A stretch of DNA of 64,000 nucleotides from positions 113,376 to 177,375 of IMG/VR virus record IMGVR_UViG_3300033145_000192, one strand, 5' to 3'. Shown here in pieces: positions 1 through 64,000 of this stretch. Source of the DNA: a virus. The notes under the pieces are model-generated. The model worked only from the letters and a program-made list of their open reading frames with translations, did no database searches and was not told the DNA's origin. Position 1 is the stretch's first letter; the number at the start of each line of letters is the position of its first letter. Both the position numbers and the translations under genes were made by a program.

Positions 1-3000
1 TCGTAATTGAATCAATCTTCTCGATGATTTGCTTGTTCGTGTCTTGGCCACGGCTGATTCCTTCATTCAGTCTGCCAATTGACTCAGCGAATCCTTCAGT
101 CAATATCCTCTGCATATTACGCGCAGCATCTTCCGATACCTTCGTGGTGTTATTACTCAACTGCTCAGAAAGCTTCAAGAACTTGTCAACTGCATCGGCA
201 GCCTGACCCTTTGTCTTGATGCCTCTAGCTACATCACCAAATCCCTGTGAACCTAGAAGCTGTCTTGTTCTTTCAACATTGATATGTCTACGTCCACGCT
301 TGCCTTCGCCACGAACACCCTTTAGGTCCTTGACAAACGAGGTATCTCTTCCGCCTCTTTGTTGTAGTAGTCCTCTAAAGCTACTCTCAACGGCTTCCTT
401 GCCACCTTCCTGTGCCATTAGGTGCTTGTAAATTGCGCGTCCTTGTCCACGCTTGCCGCCCCCATGAACCTTGAGACTTTGACGCTTCAGCCTTCTTAGC
501 AGATTACGCTGCTCTCTAGTTCCTCCGCTATCCGAAATCTTACGCTCAAGCTCCTTTATGCGTGGGTCAATTAGTCTAACTCCTCCACCTCCGATGGTAG
601 GACGAACTGTTTTCTGTAGCCTTGACAAGACTCCACCCATACCCTGCTTGAATTGTCCACCACCCATTCCGCCAGGAGCAGTTAGGGCACCAATTCCACT
701 TGGCCTCTTACCCATTCCAGTGATTTCTCCAAGGACCCTTGCGAATTCCTTGAGCTTCGGAGTGGCTTCATCCATACTGCCAGCCAATTTATCAGTAGAG
801 CCCTTCAGCTTCTCCTTCTTAGGGTCAACTGCGGGTAGGTCTCCAATTGTGCCACTAGAGATGATTCCCTGAACATAGTCGATGGTTTCCTTGGTTGCAG
901 TCTTATTCCTGATGTCCTTCATCATCTTCTGGATTCCAGCAACGGTTTCCATTTCCTTCTTGTAGCTGGCCTTTCTCTTCTCATCTCTCTCTGGGTCTCT
1001 CTTATAGCCGGAGTCTCTGAAGTCTTGCTGCAATTGGCCTCTTACATCCCACTGCTTGTGCCTGAAGCCCTTAAGTGCCTCCCATACCTTCTCACTTCCC
1101 TTTACTCTACCCTCTGGACCAAGTATTTTACCATACGCTGCTGTGGTGAGTCTAGCACGGTTAAGTGCATCAATACCGGTCTTTAGCTTGTCCATGTCTG
1201 TAGTAAGCTGGGCTCTAGAACCCTGTAGCGCCTTGATAATATCGGTCCTTTGCTGCATTGCAATCTGAGCATCTAGGGACGCAACCTTCAATAGCTGCTG
1301 CTGAATGTTGGCATCGAACTCGTCTATTGCGATAATCCTGTCTTGCTTTTCCTTAATCTGCTTCTGGATTTCTGCGATGCGAGCGGCTTCCTTCTCTCTC
1401 TGCTTTCCAATCTTTTCTGGTGAGAATATCTGTAGTTGACTGAATAGCTGTAGTAGCTCCTTATTGCCAACTCCACTTACTAGCTCTGGTCCACCAAATC
1501 TATCTTGTGACTGCATACCCTGAAGGACACGAAGTAGGACTTGGCTGCCGCCCTGCTCCCTTACTCTCTTGATTCTGCCACCAAGCTGTCCCAGCCCCTC
1601 CTTACCAACACCCTTGATACCGCTAACAAAGGCTTTGGCCAGGTTCATGTTCTTGATAGCTTCTTTGAACTTATCTGGACTTTCGAGAAGTAGACGGCCA
1701 AACTCAGCCTGCTGATTACGCCTTTGGGCATATAGCTGATTTTCCTGCTGCATACGCGTTTGGAGAGCGCCTATTTGCTGCTGTAGGGCGACCTTTCTAA
1801 TCTCTATTTCGCGCTGAGTGCTCCTTACTCTAAGTTCTACATCGGAACGTAGTTCGGCTGCGGCCTGCCTTTCATTAGCAAGCTTGAATCTGATAAGTCC
1901 TGTTTCTTCGTCAACAACCGTTTGGTTTGCCTTAACGCCTGCTACCTTGATTGCCTTAGATAGCGCACCTATCATTTGACCTAGGCCAGCAGTTCCGCCA
2001 ACGCCTGGACCAACAGTTCCAAGCTGCCTACCGGCTCCATGCTGGATAGCAGCCAATTGCTGCGCGGCTCCACGCCTGATTTCAGTTAGTCTACGCTCTA
2101 CGCTTGCACCACTGGTCTCAAGTAGCTGTAGTTGCTTACCTGACATGTCAGAGATTTTCTTAACAAGCGCACTGCCTATGGTGGCAAATACTGAAGCTAG
2201 TCTTTCCTGTGCTCCTATTACATTTTCGAACGCACCAGCAGCATTAGAAGCGGCCTCTTCCCATGCCTGAATCTGGTCGAGTGTCTTGTCCTTAGACCAC
2301 TCTACCATATCCATTTGGGCCTTCATCTCAGCCGCTAGCATATTGTGCTTGGCGTCCTCAATTTGCTTCGCAGTCTTCTTACTGCTAGCCTGAAGACGCT
2401 TGGCTTCTTCGCTACTCTCAGCCGTAGTTGAATCTAGTAGTCCCTTTTGTATCGTCAACGACTCAATTTGTCTCTTGAATTCACCCTTGTCAAACTTTAG
2501 AGTAGCGCCGATTGCACTTCTGCCACCAACACCAGCCATCATTCCCTGTTGAATTACACTTCGCTGCTTCGCAAGGTTATTGTCTTCCTCTTGGATACGT
2601 AGGATGCGCTCTAGAACAACGAGTCTTTCTTGTTCTACTTCCGCCATTTTTCCTACGGTTTCAAATCCAAGCTGCTTCAACTTGGCATACTTAGATTCCA
2701 TTGCTTTTCTGAGGGTTACCTGATAGGCTGCGTCAGCTTCGCCCTCGGCAATTTGCAAGCCTATACGCTCAATGTCCTTAAGGATTTTGGCTCTTCGTTT
2801 TGCAGCATCTACCGCAGCAGCCGCCCTTTCGGCGTCATTCTTTGCTTCCTTAGCAACCTGCTGTCTAGTAGTAAGTTCGGCCTTTAGCTCCTCTAGCCTT
2901 TGCTTCTGTTGCCCAGTTAGACGGTCACCGTCCTTTACCTGGGCATTCATCCACTTGAATAGCGCCTTTGCCTTAGCTACTCCTGGGTCCTTGTTTTCAA

Positions 3001-5392
3001 TTGCAGTTAGTTTATCTAGCTGCTCTTGTGTAGCTTCGCCACTGGCCTCAATTACCCTCAATCTTTCGATTTCGGCAGTTGGCTTAATCATTCTTCTGGC
3101 TTGCTTGACGAGTTGTAGTGACTCTCCTATCTTCTTAAGGTCATTTGCCTTCTTTGTAGCTTCATCGAATTGTTCCTCATACTTACCAATGGCGAACCCA
3201 AAGCCTGCTCCAACGGCAGCACCAACAATGGCTCCGATAGGTCCACCAAGCATAGCGCCCATACCAGCGCCTCTGGCGGCTTCTCCTAGGCCCTTACCTA
3301 GTCCCTTACCTGCGGACTTGGATACAGTTTCTTCTAGAGGACCAGAGATAGCAGTAAGCGCCATACCAGCGACCATACTGCCCATACCTGGCATCATCCT
3401 GCCCATACCAGAGCCCATGCCACCAAAGCGGCTAGCAATGCCACGACCAGCGCCAGCAACTCCACGGCCTGCCATTCTGGCACCAAAGCCGCCAACCTGT
3501 CCTGCTCCTCTTAGGAAACCACCAGCCCTGCTGCCCATAACAGCACCACCGGCTCTTCGTCCAACGTCAGCTACTCTTCCTCCGACTGCACCAAAGCCAC
3601 CAGCGATACGGCTACCAAATCCGCCAACGGCACTCATGCCACGACCGAGTGTGCTTCTCTGTCTCTGCATAGCTCCTAGGCCAGTAGCCATTGGGGCTTG
3701 TGCTCCAATTGCTGCGCCACCCATTGTTCTGGCAGATTGTGCTACCTTGTTGCTAAGGTTTTGAATACCTACGCCAAGCCTACTCTTGTTAATCTTGTCT
3801 GCTGTGGAACTAACACTGGCCCCAAAGGACTTAAGTGGCTGCTTGACATTCTTATTGAAATCACCCGCTCTACTCTTGTCAAAGTCCGCAGAACGAGCCA
3901 GTGCTCTCTTCGTGATATCAGCCTGTGCTCCAGTGCTGGCACGAGTTGTTAGCCTTTCTCCACTGCGCATAATGGCAGAGGTTGGGTCACCAGTTACGGT
4001 TTGGCCTCTGCGTCTCATGGCAGAAAGCTTGCTTGCAGCCCTCTGTGTTGGAGATACAGTGTGTCCAGCCTGTGACCTTAGTGCGACTCTCATAGGGTCG
4101 TTAGCTGGCATTGATGATAGTTGTCTCATACCAGGAGTTGTCATTGCTGGCATTGGCATTGGCATGCCTGGCATTGGTGCCATCATACCTGGTAGTGGTG
4201 TAAGTCCACCTCTTACCTTCTTCAATGCCTCTGTGGATTGCCACTGCCTCATTCCTGCTAGAGCTGGATATTGCATTGGCATTGTTCTGTCTGCACCAGC
4301 GCCGATACTGCGAAGACCTCCTCTTACTCCTTGAAGTGCGGAAACCTGTCCAGCAATTGGCGCACCCTGTCCGACTCTCGTTGGTCTTCCGGCAAACATG
4401 TTTCCACGAACATTCGGTCCACCGAACCACGCCTTTGTTGCTTTGGATGCAGTAGATGCTGGGGCATTAGGATGCATAGGCTGTGAGTATGGCAACATAC
4501 TCTGTCTTCTTTGTTGCCTCTGCATGCCCAGGACTTCTCTATCCTGACGCCTATAGTTTAGGTTTCCAGGTGCGCTTCCTAGTGGACGACCAGCCATTTG
4601 CCTTGTTGGCGTTCCTGCTGGCTGTAGTCTACTACTTGCCTTACCCGTGAAGAATACTCTTGTTCCTAGTGACGCAGAGCTAGCTGGAGCCTTTGGGTCT
4701 AGGTGTGAAGGTAGACGTGGGCCCTGCATTGCCCCAGTTGTTGGGAATGTTCTAGTAGCTCTTGTTGTTCCGGACCTTAGCATTGCGGAGCTTACCGCTG
4801 GGGAAAGACCTCTTCCTCCCATATTTCTGGCAACTGCCGCTTCTCTTGCAAAGTCTCTTCCAGTTCCTAGGCCAGAGAGTTGGAGCTTCCTTTGTCCACC
4901 CCACGATGCACCCTCGATTTGTCCACCACTTCTAGTAGGACCTATTCTGCGTCTACCACCTAGAGGAAGTGTTGGTAGAGGGAGTTGTCGTTGTCCAGCA
5001 GCGGCAAGGAAATCCTTTGAATAACCAGAACTGCCAGGACTAAGTAGACGACCACCCACTCCGGGATGTTGGCCACCACCACCAAGCCATCCTCTTGTAA
5101 AGCCGGGACTAGGTAGCTGACCACCTTGGGCACTTGGAATTGGACCCAACATGCCACCGGCAGGACCACGGGTTCCGCCTGCTCCTGGGAGTCGTGCAGT
5201 TCCAGCAGTAAATCTTCTGAAGTCACGACCGGCAATTAGTGACCCGCCGCCACCACCGATGAAAGGTCCAGCGCCAAATCCTGCTCTACCGGCTCCAGCA
5301 GCGCCACCGCCGCCTCCACCTCTTCCACCGCCTCCACCGCGATAATGCCGCCTCTTACCATACCGGCTGGTCCACCAGCGGCAGATATTCTT
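1..5392 (-). CDS. Tail tape measure protein, C-terminal part (continues past window edge)
   Basis: This is an uninterrupted reading frame that leaves the window at base 1. It lies in the -1 frame relative to the N-terminal part at 5236-6993. The frame opens after a TAG at 5393-5395 and stays open to the edge, about 1,800 residues. Its start is very rich in Gly, Ala, Arg and Pro. A Gly-rich, probably membrane-active segment follows near 3,180-3,480, and then long alpha-helical, Lys/Glu/Gln-rich coiled-coil sequence. That composition suits a siphovirus tape measure, which sets tail length and sits inside the tube. No start codon with a ribosome site is seen in this frame near 5,390, so I read it as the continuation of the upstream frame through a frameshift. 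Confidence 0.75.
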
Positions 5393-6993
5393 CTAGAGCC
5401 AGATTCGATTACTCTTTGCTGCCCAATGATGTCATTGAGGGCTGCGGAAACTTCCTTGACTGACCTTACTGAATCTCTCAAGCCTGCTACGAAATTCCAT
5501 ACGGCCCTTACAATCGTAACGCCGATTGTTATTCCAATCGCAGTAAGTATTGTCGAGTTACTAGCAATGAGACCTATCGTAGACTTGAATCCATCTACCA
5601 TGGCTGTAGCGCCAGAAATCACCATCTTCAAGAAGGTTCGCGTTTCTTCAGAGTTTACTAGAGAAACGAACGCTGCCTTAAGTCTGTTGATAGAACCCTG
5701 AAGACTGTTAGCCAAGTCCTCATTCTTACGCATTACGGCAATCGTGCTTTCGACTGCGAACTTGACTCTCTCCTCTTCATCACCAAACTTCTCAACGGAC
5801 TCTCTTAGTTTGTCGATGTTTAGGGCGTAGGCAAGTGTCTGTTCGATGTTTCTACCACCAAAAGCTCGCGCCAACTGCTCGGAGATAGCGGTTCCAGCAG
5901 TATCACGGATTCTCTCTAGGATATCTAGGATGACTGTTAGTCCCTTGATTTGGCCGCTAGATGGGTCAATGACCTCAATGCCACTGATTTCCTTAATCAT
6001 CTTCTGGTTCTTTGCGGCGAATGTAACCATTCTCCTAAGACCAGTTGATAGGCGGCTTACGCTAGCACCAGTTACGTTGAAGCCTGTGGCGATGAATGCC
6101 ATAGTCTGGTCTAGGTTAATGTTTTGAACATTCCTGAAAGCCGAACCGACTCTACGCGTTGCCTCCATCAATTCCTTGGCGTTAGCAATGGTCCTACTGG
6201 ACGTGGCAGCTAGCTGGCTAGAAATCTTGGTGAAGATGCCCATTTCCGTAGAGGCATCCTTGGCCACACCGATGTATTGGAGCTTAATGGCTGTAAGGCT
6301 ACGAACGGCATCGGTAGCACTCAATAGTCCATCCTCAAGACGAACTAGAGTCGTTACGGCATTTAGGAACTCGCTACTTGCGGTAGCCGTAGAGGAGCCC
6401 AGCTTTGTTGTCACTCCAATTAGTTGTTGACCAACACGAGCGGTCGTTAGAACGGCGTCAGTAACATCATCTAGGGAAAGACCAAGTTTCCTAGAAGTAT
6501 TGATGATTAGGTTGATACCTGCCGAAGTCTTCTTTGCTTCAGACCCTAGCTTTGCGAATGCCTTTGCCGTTGTTCCCAGTCCTGCCATTGCATCAGAAAG
6601 TCCCGCAACATCACGCGTAAGACCTTTGGTTGCTTTACTTGTTTCAATGAATACGCGGCCTCCACCAGCGAAGAAAGATAGCCTGCGAGCCTGAGTATCA
6701 AGCTTGATGATTTGCTGAACAGCAGACTTTAGCGCACCAATAGTAGCGAAGATGGCGGCGGCTGGAGCAGTCCAAGCCATTAGCCTCTTGGCAGCAAACT
6801 GGACCTGTCTACCAAACTGGAACGCATTAGACGTTCCTTGCTTGATAGCCTTGTTCAAGTTTACCTGGTTTTTGGTTACTCTATCAATCAGTCTAGAGCT
6901 TTGGCCCATGAATATCCTGTTGATATCCATTTGGGCTCTTTTAATTGATGATGGAGTGATGCCAACACTAAATTGAATGTCATCTCTGGGCAT
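5236..6993 (-). CDS. Tail tape measure protein, N-terminal part
   Basis: A 585-residue reading frame resembling the N-terminal region of TP901-type phage tail tape measure proteins. It has Ala/Gly-rich helices, an early hydrophobic stretch (AWTAPAAAIFATIGAL, about residues 74-89), a conserved-looking core from about 100 to 400, and a hydrophobic segment near 480-510. The start ATG is preceded by AGGAG with good spacing. The last 30 or so residues are an unlikely Val/Glu-rich tail read through GGTGGA-type repeats. The sensible Gly-rich continuation lies in the -1 frame. The full protein would therefore exceed 2,200 residues if the frames are joined. An intrinsic terminator lies just upstream, between this gene and 7076-7855. 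Confidence 0.85.
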   Translation of the reverse strand: MPRDDIQFSVGITPSSIKRAQMDINRIFMGQSSRLIDRVTKNQVNLNKAIKQGTSNAFQFGRQVQFAAKRLMAWTAPAAAIFATIGALKSAVQQIIKLDTQARRLSFFAGGGRVFIETSKATKGLTRDVAGLSDAMAGLGTTAKAFAKLGSEAKKTSAGINLIINTSRKLGLSLDDVTDAVLTTARVGQQLIGVTTKLGSSTATASSEFLNAVTTLVRLEDGLLSATDAVRSLTAIKLQYIGVAKDASTEMGIFTKISSQLAATSSRTIANAKELMEATRRVGSAFRNVQNINLDQTMAFIATGFNVTGASVSRLSTGLRRMVTFAAKNQKMIKEISGIEVIDPSSGQIKGLTVILDILERIRDTAGTAISEQLARAFGGRNIEQTLAYALNIDKLRESVEKFGDEEERVKFAVESTIAVMRKNEDLANSLQGSINRLKAAFVSLVNSEETRTFLKMVISGATAMVDGFKSTIGLIASNSTILTAIGITIGVTIVRAVWNFVAGLRDSVRSVKEVSAALNDIIGQQRVIESGSRRISAAGGPAGMVRGGIIAVEAVEEVEAAVALLEPVEQDLALDLSSVVAAGH

Positions 6994-7007
6994 TTAATTC
7001 TCCTACG

Positions 7008-7050
7008 AAAAAAGACCATGTGCGCAGTTAATTATCTGAGCAACATGGCC
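7008..7050 (-). terminator. Intrinsic terminator upstream of tape measure gene
   Basis: On the minus strand an 8-bp stem (GGCCATGT with ACATGGTC, one G-T pair) encloses a 21-nt loop and is followed by six T residues. It lies between the stop of 7076-7855 and the start of the tape measure gene, so it should end or attenuate the upstream tail transcript. Confidence 0.75.
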
Positions 7051-7075
7051 TTTAGTTTAGTCCGTTTGAGAGGAT

Positions 7076-7855
7076 TTAGTCTTTGGATGCAGCCTTCTTT
7101 TTTCTCTTCTTAGCCTTTTTAGGCTTTGCTTCTGGTTCCGGTTCATCAGCTTCGGCCTCTACTTCTGCCTCTGCTTCTGCTTCTTTTGCTGCTTCTTCTG
7201 CTTCTATCTTTACTCGTTCTTCCTCGGCCACTCGTTCTGAATAGGCTGTTAGCCACCTGTTCTCAGAATAGATTTGGCTAAGGTCGCTTGGAAGCTCTTC
7301 ACCCATGGTGACCTCTAGGGATGCGATTACCGTCTCCATATAGGAGTCCCTAGCTGCCTGCTCCTCGGCACGACTTTTGAAATCCTCTACACTCTTATAT
7401 ACACGAGAACCAGTTGTCTTGTGATAGATACATTGGGTAACCAGGAATTGGTTACGCTCTTCTCCACCAACAGATTCACATGTGTTCTCGGCAATAGAGA
7501 CAATGGGGTCGTTATGATTCTGGAGTTCGGTTCTAAGCACAACAAGCTCTTCACAGATAGCCTTTGCTGCTTCATCCCCAAGCTCTTCTTCTCCATCCTT
7601 CAGTTTGGCTTCTAGATTTCCAATCTGGAGTTGGAGCACTGCTGCCTCACGCTCCTTATCGTCATCCCAAATGCCACGCTCACGTAGAATCTTTTCTACC
7701 TCAACGCTGGTCAGGATGCCATCCCTAAAGCATTTCGAGAATGTCTTTTTGAAAATCAACTCTGCCGCGTTAAGCGAACCTTGACTTGGTGGACGGAATT
7801 CCAAAACCAAATCGTTTCCATTCTCATCCTTCGTGGTGAAAACCCTAATCCTCAT
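7076..7855 (-). CDS. Putative tail assembly protein, acidic/Lys-rich C-terminus
   Basis: A 259-residue protein directly upstream of the tape measure gene, the usual place of tail assembly chaperones. The middle is predicted coiled coil. The last 45 residues are long runs of Glu/Ala and then Lys. Residues about 45-70 (pattern L-x(3)-E-x(3)-IL-x-ERGIW) resemble a segment of the 8166-9365 product (ELKRILNERELWG), so the two look like divergent paralogues. No frameshift pair like lambda G/GT is evident. The chaperone role is inferred from position only. Confidence 0.5.
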   Translation of the reverse strand: MRIRVFTTKDENGNDLVLEFRPPSQGSLNAAELIFKKTFSKCFRDGILTSVEVEKILRERGIWDDDKEREAAVLQLQIGNLEAKLKDGEEELGDEAAKAICEELVVLRTELQNHNDPIVSIAENTCESVGGEERNQFLVTQCIYHKTTGSRVYKSVEDFKSRAEEQAARDSYMETVIASLEVTMGEELPSDLSQIYSENRWLTAYSERVAEEERVKIEAEEAAKEAEAEAEVEAEADEPEPEAKPKKAKKRKKKAASKD

Positions 7856-7866
7856 CCTATCCTCCG

Positions 7867-8166
7867 TTATTCTGGTGGCGGGATAATCTTGAAATCAATG
7901 TGATAGTTCAAGAACTCAATGTTGTATTGATTATCCAACTCAGATTCCATGTTCCGAATTTGGTCGTTACCAATATTCAATATCTTAGACCTCAGCTTCC
8001 TGAAGGTCTCCTCTTCCAGTGCTCCGTCTGCCCTCTCTTTATCAAGGGCATCTAGAACTCCTACATAAATACGTTTCATCTTGTGACGGACGCTAGCCTT
8101 CAACTTCTTCTTGGACTTGTCAGACCAATTGTCTGTTTTTTTCTCGATGTGTTTACCAAGCCTCAT
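7867..8166 (-). CDS. Hypothetical protein in tail operon
   Basis: A 99-residue protein with a strongly basic N-terminal half (many Lys and Arg) and a more acidic C-terminal half ending PPPE. I do not recognise a family. It starts exactly at the stop of the 8166-9365 gene and ends 11 bp before the next gene, so it is translated within the same tail operon. Confidence 0.6.
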   Translation of the reverse strand: MRLGKHIEKKTDNWSDKSKKKLKASVRHKMKRIYVGVLDALDKERADGALEEETFRKLRSKILNIGNDQIRNMESELDNQYNIEFLNYHIDFKIIPPPE

Positions 8167-9365
8167 CAGATTGTCCCTCCTGGGAACTGCTTGAAGGCGT
8201 TCCGACCACCTTGTCGCCCGCCTCGTCGTTGTCCACCACGGCTCTTCTTATCCAAAACAGCATCGGTAGAACCGATTATTCTTCGCGCACCACGATTGTT
8301 TCGTGAACGCAAGTCCTTTTCGTTCAATACCTTCTTATCTCGGATATGACCAAGCTCCTTCATTTTGAACTTACGAGTATTAGGTGAGTTTAACTCATCA
8401 ACAACGGCTGTGTCTGGTGCGTTAGGGTTGATGTCCGGGTTGGTTACGATGAACACTTCACCGTGTCGTGCTACCTCTTGCGATACCTTAACGCCACGTC
8501 CGACATCTTCTCTAGTTCCAGAAGTCCTAGACTTTCTCTTCTTGCGTTGCTTATCTTGCACCTCGAACCAAGCATCCAATTTAGCATCATTTTCAATCAC
8601 CTCCTCTGGTGGAGGCTCTGGAGATTCGTATACAGAGTCATATACCTGACTCCAGTATAGTAGATTTTGTTGGTCATTGTCCAACTCAATAATCGGTTTT
8701 CCAAACAAACTATCTATGTTGCTCTTTGCACCATTCCACCTAAAGCGCCAGTGGGAACTTCTAGCAACCTCTCTTGTTTCACTAATAGGAACAGTGGTAT
8801 CTTCGGCTAACGCAATTATCAACCCACCAATTAGAGTTATATCGGTTTCGTTTAGGAAATCGTCCCACGTTTCCCATAACCTCTTGTCGTTCTCATCATA
8901 CGATAAGCAGTAGGCTAGTGCAAGACTTCTGACTTCTTCTGCATATACTTCTGCCGAAGCGGCAAACATCGACCGCTTCTTTTGTTCTAGTTCTTTTAGT
9001 GCGCGGCCTTGGGCTTCAATAACCTTGGCAGTTCTCTTGAAAACTCTTGAATTCTTCTTCGCACCTGTGATTTCTTCCCCAAGCTCCTTGATGCGCTTTT
9101 TGGACCGCTTAATGGCATCGTCCTCATGTGGACCCCATAGCTCTCGCTCATTTAGAATTCGCTTAAGCTCAAAGCGACCCAAAACACCAGTAGACATAGC
9201 TTCCTTGAGCGCCTTATCATAAATGAAAGACACAAAGCCTTTTTGTCTACTATTTGGGGATTTGAGTATGACAATCTTTTTCTTGCCATATTCATTTTCG
9301 ATGTAATTATACCTGGAGCCCCACGTAATCCTAGCAATCCTATCCTCAATCTCCTCTGGAGACAC
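8166..9365 (-). CDS. Putative tail assembly or minor tail protein
   Basis: A 399-residue, mostly helical protein that is highly charged. The C-terminal third is basic and Gly/Arg-rich (repeated RGG and GGR). A region near residues 60-90 resembles the product of 7076-7855, suggesting the two genes arose by duplication. It lies between the tail tube and tape measure genes, where tail chaperones or minor tail proteins sit. The function is unproven. A GC-rich hairpin lies just upstream at 9381-9402. Confidence 0.5.
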   Translation of the reverse strand: MSPEEIEDRIARITWGSRYNYIENEYGKKKIVILKSPNSRQKGFVSFIYDKALKEAMSTGVLGRFELKRILNERELWGPHEDDAIKRSKKRIKELGEEITGAKKNSRVFKRTAKVIEAQGRALKELEQKKRSMFAASAEVYAEEVRSLALAYCLSYDENDKRLWETWDDFLNETDITLIGGLIIALAEDTTVPISETREVARSSHWRFRWNGAKSNIDSLFGKPIIELDNDQQNLLYWSQVYDSVYESPEPPPEEVIENDAKLDAWFEVQDKQRKKRKSRTSGTREDVGRGVKVSQEVARHGEVFIVTNPDINPNAPDTAVVDELNSPNTRKFKMKELGHIRDKKVLNEKDLRSRNNRGARRIIGSTDAVLDKKSRGGQRRGGRQGGRNAFKQFPGGTI

Positions 9366-9380
9366 ACCACCCCCTTATAG

Positions 9381-9402
9381 GGTAAAGGGGCGAGCAAGCC
9401 CG
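9381..9402 (-). terminator. Possible weak terminator after tail tube gene
   Basis: On the minus strand a GC-rich stem-loop (GGGGCG and CGCCCC around an 8-nt loop) is followed only by TTTA. It lies between the tail tube gene and the next gene. The short T tract makes it a poor or partial terminator. Confidence 0.4.
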
Positions 9403-9427
9403 CCCCAGACCTTTCCTTAACCAGACC

Positions 9428-10585
9428 TTATAGGAACACCTCGTGCGAGATTGTCAAATCGTTGAAGGTGCTGTAGTTGTAAGTCACGCTCATGTTGTCG
9501 CCACCAGCTTCTCCACCCGTTAGGTCGATAGACTGCAAACGACTCTTGTTTCCAAGGTTAATCCTCAAACCCTCGCAGAGCTTGATGATGATTTCCTGGT
9601 CAGCAGTGTTCTCGGCTACAACGCAGTTCACTGCCTCGTAGGAGATAGCATCGACCAAGTCACCCTGGGAAGTAATTGCCTCAATGGCGCACGTTACCTC
9701 AACTGGATAGGAAACATACTTGAAGAACGGACGCTTGGAGCCAAGCTCAAAGATGTCCTCACGTCCAAGGTCACAGGAAATTGTGATGCCCTGAATGTGC
9801 TCGCTGATGTTTGTCAATGTTCCGGACGCACTGACGCCAGGAATATCGGTTGGTAGGCGAGATACAACTAGGTCGAAGCCTTCGCGTCTTTCGACACCAG
9901 AACCGATTGTCGTAGCGGACTCACCACCACTCGTTGTGAATGGAGTAATTCCACCAGGATTAGGAGCCAAGATACCACTTGGGTAACCTAGCTGCGTCTG
10001 CGTGCTTCCACCATCTCCAACACCGCTACCTCTTAGTAGGTTAGTTGGAAGTGGGTCTCCACCCTCAAAGTTGGACCAAATCTTGTCATTACCAACTAGG
10101 GTGACAGACTCGGTGAAGTTTCCGTCAACTGGGAACGAGTAGTTGATGGAGCTTAGATACATACCGGAACCGTATGCCATAGATAGTGGCGTTCCAATTG
10201 CGCTCGTCTGAGTATCCGCATAGATAGGAACGGCAATGTCTGCTCTATAGCTGGCAGTTCTCCCGATAAGAGTCGAAGTTCCACGAGGACCAGTAGTCAT
10301 GAACCATAGAGGCTTAGTTCCATCAAGAACCTTCTCAATGGTGAACTCAATCTCTGGCTCAAGCTCTACATACTCGTATAGCTGGATTTGACCAAGCTGG
10401 AATACTTGTTCGAAGTTGAATGTCGTTGTCATTCCAACGGACTGAACGCCGCGTGGGATATCCCAGCGGCCAGAAGGAGCAACGTCAACTCCTGCGATAA
10501 GTGGAACTACTTCGTTTGTGGGTGTAGTCCCATTTTCCTTAATTGCTACACTGTGAATAGCGTAGAATACTCTATTGTTAGGCAT
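9428..10585 (-). CDS. Major tail tube protein (probable)
   Basis: A 385-residue, beta-rich, Gly/Ser/Thr-rich protein with no charged coiled coil. It sits between the connector genes and the tail assembly genes, where the tail tube gene lies in siphoviruses. The C-terminal region is typical of tube and sheath-like proteins with repeated beta strands. It has its own -10-like element (GTGTATAAT at 10639-10647), fitting a highly expressed structural gene. A GGAGGG ribosome site precedes the ATG. A different virion protein is possible. Confidence 0.6.
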   Translation of the reverse strand: MPNNRVFYAIHSVAIKENGTTPTNEVVPLIAGVDVAPSGRWDIPRGVQSVGMTTTFNFEQVFQLGQIQLYEYVELEPEIEFTIEKVLDGTKPLWFMTTGPRGTSTLIGRTASYRADIAVPIYADTQTSAIGTPLSMAYGSGMYLSSINYSFPVDGNFTESVTLVGNDKIWSNFEGGDPLPTNLLRGSGVGDGGSTQTQLGYPSGILAPNPGGITPFTTSGGESATTIGSGVERREGFDLVVSRLPTDIPGVSASGTLTNISEHIQGITISCDLGREDIFELGSKRPFFKYVSYPVEVTCAIEAITSQGDLVDAISYEAVNCVVAENTADQEIIIKLCEGLRINLGNKSRLQSIDLTGGEAGGDNMSVTYNYSTFNDLTISHEVFL

Positions 10586-10638
10586 TTTCTACTCCCTCCG
10601 AATTAGGACTGCTGATGTCTAAAACCACTGGCTACTTG

Positions 10639-10648
10639 ATTATACACC
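10639..10648 (-). promoter_or_regulatory. Late promoter-like element GGTGTATAAT
   Basis: A perfect TATAAT preceded by GTG, upstream of the tail tube gene. The same GTGTAT(A/G) element recurs before at least six other leftward genes with no conserved -35 box that I can see. Confidence 0.55.
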
Positions 10649-10654
10649 AAACAC

Positions 10655-11575
10655 CTAAAAGTTCGGATATACTCTAGCATTAAAATTGACTCTGGTGCGC
10701 TCTATCTCAAACAAAGGCATATCCTTCGTCGGACCAGTTTGGTCTAGATAGATTCGTCTCCAAAAATATTGGCCATTCACATCAGCCAAGGTTGAGTAAG
10801 TTGTGAAATTTGGATTGCGTTCCCCTCTACTTAAGAGTGGATATTGAGCCGTATTGAAGTCGATTCCAACGAGCACTTGTCTTTGTTCATCCGCAAGGAT
10901 ATCCTCAATCATATCCCTTTGGAAATCATCGTGTGCCCATACATGGAATACACCAAAATAATCGGCAACTAGTGACCTCCAACCGAGTTCGTATCCAAAC
11001 GACGTTCTGGTCAATATATCAATGAATACGGCAGGAAGCGTCCTTGTATCTGATGTAGGATAACTCTCTACACCAGTTTGGGCCGGGTTATCTTTCATCG
11101 AAGTCTCTATTTGCAATGGCATGTTTTCATTATTGAATGCATTGGCGAAATCAACAGTGACTTCTTTGAATGAGTAGTTTGCTTGAACAACTGGGCTGCC
11201 CGTTAGTGGACTATCGAAAATCACTCTTCCATTTGGAAAATCAATTATGTGCGCGTATGTCCCAGTTGTCTGTGTCGTCTGATAAAACGTCCCGTCTACT
11301 ATAACACCAGAAGAGACAACCGGAGGCGAGATAATTCCGGATTCGATAGGAATGATACCGCTCTCATAGACCCAGCCTTTGTATGGACTTTGGAACACAG
11401 TTCCGTCAACAGGAAATGTGGGGTCTTGGGATGGCATCAAACGACTTATGTCATTTCCATACACATCCGTAGTTCCAGATGCAATAGTGGTGAAGAGTCC
11501 ATGTCTGAGGAATAGGTCATTTAGCCACAACTCAAGGTTTGACTTTAGCAATGCTTTCTTGCCCATTGTAGCCAT
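10655..11575 (-). CDS. Virion structural protein, connector/tail region
   Basis: A 306-residue protein, beta-rich in its first half (many Thr, Gly, Pro and Val). Its second half contains aromatic-rich segments such as YELGWRSLVADYFGVFHVWAH. It lies between a neck-type protein and the tail tube. Genes here usually encode head-tail joining or tail terminator proteins. I do not recognise a specific family. It overlaps the upstream gene by one base. Confidence 0.5.
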   Translation of the reverse strand: MATMGKKALLKSNLELWLNDLFLRHGLFTTIASGTTDVYGNDISRLMPSQDPTFPVDGTVFQSPYKGWVYESGIIPIESGIISPPVVSSGVIVDGTFYQTTQTTGTYAHIIDFPNGRVIFDSPLTGSPVVQANYSFKEVTVDFANAFNNENMPLQIETSMKDNPAQTGVESYPTSDTRTLPAVFIDILTRTSFGYELGWRSLVADYFGVFHVWAHDDFQRDMIEDILADEQRQVLVGIDFNTAQYPLLSRGERNPNFTTYSTLADVNGQYFWRRIYLDQTGPTKDMPLFEIERTRVNFNARVYPNF

Positions 11576-12237
11576 TATGCACCCCTCCTAGGTATAATCT
11601 TGGCACCGCGAGACTTAATTGCTCTAACGGCGTCAGCACGAACCTCGTCCATTGTGTCTAGTAGCCTCATCACCTTCGGTAGAAATACCCATAGACCGCC
11701 TCGAATCATTATGCCAGCACCAGTTCTCGACGTTTTTGGAATCGGCTGATGTGCGCTGAACCTTGCACCAACAACAGTCTGACCATCAATGAACCACTCC
11801 ATCCATGGGATATTGGTGAAGATTGTATTTGATACTTCGATATTGCATTCTGGTGCATCAAACCATCTATCAGTATTTAGCTTTATCGAAACAGTTCCAT
11901 TTCCTCCTATACCAGCAACAACTTTTATCGTCATGACTGTTGTAGGATGTTTTGGAGATAGCAATTTCCATGCAGCTTGGGTCTTGTCACGCCTAATCGC
12001 GCCCCCCATTCCGATACCCAACTGTGCAGCCTCATCGTCTGTTGGAATGAATCTCTCCTTATTTCTGGTTATAGTTCGGTCAACAGAATCTTCTACATAT
12101 GGCTGTAGGTTTGCGAAGTTGTTCTTGAATTTTCTACGAACGAGTTGCCCAAAAAGACTCTTGGCCTTTTCTACTGTTCCTCGCACGATTTTGAATTCAA
12201 TAAGTCTTTCAGCCACTACTTGTCCATCTTTCTCCAT
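11575..12237 (-). CDS. Putative head-tail joining protein
   Basis: A 220-residue protein with a basic N-terminal half and a beta-rich C-terminal half. The ATG at 12237 lies inside the 3' end of the preceding gene (overlap about 20 bp), a common coupled arrangement. Position between the zinc-ribbon neck-type protein and the tail genes suggests a tail completion or joining role. No family signature is visible. Confidence 0.5.
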   Translation of the reverse strand: MEKDGQVVAERLIEFKIVRGTVEKAKSLFGQLVRRKFKNNFANLQPYVEDSVDRTITRNKERFIPTDDEAAQLGIGMGGAIRRDKTQAAWKLLSPKHPTTVMTIKVVAGIGGNGTVSIKLNTDRWFDAPECNIEVSNTIFTNIPWMEWFIDGQTVVGARFSAHQPIPKTSRTGAGIMIRGGLWVFLPKVMRLLDTMDEVRADAVRAIKSRGAKIIPRRGA

Positions 12238-12734
12238 GTAGCTTGAACATAATAGACGGTTCCACCAAATGCACGCTTCTCTAGGTCTCCAATTAGCTTG
12301 TAGTTCTCTCCATCTATAGTTGCTCCAATGCACTTCTGCAAATGCACATATGACGCAATAACCGTCTTTGTAATCAAGACGCGCTGAGATATTCTTCCTG
12401 CTGGAGTATCCTGTCCACCACTATCGGCACTCTCTAGCTTCATCTCTTCATGGCGGATATTTGCAGTATATGAGGTTTGCCTTTGCTCTAGCATGAACCC
12501 CTCGCCCTTACAGGCTCCACAAATACCACCAGTGGCGCTCATGTGTTTCTTATAGGTCGAGTTGTATCTACACGAACCTACACATGCAGACTTTAGTGGC
12601 GGAAGGTGAAGCGTAATCGCTCTTCCTCCTTGCATTATGGTATCCATAGCAATGCGCCACTTTGTCTTCAAACTAGACATCAAGTTAGGCATCGAATTGC
12701 CGTGAAAGCCTTCGCCATTAGTAATTACGCCCAT
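12216..12734 (-). CDS. Neck-region protein with Cys zinc-ribbon motifs
   Basis: A 172-residue protein with CVGSC near residue 51 and CGAC near residue 72, which could make one four-Cys zinc site. It is flanked by a connector-type gene upstream and a joining-type gene downstream, so a head-closure role is plausible. The assignment rests on position. Confidence 0.5.
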   Translation of the reverse strand: MGVITNGEGFHGNSMPNLMSSLKTKWRIAMDTIMQGGRAITLHLPPLKSACVGSCRYNSTYKKHMSATGGICGACKGEGFMLEQRQTSYTANIRHEEMKLESADSGGQDTPAGRISQRVLITKTVIASYVHLQKCIGATIDGENYKLIGDLEKRAFGGTVYYVQATWRKMDK

Positions 12735-12742
12735 GACAACTC

Positions 12743-13123
12743 CTAGTAGATAAGTCTGCCTATAGTGCCACTCATGTTATACAGGTTTATCGCCTCCTTG
12801 AGTTCGGCACACGGACTATTCATGCTATCAAAGAATGAGCCACGCGCTACGGATTGGCCACGGGTGTCGAGCTTCTGCTCACCGTCCACTGCAAGAAGCC
12901 CAGCAGTGCCGTCTGTTAATTCCTGCTGGAATTCTCTAGAGGCTATCATGCACTCTGCCTGGAGAAGAACGATGTCTTCCAGGTCGTCATTGTCAGGCGA
13001 CATGACGCCGCTTGCATTTACGGTTGTCTGATTTGTTGTGCCGGTCAAGTGTAGCCGACGATTTACTCGTCTTGATGCCTTCTGCAAGATGGCAACTAGC
13101 ACGGCATTTGTGAAACGGGCCAT
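12743..13123 (-). CDS. Putative head-tail connector protein
   Basis: A 126-residue, mainly helical protein of the size of phage adaptor (gp6/gp15-like) connectors. It is the first gene after a GTGTATGAT promoter-like element and has a very strong ribosome site (AGGAGGAGGA). Placement before the neck and tail genes fits, but the family match is not clear by eye. Confidence 0.5.
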   Translation of the reverse strand: MARFTNAVLVAILQKASRRVNRRLHLTGTTNQTTVNASGVMSPDNDDLEDIVLLQAECMIASREFQQELTDGTAGLLAVDGEQKLDTRGQSVARGSFFDSMNSPCAELKEAINLYNMSGTIGRLIY

Positions 13124-13155
13124 ATCTTCCTCCTCCTGCGATAGAGTCTTAGAAT

Positions 13156-13164
13156 ATCATACAC
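13156..13164 (-). promoter_or_regulatory. Late promoter-like element GTGTATGAT
   Basis: Lies about 35 bp upstream of the connector gene start. It is one member of the GTGTAT(A/G) family seen across the leftward block. Confidence 0.5.
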
Positions 13165-13198
13165 TTATCTGGGGTGTAAGACATGAGCCACATTCTAT

Positions 13199-14938
13199 TT
13201 AGAAGTTTGTGCCGTAATATGGGGCGTTTTCGGTCACCGCATCATCTGCCCTTGAGTAGTAAATCCAAATTCTAGCATCCCTGAATGGTTCACCACCAGC
13301 CTTTGCCCTGAACTGATACCCACGGTCATCAATAACTTCATTCTCATTGATGAGTCCAACCTGCCAAAATTGTAGTCCACTACCAATGTGATTTGTTAGG
13401 TCCGTAATAGCGATGTCATTTAGATATTCGGGAGCCCAGTTAAGAGTCTGAGCGTGGTTTGAATATCTTTTGAATTCCAATCCACTGCCTATTTCTGTGA
13501 ACGAAGTCCATGGGTCAGAACCAGAAACTTCGCACCAAATACCACCCAATCTGGTCCAATCCAGTGCATTGTAAACACTTACGTTATATGTCTCAAATAG
13601 AATCTTGGTGATATTAGCATTGTCTGGCAGTTCAGTGATATCAAAAATGCAAGCAGAACGATACAGAACAGTGGCATCCCTGCCGACAAACTCGGAGGCA
13701 TCAGCATCCCACCTGTTACCAATGTCGTAACTCGTAGTATGCACTCCAGTTATGACTGTTAGGTGGTCAAGTCCCTCGTCCCATGGACCGTCAACGAAGT
13801 CGTCAGTAGTATTTACTTCGAACGTATGGTCATAGCTCTTGTGAGCAGCAGTATTTTGTAGAACCAAGCACACACCAAAGCGGTCTGTTTCATCATCATT
13901 AACTACGCTGAATATCGCATTGTCTACTGTCGTAGCCAACTTCAGTCCTGTGCCTAGAAATGCGGCTTCTTCCTGTGAGTGCGCAGGGTGCGTGTCTGAA
14001 TCATCATTGCTTTGTGGAAGACGACAGAATTGTCCAGCATAATACTCAAGTGGCAATAGTCCATATTCAATAGCCGCACCAGCCACAAGACAGTCAATCT
14101 GACAACGATATTCTCCTTGTGGCCATTCTACGCCTGGAAGACCAGACATACTTACTGCATCATATGCAACTCCACCAACTGCTGCGGGAACCGTAAGAGC
14201 CTTGGTTCTTTCTGTAATACTGTCGGCATGTTTTGTGATGTATTCTGTATAGATGCCAGTATGCGCTGAAACACCAGCAGCATATGTTCCACCACGAATA
14301 TACATGGTCATTGTTCCGCTAGGAACGCTATACCTTCCTTGTGAGCGTTGGCCCAGCAATTTTCCAGTTACATCAAGCTCTGATTCTGGAAGATGCTCAG
14401 TCCACTGTCTCCAGCTTATCTCCTCTGTTGCTCCATCGTGTGTAGAAAGCAACTCATTGTCATCAACTTGCTTACCGTGACGAATCAATTCAGGAGCAGG
14501 AAGCTTGAAATCAGTCCACTTTTTGAATATAGTTTTTTCTGGAATGCCACTTTTTGTAAGTCTAGCAACAGCCTTTTCTTCAGCATAGACTACACGCGAC
14601 TGATTGGTATTGATTGCTCCACCAAGCCTTGCATCTGGAGCTAGGGGGCGAAATGTGATTTCTGTAGCATATCGCTCGCCAATTGGGTTTGTTCTGGGGT
14701 CGTCATCCCAAATTGTGGCCCTACACCCTCCGTCCATTGTATGCTCCACATAGTAATGGTCGGCACCCATTATGACACCTTGGATATTTAGCGAATATAC
14801 CCATCCGGCATCGTTATCTATAGAAAGACTTACAGGTGGAGTAGGGTCCACCTTGAATGGCGTGTTAGCCCACTCTGAACTATCTATTTGTTCCCACCCA
14901 GACGGGGTTGCCCTCGTCCACTGAACCAATACCTTCAT
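13199..14938 (-). CDS. Large beta-rich virion protein
   Basis: A 579-residue protein, rich in Asp, Thr, Gly and aromatic residues and poor in coiled coil, as in phage fibre or baseplate-associated proteins. It is the last gene of a run of fibre-like genes and is followed by a promoter-like element. Its ATG lies 11 bp after the stop of 14949-15590. I do not recognise a catalytic motif. The receptor-binding or adhesion role is inferred. Confidence 0.5.
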   Translation of the reverse strand: MKVLVQWTRATPSGWEQIDSSEWANTPFKVDPTPPVSLSIDNDAGWVYSLNIQGVIMGADHYYVEHTMDGGCRATIWDDDPRTNPIGERYATEITFRPLAPDARLGGAINTNQSRVVYAEEKAVARLTKSGIPEKTIFKKWTDFKLPAPELIRHGKQVDDNELLSTHDGATEEISWRQWTEHLPESELDVTGKLLGQRSQGRYSVPSGTMTMYIRGGTYAAGVSAHTGIYTEYITKHADSITERTKALTVPAAVGGVAYDAVSMSGLPGVEWPQGEYRCQIDCLVAGAAIEYGLLPLEYYAGQFCRLPQSNDDSDTHPAHSQEEAAFLGTGLKLATTVDNAIFSVVNDDETDRFGVCLVLQNTAAHKSYDHTFEVNTTDDFVDGPWDEGLDHLTVITGVHTTSYDIGNRWDADASEFVGRDATVLYRSACIFDITELPDNANITKILFETYNVSVYNALDWTRLGGIWCEVSGSDPWTSFTEIGSGLEFKRYSNHAQTLNWAPEYLNDIAITDLTNHIGSGLQFWQVGLINENEVIDDRGYQFRAKAGGEPFRDARIWIYYSRADDAVTENAPYYGTNF

Positions 14939-14948
14939 TTGTTCTCCA

Positions 14949-15590
14949 TTATGTCGTCTGGAAGTCTAGACTCTGCACGGCATAATAGTCTGTTCCATCA
15001 TAGTAGAATGAGATGATATCAATAGCGCCACTGCCCGTAGTAATTGTTGGTGCAGTTCCTCCTGGGAAAAGCACTGCGGCTGGGGATGAGGCATCCCACG
15101 TTGGAGCGGTAAAAGCTCCCATTTGAACTACCTTGAGCAAAAAGTTGCCTGGGCCTGGAGGGGCCGTAAATGCAAATAGACAGTCCTGGTCCAATAGCAC
15201 CCTTTGCTTCTGGCCATTGTTCCAGTCGATAGCGCACGTTGAATGCGCTAGTCCGTGGTCATATTCAGCATCAAATGTAGCGGTGTGCAGGTCGCTCATG
15301 TTGTCGTTGTCGTCCAACAAGACGCTGCTTCCTTGAAGGTTGCGGCCCGACGTTGTGTTGAATCTAGGAATTGCGTTATCTAATGAATCTATCTGTTCAT
15401 TTCCTACGTTACCTGTTGCTGATGCTGTCGCTTCGTTCTTCCACCTTGGGACAAGGTCCACGTTCATATACAGAATTTGGTTCTCGTTGCCTGGAGGCAC
15501 AGACTGGGCCGTCCCACCATCATCGTAGTAATAGATAACTCCACTTGTTCCTGCCGCAGCTTCTCCACTATGAGTCATACGATGTTCCAC
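14949..15590 (-). CDS. Fibre-like structural protein, paralogue 4
   Basis: A 213-residue beta-rich protein. Its C-terminal region (GAIDIISFYYDGTDYYAV) matches the pattern of the C-terminal domain shared by the next three genes upstream in the operon (TIDG...YNGTEWN). It overlaps the preceding gene by 16 bp. Probably part of a set of related fibre or decoration proteins. Confidence 0.55.
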   Translation of the reverse strand: MEHRMTHSGEAAAGTSGVIYYYDDGGTAQSVPPGNENQILYMNVDLVPRWKNEATASATGNVGNEQIDSLDNAIPRFNTTSGRNLQGSSVLLDDNDNMSDLHTATFDAEYDHGLAHSTCAIDWNNGQKQRVLLDQDCLFAFTAPPGPGNFLLKVVQMGAFTAPTWDASSPAAVLFPGGTAPTITTGSGAIDIISFYYDGTDYYAVQSLDFQTT

Positions 15591-16261
15591 TCCGTCCCAT
15601 TATACAGCATGGAATATGCCTGGTAGTTGTTTATCATTACGACGCTACTAAGGCCATCAATGGTCTTCCCTGGAGCCAGAATGGTAATGTTGTTCGCCTT
15701 TGCATCGCCCTTTCCATCTTTAACCAAAACTTCTTGGCCCACCTTTGGTGTCACTGGAAGATTAACGGTTGTGATGCCAGCAATAGATTTGTTGATAATG
15801 ACTTTTCTACTACTAGAAGTGAGGTCTACTGATGCGCCAGCAGTAACAATTAGCGGGGTGAATATACAATGCTCTACCCAGTCGGGGTCGAGTCCATCAT
15901 TGCCTAGGACTTTGCCAGATTCGCCAATCGGCTTACGCGCCCACTTTGAGGCAGCAGTTACAGCTAGCAAGTCTCCACGAGTAACGGAATCAATGACAGA
16001 GTCGGAGTGCGACAAACTTAGGATGTCGTGACCACTAACCGCAACTGGCTGTGGAGACCACCTTGTTCCATCCCAGGTAAGGGCATACCCAGTAATTGGA
16101 GATTCAGATGATACTGGATTTTGCTGAATAGCAAGCACGACAAGGTTGTCGAGCACGCCCGATACGTCGCCCCTTGCTTCTTCCCATCCAACCCTGCCGA
16201 CACCGCCGCCTATGTTAAGCGTTAATACGGTGCCGCTGGGTGCTGTGCCATACCATGTCAT
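15575..16261 (-). CDS. Fibre-like structural protein, paralogue 3
   Basis: A 228-residue protein. The N-terminal part (MTWYGTAPSG..., then GHDILSLSHSD) closely resembles the 16347-17198 product (MTWIGVASSG..., then HNLLSATHSD). The C-terminal part carries the domain ending NYQAYSMLYNGTEWN shared with neighbouring paralogues. The shared modules suggest repeated duplication and shuffling, common for host-recognition proteins. Confidence 0.6.
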   Translation of the reverse strand: MTWYGTAPSGTVLTLNIGGGVGRVGWEEARGDVSGVLDNLVVLAIQQNPVSSESPITGYALTWDGTRWSPQPVAVSGHDILSLSHSDSVIDSVTRGDLLAVTAASKWARKPIGESGKVLGNDGLDPDWVEHCIFTPLIVTAGASVDLTSSSRKVIINKSIAGITTVNLPVTPKVGQEVLVKDGKGDAKANNITILAPGKTIDGLSSVVMINNYQAYSMLYNGTEWNIV

Positions 16262-16346
16262 AGCCCGCCCTATCTAGGCAATATGCCCATTCCGCAATAA
16301 AAGCCATTGCATTTACCAAACGAGAACCAGGTAGATTATCTGTAGG

Positions 16347-17198
16347 TTAGATAATGCTCCACTGAGTTCCGTTATACATCAGGGTCAGGGCTGAGAAGTT
16401 GTTTCTCATAATGACAGTCGCATTTCCGTCAATGTCGTTTCCATTTCCATCGACAGTAATTGCGTTTGACTTGGCATTTCCGTTGGCATCCTTCACAATG
16501 TGCAACTCTCCACTTACTGGAGCAGCAGGCATCGTAATTGTGATTGCTTCGGAGTTCTTTACAGAAACAATGTAGTCGGCTACTGTGACAGTATATGCGC
16601 CAACCGTGTCTGTGTCCCTGATAATCTGTCCACCATTCAGAACTAGGTTATCATTCGCACCGTCTAGTGTCAACATCTCGTTGCCACCAGCGGTTCCAAT
16701 TAGCGTGTTGGCTGTCTCAGCAGACCAGCCTGTGTCTACATCACCAACAAATGTCATTGAAGGTGCGGCAGAGGTTCCTAGAGCGAATGGAGTTACTGCG
16801 CCTAGCTGAGTCCACTCTACATCAGAGCCGCCAGCATAAAGGACGTATCCCTCTGTGCCCTTCTCATACTCTTCCCACTTAGGAGTAGAGTTCGCTCGAA
16901 TGATGGCACCCTGAGTCGGGCTATCAACATCAGTATCCGAGTGTGTTGCGCTCAATAGGTTGTGAGCGCCACCAGCGCCACCTGAGTCAGTAACCGGCGT
17001 CCACTGTCCACCAGTGAATACCAGAATTTCAGTTTCGCGTGGTGGAGTTGGGCTAACTGGAGACTCTTGAATACCAGAAACTACTGTTACTCCAACAGTT
17101 CCGGTAACATCACCGATTAGCTCGCTATACAATACTAGGTTCTCGTCCCCCATCGCGTGAAGGAGTTCACCACTACTGGCTACGCCAATCCAAGTCAT
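16347..17198 (-). CDS. Fibre-like structural protein, paralogue 2
   Basis: A 283-residue protein with three visible parts. These are the shared N-terminal module, a central segment with FVGDVDTGWSAE and NGGQIIRDTDTV, typical of phage tail and appendage domains, and the shared C-terminal domain (DIDGN...NNFSALTLMYNGTQW). It sits in the four-gene paralogous run after the capsid genes. Confidence 0.6.
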   Translation of the reverse strand: MTWIGVASSGELLHAMGDENLVLYSELIGDVTGTVGVTVVSGIQESPVSPTPPRETEILVFTGGQWTPVTDSGGAGGAHNLLSATHSDTDVDSPTQGAIIRANSTPKWEEYEKGTEGYVLYAGGSDVEWTQLGAVTPFALGTSAAPSMTFVGDVDTGWSAETANTLIGTAGGNEMLTLDGANDNLVLNGGQIIRDTDTVGAYTVTVADYIVSVKNSEAITITMPAAPVSGELHIVKDANGNAKSNAITVDGNGNDIDGNATVIMRNNFSALTLMYNGTQWSII

Positions 17199-17213
17199 AA
17201 TATGCCCCCTAGG

Positions 17214-17789
17214 TTATATCACGTTCCATTCAGTTCCATTATAGACAAACGTGAATGCTTGATAATTCTGTGTTATCACAAAAGAGTTAAGGCCATCAAT
17301 TGTTCCAGCGGACGCTCGAATAGTGATGTTGTTCGTAAACGCATCGCCCTTAGAGTCTTTCACTACTACCATTCTACCAGCGCCGGGTGATGATGGCAAT
17401 ATCACAATCGTTGCCGCGCCAATAGTTTTGTTCACCATGATTATATCGTCGGCAGGAGTTCCAGCAATATTACCGCCAGCAGTTACAATTCTTATGTTTC
17501 GCTTCAGATATCCGTTTAGCTTGATTCCACCAGGAGTTATGATGTTTCCATTATCGTCCAGCGTAGCTAGACTATTCTGAATTTGCTCCCCTGTGATTCC
17601 ATCCCATCGGACAATCGCGTTATCAGTAGATACACTAGGAGTAGTTACTCCGCCAGAAGCAACCACTGCTCCGTCGTCAGAAATATCAGTTCTTAGGTCA
17701 TCTACTAGACCAGCATCATCGGTGATTGTGCCAGATATGGCTACAAGCTCATCTCCAACGTCTGTTCTAAGGTCAGCCAGTAGATTCAT
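17214..17789 (-). CDS. Fibre-like structural protein, paralogue 1
   Basis: A 191-residue protein. The N-terminal third is Asp-rich with repeated LRTD-type segments. The rest includes VSTDNAIVRWDG and ends in the shared domain (TIDGLNSFVITQNYQAF...YNGTEWN). It is the first of the four related genes and follows a GTGTATATT promoter-like element and a GGAG ribosome site. Confidence 0.6.
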   Translation of the reverse strand: MNLLADLRTDVGDELVAISGTITDDAGLVDDLRTDISDDGAVVASGGVTTPSVSTDNAIVRWDGITGEQIQNSLATLDDNGNIITPGGIKLNGYLKRNIRIVTAGGNIAGTPADDIIMVNKTIGAATIVILPSSPGAGRMVVVKDSKGDAFTNNITIRASAGTIDGLNSFVITQNYQAFTFVYNGTEWNVI

Positions 17790-17808
17790 GCATCTTACTC
17801 CTTACCTT

Positions 17809-17817
17809 AATATACAC
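17809..17817 (-). promoter_or_regulatory. Late promoter-like element GTGTATATT
   Basis: Member of the GTGTAT family, about 20 bp upstream of the first fibre-like gene start. Confidence 0.5.
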
Positions 17818-17833
17818 CCGCATAGAGTTGTTG

Positions 17834-18190
17834 TTAGTTCGTCAATCTGGCTATCACGCTCCTGCGCAACGCCATTTTTTCCGATGTTGATGGCTTGTTC
17901 CTTCCTACGTGGTAGTCTATACCAAATGCACATGCGATTTCAACAAGGATGTCGAAGTCTACTAGGTGCATCATAGATATTCTAAACGATACTGCTGGAA
18001 TGTCAACGCTAAACATTTCCTTGACGATTTCCGGAGTGTATGTTGCGTCTTCTAATACATCTCTGTTTTCCCTATACAAAGAAATAGGGATATCAGTAGG
18101 CCCGTAGCGGCCATAATCGAAATATCTACCATAGACTCTATATTTACCTACGGTTGTATACCCCATAGGCTCTTTTAGGTAAACTAGCAT
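17834..18190 (-). CDS. Hypothetical protein after capsid gene
   Basis: A 118-residue protein; no family recognised. The first third is Tyr/Gly-rich (YGRYFDYGRYGP). The chosen ATG at 18190 lies downstream of the strong terminator that follows the capsid gene. An upstream in-frame start would fall inside that hairpin. It may be a minor head protein read by terminator readthrough. Confidence 0.45.
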   Translation of the reverse strand: MLVYLKEPMGYTTVGKYRVYGRYFDYGRYGPTDIPISLYRENRDVLEDATYTPEIVKEMFSVDIPAVSFRISMMHLVDFDILVEIACAFGIDYHVGRNKPSTSEKMALRRSVIARLTN

Positions 18191-18198
18191 TTTAATCC

Positions 18199-18238
18199 AA
18201 ATAGAAAAGGCAGACACAGAGTCGAGTCTGTATCTGCC
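18199..18238 (-). terminator. Strong intrinsic terminator after major capsid gene
   Basis: On the minus strand a 12-bp stem (GGCAGATACAGA with TCTGTGTCTGCC, one T-G pair) closes a 6-nt loop and is followed by TTTTCTATTT. It lies directly downstream of the major capsid gene and probably isolates its high expression from the fibre genes. Confidence 0.85.
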
Positions 18239-18265
18239 CCCTCATATTTTCGGCTGACCTTCGAT

Positions 18266-19270
18266 TTAGAAGGAGCCTAGGATTACTCTACGGTTATCGA
18301 GAACGGCGAAGCCATGCTCCATCCATCCGTAGATACCTGCCCTTTGCTGACGGTGTAGGTGCTCGTCCTCAAAGGTCTGTAGCTCCTGGCGAATTGGCTG
18401 GACAAAGCTGTCGTTGGTGCTTAGGTCGAGACCTACAACGAACTCTTGGTCACCAGCACTGATTGCTGTTACGGAGCGGGCTAGCGTGGTGTCTAGGTAA
18501 GTCTGATACTCTTGACCGACACCAAACTCGGTCATGAAGTGTAGCTTGGTTCCATATAGGATTCCAACGCTTCTTCCAGAGCTAGTTAGAATCTCACGGC
18601 GAGTTACCTCGTCGATTTCGGAGATGTCCCATGCTCTTAGGTCCTCCATAGCCTCCATAGAGACGAAGAGGTCAGTAAGCATACCAGCCTGGCCGTTTCC
18701 ACCAGCGTTACGCGTCATGGCAGTCTGCATACGGGAGACAAGCTCCTTAGTAAACTGACCAGCGGCAGCGCCAGTATCAGCGACAACAAGACCACGAGCG
18801 TCGGCGGCTGCTAGAAGCGTGTGCCATCCATCCTCGTTAATCTTGCGGACAAAACCCATCTGGTAGACGCGGATTGCGCGACTTACGACATCGAAGCGGG
18901 CATCGCGGGCGTAGCGTAGGCTCCAGTCAATTGCGTTAGCAATCTGGAAAGTAGGAACCCATAGCTCATCGCCTTCGACGTGACGCTCTGGAACCTTGCC
19001 CTGCTTAGGCAAAGTGATGGCGGTGAAGTCGAGGTCTTCTGTGCCTGGACGGACGAAATCAAGCGGATAGTTTGCCTGGGCACCTGGGGCTAGAACTTCA
19101 CGACGGAAGATTCCACCTAGGTTGTCCTCGTCAAAGATACCCTGACGAAGAGGCTCACTTAGAGCAGCGGCAAAAGCCTTTTGTGCTGCCATAGCCACTT
19201 GGACGTTATCAGAAGCGGTTGCTCTTAGTAGGGCAATCTGTTCTGGTGTTAGCTTAATCAATGCACTCAT
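18266..19270 (-). CDS. Major capsid protein (HK97-fold, probable)
   Basis: A 334-residue protein in the classic order protease/scaffold, decoration protein, capsid. It has a helical N-terminus, a central part with conserved-looking Trp/Arg-rich and Gly-rich segments, and an AGIYGWMEHGFAVLDNRRVILG ending typical of phage major capsid proteins. The length fits a capsid without a long cleaved delta domain. Strong ribosome site, and a strong terminator just downstream. Confidence 0.8.
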   Translation of the reverse strand: MSALIKLTPEQIALLRATASDNVQVAMAAQKAFAAALSEPLRQGIFDEDNLGGIFRREVLAPGAQANYPLDFVRPGTEDLDFTAITLPKQGKVPERHVEGDELWVPTFQIANAIDWSLRYARDARFDVVSRAIRVYQMGFVRKINEDGWHTLLAAADARGLVVADTGAAAGQFTKELVSRMQTAMTRNAGGNGQAGMLTDLFVSMEAMEDLRAWDISEIDEVTRREILTSSGRSVGILYGTKLHFMTEFGVGQEYQTYLDTTLARSVTAISAGDQEFVVGLDLSTNDSFVQPIRQELQTFEDEHLHRQQRAGIYGWMEHGFAVLDNRRVILGSF

Positions 19271-19293
19271 ATTGTTTTCCTCCTAAGCCCTTC

Positions 19294-19749
19294 TTATAGG
19301 TCGATGTGGACTAGCGCGTAGCCGTTAGCGTTAGCAACCGTCCTGAAGTAACCGACTAGAGGAGAGTTCTTACCGGATGCACCATCAAGCGCCAACGTGG
19401 TGGAAATGTATCCACTTGCGCCGAGATAAGCTGGATTACCAGCTACAGGTGTTCCGATTAGAAGATTCGTCTCATAATCGCCCTTTGCTCCAACGCCGAC
19501 TACGCTGCCGACATCAGACACGTTACGGTTCAGGAACTCACCGTGACGGTCATAGTTCATATTCTCAACGTCGTCGAGAAGAATACCAACTGGATATACA
19601 TTCAAACCTGTTGCGGTTGCAAGACCTGTTACTTCACCAGCAGCGGTCGTTCCTGCGTCGATGCAAACAATCTTGCCTCTTTCCGCAACCTCATTCAATG
19701 CAAAGTGGACTTCTGTCCAAATTTGCTGTCTTCTTGGTGCTAGAGCCAT
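19294..19749 (-). CDS. Head decoration (cement) protein, probable
   Basis: A 151-residue, beta-rich, Gly/Ala/Val-rich protein between protease/scaffold and capsid genes, the usual site of a lambda gpD-like or other decoration protein. It starts with a short basic segment and then hydrophobic strands with many Gly turns. Assignment rests on context and composition. Confidence 0.65.
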   Translation of the reverse strand: MALAPRRQQIWTEVHFALNEVAERGKIVCIDAGTTAAGEVTGLATATGLNVYPVGILLDDVENMNYDRHGEFLNRNVSDVGSVVGVGAKGDYETNLLIGTPVAGNPAYLGASGYISTTLALDGASGKNSPLVGYFRTVANANGYALVHIDL

Positions 19750-19761
19750 GTTAAATCCTCC

Positions 19762-21360
19762 TTAGTTGTCTTCACTGCTTGGCTTGTGAGCCTTAAGCAT
19801 TGTGGTTACTAGACCAGCATAAGCGTTTTCAAAGTCCATAGGTGTTGGAGCTTCTCCAGCGGATGGAGCGGCTTCAGCAACTACATTCTCAAGAATAGAC
19901 GCATCGGTTTCACCCTCTCCGTCATCATCTTCACTTTCGTCCTCATCAGCGGCACTTGCCTCTGCTGGAACTTCCGGCTTTGCTGGAACTGTTGCAAGCG
20001 CAACCGTCTCCTTGTAATCCTCAAGGAATGCTGCAAAAGCCTCGTCATCCATATGCTCGGCGGAAGAAAGAATCTTCTGTGCCTTCGCATCAATCATGTC
20101 TGTGTTCTCGTCAGTGCGTAGACCAGAAAGAACCTTGTCAATCTCTGACAATCTGTCTCTCGTCTTCGCCTCTGCGGCCTGTGCTGCTAGCTTTTCGTTA
20201 GCTTCGGCTAGCTGCTTCTTAAGCTCGTCGGTTTCTAGGTTGCTGGCTGAGATAGCCTCAACAAGAACTCCGAAGAACTCCTCGGCCTTTGCACTTGCTA
20301 GCTTCTCACCGACTCCGGGAAGAACCTTATCAAGCGCCTGTGCGCCCTTAACAAATGCACTGGTAATGTTCTCGACTTGCTTCTCAAGCTCTACCTTCTC
20401 AGCCACAGCGGCGTCCTTCTCACTGGCAGTAGTCTTAACTTCTGCTCGGAGAGTAACAGCTTCTTCTGTAGCGGCAGTATACTTGTCGAGAGGGACTCCA
20501 GCGCCGGTCTCTGCGTTGTTAGTATCACTCATTGTGTCTGAATCCTTCCTTGACTCTTTAACAGTCTGACTATTACTCCCCAAGTCACCAATAACATTGT
20601 TGGCAATTGCTTTTACGCTTGCCTCATTGGCTCCCATAGGTGTGTGAGTTACCGATTGAATAACAGATGGTTCGTTTGCTGGTCTTTCTACTATTCCTTT
20701 ACCGCCAAAAACTATGTTTCTCAGTATTCTCTTTACGGTAGAACTTCCAAATGAACCGTTTCCGCCATTAGCCTTAAGGCTGTCGTCCAAGAAGGCCGTA
20801 TCTTCGTTTCTAGCAATGACCTTGCTACCTACTAGGTAATCATAGTCACTAAACCATGCTTCCATCGAAACGAAAAGTCTACCTTCTTCTGCGCCTTTTT
20901 CAATTCTAGCAGCAACCGTAGGAAACAAAGCCTTCCAAATCACGGATTCATCCACGACATGGAATTGAGTTGGAACCTCGAAATCTACTGCTGACGCCTT
21001 ATCTTCAGAAATCACAACACCGTCGTTATCAGTAACGTATGCATTATACATTACACCAATTGTCTGGTTATCAACGACGACTTTTCCTGGATTTTCTTTT
21101 TGTTCGGACTCTGTTAATTCTCTACCCGTATTATGCTCCCAATCAACAGGCTTAAGTGCTGGCGTGGCGCGGGCTTTCCATGTCTCTTCTGGTAAGAATA
21201 CATCATCGTTCAGGTTTGAACCAGTGCTAACTAAAACAGACTTCATATAGAGAAGGTCTGGCTGTGCAACTACCGCCATCCCACCAACAGTTTTATGCTG
21301 TGTTTGTGGTGATGCGATTACTTGACACGGCACTAGCAATCTGGTTTTGAACTGTTCCAT
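19762..21360 (-). CDS. Prohead protease fused to scaffold protein
   Basis: About 532 residues from the ATG at 21360 (ribosome site GGAG). The N-terminal 260 or so residues resemble a prohead maturation protease (VDWEHNTGRE, FVSMEAWF). The C-terminal half is an acidic, Ala/Glu/Lys-rich coiled coil typical of scaffold. A second ATG at 20532, after AAGGAAGG, would give a scaffold-only product of about 256 residues, the nested arrangement known from lambda C/Nu3. It cleaves and shapes the procapsid. Confidence 0.7.
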   Translation of the reverse strand: MEQFKTRLLVPCQVIASPQTQHKTVGGMAVVAQPDLLYMKSVLVSTGSNLNDDVFLPEETWKARATPALKPVDWEHNTGRELTESEQKENPGKVVVDNQTIGVMYNAYVTDNDGVVISEDKASAVDFEVPTQFHVVDESVIWKALFPTVAARIEKGAEEGRLFVSMEAWFSDYDYLVGSKVIARNEDTAFLDDSLKANGGNGSFGSSTVKRILRNIVFGGKGIVERPANEPSVIQSVTHTPMGANEASVKAIANNVIGDLGSNSQTVKESRKDSDTMSDTNNAETGAGVPLDKYTAATEEAVTLRAEVKTTASEKDAAVAEKVELEKQVENITSAFVKGAQALDKVLPGVGEKLASAKAEEFFGVLVEAISASNLETDELKKQLAEANEKLAAQAAEAKTRDRLSEIDKVLSGLRTDENTDMIDAKAQKILSSAEHMDDEAFAAFLEDYKETVALATVPAKPEVPAEASAADEDESEDDDGEGETDASILENVVAEAAPSAGEAPTPMDFENAYAGLVTTMLKAHKPSSEDN

Positions 21361-21384
21361 TTTGTATTCTCCGGACCTTACTGA

Positions 21385-21394
21385 TTTATACACC
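21385..21394 (-). promoter_or_regulatory. Late promoter-like element GGTGTATAAA
   Basis: Lies about 25 bp upstream of the protease/scaffold start at 21360; member of the GTGTAT(A/G) family. Confidence 0.5.
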
Positions 21395-21399
21395 AAGTC

Positions 21400-22137
21400 T
21401 TACGACTTCCGATAATGACTTCTAAACTCCTCGCGCTCATTTTCTGTATAGAAGTGCTTGGCTAGTTTGCTATTAAGCATCTTGCGCATAAATACCTGTG
21501 ACAAGGTCAATTCTGCCCTGTATTTGTATAATGCTTCAGGCCCACGATTCTTTTGATATATGCTCCCGATTGAATCTACTTCCAAAAAGTTCTTAATCAT
21601 GCCGCGCCAATGCTTGACATCTTCTAGACGAAGAATCATCGCTTCGACGTTTCCTGCACTTATGATACTACACCTACGGTCAAAGTCAAACGGAAGGCTA
21701 TATGCATCTATGCCGAAATCTCTCAGAAGGTGAGTATCCAACCAATTTAACGACCATTCCGAATTGTGGAAATCCTCCATGACCTTTACTGGGGGATGTC
21801 CGACGAACATCTTCTGATACATCTTCCAGTGATGGAAAACTCCAGAAATCATGCGCTCGACTGGATTACGAACCGCTGTAATTAGTTTGATTGGTGGCTT
21901 ATTGTCGATAATCCACTTCAATCGCTCGGCCTTAGCTTTTGGTATTGAGCGAAGCTTATGTGGGCGAACGAGCCCGTCTATTATTCCTAAGTCGGGCGTA
22001 TGTGCGCTAAAGAATTTTGCATTACGCATCTGTTCTTCGGTCGTTGGACGCCCACCGAAGCAAGATTGAATTGACGAGACGAGGGTGCTCGAACCAACCT
22101 TGCCCATCGTATATACGATTACGTAATTATAGGACAC
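21400..22137 (-). CDS. Sulfotransferase-like protein
   Basis: A 245-residue protein. Residues 6-20 (VIVYTMGKVGSSTLV) match the PAPS 5'-phosphosulfate loop of sulfotransferases, and AVRNPVERMISGVFHHW (about 88-104) matches the 3'-phosphate binding region. This pattern resembles the putative capsular-polysaccharide sulfotransferase family. It would move sulfate from PAPS to a sugar or protein. Unusually, it sits between portal and protease genes and is probably co-transcribed with head genes. It overlaps the next upstream gene by 11 bp. Confidence 0.65.
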   Translation of the reverse strand: MSYNYVIVYTMGKVGSSTLVSSIQSCFGGRPTTEEQMRNAKFFSAHTPDLGIIDGLVRPHKLRSIPKAKAERLKWIIDNKPPIKLITAVRNPVERMISGVFHHWKMYQKMFVGHPPVKVMEDFHNSEWSLNWLDTHLLRDFGIDAYSLPFDFDRRCSIISAGNVEAMILRLEDVKHWRGMIKNFLEVDSIGSIYQKNRGPEALYKYRAELTLSQVFMRKMLNSKLAKHFYTENEREEFRSHYRKS

Positions 22138-22522
22138 TGTCCGGTTTCTCTGGAATCAAGTCTGTTCCACTGTTATCATCATCTTCAGGGTGATGGTGCC
22201 AACCAAGACCACTGAAATCGTGGTAATGGCCACCATCAGCCAGGACCATACCCTCAAGGTTGCCATGGACGTGCTCGCCCTCTGGATTTATGAACGTATG
22301 ACGATGCTCACCATCAATAGTGTCATCTATGTTATGCCTGTGCTTGCCAGTGGCATTATCTTCATCATGGATGTGATACCCAGGACTAGAGAAGTCCTTT
22401 TCGGCGTTCCACTGTTTTTCTAGGAGTGCCTCTTCTTCAGGCAATAGGGCTCTAGTATATCTCCTAGTGATGTCGGCAAATGCCTCACTTAGTAGTTTTT
22501 TTTCTTGCTTGCTTAGTGCCAT
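22127..22522 (-). CDS. His-rich protein with repeated HxH motifs
   Basis: 131 residues from the ATG at 22522, which has a good AGGAG site. A charged helical N-terminus is followed by a run of HxH motifs (YHIH, KHRH, EHRH, EHVH, HYHDF, HHHPE) separated by Gly/Asp loops. Such motifs bind metal ions in phage spike tips and other beta structures. The substrate is unknown. The gene overlaps its neighbours on both sides within the head operon. Confidence 0.6.
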   Translation of the reverse strand: MALSKQEKKLLSEAFADITRRYTRALLPEEEALLEKQWNAEKDFSSPGYHIHDEDNATGKHRHNIDDTIDGEHRHTFINPEGEHVHGNLEGMVLADGGHYHDFSGLGWHHHPEDDDNSGTDLIPEKPDSVL

Positions 22523-22922
22523 CGTTTTTTCTCCTGGTCGTTTTATTCTTACTGCCCTTTGGTCGGCCCCTCTTCTTCTTAGGAGTCTCACCAGTGTCCT
22601 TAATTACACCAGCAGTAGGATTGTCTAGTGGAGTTTTCGCCACGGGCTTGGGCTTATGAATCAGCTTCTTCACATCGGTAGATGCGTTTACTACTGGCTT
22701 GCCTTCCTTCGGGCTAATGTTCCGTCTCTTTGGCACACCTGGCTGAAAATTGAGACTTCTCGCCATCTTTGGCTTATTGACCCTGAAATTGTCTACCTTT
22801 GCAGGAGGGATGGGCTTTCCATCCTCATCTACATCAGCTAGCCTAGAAAGTTCTTCCCGAGCCCTACGTCTTTCAAAATACTTCTTGCTCAAGTCCTCGT
22901 AAATGTCCTTACCCTTTGGCAT
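22485..22922 (-). CDS. Basic protein with AT-hook-like motif
   Basis: A 145-residue protein, about 30 percent Lys plus Arg. It has KKRGRPKGSKNK near residues 115-126, an AT-hook-type minor-groove DNA-binding motif, and a Lys/Arg tail. Possibly a DNA-packaging or condensation protein, since it lies between the portal and capsid genes. The start follows GGAGAGG, directly after a GTGTATAAA element. Confidence 0.55.
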   Translation of the reverse strand: MPKGKDIYEDLSKKYFERRRAREELSRLADVDEDGKPIPPAKVDNFRVNKPKMARSLNFQPGVPKRRNISPKEGKPVVNASTDVKKLIHKPKPVAKTPLDNPTAGVIKDTGETPKKKRGRPKGSKNKTTRRKNDGTKQARKKTTK

Positions 22923-22932
22923 TGTCCTCTCC

Positions 22933-22942
22933 TTTATACACC
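22933..22942 (-). promoter_or_regulatory. Late promoter-like element GGTGTATAAA
   Basis: Overlaps the portal stop codon and lies only about 10 bp before the start of 22485-22922. If it is a promoter, the transcript leader would be very short or missing. This is the weakest case of the family. Confidence 0.4.
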
Positions 22943-25156
22943 TATCCGATAACTCGCAATAGCCGTAGCCATAGCCAGCTTCTTGTCCTTCAATGTTGGT
23001 CTAGATTTCTCAGCAATGACTTCCGCATAGCGACTAAAGATAATAGGATGATATCCCCTAGTCGATTCATTAGCAAGAACTTCTAGAACTCTCTCAGTAG
23101 TTATCTCGTCTTCTAGGTATGAAGCAACGCCGAATGCAATGCGCTCGATACCTGTTCTATCGGTCTTTGTCAAAGACTTCTTGTATTTCTTCCCCGTGGT
23201 CTTCAATATCATCTTGGTGACGATATCGTAAACCTCTTCTACTCTGTCCAGTTCATTCGCCTTGGTTGTCTCCCAATCAAGCAGCCATCCCATGCCCTTC
23301 GGCTTGGTTTCTCTTGGCTTTTGTTTGATGTCGGTAGTTCCACCTGGTCTTCCAACTGGTGGCCTATTTCTATTCTGAGGCTTGCCTGGCTTATTCAGCG
23401 TAGGCATGCCTTCCTGCTCTTCCTCGTATTGTTCTGATAGAGGGTCAGTGAATGGGCCGTGCTTGATAAGCAATTCAGACTTCTCCCTAATTGCCTTCTC
23501 ATCACGCATACGCTCAAGCTCAATCTCAAAGTCCTCACCAAATGCCTCAAGGACTGCCTCAATGGAGATGATGTTTCTGTCTAGCAGACCCATAATGAGT
23601 TGCTTCTCAGCCTTCTCGTCACGTAGCGACATTCTTCCGAACTTAACCTTCGGAACGTCCCTATGGCCCATCGTATCGGCAATCATCTTCAACTGGCTGT
23701 TAATCCAGCGTGTGACGGTTTGGCGACCTTCCTCAAGACGCTCAAGCAAAGTTCGCACACCAAGGAAGCCTGTGCTAAAGCTAGCTCCAGTAGTTCCTCC
23801 TAGGAGAGTATCTGGGACGCCGAGGCCACGAAGAATGTCTCTATCAACTGCCTCATACTTGGCAACATTCAGGATTCTATCTACTGGTGGGTAGCTACTC
23901 TCAATAGAGATGGCATCATTCCATACCATGTTCATTGCGGCACTTGGAGTTCTCAAGAACTCAGCGAATGCTCTAAAATGCTCCTCTGGTGGAATAAAAC
24001 CGTTCTTGAAGTCGCCAATCTTGAAAATAGTGACTGCGTTAATTACGCTATCACATACGCTCATATCCATCTGGCGCAGTCTGTTCTTGTAGTAGATATC
24101 AGACATTACTGGCCATAGAAGTGGGTCAGCCCAATCCTCGTGGTCGTCCTTCATATAGTGGAGTGTCCACAGCTTTGCTGGGTCAACATCTACTATTAGT
24201 GGGTTCTTCCCCTTCTTTGATAGCTTCTTAAACTCGGGTGGTAGATTGATTTCGGTTTTGTCTAGGAAGTCGATTTCGTGCGTTGAGTTATACTGCCCAG
24301 TGTCGATATCGTTTGCTGTCAATGGGTCTAGGATAAAGACCCACTTTGACTCTCCGAAATACTTGGTGCCACGAAGGTCCATCTGGAATGGGTTGAGCAT
24401 AGTATAGCGCCATGGAATTTGCTTATCGCCAGGCTTCTTTCCAGATTGGTCGTCAACGTGCTGATTCTTGTCGTCTTCCGCCGGGTCATTTACATCACCA
24501 CGGACTTCAACAAATCCCTTCAGTGATTTTGTTCCCTTTGCTCTCTTCATCTTATTGTAGGCTGATTCGTTGATTGTGCCATGTGTTGTGTAGATGAATA
24601 CGTTGGCATACTTGTAGTAGTATCGAAGGATATCCTTTACTCTACCTGCAAGGTCTACGTGCTCGGCCCATCTTTTGTAGAACTTCTCAACGGCCTTGCT
24701 TGGGTGCTTGATGGTTAGTCCTTCTGAAGCGAAGTTAGCCATCAGGTCAATTACGTTCTTAGCTACGCCAAATCCCTTATATGCTTCAACACATAGACCC
24801 ATCTTGTAGTGGGCCATTCTGGCTCTAGAACTGAACGCGCTCATGCTCCCTTGGATTCGGCTATTACTGCCAGACAATCCACTGAACTGACTACCTCCAC
24901 CAAACATGCCGTTAAAGTTCTGTGGCATCAACCAAGAAAGTGGCCAATTTTGCAGACCATCCATTCCGAAGTTCTGTCCGGTGTCTCCACCTATGTTGAC
25001 GCCACGCCTTTGAATGTTTGCAGCATCGGCCCTAAACGCATCTACAGTTTCTCTATTGGCCTTAATGGCACCAGAAAGCGAACCCTCCAACTGTTTCAAA
25101 ACAGATGGGCTCAAGCCTATAGTATTGATGCCTAGTTCTACTCTGTTATCTGACAC
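22934..25156 (-). CDS. Portal protein
   Basis: A 740-residue protein directly downstream of the large terminase, as usual for portals. It has the size and helix-rich composition of the family, with segments such as IPWRYTMLNPFQMDLRG and LGGTTGASFSTGFLGVRTLLER. An extended Pro-rich linker follows near residues 590-630. It forms the dodecameric DNA entry ring at one capsid vertex. Start chosen at the ATG after a GTGTATGAT element; the leader is about 35 nt. Confidence 0.85.
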   Translation of the reverse strand: MSDNRVELGINTIGLSPSVLKQLEGSLSGAIKANRETVDAFRADAANIQRRGVNIGGDTGQNFGMDGLQNWPLSWLMPQNFNGMFGGGSQFSGLSGSNSRIQGSMSAFSSRARMAHYKMGLCVEAYKGFGVAKNVIDLMANFASEGLTIKHPSKAVEKFYKRWAEHVDLAGRVKDILRYYYKYANVFIYTTHGTINESAYNKMKRAKGTKSLKGFVEVRGDVNDPAEDDKNQHVDDQSGKKPGDKQIPWRYTMLNPFQMDLRGTKYFGESKWVFILDPLTANDIDTGQYNSTHEIDFLDKTEINLPPEFKKLSKKGKNPLIVDVDPAKLWTLHYMKDDHEDWADPLLWPVMSDIYYKNRLRQMDMSVCDSVINAVTIFKIGDFKNGFIPPEEHFRAFAEFLRTPSAAMNMVWNDAISIESSYPPVDRILNVAKYEAVDRDILRGLGVPDTLLGGTTGASFSTGFLGVRTLLERLEEGRQTVTRWINSQLKMIADTMGHRDVPKVKFGRMSLRDEKAEKQLIMGLLDRNIISIEAVLEAFGEDFEIELERMRDEKAIREKSELLIKHGPFTDPLSEQYEEEQEGMPTLNKPGKPQNRNRPPVGRPGGTTDIKQKPRETKPKGMGWLLDWETTKANELDRVEEVYDIVTKMILKTTGKKYKKSLTKTDRTGIERIAFGVASYLEDEITTERVLEVLANESTRGYHPIIFSRYAEVIAEKSRPTLKDKKLAMATAIASYRIGV

Positions 25157-25197
25157 ATCTCACCTCACGATTGGATTGCAACTGCATTACTAATCCT

Positions 25198-25207
25198 ATC
25201 ATACACC
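25198..25207 (-). promoter_or_regulatory. Late promoter-like element GGTGTATGAT
   Basis: Between the terminase stop and the portal start. Member of the GTGTAT(A/G) family with a leader of ordinary length. Confidence 0.5.
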
Positions 25208-26995
25208 CTAGAGCCTAGAAGCCCAACCACCAATATTGGGAACTACCTGTCTGGCCCCCATTGCGGTAAATGACCTCGCGGCATAAGAGGAAAGAAGCAT
25301 TGCAGAATACCTGTCCTTCCTTTGATATGTCTTGAGTGTCCCTTGCTGTGCAGAAGGCAAATCGGGCGTATCAAAGTGCTGAACGCCAGTCTTTGTTGAA
25401 GTTACGACAATCATGCACATCTCATTGATTTGCTCATCAATCTCACTCCATACATCTTCATGTTCCGCCTCAGAGAGTCCATCTCTTGAACGATTCGGGA
25501 ACAAGCACCTGTGGTGTTCGATATCTGCTAGAAGTCCATAGTTCGCTTCGCCAATCCATGTTGGAGTAAAGTTGACCATTTCAAGAATATGGCGACCTTC
25601 ATATCTCGCGGACTCGTCATCATCAAAGCGCCAAATCGGGGCCTCTCCAGGCTGTAGCATATTTGGGTCGCACAGCAAATCCTCAATCGTTGTTCCTCCA
25701 CCACCAGCATCCATCGCGATGTGGACGATGTTGAACTTGCTTAAAACGCTCCTTACTCTCCTGGTAGCCTCTGGCCACCTTTTACCGTTCATGCTTTCGC
25801 AATATACATTTCTGTAGGAACCGTCTTTCATCATCTTCACAACGCTAATTGCGAAGTTGTCGGTCTTACGAGCAGGGTCAATTCCCATAACGTAGTTGAA
25901 TCCTGGGGTTCCCTTTGTCTCAATGCAGAATCCAGGCTTTGGTGTAGAGTCGTTAATTGCGCTACGTCTTATGAAGCCATCTGAGTCTGTAGGGAAGACA
26001 CATTCATATTCCATTTGGAACAGGGCCTTTGGCATTGTTAGCTTGGCCTGTGCAATTTGTTTCTCATCCATGAACGAGCGAGGAAGTGCTTGGTATGGGA
26101 TTTGGATTATAGCATAGTCTCGATAATCAAGCGCACCATCCATAAGTGGGTCATCTTCTTCGAAATCGAGGTCTTTGCCTATTACCTTGCCATCTCCAAT
26201 TATCTTGTTATCTATGAGATACTTGTGAGCTAGGTAAACCTTGTAGAAGTGGTTGAACTGAAAATTGGCAGTTCCACTGTAGACAATTTGGTTGCCTTCA
26301 GTTTGCTGTCTATCCTTCTCCTCCATCCTGCCTTCTCTAATTGCCACCTCTTCCTTGTGGGTCTGCTTTGCTGCTTCAATGGGGTTTGCAGCTACAGCGG
26401 CGAAACCTCTAACAACGACCTGGAAGATTTCTGGTGGGATGGATGCAAACTCGTCCGTAAGGATATGCGTTGCACGAATACCACGGATTTTCTCACCATT
26501 GCCTAGCGGCAAGGCTTGGATTGTTGAATAGCCACAAGTCAACTTACGAGAATCACTTGGCTTCTCTGGGGCTCTTGAACAAGCTGCCCTGAAAATTGGT
26601 GAGTAGTTGTAAAGCTGCTCAATGTATTCAAAGACCAATTTCGACTGCCTGAACGAAGCGGCCACAATCACAATCTTCGACCCAGGCGTCAGCATGGCGC
26701 GTAAAACCGCGTAGACCGCTAGCATAAACGTCTTGCCACCACCACGGGTCATCAGTAGGATAGGGAAGGTCTTGCCCCACAGCGTTTCTAAAATTACGCT
26801 CTGGAATGGAGCTAGCTGGAGCGGCTGGCCACGCCACATTAGTAGATGGTAGGCAGCCCACGTCAGGTTCTCCAAACAAATGGCAGCGAACTCATCATAT
26901 GGGTCAGAGTATTTACCAAGATTCTCATAGAACGGATTTGTGAGTCTTGTTCCTTTTTCTATTTCATATGTGATTGGGAGTCTAATGCTTTTCAT
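25208..26995 (-). CDS. terL: Large terminase subunit
   Basis: A 595-residue packaging motor. Walker A is visible as RGGGKT (about 84-89) and Walker B as ILTDE (about 178-182). The RNase H-like nuclease domain begins with MGIDPA (Asp near 373) and includes IAMDAGGGG near 430. It cuts concatemeric DNA and drives it through the portal. It overlaps the upstream ERCC4-type gene by 4 bp, implying coupled translation. Confidence 0.95.
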   Translation of the reverse strand: MKSIRLPITYEIEKGTRLTNPFYENLGKYSDPYDEFAAICLENLTWAAYHLLMWRGQPLQLAPFQSVILETLWGKTFPILLMTRGGGKTFMLAVYAVLRAMLTPGSKIVIVAASFRQSKLVFEYIEQLYNYSPIFRAACSRAPEKPSDSRKLTCGYSTIQALPLGNGEKIRGIRATHILTDEFASIPPEIFQVVVRGFAAVAANPIEAAKQTHKEEVAIREGRMEEKDRQQTEGNQIVYSGTANFQFNHFYKVYLAHKYLIDNKIIGDGKVIGKDLDFEEDDPLMDGALDYRDYAIIQIPYQALPRSFMDEKQIAQAKLTMPKALFQMEYECVFPTDSDGFIRRSAINDSTPKPGFCIETKGTPGFNYVMGIDPARKTDNFAISVVKMMKDGSYRNVYCESMNGKRWPEATRRVRSVLSKFNIVHIAMDAGGGGTTIEDLLCDPNMLQPGEAPIWRFDDDESARYEGRHILEMVNFTPTWIGEANYGLLADIEHHRCLFPNRSRDGLSEAEHEDVWSEIDEQINEMCMIVVTSTKTGVQHFDTPDLPSAQQGTLKTYQRKDRYSAMLLSSYAARSFTAMGARQVVPNIGGWASRL

Positions 26996-27483
26996 AACAA
27001 CTTGTCTGTATGATATTTGAACATCTTCGACATAAGCCTTCTGACGTATGCCCTGGCTCTATCTTGCCTTCCGGCAAAGACTACATGAAGATTGTGTTTT
27101 ACTTGTAGTGAAATAAGCTTCGCATGCACATTGTTCACTGGAACCTGTGAATAGCTGTATCCTCTATCGACATCTGCGAGTGACCCTTCGATTACAAGGA
27201 ACTTAATCCTGTGGTCCTTGGCTCTCTCCATCTCTCGCAAGAACCGCTGATAATTCTTCTGTGGTCCAAGCGTGCCCCACAGGTCACCTATGGTCTTACG
27301 CTCAATCATCAGGATATCTTCCATGCCCTCGACTGTATAGTCTCCAACATCGAGCTTCTTAACCTTCTGGCCATAGCAATTCGCTGAAGCCCTAAAGTTC
27401 CAGCCCTTGCCCTTCTGCTCTCGGGTGTCTCTGATAATCCTGAATTTCTTCGGCGGCACGAAGCCTTCTTTTACAGTCGCCAT
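26992..27483 (-). CDS. ERCC4-type nuclease
   Basis: A 163-residue protein with the XPF/MUS81-type core: RDTRE (about 18-22), LDVGDY (44-49) and the catalytic-type ERKTIGDL (61-68). The family cuts branched or flap DNA. Its place just before the terminase suggests a role in trimming branched replication products before packaging. The ATG overlaps the terminase upstream region by 4 bp at its 3' end. Confidence 0.85.
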   Translation of the reverse strand: MATVKEGFVPPKKFRIIRDTREQKGKGWNFRASANCYGQKVKKLDVGDYTVEGMEDILMIERKTIGDLWGTLGPQKNYQRFLREMERAKDHRIKFLVIEGSLADVDRGYSYSQVPVNNVHAKLISLQVKHNLHVVFAGRQDRARAYVRRLMSKMFKYHTDKLL

Positions 27484-27577
27484 AACTGAACCTACCCTTC
27501 TTGTTTCCTAACCATCTAGCTTGACACTCTAGAATCGTGCCCTTCCGTCTGGACTTTTTCCTTCTAAAATGCGGCAT
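27392..27577 (-). CDS. Possible small basic protein, overlapping
   Basis: A 61-codon frame starting MPHFRRKKSRRKG. Half of it lies out of frame inside the ERCC4-type nuclease gene. The basic start could be real, but the overlap with two other frames makes it doubtful. Confidence 0.2.
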   Translation of the reverse strand: MPHFRRKKSRRKGTILECQARWLGNKKGRFSYGDCKRRLRAAEEIQDYQRHPRAEGQGLEL

Positions 27578-27708
27578 ATCTCACGCTTCCCTTGCGCTCT
27601 GCGGCGCTTCGATGTAAGTCGTTTGGTCCCATGACGCTTTCTAACGTGGCCCGCCCATTCGCCATTCAAATAGGAATTCAGCTTACTACCAACGTCAATT
27701 CGCGACAT
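27529..27708 (-). CDS. Small basic protein (59 aa)
   Basis: A 59-residue frame (MSRIDVGSKLNSYL...) starting just after the stop of the small-terminase candidate, behind AGGGGA. It fills the gap before the ERCC4-type gene and is rich in Arg and Lys, as are many nucleic-acid-binding small proteins. No family recognised. It overlaps 27392-27577 by 49 bp. Confidence 0.5.
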   Translation of the reverse strand: MSRIDVGSKLNSYLNGEWAGHVRKRHGTKRLTSKRRRAQGKREICRILEGKSPDGRARF

Positions 27709-27709
27709 A

Positions 27710-28462
27710 TTATTCCCCTAGTAGAAAATCCATCTTACTCATATCGGCTTTGCACTTATTAGTGAAGTAACTCATCATGCCCGCTGTATTTCCAGCCTTG
27801 TTTCTATTTCTCGCATCAAGTAGCGAAGACACCATTCCTGTAATAGTTATCTTCTCTTCCCTATTGGCCTTGAGTCTTTGTTCTCTGGTAAGGTTCATGT
27901 CTTTGTGGTATTTAGCGTAGCGGCCCTCGGCATCATTTAGGTCTTTGTATAGATACTGAGGAGGTGGACGCTTGTCCTCATCATCACTTCCCCTGTATGC
28001 AGTTACGGCCTCAGCTATCTGTTCTTGAATTCGAAGAATTTGAATCTCCGTCATGAGCATGTTATGCAAAATTTCTTCTTCTTGCAATGTTATGCTATCG
28101 ACATTGTCCAAGAACTCGATGTATTTGTGCTTATAGTATGGAAGCTCATCGTCAATTAGAATCTTTAGCAAGAACGGATACCTGTGGTTCTTGTCGAACT
28201 GACTCTTGTAGAAGGCAATTCTATCGTCCTTTGATAGTGTTGCGAGCGAATACTCTGTTGGATTGGCAATTACTGCGGCCTTCTGGGTTTTCTTTGCTGG
28301 CCTACCAGCCCTCTTTGAAAGTCCCAGAGCTTTACGTCTGCGAGCTACAGACTCAGTCGTTCTACCAATCTCTTTGGCTATTTGTTCATCAGTGGTAGTC
28401 TGCCACTTATCACGGATTATTTGGTCTTCCCAGCCCTTGAAGTGGTGTTTCTTCTTCGACAT
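27710..28462 (-). CDS. Probable small terminase subunit
   Basis: A 250-residue protein. The N-terminal 55 residues form an HTH of the Myb/SANT-like kind (W-x(2)-QIIRDKW, then IAKEIGRTTESVARRRKALGL). A basic linker (KRAGRPAKK) and a helical oligomer-type region follow. A DNA-binding N-terminus and position upstream of the large terminase fit TerS, which picks the packaging site. An unrelated DNA-binding protein cannot be excluded. Confidence 0.65.
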   Translation of the reverse strand: MSKKKHHFKGWEDQIIRDKWQTTTDEQIAKEIGRTTESVARRRKALGLSKRAGRPAKKTQKAAVIANPTEYSLATLSKDDRIAFYKSQFDKNHRYPFLLKILIDDELPYYKHKYIEFLDNVDSITLQEEEILHNMLMTEIQILRIQEQIAEAVTAYRGSDDEDKRPPPQYLYKDLNDAEGRYAKYHKDMNLTREQRLKANREEKITITGMVSSLLDARNRNKAGNTAGMMSYFTNKCKADMSKMDFLLGE

Positions 28463-28544
28463 GTCTCACTATCTCCTATCAACCTACCTGTTACCTTCTC
28501 ATTGTAGCAGAAGTATCGGATGTTTCTACCTGCTACTACACCAC

Positions 28545-28580
28545 AAAAAAAAGGACGCATGCCACAAAATGACAGCGTCC
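28545..28580 (-). terminator. Intrinsic terminator before terminase operon
   Basis: Minus-strand stem GGACGC/GCGTCC with a 16-nt loop, followed by eight T residues. It sits between the sulfotransferase-like gene and the small-terminase candidate. Confidence 0.75.
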
Positions 28581-28605
28581 TTAATTGTTTGGTAAAGTTG
28601 TTTGA

Positions 28606-29241
28606 TTAGGCGGGAAACCTCACTCTTCTCTTATCTATGCAATCCATCAATTTGGCCATGTCACAATGCAGAAATCTTGCAATCCTGCCAAATTCGCCCA
28701 CGTCCTTGTCTATCAGTTTTTCGAAGCAAACTCTTAGGTGAGGATGTCTAGGAAGTATGCCTTCTCTCTCAAGCAAGACCTTGTCCTGTAGGAAGAGTCT
28801 ATGGTTGCACATTTCCGCTGTTTTCTTATCAAGCTCCTCTTGCGTAAATGGAGGGACATCAGCACGTCTAAGAACTTGTCCTGCCACATTTCTACTACAG
28901 ATACTTTTTCTTCTATTGGCTCTTATCCTGTCTGGTGCAAGAATCTTGACATCAAACTTTTCAGCCAAGAGAGGTATCCAGTCGTAAAATCCAATAACCT
29001 TGGCACAACTCATCCCCTCTTCTTTAATAACTCTCCAAGCATGCTCAACATTGCCTGGAAGTTTTCCAAACAAAGGATGCTCATTCCTCCCAGCCCTTTT
29101 GTCAAGCGGTTGTCTGTGGCATCTTCCTGCACAATATCCAGCAGCTTGAGCTATATCCATGCATAGGCTGGTGCCAGTTCTTGGAGCACCATATACTACG
29201 ATGAACGTCTCGACCTCACGTCTGCTCTGTAAATCGTCCAT
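28606..29241 (-). CDS. Second sulfotransferase-like protein
   Basis: A 211-residue protein. FIVVYGAPRTGTSLCMDI (about 13-30) is a clear sulfotransferase-type phosphosulfate loop (PRTGTS). Downstream are Arg-rich segments that may bind the 3'-phosphate of PAPS. Start chosen at the ATG behind AGGAG, inside the 3' end of the preceding gene. With 21400-22137 this gives two sulfotransferase-like genes among virion genes. A nucleotide kinase-like role is the main alternative. Confidence 0.6.
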   Translation of the reverse strand: MDDLQSRREVETFIVVYGAPRTGTSLCMDIAQAAGYCAGRCHRQPLDKRAGRNEHPLFGKLPGNVEHAWRVIKEEGMSCAKVIGFYDWIPLLAEKFDVKILAPDRIRANRRKSICSRNVAGQVLRRADVPPFTQEELDKKTAEMCNHRLFLQDKVLLEREGILPRHPHLRVCFEKLIDKDVGEFGRIARFLHCDMAKLMDCIDKRRVRFPA

Positions 29242-29609
29242 GGCTCTCCTGGGTCTTTGCAGTATCTCGTTATGCTGCTTTTGTCTGACCCAAGCTCATG
29301 AATCATTGCCAGTCCACCTTGAGCATATCCAACACATATGCATGCTCCACTGGTAGCTCCAGTAGACCATATCTTTTTCTTTTGGATGTAGCCTTCTTGG
29401 TTTTTTGGCAGCTTGACTTCTAGCCCACCTATTTGGACGCGCAGTTGAGTAATCGAGAGGTCGTTTTCCTCAAGATACTCACTCAAACGCTGCCAGGTGG
29501 GCCTATCTTTTCTTGAGTCTTCGAAGATTGTTTCTCCGTTAGACAATGAAGCAATCCACCGATTTTTCGGCACGAACTTATCCGCACTTCTAGAAAGTGC
29601 AATCTCCAT
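29196..29609 (-). CDS. Hypothetical protein
   Basis: A 137-residue protein of mixed composition, no family recognised. Its 3' end overlaps the sulfotransferase-like gene by about 46 bp, so the two may be coupled. It begins 15 bp downstream of the virion-type gene 29624-30220. Confidence 0.5.
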   Translation of the reverse strand: MEIALSRSADKFVPKNRWIASLSNGETIFEDSRKDRPTWQRLSEYLEENDLSITQLRVQIGGLEVKLPKNQEGYIQKKKIWSTGATSGACICVGYAQGGLAMIHELGSDKSSITRYCKDPGEPWTIYRADVRSRRSS

Positions 29610-29623
29610 ATATCACCTTCGGC

Positions 29624-30220
29624 TTATAGGAATTCAGTCTCAAAATAGAAGCCAATGTTGGTCTTCTCACCAATGCTCGTTGGTGTTGCGGACAAAGCGA
29701 TGAAGAAGTCGTGCGTGGTAAAGTCCGCTGTAATCTGGTCGTAAAGACTAAGCGTCGAACCTGAACCGGCAATTGTTGACCAGTTCGTATTACCAGAACC
29801 TCTATCGCCCGTAAGGAACTTGCGAACCTCGGCTGCCCTAATTGTCACGCCACTTGGGTTGTTGTCAATATCCACACGGTCGAACGCTCTTAGCGATGCA
29901 TTCTGCGTCTGGATGGCGTTGTCAGTTACCAACGTAATCTTGAGCGTTGTCTCGTCGTTGTCAACTTCCCTAAGCTCAGTAGCCGTTAGCTCACCGGCAA
30001 CATAAGCGCCGGATACATTGGCATAACGCAAGTTAGGTAGCGCACCACCATTTGACGTTCCATTCTGATTTGTTCTGAATGAAGTGTTGTTGTATTCCCC
30101 AACTCGAATCGAGAATCCGAAGTTCGAGCCGAAGAATCCTAGAGTGTTAAGTCCACCAGAAGCGGCTGGTAGAATTTCTGGGCTGCCGTCTCCAGCATAC
30201 CATCTAATTGTAGTTGCCAT
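29624..30220 (-). CDS. Probable virion decoration-type protein
   Basis: A 198-residue, Asn/Thr/Gly-rich, beta-predicted protein (MATTIRWYAGDGSPEILPAASG). Such composition is common in capsid decoration or fibre domains. It is separated from the sigma-like gene by about 90 bp. The role is inferred from composition only. Confidence 0.5.
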   Translation of the reverse strand: MATTIRWYAGDGSPEILPAASGGLNTLGFFGSNFGFSIRVGEYNNTSFRTNQNGTSNGGALPNLRYANVSGAYVAGELTATELREVDNDETTLKITLVTDNAIQTQNASLRAFDRVDIDNNPSGVTIRAAEVRKFLTGDRGSGNTNWSTIAGSGSTLSLYDQITADFTTHDFFIALSATPTSIGEKTNIGFYFETEFL

Positions 30221-30310
30221 TGTTACCTCTCTGTGTCAATGAATTGTCCTATGACAGATTATCGCCACTCAACGCTATGAAGGTTAACAACCCAGCAATA
30301 CATCAAGTAA

Positions 30311-30916
30311 TTAAGCCAGCAGCTTTTTAACAAACGACTGGATTTTCCTTTTGTCCTTCTTAGGGACCTTTTTTCCTTGGCCTTTCAGCATCTTGCACAA
30401 TGATTCCTTCAGGTCTGGAGATATCGAGTCAACGACATACTTCTCCAAGTCTTTATACTCCAATTCCTCCTCGAATCGAGCATGTTTTATTGTATCTCCT
30501 AGCATATCAATGGGTATGGGATGGAGAATCCGCAGCTTCCTTTGGAGGTTAGCTTGGAATTTCTGCCACCTGGCATAGTCCTGAGTCTTTTTGAATTCAA
30601 GCATCTCGGCAGGAGTCATACCATCTAAGTTCACACGAACTGGTGGGGACGTGCGTAGATAGTTGTCTCGCTTGAGGTTCTTTAATCCGTTATCGACACA
30701 TCGCCCAAAGAAATTCTTCCAGCGGTCAGCCTTGACCCTAGTAGAATCAAAATGTTCGATTGCCTTAAAGCAAATCAGACGTATCTCCTGAGCAATGTCG
30801 TCAGGTGCCCAACAGCCAAATGCATATGAATGAGACTTGGTTCTAACAAGATACTCTACGATATCAGTGATATCGCTGTATTCAATCCTTGTCTTTACCG
30901 TCTCCGTCTTCAGCAT
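30311..30916 (-). CDS. Sigma-factor region-2-like protein
   Basis: 201 residues from the ATG at 30916, behind GGAGGAG. The central part (PDDIAQEIRLICFKAIEHFD, then a Trp/Phe-rich helix, CVDNGLKNLKRDNYLR) follows the layout of sigma-70 region 2: core-binding helix and -10 recognition helix. I see no region 4, so it may work like T4 gp55, which needs only a -10 type element. The recurring GTGTAT(A/G) boxes before leftward genes are candidate targets. Confidence 0.55.
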   Translation of the reverse strand: MLKTETVKTRIEYSDITDIVEYLVRTKSHSYAFGCWAPDDIAQEIRLICFKAIEHFDSTRVKADRWKNFFGRCVDNGLKNLKRDNYLRTSPPVRVNLDGMTPAEMLEFKKTQDYARWQKFQANLQRKLRILHPIPIDMLGDTIKHARFEEELEYKDLEKYVVDSISPDLKESLCKMLKGQGKKVPKKDKRKIQSFVKKLLA

Positions 30917-31097
30917 CTCCGGACTTATCTCCTCCGTCGTCTTGTCCTTCTTGTCCTTCTTCGTATTCACCAATTGTATTTCTCTCAATCAGTTCGGCTT
31001 CGCTCAATCCTGCGACAGCCTTACGTTGCACTTTTCTAAGGTCCGGGGACTTTTTAACAGTGACAGACGATTTTACGACAATCTTCTTTTCATTCAT
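30882..31097 (-). CDS. Small protein with acidic tail
   Basis: A 71-residue protein: Lys-rich start (MNEKKIVVKSS) and a very acidic C-terminus (EEGQEGQDDGGDKSGDAEDG). It overlaps the sigma-like gene by 35 bp in another frame, using the chosen sigma start. An AGGA ribosome site precedes the ATG. No family recognised. Confidence 0.5.
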   Translation of the reverse strand: MNEKKIVVKSSVTVKKSPDLRKVQRKAVAGLSEAELIERNTIGEYEEGQEGQDDGGDKSGDAEDGDGKDKD

Positions 31098-31329
31098 TTC
31101 TTATCCTGTCGGTTTGCTTTTGTGCTTCTGCTTCAGTGATTTTGACTATTTCGCCACCACATCCAATAGCAACATTCTGTCCGTATTCCGCGCCTTTTCG
31201 ATATACCGTTCGATACTCGACAAACGCACCACAGATGTCTGGACTACCAGCACCCGCAAACATATGACCGCACTTAATGCATCGGAAAAACATCACTTCC
31301 TCCATGTTCAACAAACCTTTGTCGTTCAT
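31090..31329 (-). CDS. Small zinc-ribbon-like protein
   Basis: 79 residues from the ATG at 31329 (ribosome site AGGGAAG), immediately after the ribonucleotide reductase stop. It has CIKCG and later DICG, and CGGE near the end, a plausible zinc site. Its place next to the reductase may be coincidental. Function unknown. Confidence 0.55.
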   Translation of the reverse strand: MNDKGLLNMEEVMFFRCIKCGHMFAGAGSPDICGAFVEYRTVYRKGAEYGQNVAIGCGGEIVKITEAEAQKQTDRIRNE

Positions 31330-31339
31330 AACAGCTTCC

Positions 31340-33340
31340 CTACTTAATTGGGCAGCTTCCTCTTGAGCACTTTTGCTCAGGGTCGATAACCAACTTCTTA
31401 CCATCGTAAGCTTCATATGACTCGCGAGTTATTTCTGTATAGGGAGGCTGTGGTCTGCCCCCGGCTCCCACCAACACGGTGGTCCCCTTGAGCTTTGGAA
31501 GGAACTTAATTACCGTGTGGTAAAGCTCCTTCTCAGTTGTAGCAGGAGTTAGGTTGACTGTCAAGGAAATTGAATTGTCAGCCCACTCACGCTGCAACAT
31601 AGCCTGAATCGCGAGGGTGTCATGCATCGAAATGTCGTGCTGTCCCTCAACGATGTCTTCTGCATCGTAACCTAATTCAGAAACTTCGTCAACAAGCGGG
31701 TGCTTACAAACATGCTTGGCAATGATTGTGTTTATACCCTCTTCCTTGTTAATACACTCTTCGAACTCTATCCCGTCACTCATAAGTTTTGGAATGTTAG
31801 GGTCGTCCTTTTGATAACGCACGCGTTGCTCATAGTATGGGAACAGTAGAGCCTGGCCACCCTCGGTTGCTCCAGCCAATTTTGCAATTGTGCCAGTTGG
31901 AGCTAGGGTGGTGTTCTTGATTGGAGCAGGAATTCTAAGCTCATGGGCATATTCCATGCCGGTCTTTTTCACTACTCGGTAGAACTGACGCAGCGTGCTA
32001 TGCACCTCTGGGTCATTGTGGCAATCGCTATACTTCTTGCCTTGCTTGCACAGCCAACCCTGGAAGCCAAAGAACCCGACACCAATGCGCCTGTTGCGAT
32101 TAACTACGGCACGCTGCCATGGCGAATAGATATCGCCAAAGGTAGCACGAATAAGGAAGCGAGTCATCATCATAAATGCTCGCTTTGCTCCTTCGACATT
32201 GTCGTGGAATTCTGATAGGTTGATATGTCCTAGGTTGCAATTGCCAAATGGGAGAGCGAAAATCTCACCACATGGATTTGAACTTACGACCTCTTCGGTC
32301 TCACCGTGTTGCGCCAAAGACATATTGCAGAAGCCTGGCTCGCCACTGACATACATCGACTCGATGCATTTCTTATAAACCAGCCTGGCGTGCTTGTCGC
32401 CCTTCTTGAATAGTCTGAAGAAGGAATTGTCAACACCTACCGAGATGTTTGTTGTCCAATGAGAGACCCTGGCATTGTCGCCCTTACAGTGAATGAACTC
32501 AAAGATGTCCGGGTCCTTCCAATGCTTAATTGACATACGGGCACTACGACGGACATTGCCAGCAACTACGCACACTGCAATACGGTGGTCAATCTCCATG
32601 TGGTCGAGAGATGTGAGCCTCTGGCCCACTTTGCTACTCAACAATTCAGCAACGCCCTGAAGCATTCGGATAAGAGCCTCTGGCCCCGAAGCGGTGCCGC
32701 CAAATGACCTAATAGGGGAACCATAGGGTCTTACGCGGCTCATATCAAATACAAGCGGCTGTGGGTTCTTGGCAAATGCCTGCTCCAAAACCAAAATAAG
32801 AGCCTCTACCCAGCCCTCACGACTATCCTCGACAGGAATACATCCATCCCAAGTATGGTGATAATCAGTAGATAGAGTATCCCCAATGCGCTCGTGGTCA
32901 GCATGCTTAGAGTCGCATACGATGTGAACATCGAGCTTGTTCTTAATAGGAGGATATTTCTTGATGAACCTGTCGGAGTAGTTAGCACCGACGCCACCAC
33001 CCTTCATAAGCTCATCGAACATGAAGGAATAGTGGTCGGCCATATTATCACGCCAACCAGAGACGTGACAATTAAACAAGAACTGACGACCTTTGACGCC
33101 ACTAACCCACAGGTGACGGCCTGCGGGTAGTGCCTTAAAATCCATGAATAGGTCAACCAAATCTTGGCGTTCGTTCCTGCGCCAGAATTTTTTGTCTACT
33201 AGAGCAAGATTACCGTCTACGACACGTTCAACTGTCTCTGGCCATGTCTCGTTTGAGCCGTCTGGTTTCCTCCTACTATACGTTCTTTCATAAACTTGCT
33301 TCCCTATCGGACCCCACTTAATCTGCTGCATAGTAGGCAT
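31340..33340 (-). CDS. nrdJ: Class II (adenosylcobalamin) ribonucleotide reductase
   Basis: A 666-residue single-chain reductase, starting MPTMQQIKWGP behind AGGAG. Key features are NPCGEIFALPFGNCNLG with the active-site Cys, GTIAKLAGATEGG in the barrel, and a C-terminal redox Cys pair in CSRGSCPIK. The layout and length fit the monomeric B12-dependent (RTPR-like) type, which reduces ribonucleoside triphosphates without oxygen or a small subunit. It supplies deoxynucleotides for phage DNA synthesis. Confidence 0.9.
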   Translation of the reverse strand: MPTMQQIKWGPIGKQVYERTYSRRKPDGSNETWPETVERVVDGNLALVDKKFWRRNERQDLVDLFMDFKALPAGRHLWVSGVKGRQFLFNCHVSGWRDNMADHYSFMFDELMKGGGVGANYSDRFIKKYPPIKNKLDVHIVCDSKHADHERIGDTLSTDYHHTWDGCIPVEDSREGWVEALILVLEQAFAKNPQPLVFDMSRVRPYGSPIRSFGGTASGPEALIRMLQGVAELLSSKVGQRLTSLDHMEIDHRIAVCVVAGNVRRSARMSIKHWKDPDIFEFIHCKGDNARVSHWTTNISVGVDNSFFRLFKKGDKHARLVYKKCIESMYVSGEPGFCNMSLAQHGETEEVVSSNPCGEIFALPFGNCNLGHINLSEFHDNVEGAKRAFMMMTRFLIRATFGDIYSPWQRAVVNRNRRIGVGFFGFQGWLCKQGKKYSDCHNDPEVHSTLRQFYRVVKKTGMEYAHELRIPAPIKNTTLAPTGTIAKLAGATEGGQALLFPYYEQRVRYQKDDPNIPKLMSDGIEFEECINKEEGINTIIAKHVCKHPLVDEVSELGYDAEDIVEGQHDISMHDTLAIQAMLQREWADNSISLTVNLTPATTEKELYHTVIKFLPKLKGTTVLVGAGGRPQPPYTEITRESYEAYDGKKLVIDPEQKCSRGSCPIK

Positions 33341-33347
33341 ACATCTC

Positions 33348-34026
33348 CTAACGTAAGTCTTTGATATCACCTCTTAGAAACTTCTTGAGAGATGACTTCT
33401 TATTTGTTCTATGGTCTACAACCAGGTCTTTGCGCTCGCAATAGGTTCTAACTTTGTCCCCTCTTGCCCCTCTACCGACCTGGCTTTTCCTCTTGGCGTT
33501 CTTTTTATCTTTGTTGCGTCCCCGTTGGGCACTAAATAACTTAGCCCGCATGGCGTTCAGGGCCAACGCCTTATTGCGTCCCTGCCTGCGGCCATACTGG
33601 GCTATAACTACCATTCCTGTTGGGATGTGGGTTAGTCGAACTGCACTGTCAGTTTTATTTTTATGCTGTCCACCAGGTCCGCTACCTCTAAAGAAAGTAA
33701 ATCTGAGGTCTTGTGGTCTAAGTGCCACTTCAGTCTTTTGCTGGTGTTGTAAGACAGCAACGGTAATAGTGCTTGTATGAACTCTTCCCCTGCGCTCTGT
33801 AGGCGGGACTCTTTGGTATCTGTGGACCCCTGCCTCGTGACTGAAAACTTCATTTGCTCTCCTTCCTCCTACTTCTAGGACGACATATGATGCGGCGCGG
33901 TCGAGCAATTCAATGCTAAAGATGCTCCTTAGCGGCGACCTTCCTGAATACGTTCTCGAACTTGACAACCAAGTCCTTGGCGTCTGCACCACCAGCGGCG
34001 GCGCGAATCTCAATCGTTACGTTCAT
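33348..34026 (-). CDS. RF1-type peptide chain release factor with +1 frameshift
   Basis: Translation starts at 34026 (GAGGAG site) and runs 36 codons (EIRAAAGGADAKDL) to an in-frame TAG at 33916-33918. A +1 shift gives 225 residues. The following frame holds VPPTE, the PxT stop-recognition motif of RF1, and GPGGQ, the catalytic motif. Sequence around the stop reads AAG GAG CAT CTT TAG C, matching the layout of the E. coli prfB shift site (internal Shine-Dalgarno, 3 nt, CTT, stop). Domain 1 of normal release factors is missing. It would terminate at UAG and UAA. Confidence 0.85.
33910..33930 (-). promoter_or_regulatory. Programmed +1 frameshift site (CUU-UAG)
   Basis: Minus-strand AAGGAG, CAT, then CTT TAG C. 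Internal Shine-Dalgarno, spacer and slippery codon have the same spacing as prfB, but the stop is UAG rather than UGA. Slipping CTT to TTT moves the ribosome to AGC, and the downstream frame encodes the rest of the release factor. Confidence 0.85.
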
Positions 34027-34034
34027 TATCTCCT

Positions 34035-34436
34035 CTATTCCTCACTCCAGAAACAATCGTCGTCAATCATCTCTTCGACTGTAGTGTCTCCTTGATTCAA
34101 ACTGTCTTCAATGCGGGCATCCCAGATGTCAAAGTCAACGAACTGGTTGCGCCTTAGATAAAACAAAAAGTTGCGCACGTTCTTCACCATTAGATAGTCA
34201 GCATCCATGCCGCCCCTATGCGCGTTCCAATAGTATTCGATGAAGTAGGCATACCTTGTGCATCTCAGTATACATACGTCGGGACCGTTAGACAACATGA
34301 AGAAAACCATGTCGCCAAATTCTTCGGCATTGTCGCGGACGGGACCAATTACAAGGCCCATCTTTTCCGCAGCGTTGCCAACTTTTGTTGCTCTTTTGAG
34401 TGTCTCAATTGAAAACTTCGGCTTGTCCACTTTCAT
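34035..34436 (-). CDS. Hypothetical protein, first gene of the leftward block
   Basis: 133 residues from the ATG at 34436 (AGGTGGGAGG site); an upstream in-frame ATG at 34457 overlaps the promoter-like element. Mixed, somewhat acidic, with an aromatic segment (FIEYYWNAHRGG). No family recognised. It directly precedes the release-factor gene, 8 bp apart. Confidence 0.55.
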   Translation of the reverse strand: MKVDKPKFSIETLKRATKVGNAAEKMGLVIGPVRDNAEEFGDMVFFMLSNGPDVCILRCTRYAYFIEYYWNAHRGGMDADYLMVKNVRNFLFYLRRNQFVDFDIWDARIEDSLNQGDTTVEEMIDDDCFWSEE

Positions 34437-34448
34437 TCCTCCCACCTT

Positions 34449-34457
34449 TCTATACAC
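34449..34457 (-). promoter_or_regulatory. Promoter-like element GTGTATAGA
   Basis: Lies 12 bp before the first leftward gene start. It shares the GTGTAT core of the leftward family. Confidence 0.45.
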
Positions 34458-34648
34458 TTAGAGCAGACCATCCCCTATAGGCGAACATCATGGTTGCCCT
34501 CTAGTAGTAGAAGAGTCTCTACAAACCAGGAAGTCAAGGGGCCGAATTGAAGATTCTGCGGCGAATTAAAATCTGACGAAGCTGCTTGACTTTTCATTTG
34601 TTGCTCACTCTTATGACTGTAGAGCACCAAGATGTGTGAGGAGGACAG
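34458..34648. other. Divergent intergenic region
   Basis: About 190 bp between the leftward and rightward blocks. It should hold promoters for both. On the plus strand TTGACT near 34587 and a weak TATGACT some 20 bp later could be a sigma-70-type promoter with long spacing. No tRNA or strong hairpin is seen. Confidence 0.4.
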
Positions 34649-34948
34649 ATGAAAGTTACTTATCAACTGGGATGGATGAAACGTGGTAGGACACCTGGAA
34701 TGTTCAGGGCCATGGTTCATGAAATCGGGACACCTAACTGGGTCGAGAGACTCATAGGGAAGGACAATTACACAAAGAGCGACGAGTATATTGGGCACAA
34801 CATGTGGTTTCGTGACGGGACCAAAGTTAGGGCTAAAGTAGCCCTGGAGGAGTTTCTGAGTAAACGAACGATGTATGCTGATGCCAAACGCGGGGGAGGT
34901 ATCAAGTGTGCGCTACAGTTCAACATGATTACATTCAAGCGAGGCTAG
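34649..34948 (+). CDS. Hypothetical protein, first rightward gene
   Basis: A 99-residue basic protein (about 20 percent Lys/Arg) with a strong GAGGAGG ribosome site. No family recognised. Its position just after the divergent region suggests early expression. Confidence 0.6.
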   Translation: MKVTYQLGWMKRGRTPGMFRAMVHEIGTPNWVERLIGKDNYTKSDEYIGHNMWFRDGTKVRAKVALEEFLSKRTMYADAKRGGGIKCALQFNMITFKRG

Positions 34949-35011
34949 TGCTGACCACTTGGCCCGTATGGTATAAGATAGGCAAGCATTGGATTTTAAG
35001 GGAGGAGGCCC

Positions 35012-35323
35012 ATGATGTCTGGCAATTTGAAAGAATTCAAGGAAAATGTGACGAGTGACCTAGGCGACCTGACCGCTGTGCAACTCAATGCGCTTTACGG
35101 CGAAGTGCTGAAGGAATACGCGGGAAGGCTGTGCGGCGAAGCCAAGAGGCAAGAGGGCGTAGAGGTCAGGCTGTCAGCCGAAGTTGTTGTTGGTGCTGTT
35201 TGTTCTGTGGTGATGAGCACCGAGCATTTGATTACTCACACCGCTAGTCCGGTCCAACTGTTTCACAAAGGCGGCGATGACCCACTTTACGTAGACACGC
35301 GAGAGCCATACGGCGGATGCTAG
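35012..35323 (+). CDS. Hypothetical protein
   Basis: A 103-residue protein, helical in its first half, preceded by GGGAGGAGG. It starts at tandem ATG codons. No family recognised. Confidence 0.55.
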   Translation: MMSGNLKEFKENVTSDLGDLTAVQLNALYGEVLKEYAGRLCGEAKRQEGVEVRLSAEVVVGAVCSVVMSTEHLITHTASPVQLFHKGGDDPLYVDTREPYGGC

Positions 35324-35341
35324 TAAGAGAGGAACGAAGTT

Positions 35342-35584
35342 ATGTGCCATGGAAGAGCTTCTAGGTATGATATTATTGCCGCAATGGGCTGTAACGCAGA
35401 CAAAGGCTGCGCCGGTAGTTGTGGAGGGAGTGAGGGAGGAAGCGAAAAATGCGGCGACAAGTGCAAGTGCAAAAAGCAATGTGTCTGTGAGCATTTGGTA
35501 ATGGTCAATAGAGGATGTCAGTGTGGTGCCGTGAAGGCGGCGAAGGAATGTAAAGAAAAGGGCGAGTGCAATGATTGCACCTAG
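35342..35584 (+). CDS. Cys-rich metallothionein-like protein
   Basis: An 80-residue protein with about 14 Cys, mostly in CxC, CxxC and CxxxC spacing (KCGDKCKCKKQCVC, GCQCG, ECNDC), few aromatic residues and many Gly/Lys. That is the composition of metallothionein-like metal-binding proteins. It overlaps the next gene by 14 bp. Binding of Zn or Cu is inferred; it could also be a small secreted Cys-rich protein. Confidence 0.5.
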   Translation: MCHGRASRYDIIAAMGCNADKGCAGSCGGSEGGSEKCGDKCKCKKQCVCEHLVMVNRGCQCGAVKAAKECKEKGECNDCT

Positions 35585-35918
35585 CGGAGTCGCAAAGTGG
35601 GACGGAAGAAAGACACGAGTTCCTCGTAGATGTATGGCATGTGGGCAAGAGCATAACATCATACCAGGGTCAGGAGGATTTTACATAGAGCCTAATGAGC
35701 GCGGAGAAATGAATCATGATTGTGTGATTGCCATGCGGCAGGCATGTTGGGATAGCTGGACTGAAGTTATTACGAACCTGTATGGCGTGCCAGGAAGGGA
35801 ATTTCCTAACTCACCCGTAATGGTAGCGTCGGAACGTAATTGGCGCGAAGATACCATCTTGCCTATAAGGGGATTTGATTACCGACCAGGAATGGGACCT
35901 AGCGGTGTGCTTGAATGA
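35571..35918 (+). CDS. Hypothetical protein with Cys pair
   Basis: A 115-residue protein starting inside the end of the Cys-rich gene. It has CMACGQEH near residue 21 and a His/Cys segment (NHDC) later, possibly one zinc site. No family recognised. Confidence 0.5.
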   Translation: MIAPSGVAKWDGRKTRVPRRCMACGQEHNIIPGSGGFYIEPNERGEMNHDCVIAMRQACWDSWTEVITNLYGVPGREFPNSPVMVASERNWREDTILPIRGFDYRPGMGPSGVLE

Positions 35919-36461
35919 TTAGGTGAAACACCTATTATTTGGGGCCTACACTATATCAGGGCCCCGCCGTAAGTCCTTTGTTTTCGACCACCGCTCTAAG
36001 TTCAATAATACCAGGGGGTTACGTAAAGCCTTTGTTTCCGACCCTTTCTTTTCATTTCACCGCCCCCATGAAATGAAATGCTTATCTCCTTTGTTTGCGA
36101 CCGCCCGATTTCTGGCACCCCCAACCCCTTGCCCTGTAAGGGTTTACGGCGGTGACCGTTTTCCGGCACCCCCAACCGCCCGATTTCCGTCGCCCCGCAC
36201 CGAAAACAAAGGAGTTATGACTGGCACGGGACGTGCTATAGGTAGGGTGGCGGCGCGGGGTCGGGTGCGACCCAAAAGCGTCCCGCTCTTTGACAATTCG
36301 GCTCATTTGCGTGTCACGGTGGGGGGCCTTGCGCCTCATTTGTGACGCACGGACCACGTCGAGAGACGTATCTGGAACCGAGACCCGCCGGAGGCTGAGA
36401 CGCTTCTGACACCTACGGGGGCGGCAGGAGGGACGCAAATGAGACGGCCTTGAAACGCAAC
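35919..36461. other. Non-coding region with repeats and a sigma-54-like promoter
   Basis: About 540 bp with no convincing gene. It contains three direct copies of CCTTTGTTTNCGACC (35975, 36029, 36088), duplicated GGCACCCCCAACC blocks, an inverted copy of the first repeat near 36201, and a sigma-54-like promoter at 36222. The TGANACG array starts at about 36310. Confidence 0.6.
36222..36237 (+). promoter_or_regulatory. Sigma-54-like promoter 1
   Basis: TGGCACGGGACGTGCT: GG at 36223-36224 and GC at 36235-36236 are exactly 10 bp apart. Preceded by AAAGGAGTTATGAC. No gene starts close downstream. It may drive the whole array region. Confidence 0.6.
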
Positions 36462-36524
36462 GGGTCGCCCTGAAGGCAGGGAGTCGCAAATGCGACGAAT
36501 CCGGTTCGAATCCGGAACGACCCA
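36462..36524 (+). ncRNA. tRNA-like element with short loops
   Basis: Acceptor GGGTCGC with ACGACCC (one C-A mismatch), T-arm TCCGG-TTCGAAT-CCGGA, and two mini-hairpins in the D and anticodon positions with only 4-nt loops. It cannot read codons but keeps the top half of a tRNA. The next reading frame's first possible ATG is its 3' discriminator. Confidence 0.5.
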
Positions 36525-36583
36525 TGACACGTTTCACCATGCGTCTCACAGAAAGGGACGCAAATGACACGAAGGAGGAGGAG

Positions 36584-36814
36584 ATGAAACGAATGCGGCC
36601 TGTCACTGAGACGATGGCACGCATCTGCGACGAATGTGACGGGTTGGGTTTCGTTCCGCGACACTCAACTGGAACGAAAGTGACACTGGTCGAGGCGCAT
36701 ACGGCACAGAAATGCGACGAATGCGACGGCTTCGGGCTGGTGGCACGCAAGCGAGACGAATCCACCCTGACTGAGACGATTCTGCGACTCAAAACCCTCT
36801 ACGAAACGAACTGA
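36584..36814 (+). CDS. Small zinc-finger protein (two CDECDG motifs)
   Basis: 76 residues from the ATG behind GGAGGAGG. CDECDGLGF and CDECDGFGL are DnaJ-like CxxCxGxG zinc motifs, spaced to form one zinc site. The upstream in-frame ATG at 36524 coincides with the tRNA-like 3' end and lacks a ribosome site. It sits inside the TGANACG array; its codons carry several copies. Confidence 0.6.
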   Translation: MKRMRPVTETMARICDECDGLGFVPRHSTGTKVTLVEAHTAQKCDECDGFGLVARKRDESTLTETILRLKTLYETN

Positions 36815-36823
36815 GAGACGGAA

Positions 36824-37333
36824 ATGACACGCTTCTGGACCATTGCCCACGACGATAAGGTTTCAAATGCGTCCCACGAACACCTAACCCTTGCGTTTCA
36901 CGACGATGGGACGATTGCGGTTCGAACCAAGACCGTCTCAGAAGGGGCTCATATGCGTGACACTTACGAGTCATGCGGCTCCTACGGTCGGTGGGATACG
37001 GGTCACCGTTGGGTCGAATTCGACTCAAGCTGCACCGCATTTGACATGGCTTCGGTTGCCATGCAACGCGAGTGGAACGTAACGGTTCTCAACTGCAACG
37101 CAAGTGACTCGGATTGGGGTCACATCAGTTTCATCGAGTGCGACGGAAACGTCACCGACCCGGATACGTTGCGCGGCATGGGACGCAACAAAGACGCGGA
37201 CGCCGATGAGACGAGTGCGACACGCAAGCGGAACGGAAACAGCCTCATGCGGTTCGGCGGGTGGAACGCAACGCGGGTCGTAAATGACAAGGCTCTGGCA
37301 CGAGCCAAGGCTGCCGACGCGGCACGCAACTGA
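36824..37333 (+). CDS. Hypothetical protein in repeat array
   Basis: A 169-residue acidic protein (many Asp and Asn, moderately aromatic). Its ATG lies in GGAAATGACACG, itself a copy of the array motif, and its TGA stop is the first base triplet of a tRNA-like hairpin. No family recognised. Weak ribosome site. Confidence 0.5.
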   Translation: MTRFWTIAHDDKVSNASHEHLTLAFHDDGTIAVRTKTVSEGAHMRDTYESCGSYGRWDTGHRWVEFDSSCTAFDMASVAMQREWNVTVLNCNASDSDWGHISFIECDGNVTDPDTLRGMGRNKDADADETSATRKRNGNSLMRFGGWNATRVVNDKALARAKAADAARN

Positions 37334-37375
37334 CACGAACGGTGCTCGGGGCGGGTTCGACTCCCGCCCGTGTCA
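37331..37375 (+). ncRNA. tRNA-like minihelix
   Basis: TGACACG and CGTGTCA form a perfect 7-bp acceptor. The T-arm GGCGGG-TTCGACT-CCCGCC follows after a 12-nt linker. The gene's stop codon is the TGA of the acceptor strand. T-loop agrees with the tRNA consensus. Confidence 0.6.
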
Positions 37376-37432
37376 TTTCGGTTTCACCATACGTGCCACC
37401 CAGAGGCACGCAAACAGAACGGAAGTTTCAAA

Positions 37433-37651
37433 ATGAAGAACATTCACGACCTGCGAGACGCATTCGACACGATTCAGGCTGCGGCACGAGACGGAAAACG
37501 AGCCTGCAACGGATTTGAGACGCTAGAGGCGTCCTGCGTGTTGGACCACGATATGCTGGCCAGCATACTCCTGAGCGTTGAGGAGCAGTTGCGTCTCATT
37601 GCGGACCACGCGAACCGGAGCCTGGGACAAACCGCTATCCGAATCGACTGA
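37433..37651 (+). CDS. Small helical protein in repeat array
   Basis: 72 residues, predicted almost entirely helical (DLRDAFDTIQAAARDGKRA, LASILLSVEEQLRLIADHAN). No family recognised. It ends just before another tRNA-like hairpin, in the same layout as its neighbours. Confidence 0.5.
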   Translation: MKNIHDLRDAFDTIQAAARDGKRACNGFETLEASCVLDHDMLASILLSVEEQLRLIADHANRSLGQTAIRID

Positions 37652-37659
37652 CACGCATC

Positions 37660-37707
37660 TGAGACGGACGGCTTCTAGGGTCGTAGGGTTCGATTCCTTA
37701 CGACTCA
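37660..37707 (+). ncRNA. tRNA-like minihelix
   Basis: TGAGACG and CGACTCA pair at 6 of 7 positions. The T-arm TAGGG-TTCGATT-CCTTA is present, with a 17-nt linker. Located after the stop of 37433-37651. Confidence 0.5.
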
Positions 37708-37761
37708 CTTGCGGTTCACAATCCGTGAAACGCACAACTGCCTGGTGGCAAAGGATTTAGC

Positions 37762-38355
37762 ATGAACGTCAGAAAGAACGCGCTTCGTCTCATGGTCGTC
37801 CGCAACGCAACTGAGACGGAGTTCGCTGCCCAGTTCGCCTACCGCACCGCACCGCTCGGCTCGACGGGACGCAAATGGGACGCAATGATGGACGACGGCT
37901 GGTGGAGGGGCGACGGTAACGAGTGGGTCAAGGTCTACAAGGGTATCAGTGAAACGCATTTGAGCCCGGACGACTACAACTACCTCTCGTGGGACGAAAT
38001 TGACTCGATTCTGCGACGAGAGACCATTCGGTGCGTAAGCGTGTCAACGACTCGTCTGCGGCGTGTTCGGTCTCACTTGCGTATCACCGAGGCGTCGTCC
38101 TTCGGTGGCAACGTGGCCCGCAGGGTTCGGTGGCTCAAGGACATGCGGGACGAAGCGGAGCGAAACGCATTTGAGGCGAACGTCCTGCTCTGCTCCGATA
38201 TGGACCAGTTGGCCGTAACTCCCGGCGACGAGTGGGATTACACCTACAACCCCGAGACCTACGGTTGGGACCACAGCGAGCCGTCCGGGTCATTTGCGTT
38301 CCAGAACCGTGCCAGCCACGAGTTGACCTTCGACGACATGGACGACTGCTTCTAG
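37762..38355 (+). CDS. Hypothetical protein in repeat array
   Basis: A 197-residue protein, Trp/Asp/Glu-rich in its C-terminal half. No family recognised. AAAGG precedes the ATG after CCTGGTG, a block also seen before the next two genes. Codons include many TGANACG copies. Confidence 0.55.
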   Translation: MNVRKNALRLMVVRNATETEFAAQFAYRTAPLGSTGRKWDAMMDDGWWRGDGNEWVKVYKGISETHLSPDDYNYLSWDEIDSILRRETIRCVSVSTTRLRRVRSHLRITEASSFGGNVARRVRWLKDMRDEAERNAFEANVLLCSDMDQLAVTPGDEWDYTYNPETYGWDHSEPSGSFAFQNRASHELTFDDMDDCF

Positions 38356-38374
38356 CAGACACGCATTGGTGACG

Positions 38375-38403
38375 GAGGCGGTAGGTTCGATTCCTGCCGT
38401 CTC
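38375..38403 (+). ncRNA. tRNA top-half-like minihelix
   Basis: GAGGCGGTAGG pairs over 11 bp with CCTGCCGTCTC around loop TTCGATT, like a stacked acceptor plus T-stem with no other arm. Confidence 0.55.
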
Positions 38404-38458
38404 ATTTGCGTCTCAATTATGGGACGCTTAACGGCCTGGTGGCCAAGGTGACACGCAT

Positions 38459-38698
38459 ATGAGTATCTTCCTGAACGGCGAGGCGTATGAGCAGGACATG
38501 GCCGAGACTGTCGTTGAAACGCAAGTGGAACGATACACCGGCAACTGGGAAATGAAGGACGGCAGCCAGCCCGTTGGCATGGTGACCGGAATGAGACGGA
38601 AGGACAGTTTGTCCCGTTTGCGTCTCACCGACTCCCAGGCCAAGTTCTTCCTCAGCGACACTCACTGGGATATCTACTGGGAGGTGTTCACCGACTGA
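38459..38698 (+). CDS. Hypothetical protein in repeat array
   Basis: A 79-residue protein with a mid-region of EVERYTGNW and a C-terminal aromatic patch. It follows GCCTGGTGGCCAAGG. No family recognised. Confidence 0.5.
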   Translation: MSIFLNGEAYEQDMAETVVETQVERYTGNWEMKDGSQPVGMVTGMRRKDSLSRLRLTDSQAKFFLSDTHWDIYWEVFTD

Positions 38699-38735
38699 TA
38701 CGCATTTGAAACGAACCAACGTCGGTTTGTTTCAG

Positions 38736-38766
38736 AGGGATAGACGGTTCGATTCCGTTTGTCTCT
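38736..38766 (+). ncRNA. tRNA top-half-like minihelix, also terminator-like
   Basis: AGGGATA plus GACGG pairs over 12 bp with CCGTT plus TGTCTCT (G-T pairs included), loop TTCGATT. This is exactly 7+5 bp, the acceptor plus T-stem length of tRNA. It is followed by TTTT and so could also act as a weak terminator. Confidence 0.6.
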
Positions 38767-38809
38767 TTTGCGTCTCACAATGAGGCGCAGCAATGCCTGG
38801 AGGCACGCA

Positions 38810-39040
38810 ATGAACACGTATCTGCTCACGGTTTGGGACGGAAGCAACGCAAATGGGCTCGGCCAGACCTACAATCTGGGGCGCAGCAACGGGCTCTACA
38901 CCCCGATTCAGCAGGCTGGAACGATTCTGGCACAGTGGCACGCAAATGGCACGAACGAGTGGACGTGCAACGATAACGGGGCGTGGGAGAACCTGGAGAC
39001 GGGCCACAAGGCGCAACTGAGCCGAGTGCTGGGCCGCTAA
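38810..39040 (+). CDS. Hypothetical protein in repeat array
   Basis: 76 residues from the ATG behind GGAGG (MNTYLLTVWDGSNANG). Gly, Asn and Trp-rich. No family recognised. The upstream in-frame ATG at 38759 falls in the preceding hairpin. Confidence 0.5.
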   Translation: MNTYLLTVWDGSNANGLGQTYNLGRSNGLYTPIQQAGTILAQWHANGTNEWTCNDNGAWENLETGHKAQLSRVLGR

Positions 39041-39089
39041 ACGCAAGTGAGACGAATCAACTTCTAGCCTGAAACGCAAAGGAAACGAA

Positions 39090-39314
39090 ATGCTGAAAAG
39101 TGAACTGATAGAGGAAAACAAGCGGCTGCACGATACCGTCGATTACCTTCGGTCGCAGTTGCGTCTCATACCGCACAGTCGTTTCGAGAAGTATCGGCAC
39201 GCAAAGGACACGAACGAGACTCTGGCCTACCGCAAGTGCGCCCAAGAGGTAGACTCGCGCTGCCTCGCCGCACTGAGCCACGCAACTGACATACAAGACG
39301 GTTGCACCGACTAG
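39090..39314 (+). CDS. Small coiled-coil protein
   Basis: 74 residues: LIEENKRLHDTVDYLRSQLRL is a leucine-zipper-like segment, followed by a basic/Ala-rich half. AAAGGA precedes the ATG. Last gene of the array cluster; a terminator hairpin follows. Confidence 0.5.
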   Translation: MLKSELIEENKRLHDTVDYLRSQLRLIPHSRFEKYRHAKDTNETLAYRKCAQEVDSRCLAALSHATDIQDGCTD

Positions 39315-39336
39315 GCGACACGCATTTGAGACGGAC

Positions 39337-39369
39337 CTGAGCATGTCGTTAAACTGCTCGGTTTCTTTT
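39337..39369 (+). terminator. Intrinsic terminator at end of array gene cluster
   Basis: CTGAGCA and TGCTCGG make a 7-bp stem with an 11-nt loop, followed by TTTCTTTT. This element takes the place where upstream genes have tRNA-like hairpins. Confidence 0.65.
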
Positions 39370-39562
39370 GCGTCTCACAACTGGCCAGGCCAGGGGGCAG
39401 TCTGTCTATAATGAATCAGCGAACGACACGCAAATGCAACGTATCTTCTCTAGCAGTTACGAATGACACGCAAATGCTACGAATGCTTTCGTTTCACCAT
39501 ACGTCTCACGAGAATCCGCCCGAGGTGTTCACGCATAAGGAGTAAATGACACGCAAATGAGA

Positions 39563-39724
39563 CCCACTACATATGGTATGCTATTTGTTATGACACGCAA
39601 ATGAAACGCTGTTGTTCCCTACGGGGAGATTGGCATGATTCCAACACAACTAAAGGAGTTACAAATGAGACGCAAATGCAACGAGCACCTGCGCCATTCT
39701 AATACACCCCCCATATGTAGTGGG
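39563..39724. repeat. 14-bp perfect inverted repeat, 134-bp spacer
   Basis: CCCACTACATATGG at 39563-39576 and CCATATGTAGTGGG at 39711-39724. The spacer contains further TGANACG copies and a possible small frame. Confidence 0.8.
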
Positions 39725-40004
39725 TTGGCACGCAAGAGAGACGCAACGAGCCTATGAAACGCATTTGTGACATAAAATCAATTCGTTTCACTATACGTCT
39801 CACGGAAAGCCGCCCGAGGTGTCTGGGGAGAGGGAGGAAACGCAAATGAGACGAGAGCCGCAAATGAGACAAAAGCCTCCGCTGCGCTGCGTCATGCTTC
39901 TTTTCATTTCACCTTGCAACGCATTTGTGGAGCAAGGCTACCTAAAGGCTTTACAGCGTTTCACTTACGTCTCAGATGTTGCACCGTATGTGACACGAAG
40001 ACTT

Positions 40005-40020
40005 TGGCACGGGATTTGCT
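40005..40020 (+). promoter_or_regulatory. Sigma-54-like promoter 2 (near-consensus)
   Basis: TGGCACGGGATTTGCT matches the RpoN consensus TGGCAC-N5-TTGC at every fixed position. GG and GC are 10 bp apart. A TGACACG copy ends 8 bp upstream of it. Confidence 0.65.
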
Positions 40021-40114
40021 TAGGGGGCGGCTGGCGGCTGGCCGACGTAACTCTATACGCCACGTCTAAGCCATTGTGCCCACTAGCTTTATGAACTCAG
40101 TGGACCTTGGGGTC

Positions 40115-40130
40115 TGGCATGGCATTCGCT
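40115..40130 (+). promoter_or_regulatory. Sigma-54-like promoter 3
   Basis: TGGCATGGCATTCGCT; GG 40116-40117, GC 40128-40129, 10 bp apart. Unlike most others it is not palindromic, which favours a promoter over an RNA hairpin. Confidence 0.45.
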
Positions 40131-40192
40131 TAGTGAGACGTATCTGACCCATGACACGCATAACTCCTTTGTTTTGGCAATGAGACGTATTG

Positions 40193-40228
40193 TGGTGTCC
40201 AGCCGGACACTGTAGCCAAATGGACACC
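40193..40228 (+). promoter_or_regulatory. Palindromic upstream sites of promoter 4
   Basis: Two sites: GTGTCC-AGCC-GGACAC, a perfect palindrome, followed directly by TGTAGCC-AAAT-GGACACC. They lie about 40-60 bp upstream of the -24 GG. Confidence 0.55.
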
Positions 40229-40261
40229 ACTGGAATCATTAGAGTTACGTCAAATACCCTC

Positions 40262-40277
40262 TGGCATGGGACGTGCT
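40262..40277 (+). promoter_or_regulatory. Sigma-54-like promoter 4
   Basis: TGGCATGGGACGTGCT followed by ATAG; GG and GC 10 bp apart. Preceded by AGAGTTACG as in the other members. Confidence 0.55.
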
Positions 40278-40465
40278 ATAGCTTCCCTGTCGGCCAACGG
40301 CAACACGGGAGGAAAGGTAAGGTATCACGGGGGTTACGGGTGTCATTGTGATACCCTCCCATGATACTAACCCTAGACTCGCCAGCATATTCGGGAGGTA
40401 AGCCTAACCCCTATTCGCAGGAATCGTGTCAAAACGGTCCCGAGCGAGCCATAAATGAGACGGAT

Positions 40466-40483
40466 TGTCGCCAAAAGGCTACA
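40466..40483 (+). promoter_or_regulatory. Palindromic upstream site of promoter 5
   Basis: TGTCGCC-AAAA-GGCTACA. TGAGACG ends 3 bp before it and 51 bp before the -24 GG. The same layout is found at promoters 7 and 8. Confidence 0.65.
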
Positions 40484-40511
40484 GCGTCCACGCAACGGGG
40501 GGAGTTAGGTT

Positions 40512-40527
40512 TGGCATTCGGCGTGCT
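40512..40527 (+). promoter_or_regulatory. Sigma-54-like promoter 5, upstream of ornate RNA
   Basis: TGGCATTCGGCGTGCT; GG 40513-40514, GC 40525-40526. A start about 12 bp on (near 40,538) would transcribe the structured region that ends at the 41397 terminator. Confidence 0.6.
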
Positions 40528-40539
40528 ACTGTGTTCCGT

Positions 40540-41425
40540 AACGCTAACTTGAGAGGGTAAAGCGAGCCACTATACCGCCCCATAAACGGGATTCCGACTG
40601 ATAGCGGGATAATGATTCTATCAGGGTTTTATACTAACCGGCGTTAAAAGCGTTGGACGTATTGTGGACCTTAGCACGATACGTAGGGTTCCCCTGGCGG
40701 GGAATACAAAGGTTGTATGGTCTACTGTGCAAGGTAGCTTAAGCCATACAACCGGGGGCGGTAAGCCGAGATACTGGCTTGCTCAATGTCGTAAGACTGC
40801 CCTGTAAAAGCGACGGCGCTTGCCCAAAGTATTTAGGCTTTAACCTATAAGGTTGCGGTAGGGGTTGGAATCAGGATACCCTGAGCGAGTAGACTAGGTT
40901 AGAGTTTCTGCCATGCGGGCGACAAGCCGATTGTTAAGCGGCTCGCGTGGATAGGTTGGCAAACCTATAACCCTGTTTTGGTGGGGTATATGGTGAGCTA
41001 TGGCCGACTGTTGGGAGCGTGGCGCAAGCTACGCCAGTCGGTTATCTCGCTAGTCTGTGCAAGCGGACCTTGTATATCCTTTTAATGAACGGGGCCTAGC
41101 CCGAAACGTCCGTTTCCGTTAGCTAGACACGGTTTCGCCTCTATTCGCCTATATCCGTGAGTCGTTTAGACTCGTGGGCTACCTAACTTGGTAGGTTACA
41201 GGATACCGCAAGGTCTCCCCAATACCGTAAACCCAGGGGCCTACAGGATAGCGGGCGATTGGCGATAACACGGTCCATAATGCGTTGATACCAAGGGACT
41301 CCAAACGGAGTTATTAAATCCCGTGAACGGTTTATGCCGGAAACAATGGCTTATTAGGGCAGGGTTCAAGGGGTCATATCCCCTGGCAGGGTTTTTGCCG
41401 CCACCATTCGGGAGGCGGCTTTTTT
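40540..41425 (+). ncRNA. Large ornate structured RNA candidate (about 0.9 kb)
   Basis: No reading frame fits. Many helices are visible: GGTTGTATGG/CCATACAACC (10 bp) near 40,710, ATAGGTT-GGCA-AACCTAT, CCGACTG...CAGTCGG enclosing GCGTGGC-GCAA-GCTACGC (GNRA-type loop), AGCCG/CGGCT, GAGTC/GACTC, CTACC/GGTAG and ACTCC/GGAGT. A sigma-54-like promoter precedes it and an intrinsic terminator ends it. Size, tailed-phage context and nearby tRNA elements recall GOLLD and ROOL RNAs, but I cannot show homology. Confidence 0.6.
41397..41425 (+). terminator. Intrinsic terminator of the ornate RNA
   Basis: GCCGCC and GGCGGC stem, 11-nt loop, then TTTTTT. Confidence 0.85.
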
Positions 41426-41439
41426 CGTGGGAGTGTATC

Positions 41440-41634
41440 GTGTTCAAGTTCTCGATTCGTTCGGCTCGCTCGGGTGGCGAGACCGAGGTATTCTCAATGG
41501 TCCCGTTCTGCGGGGTCAAGGTCGCCTTGGGCGGAAACGCCCCCAAGGCAAACTGCGTCCGAAACGGCGCGGGCTACGTCTACGTGGGACGGCGCAAGCG
41601 GTCGCAAATGCGCTCAGGCCGCACGCGGGTCTAA
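41440..41634 (+). CDS. Small hypothetical protein
   Basis: 64 residues from a GTG start behind GGGAG, right after the terminator. Composition is Gly/Ala/Arg-rich with a basic end (VGRRKRSQMRSGRTRV). The next gene also starts GTG TTC AAG. A longer in-frame start would lie inside the structured RNA and is rejected. Confidence 0.5.
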   Translation: MFKFSIRSARSGGETEVFSMVPFCGVKVALGGNAPKANCVRNGAGYVYVGRRKRSQMRSGRTRV

Positions 41635-41659
41635 CTCCCTCGCATTGGTATTGGTCGCT

Positions 41660-41730
41660 ATGCCACTGGCCTAAAAGTAAGGCGCTCGCCGCAAAGGCGG
41701 GAGGTATGGGTGCAAATCCCATGTGGCGTT
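41660..41730 (+). ncRNA. tRNA-like cloverleaf, non-canonical anticodon loop
   Basis: All four stems fold: acceptor ATGCCAC/GTGGCGT, 3-bp D-stem with a 9-nt loop, CTCGC/GCGGG anticodon stem, T-arm ATGGG-TGCAAAT-CCCAT. Length 71 nt. The anticodon loop CGCAAAG lacks U33 and may even close to 5 nt, so decoding is doubtful. No CCA is encoded. Confidence 0.55.
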
Positions 41731-41763
41731 TTGTTCCGTTCGTTTCTTCTACTAGGAGTGATT

Positions 41764-42045
41764 GTGTTCAAGCCCGACGAGTCCAAGGCTGAGGAAAACT
41801 CGGCCATTCTCAGGACCGAGACCGTTCCCGGTATCGGTTCGGTTCTCGTGTTCACCGACAGCGCGGCGCGTGACGCATACGGCAAGTATGTGGAGCCCGA
41901 GGGTTTCGCGGACGAGGGTTCGTTCGAGGAAATTCTCTTCGACAAGCACGGGGAAATGGTGCTCACCTACCGCGACGACCCCCGTGGTATCGACGAGTAT
42001 CTGGAGGAGCCCGCAATGGTGACTCGGTTCTGGGGTCGCAAGTAG
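41764..42045 (+). CDS. Hypothetical protein
   Basis: 93 residues from a GTG start behind AGGAG, directly after the tRNA-like element. Acidic, mixed alpha/beta; no family recognised. Confidence 0.55.
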   Translation: MFKPDESKAEENSAILRTETVPGIGSVLVFTDSAARDAYGKYVEPEGFADEGSFEEILFDKHGEMVLTYRDDPRGIDEYLEEPAMVTRFWGRK

Positions 42046-42085
42046 CGGGACCAATACTCCCGCAAACCTAGCCTGCTCGGGCTAT

Positions 42086-42171
42086 CCGCGATAACTGAGC
42101 GGCTGGGCTACGCTTTACGAGGGGAAGGGAATGATAGCTCCCTACTCGGGTTCGACTCCCGAGATTGCGGT
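42086..42171 (+). ncRNA. tRNA-like element, atypical middle
   Basis: Acceptor CCGCGAT/ATTGCGG (7 bp, one G-T) and T-arm CTCGGG-TTCGACT-CCCGAG are clear. The D and anticodon arms cannot be placed. GGGCTA/TAGCTC may form a stem with a 24-nt loop. Total 86 nt. Confidence 0.45.
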
Positions 42172-42206
42172 TTTTCGGTTTGTTTCGTCTCACGTTGGGA
42201 CGATTT

Positions 42207-42234
42207 TGAGACGGAGTGTAGCCCGCTGGAAACA
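42207..42234 (+). promoter_or_regulatory. Upstream activator-type site of promoter 6
   Basis: TGAGACG, 3 bp, then TGTAGCC-CGCT-GGAAACA, a degenerate form of the palindrome. It lies 12 bp further from the -24 GG than at promoters 5, 7 and 8, about one helical turn. Confidence 0.5.
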
Positions 42235-42274
42235 GTCGGGCTTGCTTTGTTTCGGAAGCAAACGAGTTACGCTT

Positions 42275-42290
42275 TGGCACGTCGGGTGCT
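42275..42290 (+). promoter_or_regulatory. Sigma-54-like promoter 6
   Basis: TGGCACGTCGGGTGCT followed by ATAGG; GG and GC 10 bp apart. A start near 42,301 would give a 46-nt leader for the 42347 gene. Confidence 0.6.
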
Positions 42291-42346
42291 ATAGGTTGGT
42301 CGTCAAGTTCAACCGAATGTAGCAAGCACAAGGGAGGGAGGGGCAT

Positions 42347-43057
42347 ATGAAACGTCGCAAGCGCAGCGGGCGAACGACTCACAAACGGGCGTGGCATAGC
42401 GCGGCGAAAGCCCCCCGTGGCAAGCCGTGGGCAAAGGTCGATACCTTGCTGGAACGGCTCAAGGCAGAGCACAGTTTCAAGGCTATGGCTCTCCCCGTGT
42501 TTCAGACGCTCTGGACACTCCAGCGTGACAACGGCTGGAAGGGAAACGCTGTTACCCAGTTCGTTTGGGAGCAGTATCGTCGGCGCACGGAGTATATGCC
42601 CTACGTCCGGGACGGCCTGGATATGGGGGACGTGCTCGCTGCGGTAGACGGGCAGGCTTTCCCCAACTGGCTTGACGCATACGCTGAGAAGCACGGTTCG
42701 GGCCAGCGCAAGTATGGGGAGTCAAAGGGAGAGATTATCCCTGAGACGAAACCTACTCGGTTCAAGGTCCGTGGAAAGCCCAAGCCCAAGGTTGAGGCTC
42801 CCAAGGTCGAAACCCAGGCAGAGCGGTGGAAGCGTATCGGAGACGAGCGGCGAGCGGAAAACGCCACGGCTGAGGAACAGTCGGGTATCCGCCAGAAAGC
42901 CTGGCTCCGCGACAGAGACATTGAGGACATTTGGCGACTCATATCCAAGGGAGAGTTTCCCCTGGGGACCGTCGCTTTTGACGCAGAACTGAAACGGCGT
43001 GCAAACGAGCGGGAACAGGCCCGACAGCACGCGGTTTTGTTCGACCACGGGCGGTAG
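42347..43057 (+). CDS. Basic hypothetical protein
   Basis: A 236-residue protein with strong GGGAGGGAGG site. Very basic N-terminus (MKRRKRSGRTTHKRAWH) and a Lys/Pro-rich middle (KPKPKVEAPKVE), suggesting nucleic-acid contact. No family recognised. First gene after promoter 6. Confidence 0.6.
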   Translation: MKRRKRSGRTTHKRAWHSAAKAPRGKPWAKVDTLLERLKAEHSFKAMALPVFQTLWTLQRDNGWKGNAVTQFVWEQYRRRTEYMPYVRDGLDMGDVLAAVDGQAFPNWLDAYAEKHGSGQRKYGESKGEIIPETKPTRFKVRGKPKPKVEAPKVETQAERWKRIGDERRAENATAEEQSGIRQKAWLRDRDIEDIWRLISKGEFPLGTVAFDAELKRRANEREQARQHAVLFDHGR

Positions 43058-43076
43058 AACCGCCATAGGAGTTTTC

Positions 43077-43727
43077 ATGGCAAAGGCCAAGTTCGATTTC
43101 ATTGGTATGGTCATGGACGCTCCCGAGGACCAGCGGGCTGGTATGTTGGAGCAAATGGCCAACATGACCAGCACCCCGGTTTCCGAGCTTTCGGAGCAGT
43201 TGGACAGCCGACTGAACAAGCGGAAGGAAACTGAGGAGCAGAAGGCTCGACGTTTGGAGCGCGAGGAGCGTAACAAGCGGGTCGAGACTGTTACCGCTAC
43301 GGTGGAGTCGCTGCGCGACGATATCGACGGTCTGCGGGTGGCGTTCGAGGAGGTTTCGGAACTGGAGGGGCAGATTGTCCTGAGCGGTTTCGACAGCGAT
43401 ACCCTCGTGTTCACGGTCGGCGGGCTCAAGGTGAGCAAGCGTGGTGGCGGAACTGGCGGCGGAAAGCCTGCCGCGAATCAGCCGCGCCCCTACGTTTCGG
43501 ACGGCGAGCGTATCTTGGGCCAGTTGCCCAAGTGGGCTGAGGAAAACGTCGGCCTGGCTGAGTTGGAGGAGCTTTCCGAGGAGCACGAGATTGACCTTTC
43601 GTATTCCGCAAAGACGGGCAAGCTCGGTTCCAAGAATCTCGCCAAGTTGCTGCTCAAGGCAGAGCTTATCGAGAAGAGCGAGGTAACTGCTGAGGAGCAG
43701 GCCGCGTTCGAGGCGACTCGGGACTAA
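43077..43727 (+). CDS. Coiled-coil protein
   Basis: 216 residues from the ATG behind AGGAG. An Arg/Lys/Glu coiled coil spans about residues 45-85, a Gly-rich linker sits near 120-130, and an acidic helical end follows (ELEELSEEHEIDL). No family recognised. 19 bp after the preceding gene. Confidence 0.55.
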   Translation: MAKAKFDFIGMVMDAPEDQRAGMLEQMANMTSTPVSELSEQLDSRLNKRKETEEQKARRLEREERNKRVETVTATVESLRDDIDGLRVAFEEVSELEGQIVLSGFDSDTLVFTVGGLKVSKRGGGTGGGKPAANQPRPYVSDGERILGQLPKWAEENVGLAELEELSEEHEIDLSYSAKTGKLGSKNLAKLLLKAELIEKSEVTAEEQAAFEATRD

Positions 43728-43769
43728 CAAGGTCCAATGCGCTGGCATACCGCCTCATAGTATGCCGCT

Positions 43770-43818
43770 GCCTTATCTCCGACTGGCGGGGTTTACGGGT
43801 CCGACTCCCGATAAGGCT
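43770..43818 (+). ncRNA. Mini tRNA-like element with one inner arm
   Basis: Acceptor GCCTTAT/ATAAGGC (7 bp), one hairpin CTCCG-ACTGG-CGGGG, and T-arm CGGG-TCCGACT-CCCG, 49 nt in all. A separate perfect hairpin GGCATAC/GTATGCC lies just upstream at 43744-43766. Confidence 0.5.
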
Positions 43819-43819
43819 G

Positions 43820-43905
43820 TCGTTGCTGGTCTAGTAGAATGACGCCCGCTATCAAAGAGCATAGCTCTTATGCGGGAGATATGGGTTCATGTCCCATGCA
43901 ACGCG
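43820..43905 (+). ncRNA. tRNA-like element with hairpin in anticodon loop
   Basis: Acceptor CGTTGC/GCAACG, D-arm GTC-N9-GAC, anticodon stem CCCGC/GCGGG and T-arm ATGGG-TTCATGT-CCCAT are all in canonical order. The anticodon loop is 22 nt, not 7, and holds AAGAGC-ATA-GCTCTT. Removing 15 nt after the first loop base would leave TTCTTAT, with U33 and anticodon CTT (Lys). Confidence 0.5.
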
Positions 43906-43987
43906 CTACACAAGCCAGTAGGTAGAACCCCGCGTGGGGTATCACGCCGTATGGCTGTTTCTTTCACTCCAGCAAATAGGAGGGCAA

Positions 43988-44194
43988 ATGCCCCACCCCG
44001 CAATCATGGCTCCGCGTCCGACCGTTTGTTTCAAACAGGGAAACCGAGTCTACTCGGTCACTCGGATTCGAGAGGGCAAGGTTGAGGCGAGTTTGACGCT
44101 CAATGGGCGTAGGCTTCGCGGTCGGCCCAAGTTCTTCAAGCCTGCCGAGATTTGCACGTTTGGCGTGCGGAATATCGTTCGGCGGGGTAACTAG
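43988..44194 (+). CDS. Small basic hypothetical protein
   Basis: 68 residues from the ATG behind AGGAGG. Basic, with RLRGRPKFFKP. Not recognised, although residues 10-50 (VCFKQGNRVYSVTRIREGKVEASL) look like a small beta-barrel. Confidence 0.55.
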   Translation: MPHPAIMAPRPTVCFKQGNRVYSVTRIREGKVEASLTLNGRRLRGRPKFFKPAEICTFGVRNIVRRGN

Positions 44195-44471
44195 ACAGCC
44201 TCAGTTTGTAGGCGGCGCGGGAATGGGGGTTTCAAGTATAGGCTGGCCCCCTCGCCCCGTATTCCCTGGGGAGGGTAAAGAATCCATGCGTATCAGGGCT
44301 GTTTGAACGGGGGGCTTCGGCCCCCTTCGTAATGTAGCTAGGCAGTTTGTGCGGCGCACCATGTCGGAATTGGATTGGGTGCGAGCGTATTGCGCGTGAA
44401 TGGGGCGCATACAATACAAACTCTCTAACGGTCCCAAGCCCGTGTAAATACAGAGGGAGGAAGGAATAACC
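44195..44471. other. Intergenic region with UUCG hairpin
   Basis: 277 bp without a convincing gene. It holds GGGGGC-TTCG-GCCCCC at 44310-44325, a very stable tetraloop hairpin lacking a T tract. Confidence 0.5.
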
Positions 44472-44780
44472 GTGAGTAGCCCGTCATACTACCTTTTCCG
44501 AATAAGCCTGCCGCCGCATTTGGTGGGCGGGCTTGACCCGATTGTGCTTATCCCCGCCCCAAACGGCGAGGATTCCGAGCATAGTGGGGATACGGTGTTC
44601 CATAGGGACGGGACGGTAACGTGCCTGCGGGATATGGTGCGTTTTCGTGCGGCTCACGACGAGGTAAGGGAGCATATCGGGGACGGCCAATGGATTGGAA
44701 CCGTCTGCCTGTATGACGATACTCTGGAGGACCTTGTGAGGTTTATCCAGAACGGCTTTCGGTGGCACGTTTCACCGTAA
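44472..44780 (+). CDS. Hypothetical protein
   Basis: 102 residues from a GTG start behind GGAGGAAGG. Slightly acidic, alpha/beta. No family recognised. Confidence 0.5.
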   Translation: MSSPSYYLFRISLPPHLVGGLDPIVLIPAPNGEDSEHSGDTVFHRDGTVTCLRDMVRFRAAHDEVREHIGDGQWIGTVCLYDDTLEDLVRFIQNGFRWHVSP

Positions 44781-44837
44781 GTAACCCGCAGAAATCAACA
44801 AACAACGGCTAGGCCGCACGTCTCATAGGGAGTAAGT

Positions 44838-45092
44838 ATGCGGAATCCAGGGTGTTTTGGCGATTGGCGCAACCTACTCAGCGCGGAACGCGGTGAGATT
44901 GGTATGGATTGGCCCTATACGTTCAAGGGAACGGTGGCCAGTATCAGCGCGGTTACTGGGGCGGCGCTTGTCGCCAGTGTCCCTAACGCCGAGCCGCTGG
45001 ATAACAAGTTCTGGCTGTGCATAGAGAACGGGCGCGTTTTCTTGTATACCCACGATTGCGACGTTCGGCTGATTGTTCTGGAGGAGGAGTAG
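44838..45092 (+). CDS. Hypothetical protein
   Basis: 84 residues, GGGAG site. Residues 25-60 look like a small beta-rich domain (YTFKGTVASISAVTGAALVASV). It ends 3 bp before the next start, so the genes are coupled. Confidence 0.5.
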   Translation: MRNPGCFGDWRNLLSAERGEIGMDWPYTFKGTVASISAVTGAALVASVPNAEPLDNKFWLCIENGRVFLYTHDCDVRLIVLEEE

Positions 45093-45095
45093 CCT

Positions 45096-45308
45096 ATGTA
45101 TGAGGAGTTTATTGCCGCAATGGCAAAGGCTACTCAGCGAGCTAATGACCTAGCAGGGCTTGAGGACGCGGTCGCGCTTATGCGACGGCTCTACGTCATA
45201 CGCCCCACCGAAGCGAATACCATTCGCCGGGAGTATCAGGAAGTGGTGGCCGAGTTTCATAGGTCGCCGCTTTACGTGGCTTGGAAGAAACAAAGCGAGG
45301 GGAGTTAG
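45096..45308 (+). CDS. Small helical protein
   Basis: 70 residues, almost wholly helical, preceded by GGAGGAGGAG. Not recognised. Coupled to its neighbours. Confidence 0.5.
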   Translation: MYEEFIAAMAKATQRANDLAGLEDAVALMRRLYVIRPTEANTIRREYQEVVAEFHRSPLYVAWKKQSEGS

Positions 45309-45309
45309 A

Positions 45310-45612
45310 GTGGCGAAACTGATTGAGGTAAAGGTCGGACAGATTTGGCGAGCCCGCGTTAGCGGAAATTTCGTGGACGTGGAGGTTATCGCCATTCACA
45401 AGCCCGACAATTACGGCGGTCGTCGGCAGAAAACGAAGCTCACGCTGCATAACCTCAAAACGAAGCGCCAGATTGAGCGCACCCCTGCTTTCCTGCGGCG
45501 TAAGGTCGCGAATAGCAGGGTCGAGGGAAATATCCGAGTGACCCCCAAGGCCGCTCTGGATATCAGGATTCAGGAGTTGCCGAACTGTCTCGGTTTCGCA
45601 GGGGAACGCTAG
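45310..45612 (+). CDS. Basic beta-rich hypothetical protein
   Basis: 100 residues from a GTG start behind GGGGAG. Basic, strand-rich (EVKVGQIWRARV, FVDVEVIAI), possibly a small nucleic-acid-binding barrel. Not recognised. Confidence 0.5.
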   Translation: MAKLIEVKVGQIWRARVSGNFVDVEVIAIHKPDNYGGRRQKTKLTLHNLKTKRQIERTPAFLRRKVANSRVEGNIRVTPKAALDIRIQELPNCLGFAGER

Positions 45613-45649
45613 AAAACACGGTCTGGAGTATTGCGCCGTAGGCTTGACA

Positions 45650-45695
45650 AACCGGCGTTGGTAGAAATACCACGGGGACTCCAATCCTGCCGGTT
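45650..45695 (+). ncRNA. Mini tRNA-like element
   Basis: Acceptor AACCGGC/GCCGGTT (7 bp perfect), inner hairpin TGGTA-GAAA-TACCA, then a T-arm-like GGGA-CTCCAA-TCCT with a short loop. 46 nt. Less tRNA-like in its T-loop than the others. Confidence 0.4.
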
Positions 45696-45817
45696 ATTGG
45701 TCCCGAGGTAGCTAGGAGTTTGGTGAAACTTACTCTGTTTGAAACTACCCGAGAGAAAGTATCGGGTATAGTCAAGCCCCAGACAAATTCCACAACTGAT
45801 TGCCAGGAGAGCAAAAC

Positions 45818-46549
45818 GTGAACGATATCACCACAAACAAGGGTTCCGAGTGTTCGTGCGGAGACTGCCAGAGCATGTGTAACCGTCCATGCTGGCCGAC
45901 GCCCGAGGAAGCCAAGCGGCTTATCGAGGCGGGCTTTGGCGACAAGCTAATGCTCGACCATTGGGTCGGAAACCCGAAGGACGACGACGTGGATTGGGAG
46001 GATTACTGCGGCGATACCAGAATCCTCAGCCCCGCGTGCCAGGGTAGCGAAAAGCGCCGAGCGCCGTTCTGGCCCGAGGGACGTTGCACCATGCAAAACG
46101 AGCAGGGGCTTTGCCGCCTGCATACGTTCGAGGGGCTGAAGCCCATTGAGGGACGTTTGGCCGCTTGCCATGACGGTCCCGACGATACCCCGTCAAACCT
46201 CCACCAAGAGGTTGCGAAGCTCTGGGCTAACCCCGAAGCGCAGAAGCTCTGCGACGAGTGGGACGATATGGTGAACGAGGATACTCTGCCTGCCCTGAAG
46301 GACGAGTATCGCGAGAGTGAGCCCGAGGTTTACTCCGTGGACGACGAGGTTGAGGTAAAGCGAACTAACGGGGAGTGGACCAGGGGGACTATTCACCGGA
46401 TTCAGCCGCTCGGATACGTCTACGGCAACGTCTACACCGTAAAGGTGGCGTTGGACGAGGAGCACTATATCAATGCTCGGGGATACTATCCCCCGCAGAA
46501 GCACGGTTACAAGTGCAACATACCGCCGACCGATATTCGGCGCGTGTAG
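45818..46549 (+). CDS. YkgJ-like Cys-cluster protein
   Basis: A 243-residue protein from a GTG start behind AGGAGAG. The N-terminal 110 residues have the Cys-cluster layout of the YkgJ family: CSCGDCQSMCNRPC, later LSPAC, GRC and GLCRLH. Such proteins bind zinc or an Fe-S cluster. The C-terminal part is acidic and then strand-rich (EVEVKRTNGEWTRGTIHRI), like a small Tudor or KOW-type barrel. Function unknown. Confidence 0.6.
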   Translation: MNDITTNKGSECSCGDCQSMCNRPCWPTPEEAKRLIEAGFGDKLMLDHWVGNPKDDDVDWEDYCGDTRILSPACQGSEKRRAPFWPEGRCTMQNEQGLCRLHTFEGLKPIEGRLAACHDGPDDTPSNLHQEVAKLWANPEAQKLCDEWDDMVNEDTLPALKDEYRESEPEVYSVDDEVEVKRTNGEWTRGTIHRIQPLGYVYGNVYTVKVALDEEHYINARGYYPPQKHGYKCNIPPTDIRRV

Positions 46550-46552
46550 CGA

Positions 46553-47005
46553 ATGGACAATATCCGAACCGACTACCTGAGCGACGTGTTCTATCCAGAG
46601 ACGTTCAAGGCGGCGGTCGATAAGGCAACGGAGCGACTGCGAGAGTTTGACGGGCATACCCCGTTCGACTCTATCGCGTTCACGGGGGTTAGCGGGGCGG
46701 CATTCGCGTTCCCGCTATCCCTGGCGCTAAATAAGACGCTACTTTGCGTGAGGAAAAAGAAGGGCGAAAGCTCCCACTCCCCATACGAGGTTGAGGGGAA
46801 TTACTCCTCCGAGAGTTACGTCATTGTAGACGATTTCATATCGTCTGGCGCTACGGTCATGGAAATCCAGAGGATGATATCCAGGCACGTCGAGGATACG
46901 AAGCCTGCCGCTATCTACCTCTATCGCGATTACGGCGGCAAAGAGAAGTGGGACGACCTAAACGGAGGGATTATCCCGGTTCTGTCGCAGGAGGTTGCTG
47001 ACTGA
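46553..47005 (+). CDS. Phosphoribosyltransferase
   Basis: A 150-residue protein with YVIVDDFISSGATV (about 93-106), the PRPP-binding motif of type I phosphoribosyltransferases, and an early SIAFTGVSGAAFA loop. It would transfer ribose-5-phosphate between PRPP and a base, as in purine or pyrimidine salvage. The target base cannot be read. It starts 3 bp after the YkgJ-like gene. Confidence 0.8.
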   Translation: MDNIRTDYLSDVFYPETFKAAVDKATERLREFDGHTPFDSIAFTGVSGAAFAFPLSLALNKTLLCVRKKKGESSHSPYEVEGNYSSESYVIVDDFISSGATVMEIQRMISRHVEDTKPAAIYLYRDYGGKEKWDDLNGGIIPVLSQEVAD

Positions 47006-47011
47006 AATAAC

Positions 47012-47141
47012 GGGGTGTTAGTCCAACGGGAGGACGCCGTCTGTAATGCTGCGCAGCGGGCATATTACTGCTAGGAGTAGCTATCCTGGCCGAGTATGTC
47101 GTCACTAGACGGAAACATAGGTTCGACTCCTATACACTCCA
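47012..47141 (+). tRNA. tRNA-like gene with 59-nt anticodon-loop insertion
   Basis: Acceptor GGGGTGT/ACACTCC, U8-A9, D-arm GTCC-AACGGGA-GGAC, anticodon stem CCGTC/GACGG, T-arm ATAGG-TTCGACT-CCTAT and discriminator A are all canonical. The anticodon loop is 66 nt. The insertion folds into GTAATGC/GCATATTAC and GCTAGGA/TCCTGGC hairpins. If the intron lies just 5' of position 33, the loop becomes TTCACTA, anticodon CAC (Val). No CCA encoded. Confidence 0.6.
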
Positions 47142-47262
47142 TTCCACGTCTGGCCGAGTAGAGCAAACACGCAAAAACTCATTCCAGAATATGAATCTGA
47201 CCTGTAAGGGTTAGCTTTACTCACTCGGGCGTGGTTCAAATACGTCTCACTTGGGGCGTTTC

Positions 47263-47290
47263 TGAAACGGAACGTCGCCATTTGGCTACA
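47263..47290 (+). promoter_or_regulatory. Upstream activator-type site of promoter 7
   Basis: TGAAACG, 3 bp, then CGTCGCC-ATTT-GGCTACA. Both spacings to the -24 GG (51 and 38.5 bp) equal those at promoter 5. Confidence 0.65.
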
Positions 47291-47318
47291 CTACCACCGA
47301 CTGCAAAGCACTTATGGC

Positions 47319-47334
47319 TGGCACGCCTTGTGCT
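47319..47334 (+). promoter_or_regulatory. Sigma-54-like promoter 7
   Basis: TGGCACGCCTTGTGCT followed by TAG; GG and GC 10 bp apart. The next ATG is only 15 bp after GC, so the message would be almost leaderless. Confidence 0.6.
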
Positions 47335-47347
47335 TAGATAGGACAGT

Positions 47348-47617
47348 ATGAACCCAGACAACCCGCCGAGTAAGACAAAGTGGCGCGAGCCGCGTATCCC
47401 CGCCGTGCTTCCGAAGCATATCGACCCGAAGGAGGTAAAGGCTGCGTTGCGTAAGCTCCAGCGTATTACCTCGGGCCTTGAGGCTATCGAAAAGGTCGAG
47501 ATTGCGGTGGGCATTACCAAGTGTATGGCGCTGCGCCTGGATATCGAGCAGTCACTCACAACGGCTGCTAAGGAACTCGTTGAGGCGGTTAGGATTGACC
47601 GCGTGACGGTTGGCTAG
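47348..47617 (+). CDS. Hypothetical protein
   Basis: 89 residues, Pro-rich basic start and then helical. AGGA lies 6 bp before the ATG but upstream of the predicted transcript start. Not recognised. Confidence 0.55.
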   Translation: MNPDNPPSKTKWREPRIPAVLPKHIDPKEVKAALRKLQRITSGLEAIEKVEIAVGITKCMALRLDIEQSLTTAAKELVEAVRIDRVTVG

Positions 47618-47658
47618 TTTCACCCAATGTAACCCGCCGAGCGGCGGTAAGGGGAGGA

Positions 47659-47760
47659 ATGACTGACGGCGAGATAGCTGTGGCAGTTGTTCTCTTTGTG
47701 TTTCTGGCACAACACATTTACGAAGAGTTCCTAAAGAAAAGGGACAGGAGCGGCTTATGA
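47659..47760 (+). CDS. Small membrane protein (33 aa)
   Basis: 33 residues with one hydrophobic helix (IAVAVVLFVFLAQHIY) and a charged end. GGGGAGG site. It overlaps the next start by 4 bp (ATGA). Single-pass; could relate to lysis or membrane modulation. Confidence 0.55.
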   Translation: MTDGEIAVAVVLFVFLAQHIYEEFLKKRDRSGL

Positions 47761-47978
47761 CCTGCATTTACTGTGGGCTGACTGACTGCGACTGCAAAGC
47801 ACGTATGGCATGTAACGAGGTTGGAAAGCCTGGCCATACAATGTGCGGGCGCAAGCCTTGCGGGTGCCCCAAGTTTATCCCGTGTTCGCACGAGGGTAAC
47901 AAGTTCGACCGTGGTATGGGACTGAGTATGCCTGATAGCGTGCTTGCCTCCCTTATCACGAGGGGACGGACCCAATGA
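47757..47978 (+). CDS. Cys-rich zinc-binding-type protein
   Basis: 73 residues with CIYCGLTDCDC, CGRKPCGC and C-x-H pairs, enough for two zinc sites. Not recognised beyond that. Overlaps both neighbours by ATGA. Confidence 0.55.
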   Translation: MTCIYCGLTDCDCKARMACNEVGKPGHTMCGRKPCGCPKFIPCSHEGNKFDRGMGLSMPDSVLASLITRGRTQ

Positions 47979-48154
47979 CCAAGAAACACTTTGTCGCTAT
48001 TGCGCGGATTCTAAGGGGTCTGCGTTGTGGAAGCACCACCATAGAGGAAATGAACCTTATCAACCGACTGTCGGACGATTTGGCGCGTTACTTCGCAACT
48101 CAAAACCCGCTGTTCAAGCACAACAGATTCATAAACGAAACCGAGGAGAGGTAG
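47975..48154 (+). CDS. Small hypothetical protein (59 aa)
   Basis: 59 residues, helical, basic start (MTKKHFVAIARILRG). It begins in the ATGA overlap with 47757-47978 and its TAG directly precedes the next ATG, so the three genes form one coupled unit. Confidence 0.55.
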   Translation: MTKKHFVAIARILRGLRCGSTTIEEMNLINRLSDDLARYFATQNPLFKHNRFINETEER

Positions 48155-49615
48155 ATGGGCGGCTTTGACCGAAACATCACGATTGGCGCTAGGTGGTTTG
48201 ATACCATCAAGAAGGATTATTCCGACTGGCGCTTTGCTTGGGCGCGTGAGGCTGGACAGAATAGCCTTGACGCGGGAGCCCAGAATATCGTCATTACCGT
48301 GGAGTATGACGAGGATACCGACGAGACCACCGTTAGCTGGAACGACGACGGTTGCGGTATGGACGAGGATACGCTTGAGTCCAAGTTCATGGCTATTGGC
48401 GGAAGCCAAAAGGCCGAGGGCAATACCGGCGGCTTTGGCGTAGCCAAGCTAATCCTGGCGTTTGCTCAGGAGAATTACGCGATTCGCACCCGTGATATCC
48501 ACGTCCGGGGCGAAGGCTCGCAATACTCGGTCGAAACCGGACTGCTCTACAAGCGGGGGCTACGGCTTACCGTTACCATGTCTGGCGACGAGACATACTG
48601 CGTGCGTGAGCGTATCAGGCGGTGGGTTCGGTTCACTACCACTCGCTGCGCTATCATGCTAGACGGCGAAAACCTCACGACGTTGCGTATGCACCGACCA
48701 AAGGTCCAGAACGAGTGGTGCAAGGTTTACACCCACAACATTGGCGACGATTTCGCGCACCAAATCCGGGTCCGAATCAATCGCCAGTATATGTTCGACA
48801 TTTACTCCAGTGTCCCGAGGCACATTACGGTGGACCTTATCGGGGACTCCACGGAGTATCTCACGTCGAACCGGGACGGAATGAACTGGCAATGGCGCAG
48901 TAAGCTCCAGAAGCTCTGCGAGGAGCTATTCGCTGACCCCAGGCAAATCAAAGAAACCCCCGACCACGTAAAGATTTATCGTGGAACTATGGGGCGTATC
49001 TCGTGGCAAACTGAGGACGAGAAGCCTCGCAAGGTTTCGCTGAATACCAAGCCCGAGAGGGTTGCGGCTGTTCCCACCACGTATGCGGGTTCCCCCAACG
49101 CAAGGGAGTGTAACCCCGTCCCGCTGCCGCCGCACAAGCGGAGTTTCAGAGAGATTCAGCACCTTATCGACGGGTTCGATGTGGTCGTTATGAATCAGAC
49201 GAGTAAGGAGTTGCCCGAAAAGTGGGAGCCGGGAACTTTGAGCAAAACGAACTACAAGCTCCTCAACCGTTGGATTCGAGTTATCCAGACGGTCGGAGAG
49301 ATACTCGGGCGAACCGAGGACGTGACTATCGGCTGGGTTTTCTCGTTCGATGCGCGTGCTATGCACCGTTACAACGACGAACACGGCCATATGGTGCTCC
49401 TCAACCCCGTGGACGTAAAGGAAACTCGCATGACGAATCACTGGAGGGCGGATATTTCCTCCTTCTATGAGATGGTCGTCTGCGCTATCCACGAAATCAC
49501 GCATATCGACAACTCGGGACATACCGAGGCGTTTGCTCGGGACATTACCTACTCAATGGGCAAGGTTATGGCTCGCCAGTCGCTTCTGGAAAAGGTCCGA
49601 AAGGAGACGAGGTAA
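48155..49615 (+). CDS. GHKL ATPase fused to HEITH metallopeptidase-like domain
   Basis: A 486-residue protein. The first 150 or so residues hold GHKL (Hsp90/MutL/histidine-kinase-type) ATP motifs: REAGQNSLDAG (N box), NDDGCGMD (G1) and GGFGVAKL (G2). The C-terminus has CAIHEITHIDNSGHTEAF with HEITH at about 446-450, an HExxH zinc-protease motif with a possible third ligand. Such a pairing is not one I recognise as a standard phage protein. Possible roles include proteolytic takeover or counter-defence. Confidence 0.75.
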   Translation: MGGFDRNITIGARWFDTIKKDYSDWRFAWAREAGQNSLDAGAQNIVITVEYDEDTDETTVSWNDDGCGMDEDTLESKFMAIGGSQKAEGNTGGFGVAKLILAFAQENYAIRTRDIHVRGEGSQYSVETGLLYKRGLRLTVTMSGDETYCVRERIRRWVRFTTTRCAIMLDGENLTTLRMHRPKVQNEWCKVYTHNIGDDFAHQIRVRINRQYMFDIYSSVPRHITVDLIGDSTEYLTSNRDGMNWQWRSKLQKLCEELFADPRQIKETPDHVKIYRGTMGRISWQTEDEKPRKVSLNTKPERVAAVPTTYAGSPNARECNPVPLPPHKRSFREIQHLIDGFDVVVMNQTSKELPEKWEPGTLSKTNYKLLNRWIRVIQTVGEILGRTEDVTIGWVFSFDARAMHRYNDEHGHMVLLNPVDVKETRMTNHWRADISSFYEMVVCAIHEITHIDNSGHTEAFARDITYSMGKVMARQSLLEKVRKETR

Positions 49616-49998
49616 TGCCCGTCAGCATTTGCGACGTGCTTTATGCGCGGAAGCCTGAGCTAAAGGACTCCGAGTATATCACCGCGACCGAGTTTGATAA
49701 GGAGGGTTTACCCTTCTTTTCAGGCTGCCAGGGTTGCGGTGAGTCGCTTGGGCCACATAACGCTTACCCCTCCAATACCGGATTCATTCGGTGCGAGGCG
49801 TGCGTTGAAGGGCGCGGTTTCGATACCGTCGAGGCATTCCGTAAATACGAGGAGGATAACCTCGTAACGTGCGAGGTTGGCAATCGTTGCGGAGTATGCG
49901 ACGACTGTTACAACGGATACCACGGACACGAGGGAACAAAGGCTGGTAACGAGTATGCCAGCAAGCAAAAGGAAAGGCGGGAGCATGACGAAGATTAG
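49615..49998 (+). CDS. Zinc-ribbon protein
   Basis: 127 residues. CQGCG and CEAC pair with later CGVCDDC to give likely zinc sites; the end is charged. It overlaps the preceding TAA by one base. Not recognised. Confidence 0.55.
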   Translation: MPVSICDVLYARKPELKDSEYITATEFDKEGLPFFSGCQGCGESLGPHNAYPSNTGFIRCEACVEGRGFDTVEAFRKYEEDNLVTCEVGNRCGVCDDCYNGYHGHEGTKAGNEYASKQKERREHDED

Positions 49999-50074
49999 CC
50001 TCACTATCAAGTGGTGGCACGTCGCCGTGCTTATTGGCGGCTACCTTGTCGCCAAGCATTTCGGCGTCATCTAG
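49985..50074 (+). CDS. Very small membrane protein (29 aa)
   Basis: MTKISLTIKWWHVAVLIGGY then LVAKHFGVI: a basic start and one hydrophobic helix. It overlaps the preceding gene by 14 bp and has a GGGAG site. Confidence 0.5.
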   Translation: MTKISLTIKWWHVAVLIGGYLVAKHFGVI

Positions 50075-50080
50075 GAACAA

Positions 50081-50377
50081 ATGAACTGCGCTGATTCCCG
50101 TTACGGGGAATGTGACGCCTGTTACCACGGGAACAAAGAAAGGTGCGTTATGGCAGGGATAAAGCCTGAAAAGGTATCAATCTTCGCCGCAGCTATGGTC
50201 ATTCTAGACGAGCGGCATATGGTGAGGGCCACTATGGCAGTCGTGGACGCTATCGTTGACGGTGCCTTTGAGGATGGCACTATTGACGATATGACCGCTC
50301 GATTCACTGAGAGGTTCTCCGCGCCTCTGGATAAGGACGGAAACTTCATTCCTCCTAGGAGTGCATATCCTCTATGA
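50081..50377 (+). CDS. Hypothetical protein with Cys-rich N-terminus
   Basis: 98 residues. CDACYHGNKERC at the start suggests a zinc site, followed by helices. Overlaps the next gene by 4 bp. Confidence 0.5.
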   Translation: MNCADSRYGECDACYHGNKERCVMAGIKPEKVSIFAAAMVILDERHMVRATMAVVDAIVDGAFEDGTIDDMTARFTERFSAPLDKDGNFIPPRSAYPL

Positions 50378-50850
50378 CCATTACGAAAACAGTCAAGCTG
50401 TATGTCGAGGGCTGGATTTGTTCTGGCTGTAAAGCCGACGTGGACACTAACGTCGAGAAATGCCCCAAGTGCGGCAAGGCGTTTGAGGACACAAAGGACT
50501 CCGGTTACGACGAGGAGCGCGAGGTAGAGTTTCCCGCCGAGTGGGAGATTTGCCCGGATTGCCGTGGTAAGGGCACCACATATCTCGGGTGGGCTGCGCG
50601 TGACCAGCCAGCCTTTACCGCCGAGGATATGGCATACGAGGGGCCAGATTTCATGGAGGATTACATGACTGGCGCGTATGACAGTCAGTGTCCCGAGTGT
50701 AAGGGTAGCGGCAAGGTCAAGGTTATCGACTCAAAGGCAGTCGAGAGTAATCCTGAACTGAACAAACTCTACAAGGCATACCTCGAATCGGTCGAGCAGG
50801 ACGCCTATTACGACGCAATCAGTAGAGCCGAACGGGCTATGGGGGCTTGA
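50374..50850 (+). CDS. Zinc-ribbon and DnaJ-like CxxCxGxG protein
   Basis: 158 residues. CSGCKADVDTNVEKCPKCG is a zinc ribbon. CPDCRGKGT and CPECKGSGK are DnaJ-type zinc motifs. It may be a chaperone-like adaptor. It overlaps the kinase gene by one base (TGATG). Confidence 0.65.
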   Translation: MTITKTVKLYVEGWICSGCKADVDTNVEKCPKCGKAFEDTKDSGYDEEREVEFPAEWEICPDCRGKGTTYLGWAARDQPAFTAEDMAYEGPDFMEDYMTGAYDSQCPECKGSGKVKVIDSKAVESNPELNKLYKAYLESVEQDAYYDAISRAERAMGA

Positions 50851-51401
50851 TGAAGGGCATTTGTTTCATTCTCTCTGGTGTTTCAGGCATTGGCAAGAGC
50901 CTCCTATCCAGTCATATCTGGAAGCGCGTTATCGACGCCGGGCTTGTTGCCTCGCTTATCAACGCCGATAGGTTCCACGAGAACCCTGCGACGGGTGAGT
51001 ATGAGTTTGATATCGCCAAGGCTGGCGAGGCTCATAACTGGTCGTTCCGTGGCGCTTTGTCTGCGTTTGGCTGGCACCGTGGCGGTTGTGAGGAGATTCC
51101 GGTTGACACGGTTATCGTGGACAATACCAACTGCACGGCTGCGGAAATGAGCCCCTATATCCTGGCCGCTACGGCAAGTGGGTATGAGGTGAAGATAATC
51201 CGCGTGTCCGGGGATTTCGAGGCTGCCTTTGCCCGAAACTCTCATGGCGTGCCTCGCAACGTGTTCGATTACATGGTGGCCGAGTTTGAGAAGAAGAGCC
51301 TAGCCCCTTGGTGGGAGGTTTCTGAGTATCACACCGATACCGCCGCCGAACAGTTCGATAGCGATTTCGTCCCTGCCGACGAGGATACGCTGGAATGGTA
51401 A
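50850..51401 (+). CDS. P-loop kinase, polynucleotide-kinase-like
   Basis: 183 residues. GVSGIGKS (about 11-18) is a Walker A loop. VDTVIVDNTN (about 88-97) fits the strand plus DNTN motif of the AAA_33/PNK-like group, which includes T4 Pnkp-type kinases. It may phosphorylate nucleic acid ends or a small molecule. No phosphatase domain is present. Confidence 0.7.
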   Translation: MKGICFILSGVSGIGKSLLSSHIWKRVIDAGLVASLINADRFHENPATGEYEFDIAKAGEAHNWSFRGALSAFGWHRGGCEEIPVDTVIVDNTNCTAAEMSPYILAATASGYEVKIIRVSGDFEAAFARNSHGVPRNVFDYMVAEFEKKSLAPWWEVSEYHTDTAAEQFDSDFVPADEDTLEW

Positions 51402-51595
51402 GGCTTGCTTGCCTAGCAGTTATTCTCATGGTGGGCTGCGCTACACCGAACAGTGTTCCAGCCAACGTAACACGCCCGAAACCACAGCGAGAGGCGACAA
51501 ACTGGGAGCATAGACCGTTCCCAGTTATGTATGTCTGGGAGGATGTCTATTACGGGCACGTTGACCCTGAGTATGACCCCGAGGAAGAGGAATGA
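51395..51595 (+). CDS. Small lipoprotein
   Basis: 66 residues. Short basic start, hydrophobic stretch, then LMVGCAT with a lipobox-type Cys at about residue 15, followed by a Pro/Glu-rich tail. Position and size would suit an Rz1-like or superinfection-type lipoprotein. Overlaps the kinase gene by 7 bp. Confidence 0.6.
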   Translation: MVRLACLAVILMVGCATPNSVPANVTRPKPQREATNWEHRPFPVMYVWEDVYYGHVDPEYDPEEEE

Positions 51596-51804
51596 CAACC
51601 CGCTTTGGCCAGGACGTAGATACTCAGGCTACCGCCGCGTTTGTGAGAATGTGGCGAGAGTGTAAGGACGAGTTTGAAGGGCTCCCGAAACAAATCGCGC
51701 TCCTGGTATTCAAGGTGGGCTTCACTGAGGGAATGAAGGAAGGGACTGCTAGAGCAAGGGATATGCTTGGCAAATCAGGAGAAAGCCATGACAAATCAGG
51801 ATAA
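51592..51804 (+). CDS. Hypothetical protein
   Basis: 70 residues, helical, mixed charge. ATGA overlap with the lipoprotein gene. Not recognised. Confidence 0.5.
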   Translation: MTTRFGQDVDTQATAAFVRMWRECKDEFEGLPKQIALLVFKVGFTEGMKEGTARARDMLGKSGESHDKSG

Positions 51805-52033
51805 GGTCGAACGGTGCGTGAGTCGCGGCCATTACGCGACATTTCTCGACCGACGCAAGAAAGGAGACTGGCCATCCCAGCGTTTAGGCCAGGCGTTCGT
51901 AAACTTCTTCAATATCAACTGTTGCGCCGATAAGGAGAAGGCCGGTTACAGTGGAGCCTGTCTTTTCCACGAGAGAGACGAGAAACGCGCAAGGGAGATT
52001 ATCAGGGACCTGTATCTCGATACGGGCTGGTAA
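51788..52033 (+). CDS. Hypothetical protein
   Basis: 81 residues from the ATG at 51788 behind AGGAGAAAG; an ATG at 51767 is the alternative. Basic, with NINCCADKEKAGYSGAC. Overlaps the preceding gene by 17 bp. Not recognised. Confidence 0.55.
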   Translation: MTNQDKVERCVSRGHYATFLDRRKKGDWPSQRLGQAFVNFFNINCCADKEKAGYSGACLFHERDEKRAREIIRDLYLDTGW

Positions 52034-52040
52034 CTCAAGC

Positions 52041-52113
52041 GCCTCTATAGCTCAGTAGGTAGAGCAGCGGGCTTTTAACCCGTGGGTCGGGGGTTCGATT
52101 CCCTCTGGGGGCA
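52041..52113 (+). tRNA. tRNA-Lys (anticodon TTT)
   Basis: A fully canonical cloverleaf: GCCTCTA/TGGGGGC acceptor with G-T/G-U pairs, D-arm GCTC/GAGC, anticodon stem GCGGG/CCCGT, loop CTTTTAA and T-arm GGGGG-TTCGATT-CCCTC. 73 nt, no encoded CCA. It shows that normal tRNAs exist beside the odd ones. Confidence 0.95.
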
Positions 52114-52647
52114 TCCTACCGTGATGGTGGGTAATAAAGATTAAATAACAAATAGAAGTATATAGGTGTTGTTGTGTGTAATTGTTGAACTAAAATGGAT
52201 ACTCTAAGGCGGTAGAGGTATATTATGTGGGGTGTCGCAGCCGCCAATGCGATACCAGCGCGACGTTTAGGCAGGGTCCGGTTACATACCCGGACGGGTC
52301 GCATATGCAGGTGTTGGTCTGTGTTAAGTGGCTAAAGACGCCACGCCGAGTATTATTCATATCATACAAAATGAATATAACATGCTCGGTGCCGTTGCTT
52401 CTCCGTGGCCTTAGCGGGCAGGATAAGCAGGCTGCTCGGTGCAATACCGAGACACAGTATAGTCGCTGGTGGGTAATTCTTCCCGCCTTAATAATCATTG
52501 GGTTCTGCCAGCGACACCAATCGAATGCCGTCTGGGGTAATTCTTCCCGCCAAATTAAGAATTGTATAAGCCGAGTCGGTGCGTAAGCACCACAAAATCT
52601 CGGTGGATATGTTAGAAAAGGGTTCTCAGGCGGCAGCTACAAAGAGG
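52114..52647 (+). ncRNA. Structured non-coding region
   Basis: About 530 bp without a real gene. After an AT-rich lead (52130-52230) come GTCCGG/CCGGAC, a long stem pairing GCCGAG...ATTCAT with ATGAAT...CTCGGT, CTCGGT-GCAAT-ACCGAG and GGTGC-GTAA-GCACC within GCCGAG/CTCGGT. GGTAATTCTTCCCGCC occurs twice (about 52470 and 52535). Probably a second structured RNA. Confidence 0.45.
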
Positions 52648-52725
52648 AGATGTCTCGTGGAACGTATTACGGGCGCTGGATACATCGACTCAACCGGAAT
52701 CCACTGGACCTATAAGGAGGGTCAA

Positions 52726-53202
52726 ATGGCCAAACTGAAGGCTGGAACTGTTTACGCAATCACTCATGGCGAACTCCACGGGCTGAAGAAGCCTGCAATC
52801 CGCGTTTCCAAGTGCGGCCAGTATGGCTGGTTTTGGAATACCGCTGAGGCCGAGGAAACCCGCGTGCATATCAAGCATACGGACGGAGCAGACCCCGACG
52901 CTACTAAGCCCCTCCCTGGCGATTTCTTCACCGAAAAGGCTGCCGAGGAGCTTGAGGTTGCGCGAGCTATGGCGTCCGAGCTTGTTTCGGCACGAGACCT
53001 CGACCGTATCCGCAAGTTCAAGTTTCGGGTCAAGTCCCGAACCGAGACTATCGCGGAGGAACTGCGGGCACTGGAGGACGTTAGCGGAGAGTATCCTCCG
53101 TTCTTCTCCACCGGTCGTATGACCGATTTCGCTCTCGGTGCGCTCGTTAGCGGCGCGGTGGCTGGCGCTACCGTGCTCGGCACTATTCTCTACGTGCTGT
53201 GA
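52726..53202 (+). CDS. Membrane-anchored hypothetical protein
   Basis: 158 residues from the ATG behind AAGGAGG. A C-terminal transmembrane helix (ALGALVSGAVAGATVLGTI) follows a charged helical middle. Possibly a tail-anchored inner-membrane protein. Not recognised. Confidence 0.6.
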   Translation: MAKLKAGTVYAITHGELHGLKKPAIRVSKCGQYGWFWNTAEAEETRVHIKHTDGADPDATKPLPGDFFTEKAAEELEVARAMASELVSARDLDRIRKFKFRVKSRTETIAEELRALEDVSGEYPPFFSTGRMTDFALGALVSGAVAGATVLGTILYVL

Positions 53203-53432
53203 ACAAGCGCGAGTTTGCATACGCCCTGATACCAGGGCTAGAGCAGGACATTGACGGTGCGAGTAAGGCTCTCAGTAATGCTGGGAGCCTGCTCGGCCTT
53301 CCTGAGTCGTATCTCCTAAGCCTTCAAGCCGAGTTTGCGGCGGCGGGGCTAGAGGAGCGATTTCAGGAGTGGAATGAAGGGACTATCTTTCCCGAGGCTA
53401 TGAGGCGGGAATTGTTCCTTCGGACTATTTGA
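53199..53432 (+). CDS. Hypothetical helical protein
   Basis: 77 residues from a GTG that overlaps the preceding TGA by 4 bp. Helical, acidic. Not recognised. Confidence 0.5.
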   Translation: MNKREFAYALIPGLEQDIDGASKALSNAGSLLGLPESYLLSLQAEFAAAGLEERFQEWNEGTIFPEAMRRELFLRTI

Positions 53433-53437
53433 AACAA

Positions 53438-53618
53438 CGACCGTTGTGGTGAGCTTAAAGCATGGGCCCAATAAGCAACAAAATCCACGGGCGACGTATT
53501 GTGTCAAGCATTACTGTATGTGGCGTAAGCCGCAGCGCAGGGGCCTAATCGTCGGGGAATTTGCAAACCCTTTGTCGGTTAGGACACAAACGGCCAGGCT
53601 CGAATCCTGGGCGGTCGA
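53438..53618 (+). ncRNA. Possible tRNA-like element with long insertion
   Basis: Acceptor CGACCGT/GCGGTCG and T-arm CCAGG-CTCGAAT-CCTGG are in the right relation, but 181 nt separate the ends. TTTGT/ACAAA could be the anticodon stem. Inner arms are not resolved. Confidence 0.35.
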
Positions 53619-53826
53619 TTTGGCGCGTGAATAAGGGGAAACCCGAGTATCGGAGATAAAAGTTAGACAACTCTCGTAAAGGGAGGTATCTGGTAGGATA
53701 TTCTACCCATTGGAAGCGACCACCGACGCGCTAATTGAAACATGGGGAGCACGACGGAGACGCCGTGTTATGACCCAGTGATGTATGTAACTGTCATAGA
53801 CTGCATTACTGGCCCCCGCCATACAA

Positions 53827-53961
53827 GGGAGTCTAGCTCAAAGGCGTGGCCACGTCTGCTGGGGAGTATCTGGACAGGCCGCAGATACAACCGTTAACAG
53901 TAAGTAGAGCAGCCGATTTGAAATCGGAAGGGTCCTGGTGCAAGTCCAGGGGCTCCCACCA
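53827..53961 (+). tRNA. tRNA-Ser-like (TGA) with 59-nt D-loop insertion, encoded CCA
   Basis: Acceptor GGGAGTC/GGCTCCC, U8-A9, D-stem GCTC/GAGC, anticodon loop TTTGAAA (anticodon TGA, U33 present), 5-nt variable region, T-arm CCTGG-TGCAAGT-CCAGG and ACCA end all fit canonical spacing; 27-43 is a G-A mismatch. The D-loop is 67 nt instead of about 8. The insertion has CGTGGCCACG and the hairpin GTATCTG/CAGATAC. A class I shape is unusual for tRNA-Ser. Confidence 0.65.
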
Positions 53962-53974
53962 TATAGGAGTGAGT

Positions 53975-54169
53975 ATGAAAGTCTATGTCTGCCAACATCA
54001 AAACGGGTATGCAGTAGCCGTATCTTATGGCCGAGGCCATGCCGTTAAGATGATAGCCAAGGCGCTAGAGGCAGAGGGCTTTACGCTCACAAAGGAAGAT
54101 AAGGTCGAGGAATTGACCTTGGAAACAAAGAAGGGCTATGCGAAGCTCTTGCCCACGAAAGAGGCGTGA
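53975..54169 (+). CDS. Small hypothetical protein
   Basis: 64 residues from the ATG behind AGGAG, right after the tRNA. Strand-helix-strand pattern. Not recognised. Confidence 0.55.
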   Translation: MKVYVCQHQNGYAVAVSYGRGHAVKMIAKALEAEGFTLTKEDKVEELTLETKKGYAKLLPTKEA

Positions 54170-54170
54170 G

Positions 54171-54419
54171 ATGTTCAAATTCTATACGACAGACAAAACG
54201 GTCGCCCTGGTATTCGAGGATACCAAGAAGGTTTGGCAAATGGCCTGTCAAATGCTGCAACTCGAACAGCCCCGAAGGGTTCTTTTCTTCAGTGACGAGG
54301 AAGTTACTGACGAGGAGGCTAAGGAGATTCTGGATAGAATCCATGCTGACGGCATTGAAACCGAGGAGCCTATCAGGCATAATGGAGTCAGTTGGGAGAA
54401 CCCAAATGAAGGTGGATAG
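54171..54419 (+). CDS. Hypothetical acidic protein
   Basis: 82 residues (MFKFYTTDKTVALVFEDTKK), alpha/beta, one base after the preceding stop. Not recognised. Confidence 0.55.
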   Translation: MFKFYTTDKTVALVFEDTKKVWQMACQMLQLEQPRRVLFFSDEEVTDEEAKEILDRIHADGIETEEPIRHNGVSWENPNEGG

Positions 54420-54606
54420 AATCTGCCCTTGCGGCAATCCGGTTTATCGAGGCCGAAAGCACTCCTGTAGAGGGATTGGTATGGGGCCTTGGCAGGAACA
54501 CGGAGCTATGGGGCACGCCACTCGAACCAAGAACAAACGTCGTATGGCTTCAAGGTTAGCCTGTCGAGGAAACAAGGCGGGTAAGCTAAGGAGTAGCGAC
54601 TACTAG
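54406..54606 (+). CDS. Basic protein with Cys motif
   Basis: 66 residues, basic. ICPCGNPVYRGRKHSC may bind zinc. Overlaps the preceding gene by 14 bp behind GGGAG. Not recognised. Confidence 0.5.
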   Translation: MKVDRICPCGNPVYRGRKHSCRGIGMGPWQEHGAMGHATRTKNKRRMASRLACRGNKAGKLRSSDY

Positions 54607-54613
54607 GAACAGC

Positions 54614-54898
54614 ATGTGCTGTATCCAATCACTTGGCAAAGAGACTGAGGAGGCCGTAATGGTCCGATACAACGTGGGCGATATCATTCTGCAACAGTCG
54701 TGGTCATTCGGACAGCGATACATCCGAATCACAAATAAGGACAACGATATCAAGAACGGTTCATCCGGGTTTGATGGAGTCCTGTGCGATAAGCGCGGCA
54801 ATGAGGTCAATAAGGACGACAAGTATGGGAATACAGTCTGGGGCTACGATACCCAGATTCTCAAGGTCGTGGACCCAAACGACGAAGAGGATGATTAG
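54614..54898 (+). CDS. Hypothetical protein
   Basis: 94 residues, strand-rich in the middle, acidic end. AGGA lies before the ATG; an inner ATG at 54659 is possible. Not recognised. Confidence 0.5.
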   Translation: MCCIQSLGKETEEAVMVRYNVGDIILQQSWSFGQRYIRITNKDNDIKNGSSGFDGVLCDKRGNEVNKDDKYGNTVWGYDTQILKVVDPNDEEDD

Positions 54899-55040
54899 CC
54901 CCGAGATAACCTTCTGGCGGCAATACAGACAGCGATTAGTAGGTATTGAGTGGGAGTGGGATTACATCTCATTCTACCTGCTTCTCTTTGGAATCACAGT
55001 AAGATGGTGGGATAGACCCATCGGAGGTAAACATGGCTGA
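54891..55040 (+). CDS. Small membrane protein (49 aa)
   Basis: 49 residues with the aromatic-rich hydrophobic helix YISFYLLLFGITVRWW. It overlaps neighbours by 8 bp on both sides. Ribosome site weak. Confidence 0.45.
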   Translation: MISPEITFWRQYRQRLVGIEWEWDYISFYLLLFGITVRWWDRPIGGKHG

Positions 55041-55599
55041 CTTTGACCCCAGGAGCGTAATCCAGGGAATGTTCTCTGGAATAGCAGACGCGCAATCCCG
55101 CAAGTATCACAAGGCTGTGGGTAAGAGCGGCGCTGTTTGGCTTTATGCTGACCAGCCGAACGCTGGCGATAACGTCTATTCTCACACTCCAAACCCTAAC
55201 TGGCGCACCATGCGAGCGTCCTTTGCTGGCTTTGGTGGAGCCGTGCTCAAGTTTCCTCTAGTAGACGGGACAGTTTACGAGGCTCGTGCGCCGTGGCATT
55301 CCAATGCGGTAGCGATGTTTACCGACACGGGGATTGATTTGAGACAGACTCACCTTACCTTGGTCGTGATTGGTAAGGGAGTGAGGCGTGTAAGCGGCTC
55401 ACTACACGGCATCATTACCGACGTGCTATACAAAGACCTCAAGCCCCTAGTCGGATACTTCAAGCGTGGCGATTACCTTGCGGACAAGCTGGCGAATGAG
55501 CTTGATACCGAGGTTTTCCTGTTCGTATCCTCGCAAGGCGGCTCGTCGGCTGGCTTTAGACAGCCTGGGAAAACGGTAGACGAAAGCAATAGGTGGTGA
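55033..55599 (+). CDS. Hypothetical protein
   Basis: 188 residues, strong GGAGG site. Mixed alpha/beta, Gly-rich middle (FAGFGGAVLKFPLVDG). No motif recognised. Confidence 0.6.
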   Translation: MADFDPRSVIQGMFSGIADAQSRKYHKAVGKSGAVWLYADQPNAGDNVYSHTPNPNWRTMRASFAGFGGAVLKFPLVDGTVYEARAPWHSNAVAMFTDTGIDLRQTHLTLVVIGKGVRRVSGSLHGIITDVLYKDLKPLVGYFKRGDYLADKLANELDTEVFLFVSSQGGSSAGFRQPGKTVDESNRW

Positions 55600-55716
55600 G
55601 TAACTGCCCCAGTTGTATCCAACTTTGGATAGAGGGGTTCAAGTATTGCCCAAGCCACAAGGTCTGGAAAGGCCCGTGGCATTGGGTAATGTGTCTCCAC
55701 GACCAAGGGAGTTACA

Positions 55717-55914
55717 ATGGTCCACGTTTCACCTAACATATCAAGCCCGAAACCAACCGACTGCTTCATTGTAGAGGAGCTAGGCCCGTCGAGGCTGGAG
55801 ATATGTGACCTTTGCTGGTATATGGGGGACACAAAAGAAAAACAGTGCAAGGAAGCGTTTGGCGTGATTTGCTGTCAGAAGTGTTACAAGAGTATGGCTT
55901 CCATCGAACGCTAG
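55717..55914 (+). CDS. Cys-rich zinc-type protein
   Basis: 65 residues with CDLCWYMGDTKEKQC and CCQKC, one likely zinc site. GGGAG site. Not recognised. Confidence 0.55.
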   Translation: MVHVSPNISSPKPTDCFIVEELGPSRLEICDLCWYMGDTKEKQCKEAFGVICCQKCYKSMASIER

Positions 55915-55923
55915 GAGACTCGC

Positions 55924-56352
55924 GTGAGAATCTTTGAGACGGACGGAAAGACGAATTACGTCGATACCAACGACGTGTTGGTCGGTTTCGACGCCTGGCA
56001 GAGTTGCTGCGAAACCTTTGGCCACAAGTGGGCCTATAAGCCGGAATTTCCCGATGACGACGCTGAGGATAAGCCCGAACCGGCAAACCTTGAAGCTATG
56101 GTGTTCGATACCAACTTCTTTAAGGACCATGACCACAGTTGGGGCGGTGGCGAGGTTATGTTCCGTCTGGTAGTGCCTGAGTTGCAGCGCACCCGAACCG
56201 ACGAGGAAATGCGCCGTATCCAGCGTCGATTTGCGAGCGATAAGATGCCTTTCGAGGCATACCTCATCCTCTTCAATCACCACAACGGATACTACTCTCA
56301 CGGTTTCGAACTTACCGTGGGCGGTGAGATAATCCGCGACGGTGGCATTTGA
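55924..56352 (+). CDS. Hypothetical acidic protein
   Basis: 142 residues from a GTG start behind GGAG. Acidic middle (PEFPDDDAEDKPEP), strand-rich end. Overlaps the next gene by one base. Not recognised. Confidence 0.55.
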   Translation: MRIFETDGKTNYVDTNDVLVGFDAWQSCCETFGHKWAYKPEFPDDDAEDKPEPANLEAMVFDTNFFKDHDHSWGGGEVMFRLVVPELQRTRTDEEMRRIQRRFASDKMPFEAYLILFNHHNGYYSHGFELTVGGEIIRDGGI

Positions 56353-56519
56353 TGTTCCCGTGGAGTTTCCACGCCTGCCCCAAATGTGGCGTGAAAGACG
56401 GCTCGCCTGACGGTAAACAATACTGTCACAAGTGCGAGATAGAGTATCAGAAGGATATGGGTGAGGAGGTTAGAGAGGCCAAGCGTCTCATTTCCGACTC
56501 ACAACGTCTCAATCCGTGA
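56352..56519 (+). CDS. Small zinc-ribbon protein (55 aa)
   Basis: 55 residues: CPKCGVKDGSPDGKQYCHKC is a complete zinc ribbon, followed by a charged helix. Its last codons hold three CGNNTCA units and end in the TGA of TGAAACG, part of the promoter 8 upstream sites. Confidence 0.6.
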   Translation: MFPWSFHACPKCGVKDGSPDGKQYCHKCEIEYQKDMGEEVREAKRLISDSQRLNP

Positions 56520-56543
56520 AACGATTGTAGCCAAACGGCGACA
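56484..56543 (+). promoter_or_regulatory. Upstream activator-type sites of promoter 8
   Basis: CGTCTCA, CGACTCA and CGTCTCA spaced 11 and 10 bp, then TGAAACG (ends 51 bp before the -24 GG) and the palindrome TGTAGCC-AAAC-GGCGACA at 56526-56543. Confidence 0.65.
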
Positions 56544-56572
56544 GTAGCCACGGATTCCAAAGGAGTTACGAA

Positions 56573-56588
56573 CGGCACGAGATGTGCT
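56573..56588 (+). promoter_or_regulatory. Sigma-54-like promoter 8
   Basis: CGGCACGAGATGTGCT followed by TAAAGG; GG and GC 10 bp apart; AAAGGAGTTACG just upstream. The next ATG is 14 bp after GC. Confidence 0.55.
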
Positions 56589-56600
56589 TAAAGGACTACC

Positions 56601-56981
56601 ATGAGAATCAAGGTCAAGCCAAGCGGAGCAGCAACCCATACGCTCCATATCATGTTCAGAAACGGCAAGCAGCGGACATATCACGTCTATAGTGACAACA
56701 CCGCTCTCCGCACTATCGCCGTATGGACCAAGAGTGGTAATCCAGTGCCAAAGCTGATTCTCCACAGGATAACGGATATCATTGGTGACAGCCGTATGAA
56801 GTATGTCACCGGACTCCAATACCTGCTCCTGAGCGATAAGCTCTGGGAGTTTCGACACTCAAAGGGCCAGGCCGCTTTGCGAACCGCTGAGATTGCCGAG
56901 ATTTCAGTAGAGGTTGGCCTAGTAGACCCAACGGATAATCCCCTCAATGGGGCCGATTATTACGACAACCCGCTCAACTAG
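56601..56981 (+). CDS. Hypothetical protein under promoter 8
   Basis: 126 residues. Basic, strand-rich first half and an acidic Asn/Pro tail (NPLNGADYYDNPLN, a small repeat). Not recognised. AAAGGA lies before the ATG but upstream of the predicted transcript start. Confidence 0.55.
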   Translation: MRIKVKPSGAATHTLHIMFRNGKQRTYHVYSDNTALRTIAVWTKSGNPVPKLILHRITDIIGDSRMKYVTGLQYLLLSDKLWEFRHSKGQAALRTAEIAEISVEVGLVDPTDNPLNGADYYDNPLN

Positions 56982-56993
56982 GAGGCTAACGCC

Positions 56994-57179
56994 ATGCAGG
57001 AGAAAGTCATTCGAGTAAGGGATATGAGGCGACGTGTCGGGGATATCGACGCGGAGCTAAAGGTCGAAAAGAACAAGAAAGAGGTGGCCAGGCTTACGGA
57101 TGAGCAGGCCGCATTGAAGTTTGTGCTGCGAACACAGCCGATGTTCGTTGCAGACCACGCTAGTTTGGGGCCGAAATAG
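56994..57179 (+). CDS. Small helical protein
   Basis: 61 residues, charged coiled-coil-like (RDMRRRVGDIDAELKVEKNK). AGGAGG site. Its stop overlaps the next GTG. Confidence 0.5.
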   Translation: MQEKVIRVRDMRRRVGDIDAELKVEKNKKEVARLTDEQAALKFVLRTQPMFVADHASLGPK

Positions 57180-57250
57180 TGCAGCCTGGAATCGGATTTG
57201 CTGTCCTTTTCTGTATCTGCGCTCTCGCGGTATTCCTTCTGGACATATAG
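57179..57250 (+). CDS. Very small membrane peptide (23 aa)
   Basis: GTG start in the stop of the preceding gene; VQPGIGFAVLFCICALAVFL is one hydrophobic helix. Its existence rests on translation coupling; low certainty. Confidence 0.35.
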   Translation: MQPGIGFAVLFCICALAVFLLDI

Positions 57251-57257
57251 GAGAAGC

Positions 57258-57467
57258 ATGATTGTTAAGAGAACGAGCCCATTCAGCGGCAAACTCAACG
57301 AGATGGATATTCCCGTCACTCAGGACCAGCTAACGGCGTGGGTTGGTGGCGAGCTTATCCAGAACGCTATGCCGAATCTTTCGGCAGACCAGCGTGAATT
57401 CATTAAGACTGGTATCACTCCTGGCGAGTGGAATAGTCTTTTCCCTGCAAACGCAGACAACAACTAG
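57258..57467 (+). CDS. Conserved-looking small phage protein
   Basis: 69 residues (SPFSGKLNEMDIPVTQDQL, then LSADQREFIKTGITPGEW). I recognise this layout as one that recurs in phage genomes of unknown function. AGGAG site. Confidence 0.6.
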   Translation: MIVKRTSPFSGKLNEMDIPVTQDQLTAWVGGELIQNAMPNLSADQREFIKTGITPGEWNSLFPANADNN

Positions 57468-57481
57468 CAAAGAGAAGCCAA

Positions 57482-58498
57482 ATGAGTAAGGATTTTGCGA
57501 ACATTGACGGAGGTTCGGCGGCTGCTTCTAGTGGCCAACGACCGTGGAACTCAAAGGGAATCAAGGTTCCCGGCCTTATGACGGTGGAAGAGGCGCTTAT
57601 TGCCGGTCGGGCAAACTGGGATGTGACTAGGGAGTCCATCATGCTTGCCGACCTCAATATGACGCCTGTGGCCGACCACTGGGCAACGTGCCGAAATGGC
57701 CCCGAAACCGACGACGACGGTGTTATCAAGAAGATTCCTCTCGGCATTGTCGGGAAGAAGTATACCATCGTTCAGAACCGTGAGGCGTTTAGCTTCTTCG
57801 ATTACGCAATCGAGGAGGGTGTCGCCTGTATCGAAACGGTGGGCGTGCTCGGTAACGGTCAGACCGTTTTCGCCGTGGCAAAGCTGCCCAAGACTTTCGA
57901 GCCCACGCCGGGTGACCCGATTGAGGCGTATATCCTTCTGATTACCACCCACGATGGTAGCGGAAGTATTCAGGCGCTTTTCATGCCTTACCGGCTTTCC
58001 TGCACCAATATGCTCATCGGAGTAATGAAGGGTGCGAAGAACATCGTGAAGATTCGCCATACCAAGAGCGCACAGTCGCGCCTGAAGATGGCTCACGAAC
58101 TCATGGGCGTTTCGGACGCATACTGGACAAACCTGGCTGCCTGCTATAGCAAGCTCGCCATGTCCAACATGGTCCGTCTGGACGTTATCGAATTCATCAA
58201 GAAGCTCTTTCCTGGGCAGATGAAGGAGATTGTCAAGAATGGTGTGGCAAAGAAGGAGGAGGTTGTTTCGACTCGGACGAAGAACAACCGTCTCAAGGTT
58301 TTCGGGCTTTACGAGGGTGAGGCCAAGGGTTCTCGGTTCGCTCCTGGGACAAAGTGGCAGGCGTTCAACGCTGTCACTGAGTATATCGACCACGAGCGGT
58401 CAATTCGTAAGACCTCGAACGCATGGGAGTCGAGTGTCTTTGGTAGCCAGGCGCAGAATATGCGTCAGAAGGCCCTTAACCTTCTGCTCGCGCCGTAA
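57482..58498 (+). CDS. DUF932 phage/plasmid protein
   Basis: A 338-residue protein of the DUF932 (TIGR03299-type) family: GLMTVEEALIAGRANWDV near the start, IPLGIVGKKYTIVQNREAF, SIQALFMPYRLSCTNML, and a helical end. The family is widespread in phages and plasmids, with unknown biochemical role. AGAGAAG site. Confidence 0.75.
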   Translation: MSKDFANIDGGSAAASSGQRPWNSKGIKVPGLMTVEEALIAGRANWDVTRESIMLADLNMTPVADHWATCRNGPETDDDGVIKKIPLGIVGKKYTIVQNREAFSFFDYAIEEGVACIETVGVLGNGQTVFAVAKLPKTFEPTPGDPIEAYILLITTHDGSGSIQALFMPYRLSCTNMLIGVMKGAKNIVKIRHTKSAQSRLKMAHELMGVSDAYWTNLAACYSKLAMSNMVRLDVIEFIKKLFPGQMKEIVKNGVAKKEEVVSTRTKNNRLKVFGLYEGEAKGSRFAPGTKWQAFNAVTEYIDHERSIRKTSNAWESSVFGSQAQNMRQKALNLLLAP

Positions 58499-58502
58499 AC
58501 CA

Positions 58503-58697
58503 ATGACCGACGAACAGAAAAAGTGGATTGATAACGCTAGCTATACAGCCCTGCTGAGACGTTGGAGATTTGCGCCATCAGAGGATGGGATATTCCAAGG
58601 CGAAACCGGGCAGTATTACTGCAAGGTCATAGCCAAGCGTAAAGCAGAGGTTGGCCAAGCGGCGCATGTCAAGGCCAGTAAGTCGATTGGTTGGTAG
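58503..58697 (+). CDS. Conserved small phage protein
   Basis: 64 residues (MTDEQKKWIDNASYTALLRR, then WRFAPSEDGIFQGETGQYY). This is a small family I recognise from many phages, function unknown. It starts 5 bp after the DUF932 stop. Confidence 0.65.
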   Translation: MTDEQKKWIDNASYTALLRRWRFAPSEDGIFQGETGQYYCKVIAKRKAEVGQAAHVKASKSIGW

Positions 58698-58819
58698 CCT
58701 AAGTAGTATTGGTCGGGAAACGGCTAGGGTCAAACGTAGCTGACTCTGCGGAAATGCGAGCGAGGGGCTTCTTCCGCAATCAAAACAAACCAAACTAAAC
58801 AACGAACCTAGGAGTTAAC

Positions 58820-59314
58820 ATGAGTTACAGCAATTTGAAGGAAGCACTGAAGGACTTGGAGACGGACCAGGTGGTTATCGTGTTGGATACCACCGGAGAC
58901 GAGGACCACAAGGTTACCTTGCACCTTTGCCCCGATGGGCTCAAGTATGTGCTTGAGCAGGCCGAGGAGCATATGAACCTGGACGGTTCCGCCCTTTCGG
59001 AGCTTTGCCCGCAACTGAAGGATATCGACCTCACCGACCTCGTTCTCAAGGCCATTACTAATGGCAGCGTTGAGATTGAGGATTTGCTCGAAAGTATCGA
59101 GGAGGCTACCGAGGAGGGAACTGATAACGCGGTTGCGGTTCTGAAGAACCCCCAAGTTGGCGACAAGGTTACCGCCACCCGAGAGGTTACGTCGGTGTAT
59201 GGCTATGGAATCGACCGCACCGTCCAGTTCCGTGACGACCACGGCAAGTATTCGACCGTAAAGCTCAAGTCTTGGCAGGGCTACGGCAACAAGCGAAAGG
59301 TCTCCCGCAAGTAA
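58820..59314 (+). CDS. Hypothetical acidic protein
   Basis: 164 residues; very acidic helical first two thirds, and a small basic beta domain at the end (GDKVTATREVTSVYGYGIDR). AGGAG site. Not recognised. Confidence 0.55.
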   Translation: MSYSNLKEALKDLETDQVVIVLDTTGDEDHKVTLHLCPDGLKYVLEQAEEHMNLDGSALSELCPQLKDIDLTDLVLKAITNGSVEIEDLLESIEEATEEGTDNAVAVLKNPQVGDKVTATREVTSVYGYGIDRTVQFRDDHGKYSTVKLKSWQGYGNKRKVSRK

Positions 59315-59351
59315 TCCACTCCCGCCACAACCACTTACCTGGAGGTAAACG

Positions 59352-59555
59352 ATGAAGGGTGACAAGCGATTGATTTGTGTCCGTTACATCGCGACCGGAC
59401 GACCGGCGCGTATTCCCCGGAACAGCGCAGAGCAGCTAGTTCTGGATAACGAAGTGGCCTACATTAGTAGGTCGGAGTGGAGGCTTGCCACTGGAAGGAA
59501 ACTCACGAAGGCCCAAGAGGCTGACCTGAAGTTTAGAAAGAACAAGGGGCGCTAA
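59352..59555 (+). CDS. Small basic protein
   Basis: 67 residues, basic: RYIATGRPARIPRNSAEQLV with a Lys-rich end. GGAGG site. Possibly nucleic-acid binding. Confidence 0.5.
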   Translation: MKGDKRLICVRYIATGRPARIPRNSAEQLVLDNEVAYISRSEWRLATGRKLTKAQEADLKFRKNKGR

Positions 59556-59619
59556 TCAGGGGTGGTTTGGCGTTCCAACACGGTTGACAGTTATCCGTGA
59601 TTGTTTGAAACTGTCACTT

Positions 59620-59751
59620 AGTAGAGTAGCATAAGTGAATGCTATCGGCTGACCCCGTCATAGTTTGAACGGCAATAATGTATCTGTGGGTGAACGGTTA
59701 GTTGCCGCTGGTCAGAACCGAAGGATTTAGGTGCAAGTCCTAACTCTGCTG
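59620..59751 (+). tRNA. tRNA-like gene with 62-nt anticodon-loop insertion
   Basis: Acceptor AGTAGAG/CTCTGCT (one T-G), U8-A9, D-arm GCAT-AAGTGA-ATGC, anticodon stem TCGG/CCGA, 4-nt variable region, T-arm TTAGG-TGCAAGT-CCTAA, no CCA. The loop is 69 nt and begins and ends with the complementary CTGACC/GGTCAG. Removing 62 nt after the first loop base leaves CTCAGAA, anticodon CAG (Leu) with U33. Confidence 0.6.
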
Positions 59752-59769
59752 TAACAATGAGAGGTAAAC

Positions 59770-60249
59770 ATGCAAAATCTAGCAGGCCACGTCCGTTCCA
59801 CTGAAATCATCACGCACGAACTAACCCGCTGTGGTATTGAAATTGTAGAGAGCGACAAGCCTCTAGGTGAGCCAAAGTCAATGGTAAAGGGTAAGCTAGG
59901 TAACTTTGATTTCCAGCGTGCCTGGTATTACTGGATGGTTAAGGGCTTGGTGCCAATGAACGTGGCCAATGAGCTTTATGCGAACAGAATCGGACGCACC
60001 GATATCCGCTCTGGCGGGCATTGTGGCTGCCCGTCTCCAAGTGAGTATGGCGCAGAACGCTTCAATCCCAAGACTGGTATCAGAATGACCGGAACAAGGG
60101 AGGCTAAGGAGTATCCCGACGCCGTTAAGAGCCTTGGCTGGGAAGTAAACGACGAGGGTGGCGAAATGTTCGTTACCTCGTATCACATTGACTCCGAACT
60201 GGGGCTCTACTTGTTCGTTGAGGCGCTAAAGAAGCACAAACTGGTATGA
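59770..60249 (+). CDS. Hypothetical protein
   Basis: 159 residues, AGAGG site. It has CGCPSPSEYG and a mixed alpha/beta layout. Not recognised. Codon use from here on is less GC-biased than in 41-59 kb. Confidence 0.55.
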   Translation: MQNLAGHVRSTEIITHELTRCGIEIVESDKPLGEPKSMVKGKLGNFDFQRAWYYWMVKGLVPMNVANELYANRIGRTDIRSGGHCGCPSPSEYGAERFNPKTGIRMTGTREAKEYPDAVKSLGWEVNDEGGEMFVTSYHIDSELGLYLFVEALKKHKLV

Positions 60250-60452
60250 GCGTCCAGCTAACAATCAATAAGTGTGGTGAATGCCCACACAAGCACTCTA
60301 AGCGCCAATACACCGCAGACTCGTGGGAACATGCGTCCGAGTGGCTTTGTAGGGCAGCGGACGACAAGCAAATTGCGGGATACATTGAATGGTCACGCGA
60401 TGAGCCAAAAAAGATACCAGAGTGGTGTCCACTGAGGAAGGCAAAGCCGTGA
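60246..60452 (+). CDS. Small Cys/His protein
   Basis: 68 residues. CGECPHKHSKRQ at the start and WLC and WCP later, likely one zinc site. ATGA overlap with the preceding gene. Confidence 0.55.
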   Translation: MSVQLTINKCGECPHKHSKRQYTADSWEHASEWLCRAADDKQIAGYIEWSRDEPKKIPEWCPLRKAKP

Positions 60453-60772
60453 TTGACCACAACTTTTCTGTAAGGATTAACCAATGCTTTGCTCGGTTTG
60501 AGGCAAACCTCTACCTTCACAATGACGAGTTTCGTGATGTTATCCATGATTACTTCACGGAATCCCCAGGCTGGGACGAATACCGCGTTAGTCCAATGGA
60601 GTGGGCATACAGGATTCCACCACATCTCTGGGACGAGCTAGTTACCCTTAAGACTAAGGAAGAAGCAGAACGGGCATATCACAAGGCTCGCAATCTAACC
60701 TCCCAAGAGTTTGAAGCTATGGACATTGCGACCTGGCAACTCGGAGGAAACCTGCCACCGGCATCTTACTAA
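60449..60772 (+). CDS. Hypothetical protein
   Basis: 107 residues from a GTG overlapping the preceding stop (GTGA). Aromatic-rich, helical. Not recognised. Confidence 0.55.
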   Translation: MIDHNFSVRINQCFARFEANLYLHNDEFRDVIHDYFTESPGWDEYRVSPMEWAYRIPPHLWDELVTLKTKEEAERAYHKARNLTSQEFEAMDIATWQLGGNLPPASY

Positions 60773-60802
60773 GGGGGTCACCCCGGACTTATAGGAGAAA
60801 CA

Positions 60803-61549
60803 ATGCGCCCAGTAAATAGATGTAAAGCGGAAATCATGCAGCGCATTAAAGCTGACCCATACTGGCTTGAGGTATTCACGCTTGTCCAGAAGAATGTGTC
60901 TGGTAAGTTCTATCTCGTCGGTGGGAAGCTATACAGGACTGCCCTAGAGGTAATCTATGGGATTGACGCTGGTAGCGCCACGGCTGATTGGGATTTCCTG
61001 GCCCTAAAGGTTGAGGCTCAACGTATGAGGCTCGCTAGTGGGTGGAGGTTTGCTCGTTTTCCAGATAGGCACGAAGATGAGGCTTATCCAGAAGAACTAA
61101 CTAAGCGCAGCGCGAGGCTAGAAAAGCATGAAACGCGCAATGCGGTCGAGTTTATCGTATCGTTTGGTAGGCTAAGAGCACCAAAGGTGGTGTGCAAGCT
61201 AGACATCATTGATGTGCGCGATACTCAGAACTACAGGAAACCATCGCTCGACGTTGCTGGATACTTTGACGCGGTTCCAGCCTCCATTCAGGCAATCGCG
61301 TATGACTTCCATAAGGACGAGATAATCGGTGACAGAGGCATTTGGTCTATTATGAACAAAGCCATCTTTGTCAACCCGACGTTCAACATACGCAGAGAAA
61401 ACTACCGTAGCCCTTCACAGTGGAGGACTTACTTCAATAAAAAGGTGCAAACAACGGGCTGTAAGCTATTGACTGGCAAACATACCTGTTACTGCTACCC
61501 AGAGAATCACGCGATGCTCGCTTGGGGCTGTAAGTGTGGAGGGGCCTAA
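60803..61549 (+). CDS. Nucleotidyltransferase-like protein
   Basis: 248 residues. FYLVGGKLYRTALEV (about 36-50) followed by ATADWDFLAL (about 59-68) resembles the GG and DxD elements of the polymerase-beta nucleotidyltransferase fold. The end is Cys/His-rich (HTCYCYPENHAML, CKCGG). Target unknown; a nucleic acid or protein is possible. It overlaps the next gene by one base. Confidence 0.6.
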   Translation: MRPVNRCKAEIMQRIKADPYWLEVFTLVQKNVSGKFYLVGGKLYRTALEVIYGIDAGSATADWDFLALKVEAQRMRLASGWRFARFPDRHEDEAYPEELTKRSARLEKHETRNAVEFIVSFGRLRAPKVVCKLDIIDVRDTQNYRKPSLDVAGYFDAVPASIQAIAYDFHKDEIIGDRGIWSIMNKAIFVNPTFNIRRENYRSPSQWRTYFNKKVQTTGCKLLTGKHTCYCYPENHAMLAWGCKCGGA

Positions 61550-62301
61550 TGGACGAAGCAACAATTCTGAAATACACAGTCTTTAACGTCGTTCACGGCT
61601 CTCGCGCATACGGGACTCACACTCCTAGTAGTGACTATGACGAGAAGGGAATTGCGGTCATTCCTATTCCCAAATACTACTTCGGGTTTACTAAGTTTGA
61701 GCAAAAGGACTCAGGCTGGGCTGATGGCTCTGATAGGGTGATTTACGACGTGCGCAAGTTCTTCAAGCTGGCGCTATCGTGCAACCCGAATATCATCGAA
61801 GTTCTCTATGTCCCGAAGGACAACATCAAGCTCATGGATTTCACAGGCACACGTATTAGGGGGTTCCGCGACCGCTTCCTTTCTAGGAAGGCGCACGCAA
61901 CATTCTCTGGATATGCCGTCGCTCAAATGCGAAGGATTGAAAGAAGGATGAAAAGCCTTGGCACCTATGGTGTTTGTGATTGCCCTGGCAACCCGAAGAT
62001 TTGGAAACACGCCGCGCATATCATTCGCCTGTGCCGTATGGGTGAGGAAATCCTGCGCGATGGAGAGGTAAACGTCGCCCGTAAGGACGCGGATTATCTT
62101 CTCAAAATCCGACGCGGAGAGGTTCCGCTTTCAGAGATAATGAAAGAAGGCCGCGAAAGGCTGGAGATTATCGACTCACTGGTAGATAAATCTCCTTTGC
62201 CCGAACAGCCTGATTTCGACAATGCAGAGCAACTGCTAGTTGATATCATCCAAGACGCGCTAAGAACGCAACGAAGGAGAGTTTTGAATGACCGACCCTA
62301 A
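61549..62301 (+). CDS. RlaP-type nucleotidyltransferase
   Basis: 250 residues. HGSRAYGTHTPSSDYDEKGI (about 16-35) holds the GSxxYG and SDxD motifs of the DNA-polymerase-beta-like family linked to RNA repair (RlaP/PF10127-like). KYYFGF and the central helices also fit. Adjacent to 60803-61549, it may act on RNA ends, perhaps of tRNA. Confidence 0.7.
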   Translation: MDEATILKYTVFNVVHGSRAYGTHTPSSDYDEKGIAVIPIPKYYFGFTKFEQKDSGWADGSDRVIYDVRKFFKLALSCNPNIIEVLYVPKDNIKLMDFTGTRIRGFRDRFLSRKAHATFSGYAVAQMRRIERRMKSLGTYGVCDCPGNPKIWKHAAHIIRLCRMGEEILRDGEVNVARKDADYLLKIRRGEVPLSEIMKEGRERLEIIDSLVDKSPLPEQPDFDNAEQLLVDIIQDALRTQRRRVLNDRP

Positions 62302-62545
62302 GCCCAAGAAGGACGAGAAGGACGTTGAGCCCAAGAAGGAAACGAAGCCTCGAAAGTCTCGATATGAGACCGACCCTGATTGGCGTGCTGCCGACGATAT
62401 GGCCACTGGCATTGTCGTGGGTAGGGACAAGTCCAATCCTTATAGGGATGAGGATGAGATGATTGAGGAGCGGCGTTTTCTCCGAGAGGACCTTTATTAC
62501 GACCGCATGGAGCGAAGGGAGCGCAGTAGATATGGACGCTACTAA
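62288..62545 (+). CDS. Highly charged protein
   Basis: 85 residues, Lys/Glu/Asp/Arg-rich, probably disordered at the start. Overlaps both neighbours by 14 bp. Not recognised. Confidence 0.5.
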   Translation: MTDPKPKKDEKDVEPKKETKPRKSRYETDPDWRAADDMATGIVVGRDKSNPYRDEDEMIEERRFLREDLYYDRMERRERSRYGRY

Positions 62546-62714
62546 GGCTCTGGGCGCTATTCAGGAGATTCTCTTCAATCGTCAGCATGACGAGAGTTGC
62601 GAGGGCACAAAGCTCTGGGGCATTCATAACATCGTGAAGCTATGCAATCTTCCCCCGAAGGCTGCATGTAAGCAGCACGGAGTAGAATACTGTAAGCTGT
62701 GCCACGAGGCGTGA
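62532..62714 (+). CDS. Small Cys-containing protein
   Basis: 60 residues from the ATG at 62532. It has C-x(11)-C and CKLCHEA at the end, possibly one zinc site. Not recognised. Confidence 0.45.
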   Translation: MDATKALGAIQEILFNRQHDESCEGTKLWGIHNIVKLCNLPPKAACKQHGVEYCKLCHEA

Positions 62715-62914
62715 GAATCAAATGCTCAAGGCCGGTAATGTCAAAGGAGGGAATGAGGGAACTCGTTTTCTTCTTTGATACAGAGACACTAGAGTTTGTC
62801 TTTGACGAAGCCGACACTGAGCTACTCTCGGAAATCTATATGGGCAGCGCCCAAGATATCCCAGAAATGGCCGAATACAAACAGGAGCAAGACGATGGAG
62901 CGGTTCTTTACTGA
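62711..62914 (+). CDS. Hypothetical acidic protein
   Basis: 67 residues from the GTG at 62711; an ATG at 62753 directly after AAAGGAGGG is an alternative, shorter start. Acidic (ETLEFVFDEADTELL). Not recognised. Confidence 0.45.
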   Translation: MRIKCSRPVMSKEGMRELVFFFDTETLEFVFDEADTELLSEIYMGSAQDIPEMAEYKQEQDDGAVLY

Positions 62915-63134
62915 TGATGAAGAATGGACGCGAGATGCACATGACTTGCACTTTCGTCTTAAGATGGATGCAGAAGCTATAGTGCGTGACTATCCAGAGC
63001 ATAACTTGCGAGAGTTGCTCTATATTATGCAATCGGCTGTTACTGACGCTGTGCATACTGCTATTATTCGTCGCCGCCTTTCGCCACCTTGCCCGAAAAA
63101 CTCCGAGGTGGAATCGTCACAAGTCGAGCCCTAG
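62895..63134 (+). CDS. Hypothetical helical protein
   Basis: 79 residues from the ATG behind AGGAG. Helical, ends in a Pro/Ser-rich tail. Overlaps the preceding gene by 20 bp. Not recognised. Confidence 0.5.
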   Translation: MERFFTDDEEWTRDAHDLHFRLKMDAEAIVRDYPEHNLRELLYIMQSAVTDAVHTAIIRRRLSPPCPKNSEVESSQVEP

Positions 63135-63198
63135 CAGGGGTTTACGACATATTTCTTTCAGAAAAAACTAGGTAGAACTTCTGAAAAACGGAGCTAAG

Positions 63199-63417
63199 AT
63201 GACTGATAAGGCCAGACTCGACCAGGCACGCCAATTACTCAACAAACACGGTATTCACCGAGGTATGACCGTCGAAGATAAAGACGGTAAAGGTGAGTTC
63301 GGATATGTGAGTGGCACGGGTCATCTTATCTTCTACGAGGTAGGCTGCTGCAATATGCAGGATAGCTGGGCTATGACGCCCGAGAATGCCGAGAAAGCCT
63401 ATTTCCCCACAGAGTAG
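63199..63417 (+). CDS. Hypothetical protein
   Basis: 72 residues, GGAG site. GKGEFGYVSGTGHLIFYEVG suggests a small beta barrel. Not recognised. Confidence 0.55.
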   Translation: MTDKARLDQARQLLNKHGIHRGMTVEDKDGKGEFGYVSGTGHLIFYEVGCCNMQDSWAMTPENAEKAYFPTE

Positions 63418-63474
63418 ATTAAGTCTAGGTGCCATAGGCATTTAGGTTTCTACAGAGTAGATACTGGAGTAGAG

Positions 63475-63705
63475 ATGGCAAAGAAAGAAAAGATGTGTCC
63501 ACAACCCGCGACTAAGGTCGGCTGGGTATCGAAGGAAAAGAAGGGCTCATACCTCAAGAGGGCTTACTGTCCTACTTGCAAACGGCACCTAGAAACTTAC
63601 CTAGAATTGTGCCACGATGGCTGTTGCTTCTCTGTAATGATTCCGCCCCACAAACGCAAGGGTTGGTGGAAGAAGGGCAAGAAACAGTCAAAACAAGGAA
63701 AGTAA
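63475..63705 (+). CDS. Basic Cys-containing protein
   Basis: 76 residues, very basic at both ends. YCPTCKRH and CHDGCC may bind zinc; ends KKGKKQSKQGK. Not recognised. Confidence 0.5.
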   Translation: MAKKEKMCPQPATKVGWVSKEKKGSYLKRAYCPTCKRHLETYLELCHDGCCFSVMIPPHKRKGWWKKGKKQSKQGK

Positions 63706-63855
63706 ATGTCAAAACAAAACTGTTGGCTAACAAACACCTGGTATTGCCGCGTGAAGAAATCAATGAAGCGCGACACCTCAAAGGCTCGTCGTCGTTGGGG
63801 TAAAGCTGTTGTGAAGCAGCAACAAGGGTTGCCAGCAAGAGAAAAGAAAAGCTGA
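63706..63855 (+). CDS. Small basic protein (49 aa)
   Basis: MSKQNCWLTNTWYCRVKKSM then Arg/Lys-rich. It begins one base after the preceding stop. Not recognised. Confidence 0.4.
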   Translation: MSKQNCWLTNTWYCRVKKSMKRDTSKARRRWGKAVVKQQQGLPAREKKS

Positions 63856-63908
63856 CGGGTTGCACCTAATGTAACCCGCCGATATTGAGGGCCATAGGAG
63901 CCAAAAGA

Positions 63909-64000
63909 ATGAAACGCTACAAGGTCTTTGATATTCACTGGGACACGGACGGTTTCGACCGTGACGTGCTTGAACTACCCCAAGAGGTTGCCGTCTCTAT
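63909..64000 (+). CDS. Partial gene at right edge
   Basis: At least 30 codons (MKRYKVFDIHWDTDGFDRDV, then LELPQEV), open to the window end. The start resembles small phage/bacterial proteins of unknown function. The ribosome site AGGAG lies 10 bp upstream. Confidence 0.5.
   Translation, partial: MKRYKVFDIHWDTDGFDRDVLELPQEVAVS

Follow-up and report, generated by a model that had tools for sequence, protein, structure and literature searches.

A tRNA-type gene interrupted in its anticodon loop in a phage that encodes RNA-repair enzymes: a possible short intron

Can a phage tRNA gene whose anticodon loop has grown from the normal 7 nt to 69 nt still give rise to a functional tRNA? The question is raised by positions 59620-59751 (+) of the window, the 64,000-nt stretch of DNA analysed here, which corresponds to bases 113376-177375 of a virus record of 177,375 bases in total and forms the end of that record. 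Terminase, portal, tape measure and ribonucleotide reductase are encoded in the record, and a tmRNA is found at L034:4199-4568. The presence of a tmRNA indicates a bacterial host, and the virus is therefore taken to be a phage of a bacterium. Rfam returned 44 tRNA matches over cut-off in the record, mostly at 24-49 kb, and ARAGORN run without introns called 45 tRNAs in its tRNA-bearing stretches. The protein encoded at 57482 matches 455 phage records, mostly from phages of actinobacteria, with named relatives being remote, while the terminase resembles those of phages of Bacillus and others.

An interrupted cloverleaf and its registers

The 132 nt of the locus form the four stems of a tRNA (Table 1), and the expanded loop starts with CTGACC and terminates in GGTCAGAA. 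The locus scored 55.5 in a cloverleaf scan allowing one insert, and 53.5 (no U33 bonus) and 59.0 in two further scans; no rival acceptor partner reached an equal score, and the first of these scans found nothing on the reverse strand of the window. That this is not a tRNA but chance pairing around a hairpin is highly improbable. Neither Rfam, even at an E value of 10, nor ARAGORN, with or without introns, reported the unjoined gene, yet no match scoring at least 46 was found in 400 dinucleotide shuffles of window 36001-64000 (11.2 Mb), and the last scan gave none of at least 50 and a single match at 48 in 16.6 Mb of shuffles, counts which limit chance pairing rather than misassembly of true tRNA pieces, as shuffling breaks true tRNA parts too. 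The locus is thus firmly established as an interrupted tRNA-type gene.

Table 1. Parts of the gene at 59620-59751 and interrupted companions in the same genome (window positions unless preceded by an L number)
Feature	Position	Strand	Remarks and basis
Acceptor stem, 5' strand AGTAGAG	59620-59626	+	7 pairs with 59744-59750, one G-T
D arm, stem GCAT/ATGC, loop AAGTGA	59629-59642	+	6-nt loop, no GG; cloverleaf scan
Anticodon stem, 5' strand ATCGG	59644-59648	+	4 pairs with 59718-59721, A-A mismatch at 27-43
Expanded anticodon loop, 69 nt	59649-59717	+	Cloverleaf scans
CTGACC	59649-59654	+	Pairs with GGTCAG (59710-59715), extends anticodon stem, AA (59716-59717) unpaired; fold
62-nt insert, 32/33 register	59650-59711	+	Start can shift up to 4 bases later with a U33/A37 loop still left
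Anticodon stem, 3' strand CCGAA	59718-59722	+	Cloverleaf scan
T arm TTAGG-TGCAAGT-CCTAA	59727-59743	+	Position 55 is G, not T; cloverleaf scan
Acceptor stem, 3' strand CTCTGCT, and discriminator G	59744-59751	+	CCA not encoded; sequence
Companion tRNA-Val(cac), 59-nt anticodon-loop insert	47012-47141	+	Rfam 45.7 bits; ARAGORN with introns i(32,59)
Companion tRNA, ~60-nt D-loop insert	53827-53958	+	Ordinary loop TTTGAAA (anticodon TGA); scan scores 63, 66
Companion tRNA-like gene, 22-nt anticodon loop (15 extra)	43820-43906	+	Acceptor closes imperfectly
Companion, 11-nt anticodon-loop insert, AAG	L034:7412-7493		Scans
Companion, ~33-nt D-loop insert	L034:7630-7736		Scans

In its predicted fold the whole RNA is a cloverleaf whose anticodon loop bears an arm of its own, and it is more stable than shuffles (z = -3.1); the stability of the insert region alone is not unusual (z = -0.7). 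The initial annotation had described a 62-nt insertion with ends CTGACC and GGTCAG that continue the anticodon stem, similar in size to other inserts of the genome, and both its coordinates and its ends proved right, as did the comparison of size (62 nt against 59 nt at 47012 and ~60 nt in the D loop of 53827). The six end pairs have a p of 0.013 in shuffles of the loop. Such complementary ends had been thought common to this gene and 47012. They are found at 59620 only; four other expanded anticodon loops have 2, 2, 1 and 0 end pairs.

Because the ends of the insert form an inverted repeat, the 62 nt can be removed in several registers. Removal at 32/33 or 33/34 leaves CTCAGAA (anticodon CAG), removal at 34/35 or 35/36 leaves CTGAGAA (GAG), and removal at 36/37 leaves CTGACAA (GAC), with U33 and A37 in all three. 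The site first proposed, just 5' of position 33 with CTCAGAA as the product, is therefore a valid register but one choice of three, and its identity with the site at 47012 is possible rather than fixed. When the flanks were joined at this site ARAGORN called tRNA-Leu(cag); the program is permissive on joins, however, since it called 40 of 663, other sites and lengths included, several of them with other anticodons, and accepted CAG, GAG and GAC alike. CAG and CAC are missing from the ARAGORN anticodons of the rest of the genome; CAG is slightly favoured, as GAG and GAC are already among them. Neither the Leu codon CTG nor the Val codon GTG is the commonest of its amino acid. A short variable loop and a discriminator G, as found here, do not fit a bacterial tRNA-Leu. 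Two otherwise regular tRNAs with Leu anticodons, at L034:8176-8247 (CAA) and L035:2649-2722 (GAG), also have short variable loops, which we take to be unlike those of bacterial tRNA-Leu.

Companion genes and the fate of the insert

Further genes of the genome are interrupted as well, in the anticodon loop or the D loop (Table 1). Aligning the insert with that of 47012, a check suggested at the outset in the expectation of shared structure, revealed nothing in common (local alignment p = 0.998). None of the ten pairwise local alignments among five inserts of the phage was significant after correction (lowest p 0.034, for 47012 with 53827, then 0.064), and an element common to them was dropped as a proposal for this reason. 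Five of seven expanded anticodon loops have a T six bases ahead of the 3' stem (p = 0.013), and all seven have one either there or at loop position 2 (p = 0.003); the seven come from three phages: four from this phage besides L034:4625-4707, one from LR756511 and one from NiceHouse. These T positions lend weak support to a common site. Window 53438-53618 and L033:7508-7659 are ambiguous insert candidates. Inspection by eye removed L034:6843, L034:16012, L112:17354, L124:2481 and 2905, and L134:1659 from the insert-bearing tRNAs, these having either a long variable arm or the wrong acceptor partner.

We regard it as quite possible, short of probable, that the insert is a short tRNA intron which is excised and whose flanks are resealed by the RNA-repair enzymes that the phage encodes. 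In this scheme the precursor would form a cloverleaf plus one additional arm, an endonuclease would cut the 62-nt insert at both ends, and the 5' kinase/3' phosphatase and the RNA ligase of the phage would heal and seal the tRNA halves, to give a tRNA with a 7-nt loop and the anticodon CAG, GAG or GAC. What the sequence shows is the interrupted cloverleaf, the interrupted companions and the repair genes; cleavage and ligation, the place where they would occur and a decoding role for the product are inferred. Against such excision speak the ambiguous site, the permissiveness of ARAGORN, the lack of an Rfam match, the A-A mismatch, the discriminator G, the short variable loop, the ranks of CTG and GTG among their codons, the absence of RtcB and the want of any significant sequence or structure common to the inserts of this phage.

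A serious rival, possible at somewhat lower probability, is that the insert is kept and the RNA is a non-decoding, tRNA-like molecule in which a larger structured arm replaces the anticodon arm; its tRNA body might mark processing sites between genes, serve host tRNA nucleases as a decoy or have some other role. By its G55 and its D loop lacking GG the gene is grouped with a set of tRNA-like genes that includes 41660-41730 (loop CGCAAAG), L035:7017-7087 (CGTTGAG) and L034:13718-13784 (loop of ~5 nt), all three with non-decoding anticodon loops. With T-loop position 55 and the D-loop GG numbered by eye, T55 went together with GG in 28 of 29 scanned cloverleafs and G55 with its absence in 5 of 6; the single T55 case without GG, 42037, is by eye a false cloverleaf. 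A further tRNA-like gene with the same two traits lies at L112:9562-9634; most of these four are without U33 or with a 5-nt loop. All four are possible non-decoding tRNA-like RNAs, and since the set includes genes unable to decode, a retained insert has to be kept in consideration. The gene stops 18 nt ahead of the ATG of the ORF at 59770, and conserved T-arm hairpins are found between genes in the window; both speak for a retained insert, as does PMC11555353, where phages are reported to use tRNAs of their own to evade tRNA-targeting defences. On the other hand, G55 is no marker of a non-decoding RNA, because genes whose anticodon loop is regular have it too (L112:17354, 53827 and L123 reverse 4650), and 59620 is itself left with a regular loop in three registers.

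The insertion might instead have inactivated one of many redundant tRNAs of the phage, leaving a decaying gene that awaits loss. The redundancy of the tRNA set counted above, the mismatch in the anticodon stem, the unusual discriminator and the silence of Rfam would all agree with decay, but it is unlikely in view of the integrity of every other stem pair, the confinement of several similar-sized inserts to loops and the better-than-shuffled fold of the whole RNA. Removal of the insert remains the best single explanation, held with reserve; it builds on the regularity of the loop after removal, on the repair genes and on the analogy with the phages LR756511 and LR756500.

RNA-repair genes and interrupted tRNAs in other phages

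The sealing enzymes that cut-and-ligate splicing would use are present in the same record. A kinase-phosphatase, Pnkp (PF13671, PF08645), is encoded at L033:15629-16555 and adjoins a metallophosphatase gene; in protein scans two products matched RNA ligase (PF09414) with scores exceeding the Pfam cut-off, those of L033:17939-18907 and L035:1780-2424, and a genome-wide search for RNA ligases listed G000:18005-18517 over the cut-off, with a DNA-ligase gene below it. A search of this phage for RtcB found it absent. A PARP-type ADP-ribosyltransferase with a WGR domain is encoded at L033:5135-6403, and a DUF7873 protein, whose homologues sit among tRNA genes in phages of Arthrobacter, Rhodococcus and Gordonia, at L035:5505-6320.

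A tblastn search with Pnkp against 50,697 phages returned five records, with LR756511 (45%) and LR756500 (33%) the only two to match it over more than 80% of the protein; both phages were afterwards found to hold insert-bearing tRNAs. PNK3P occurs in three of eight records searched and is absent from the insert-bearing G006, Racecar and NiceHouse. RNA ligase genes are present in all six insert-bearing records; Francesca has them too, and Phendrix is without one. Since Francesca has no convincing insert, the association of inserts with ligases is weak, and it was dropped as an argument.

Relatives of the locus itself were sought widely. A DNA search with 59610-59760 against the 50,697 phages gave none, and none was found for 24 kb around the locus. 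When viral contigs were searched at the protein level, the genes at 48155, 59770 and 61534 returned nothing and that at 57482 a single distant contig; a pattern search with the D arm of 47012 also returned nothing. The terminase led to a near relative (G001), which ends at window 39997, and to a distant 167-kb relative (G006) with six tRNA matches; there was no match among bacterial genome contigs. A relative with an orthologous tRNA was not found in these searches. G006 does have a ~33-nt D-loop insert, at L107:11554-11659. Among four actinophages seven candidate inserts were listed, of which five turned out to be ordinary tRNAs and two remain, in Racecar (L128:9649) and NiceHouse (L131:1828).

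The tRNA inserts of LR756511 and LR756500 measure 50-67 nt and lie mostly in the D loop or at 9/10. One tRNA of LR756511 has a 21-nt insert in its anticodon loop, which read at 32/33 leaves CTCATAA. The D-loop inserts of LR756511 form part of a repeated element with seven copies and 13 proposed pairs, paired in 91% of cells. Eight of the 13 pairs are changed on both sides among the copies, where column shuffles average 3.9 and none of 500 reached as high, and a slid structure gives at most 3; the structure was drawn from the same seven copies, and the test favours it to that extent. The model of the element matches only 287-292 kb of LR756511. It has no match in the window, in G000 or in LR756500, chance-level matches in G006 (E 0.12 and 0.16), no copies elsewhere in viral contigs and no match in Rfam. 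Given its absence here and the lack of anything significant shared by the inserts of the present phage, there is no common recognition signal. With the 3' end of removal fixed at TAC/AAAC, ARAGORN called three of five joined LR756511 tRNAs (Tyr, Lys and Arg) and left two uncalled.

The 3' motif of the element, TACAAAC, occurs about 15 times in L123 reverse ~1960-5440 (record 287.2-291.4 kb), and the element sits in tRNA D loops, while its halves, in inverted order, border whole tRNAs as well. By eye, two copies may interrupt a small protein gene. At L123 reverse 2586-2690 the 3' half of a tRNA-Lys precedes its 5' half, with a 7-pair acceptor (TGTGGTG/CATCACA). Joined in permuted order it was called Lys(ttt) by ARAGORN over a range of joins, and in direct order it was left uncalled, which makes it a candidate for a circularly permuted tRNA-Lys gene flanked by inverted element halves. 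In LR756500 (L125-L127 reverse) four tRNAs have inserts of 62-67 nt, each ending in the common block ACTCAAAGTTATTACAG; all four copies of this 17-nt block in 69 kb lie inside such inserts, among which RNAalifold finds no common structure. The paper on huge phages (PMC7162821) does not describe tRNA inserts, and the word 'intron' appears 0 times in its text. Searches of the open-licence literature turned up neither short tRNA introns nor permuted tRNAs in phages.

Known splicing systems and implications

Protein-spliced tRNA introns of archaea and eukaryotes (bulge-helix-bulge or A-I pair) are likewise short and interrupt tRNA genes both in the anticodon loop and at other places, the non-canonical sites of archaea including 20/21, 25/26 and 29/30 (PMC4090602). 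In the 37/38 register, 59620 folds with a 2-nt bulge, a 6-bp helix and a 3-nt bulge, a loose resemblance to the bulge-helix-bulge. The strict form (4-bp helix, two 3-nt bulges) is absent from the locus, its U33/A37 registers differ from 37/38, 47012 lacks such a motif, and the gene sits in a phage of a bacterium, unlike the archaeal and eukaryotic introns. The pre-tRNA introns of bacteria are described in a section of PMC3400036 as self-splicing group I introns, and these too interrupt the anticodon loop. Unlike them, the 62-nt insert is far below the size of a catalytic core (~200 nt or more); it lacks the features of a group I intron and has no Rfam group I match. For phages, a passage of a 2014 review placed all introns reported until then in protein genes, despite the many tRNA genes of phages (PMC3984707).

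A functional parallel is T4, where, according to the same section of PMC3400036, Pnkp and Rnl1 reseal tRNA after PrrC has cleaved it in the anticodon loop. The phage studied here also has 5' kinase/3' phosphatase and RNA ligase genes, which unlike those of T4 would, as we propose, finish the removal of a genetically encoded insert. LR756511 and LR756500 resemble it in their homologous Pnkp and in tRNA-loop inserts of similar size; they differ in that their inserts are mostly in the D loop or at 9/10 and contain conserved sequence absent here.

If the insert is excised, it would be a small tRNA intron of a type that phages are not known to have. Splicing of this sort would be protein-dependent and would take place in a bacterium, where only self-splicing tRNA introns are held to exist in the account of PMC3400036 cited above; it would give phage RNA-repair enzymes a second job besides undoing host damage, and would explain tRNA genes overlooked by present tools. 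In a wider and more doubtful generalization, very short tRNA introns (~11-70 nt) would form a class of their own in large phages of bacteria, related neither to group I introns nor to the strict bulge-helix-bulge kind and spliced with phage-encoded RNA-repair enzymes. The gene at 59620 would be one member, and LR756511 would hold a more elaborate version, with a P1/P2 element that covaries and is placed also in inverted order around whole tRNAs and around the circularly permuted tRNA-Lys gene.

Other parts of the window contain features of their own. The repeats ACGCAAATG (11 copies) and ACGCATTTG (6 copies) are found at 35500-41000 and nowhere else in the window. About 2.1 kb at 39122-41240 are free of ORFs of at least 100 aa on both strands and contain terminator-like hairpins, and may possibly be structured RNA. 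A match to the twister-P1 ribozyme of Rfam at 44394-44461 is below threshold (33.2 bits, E 0.0011; gathering 67.2). Five intergenic T-arm-like hairpins with TTCGANT loops lie at 36490-38772; in the near relative (L045) their loops are kept and some of their stems are altered in pairs.
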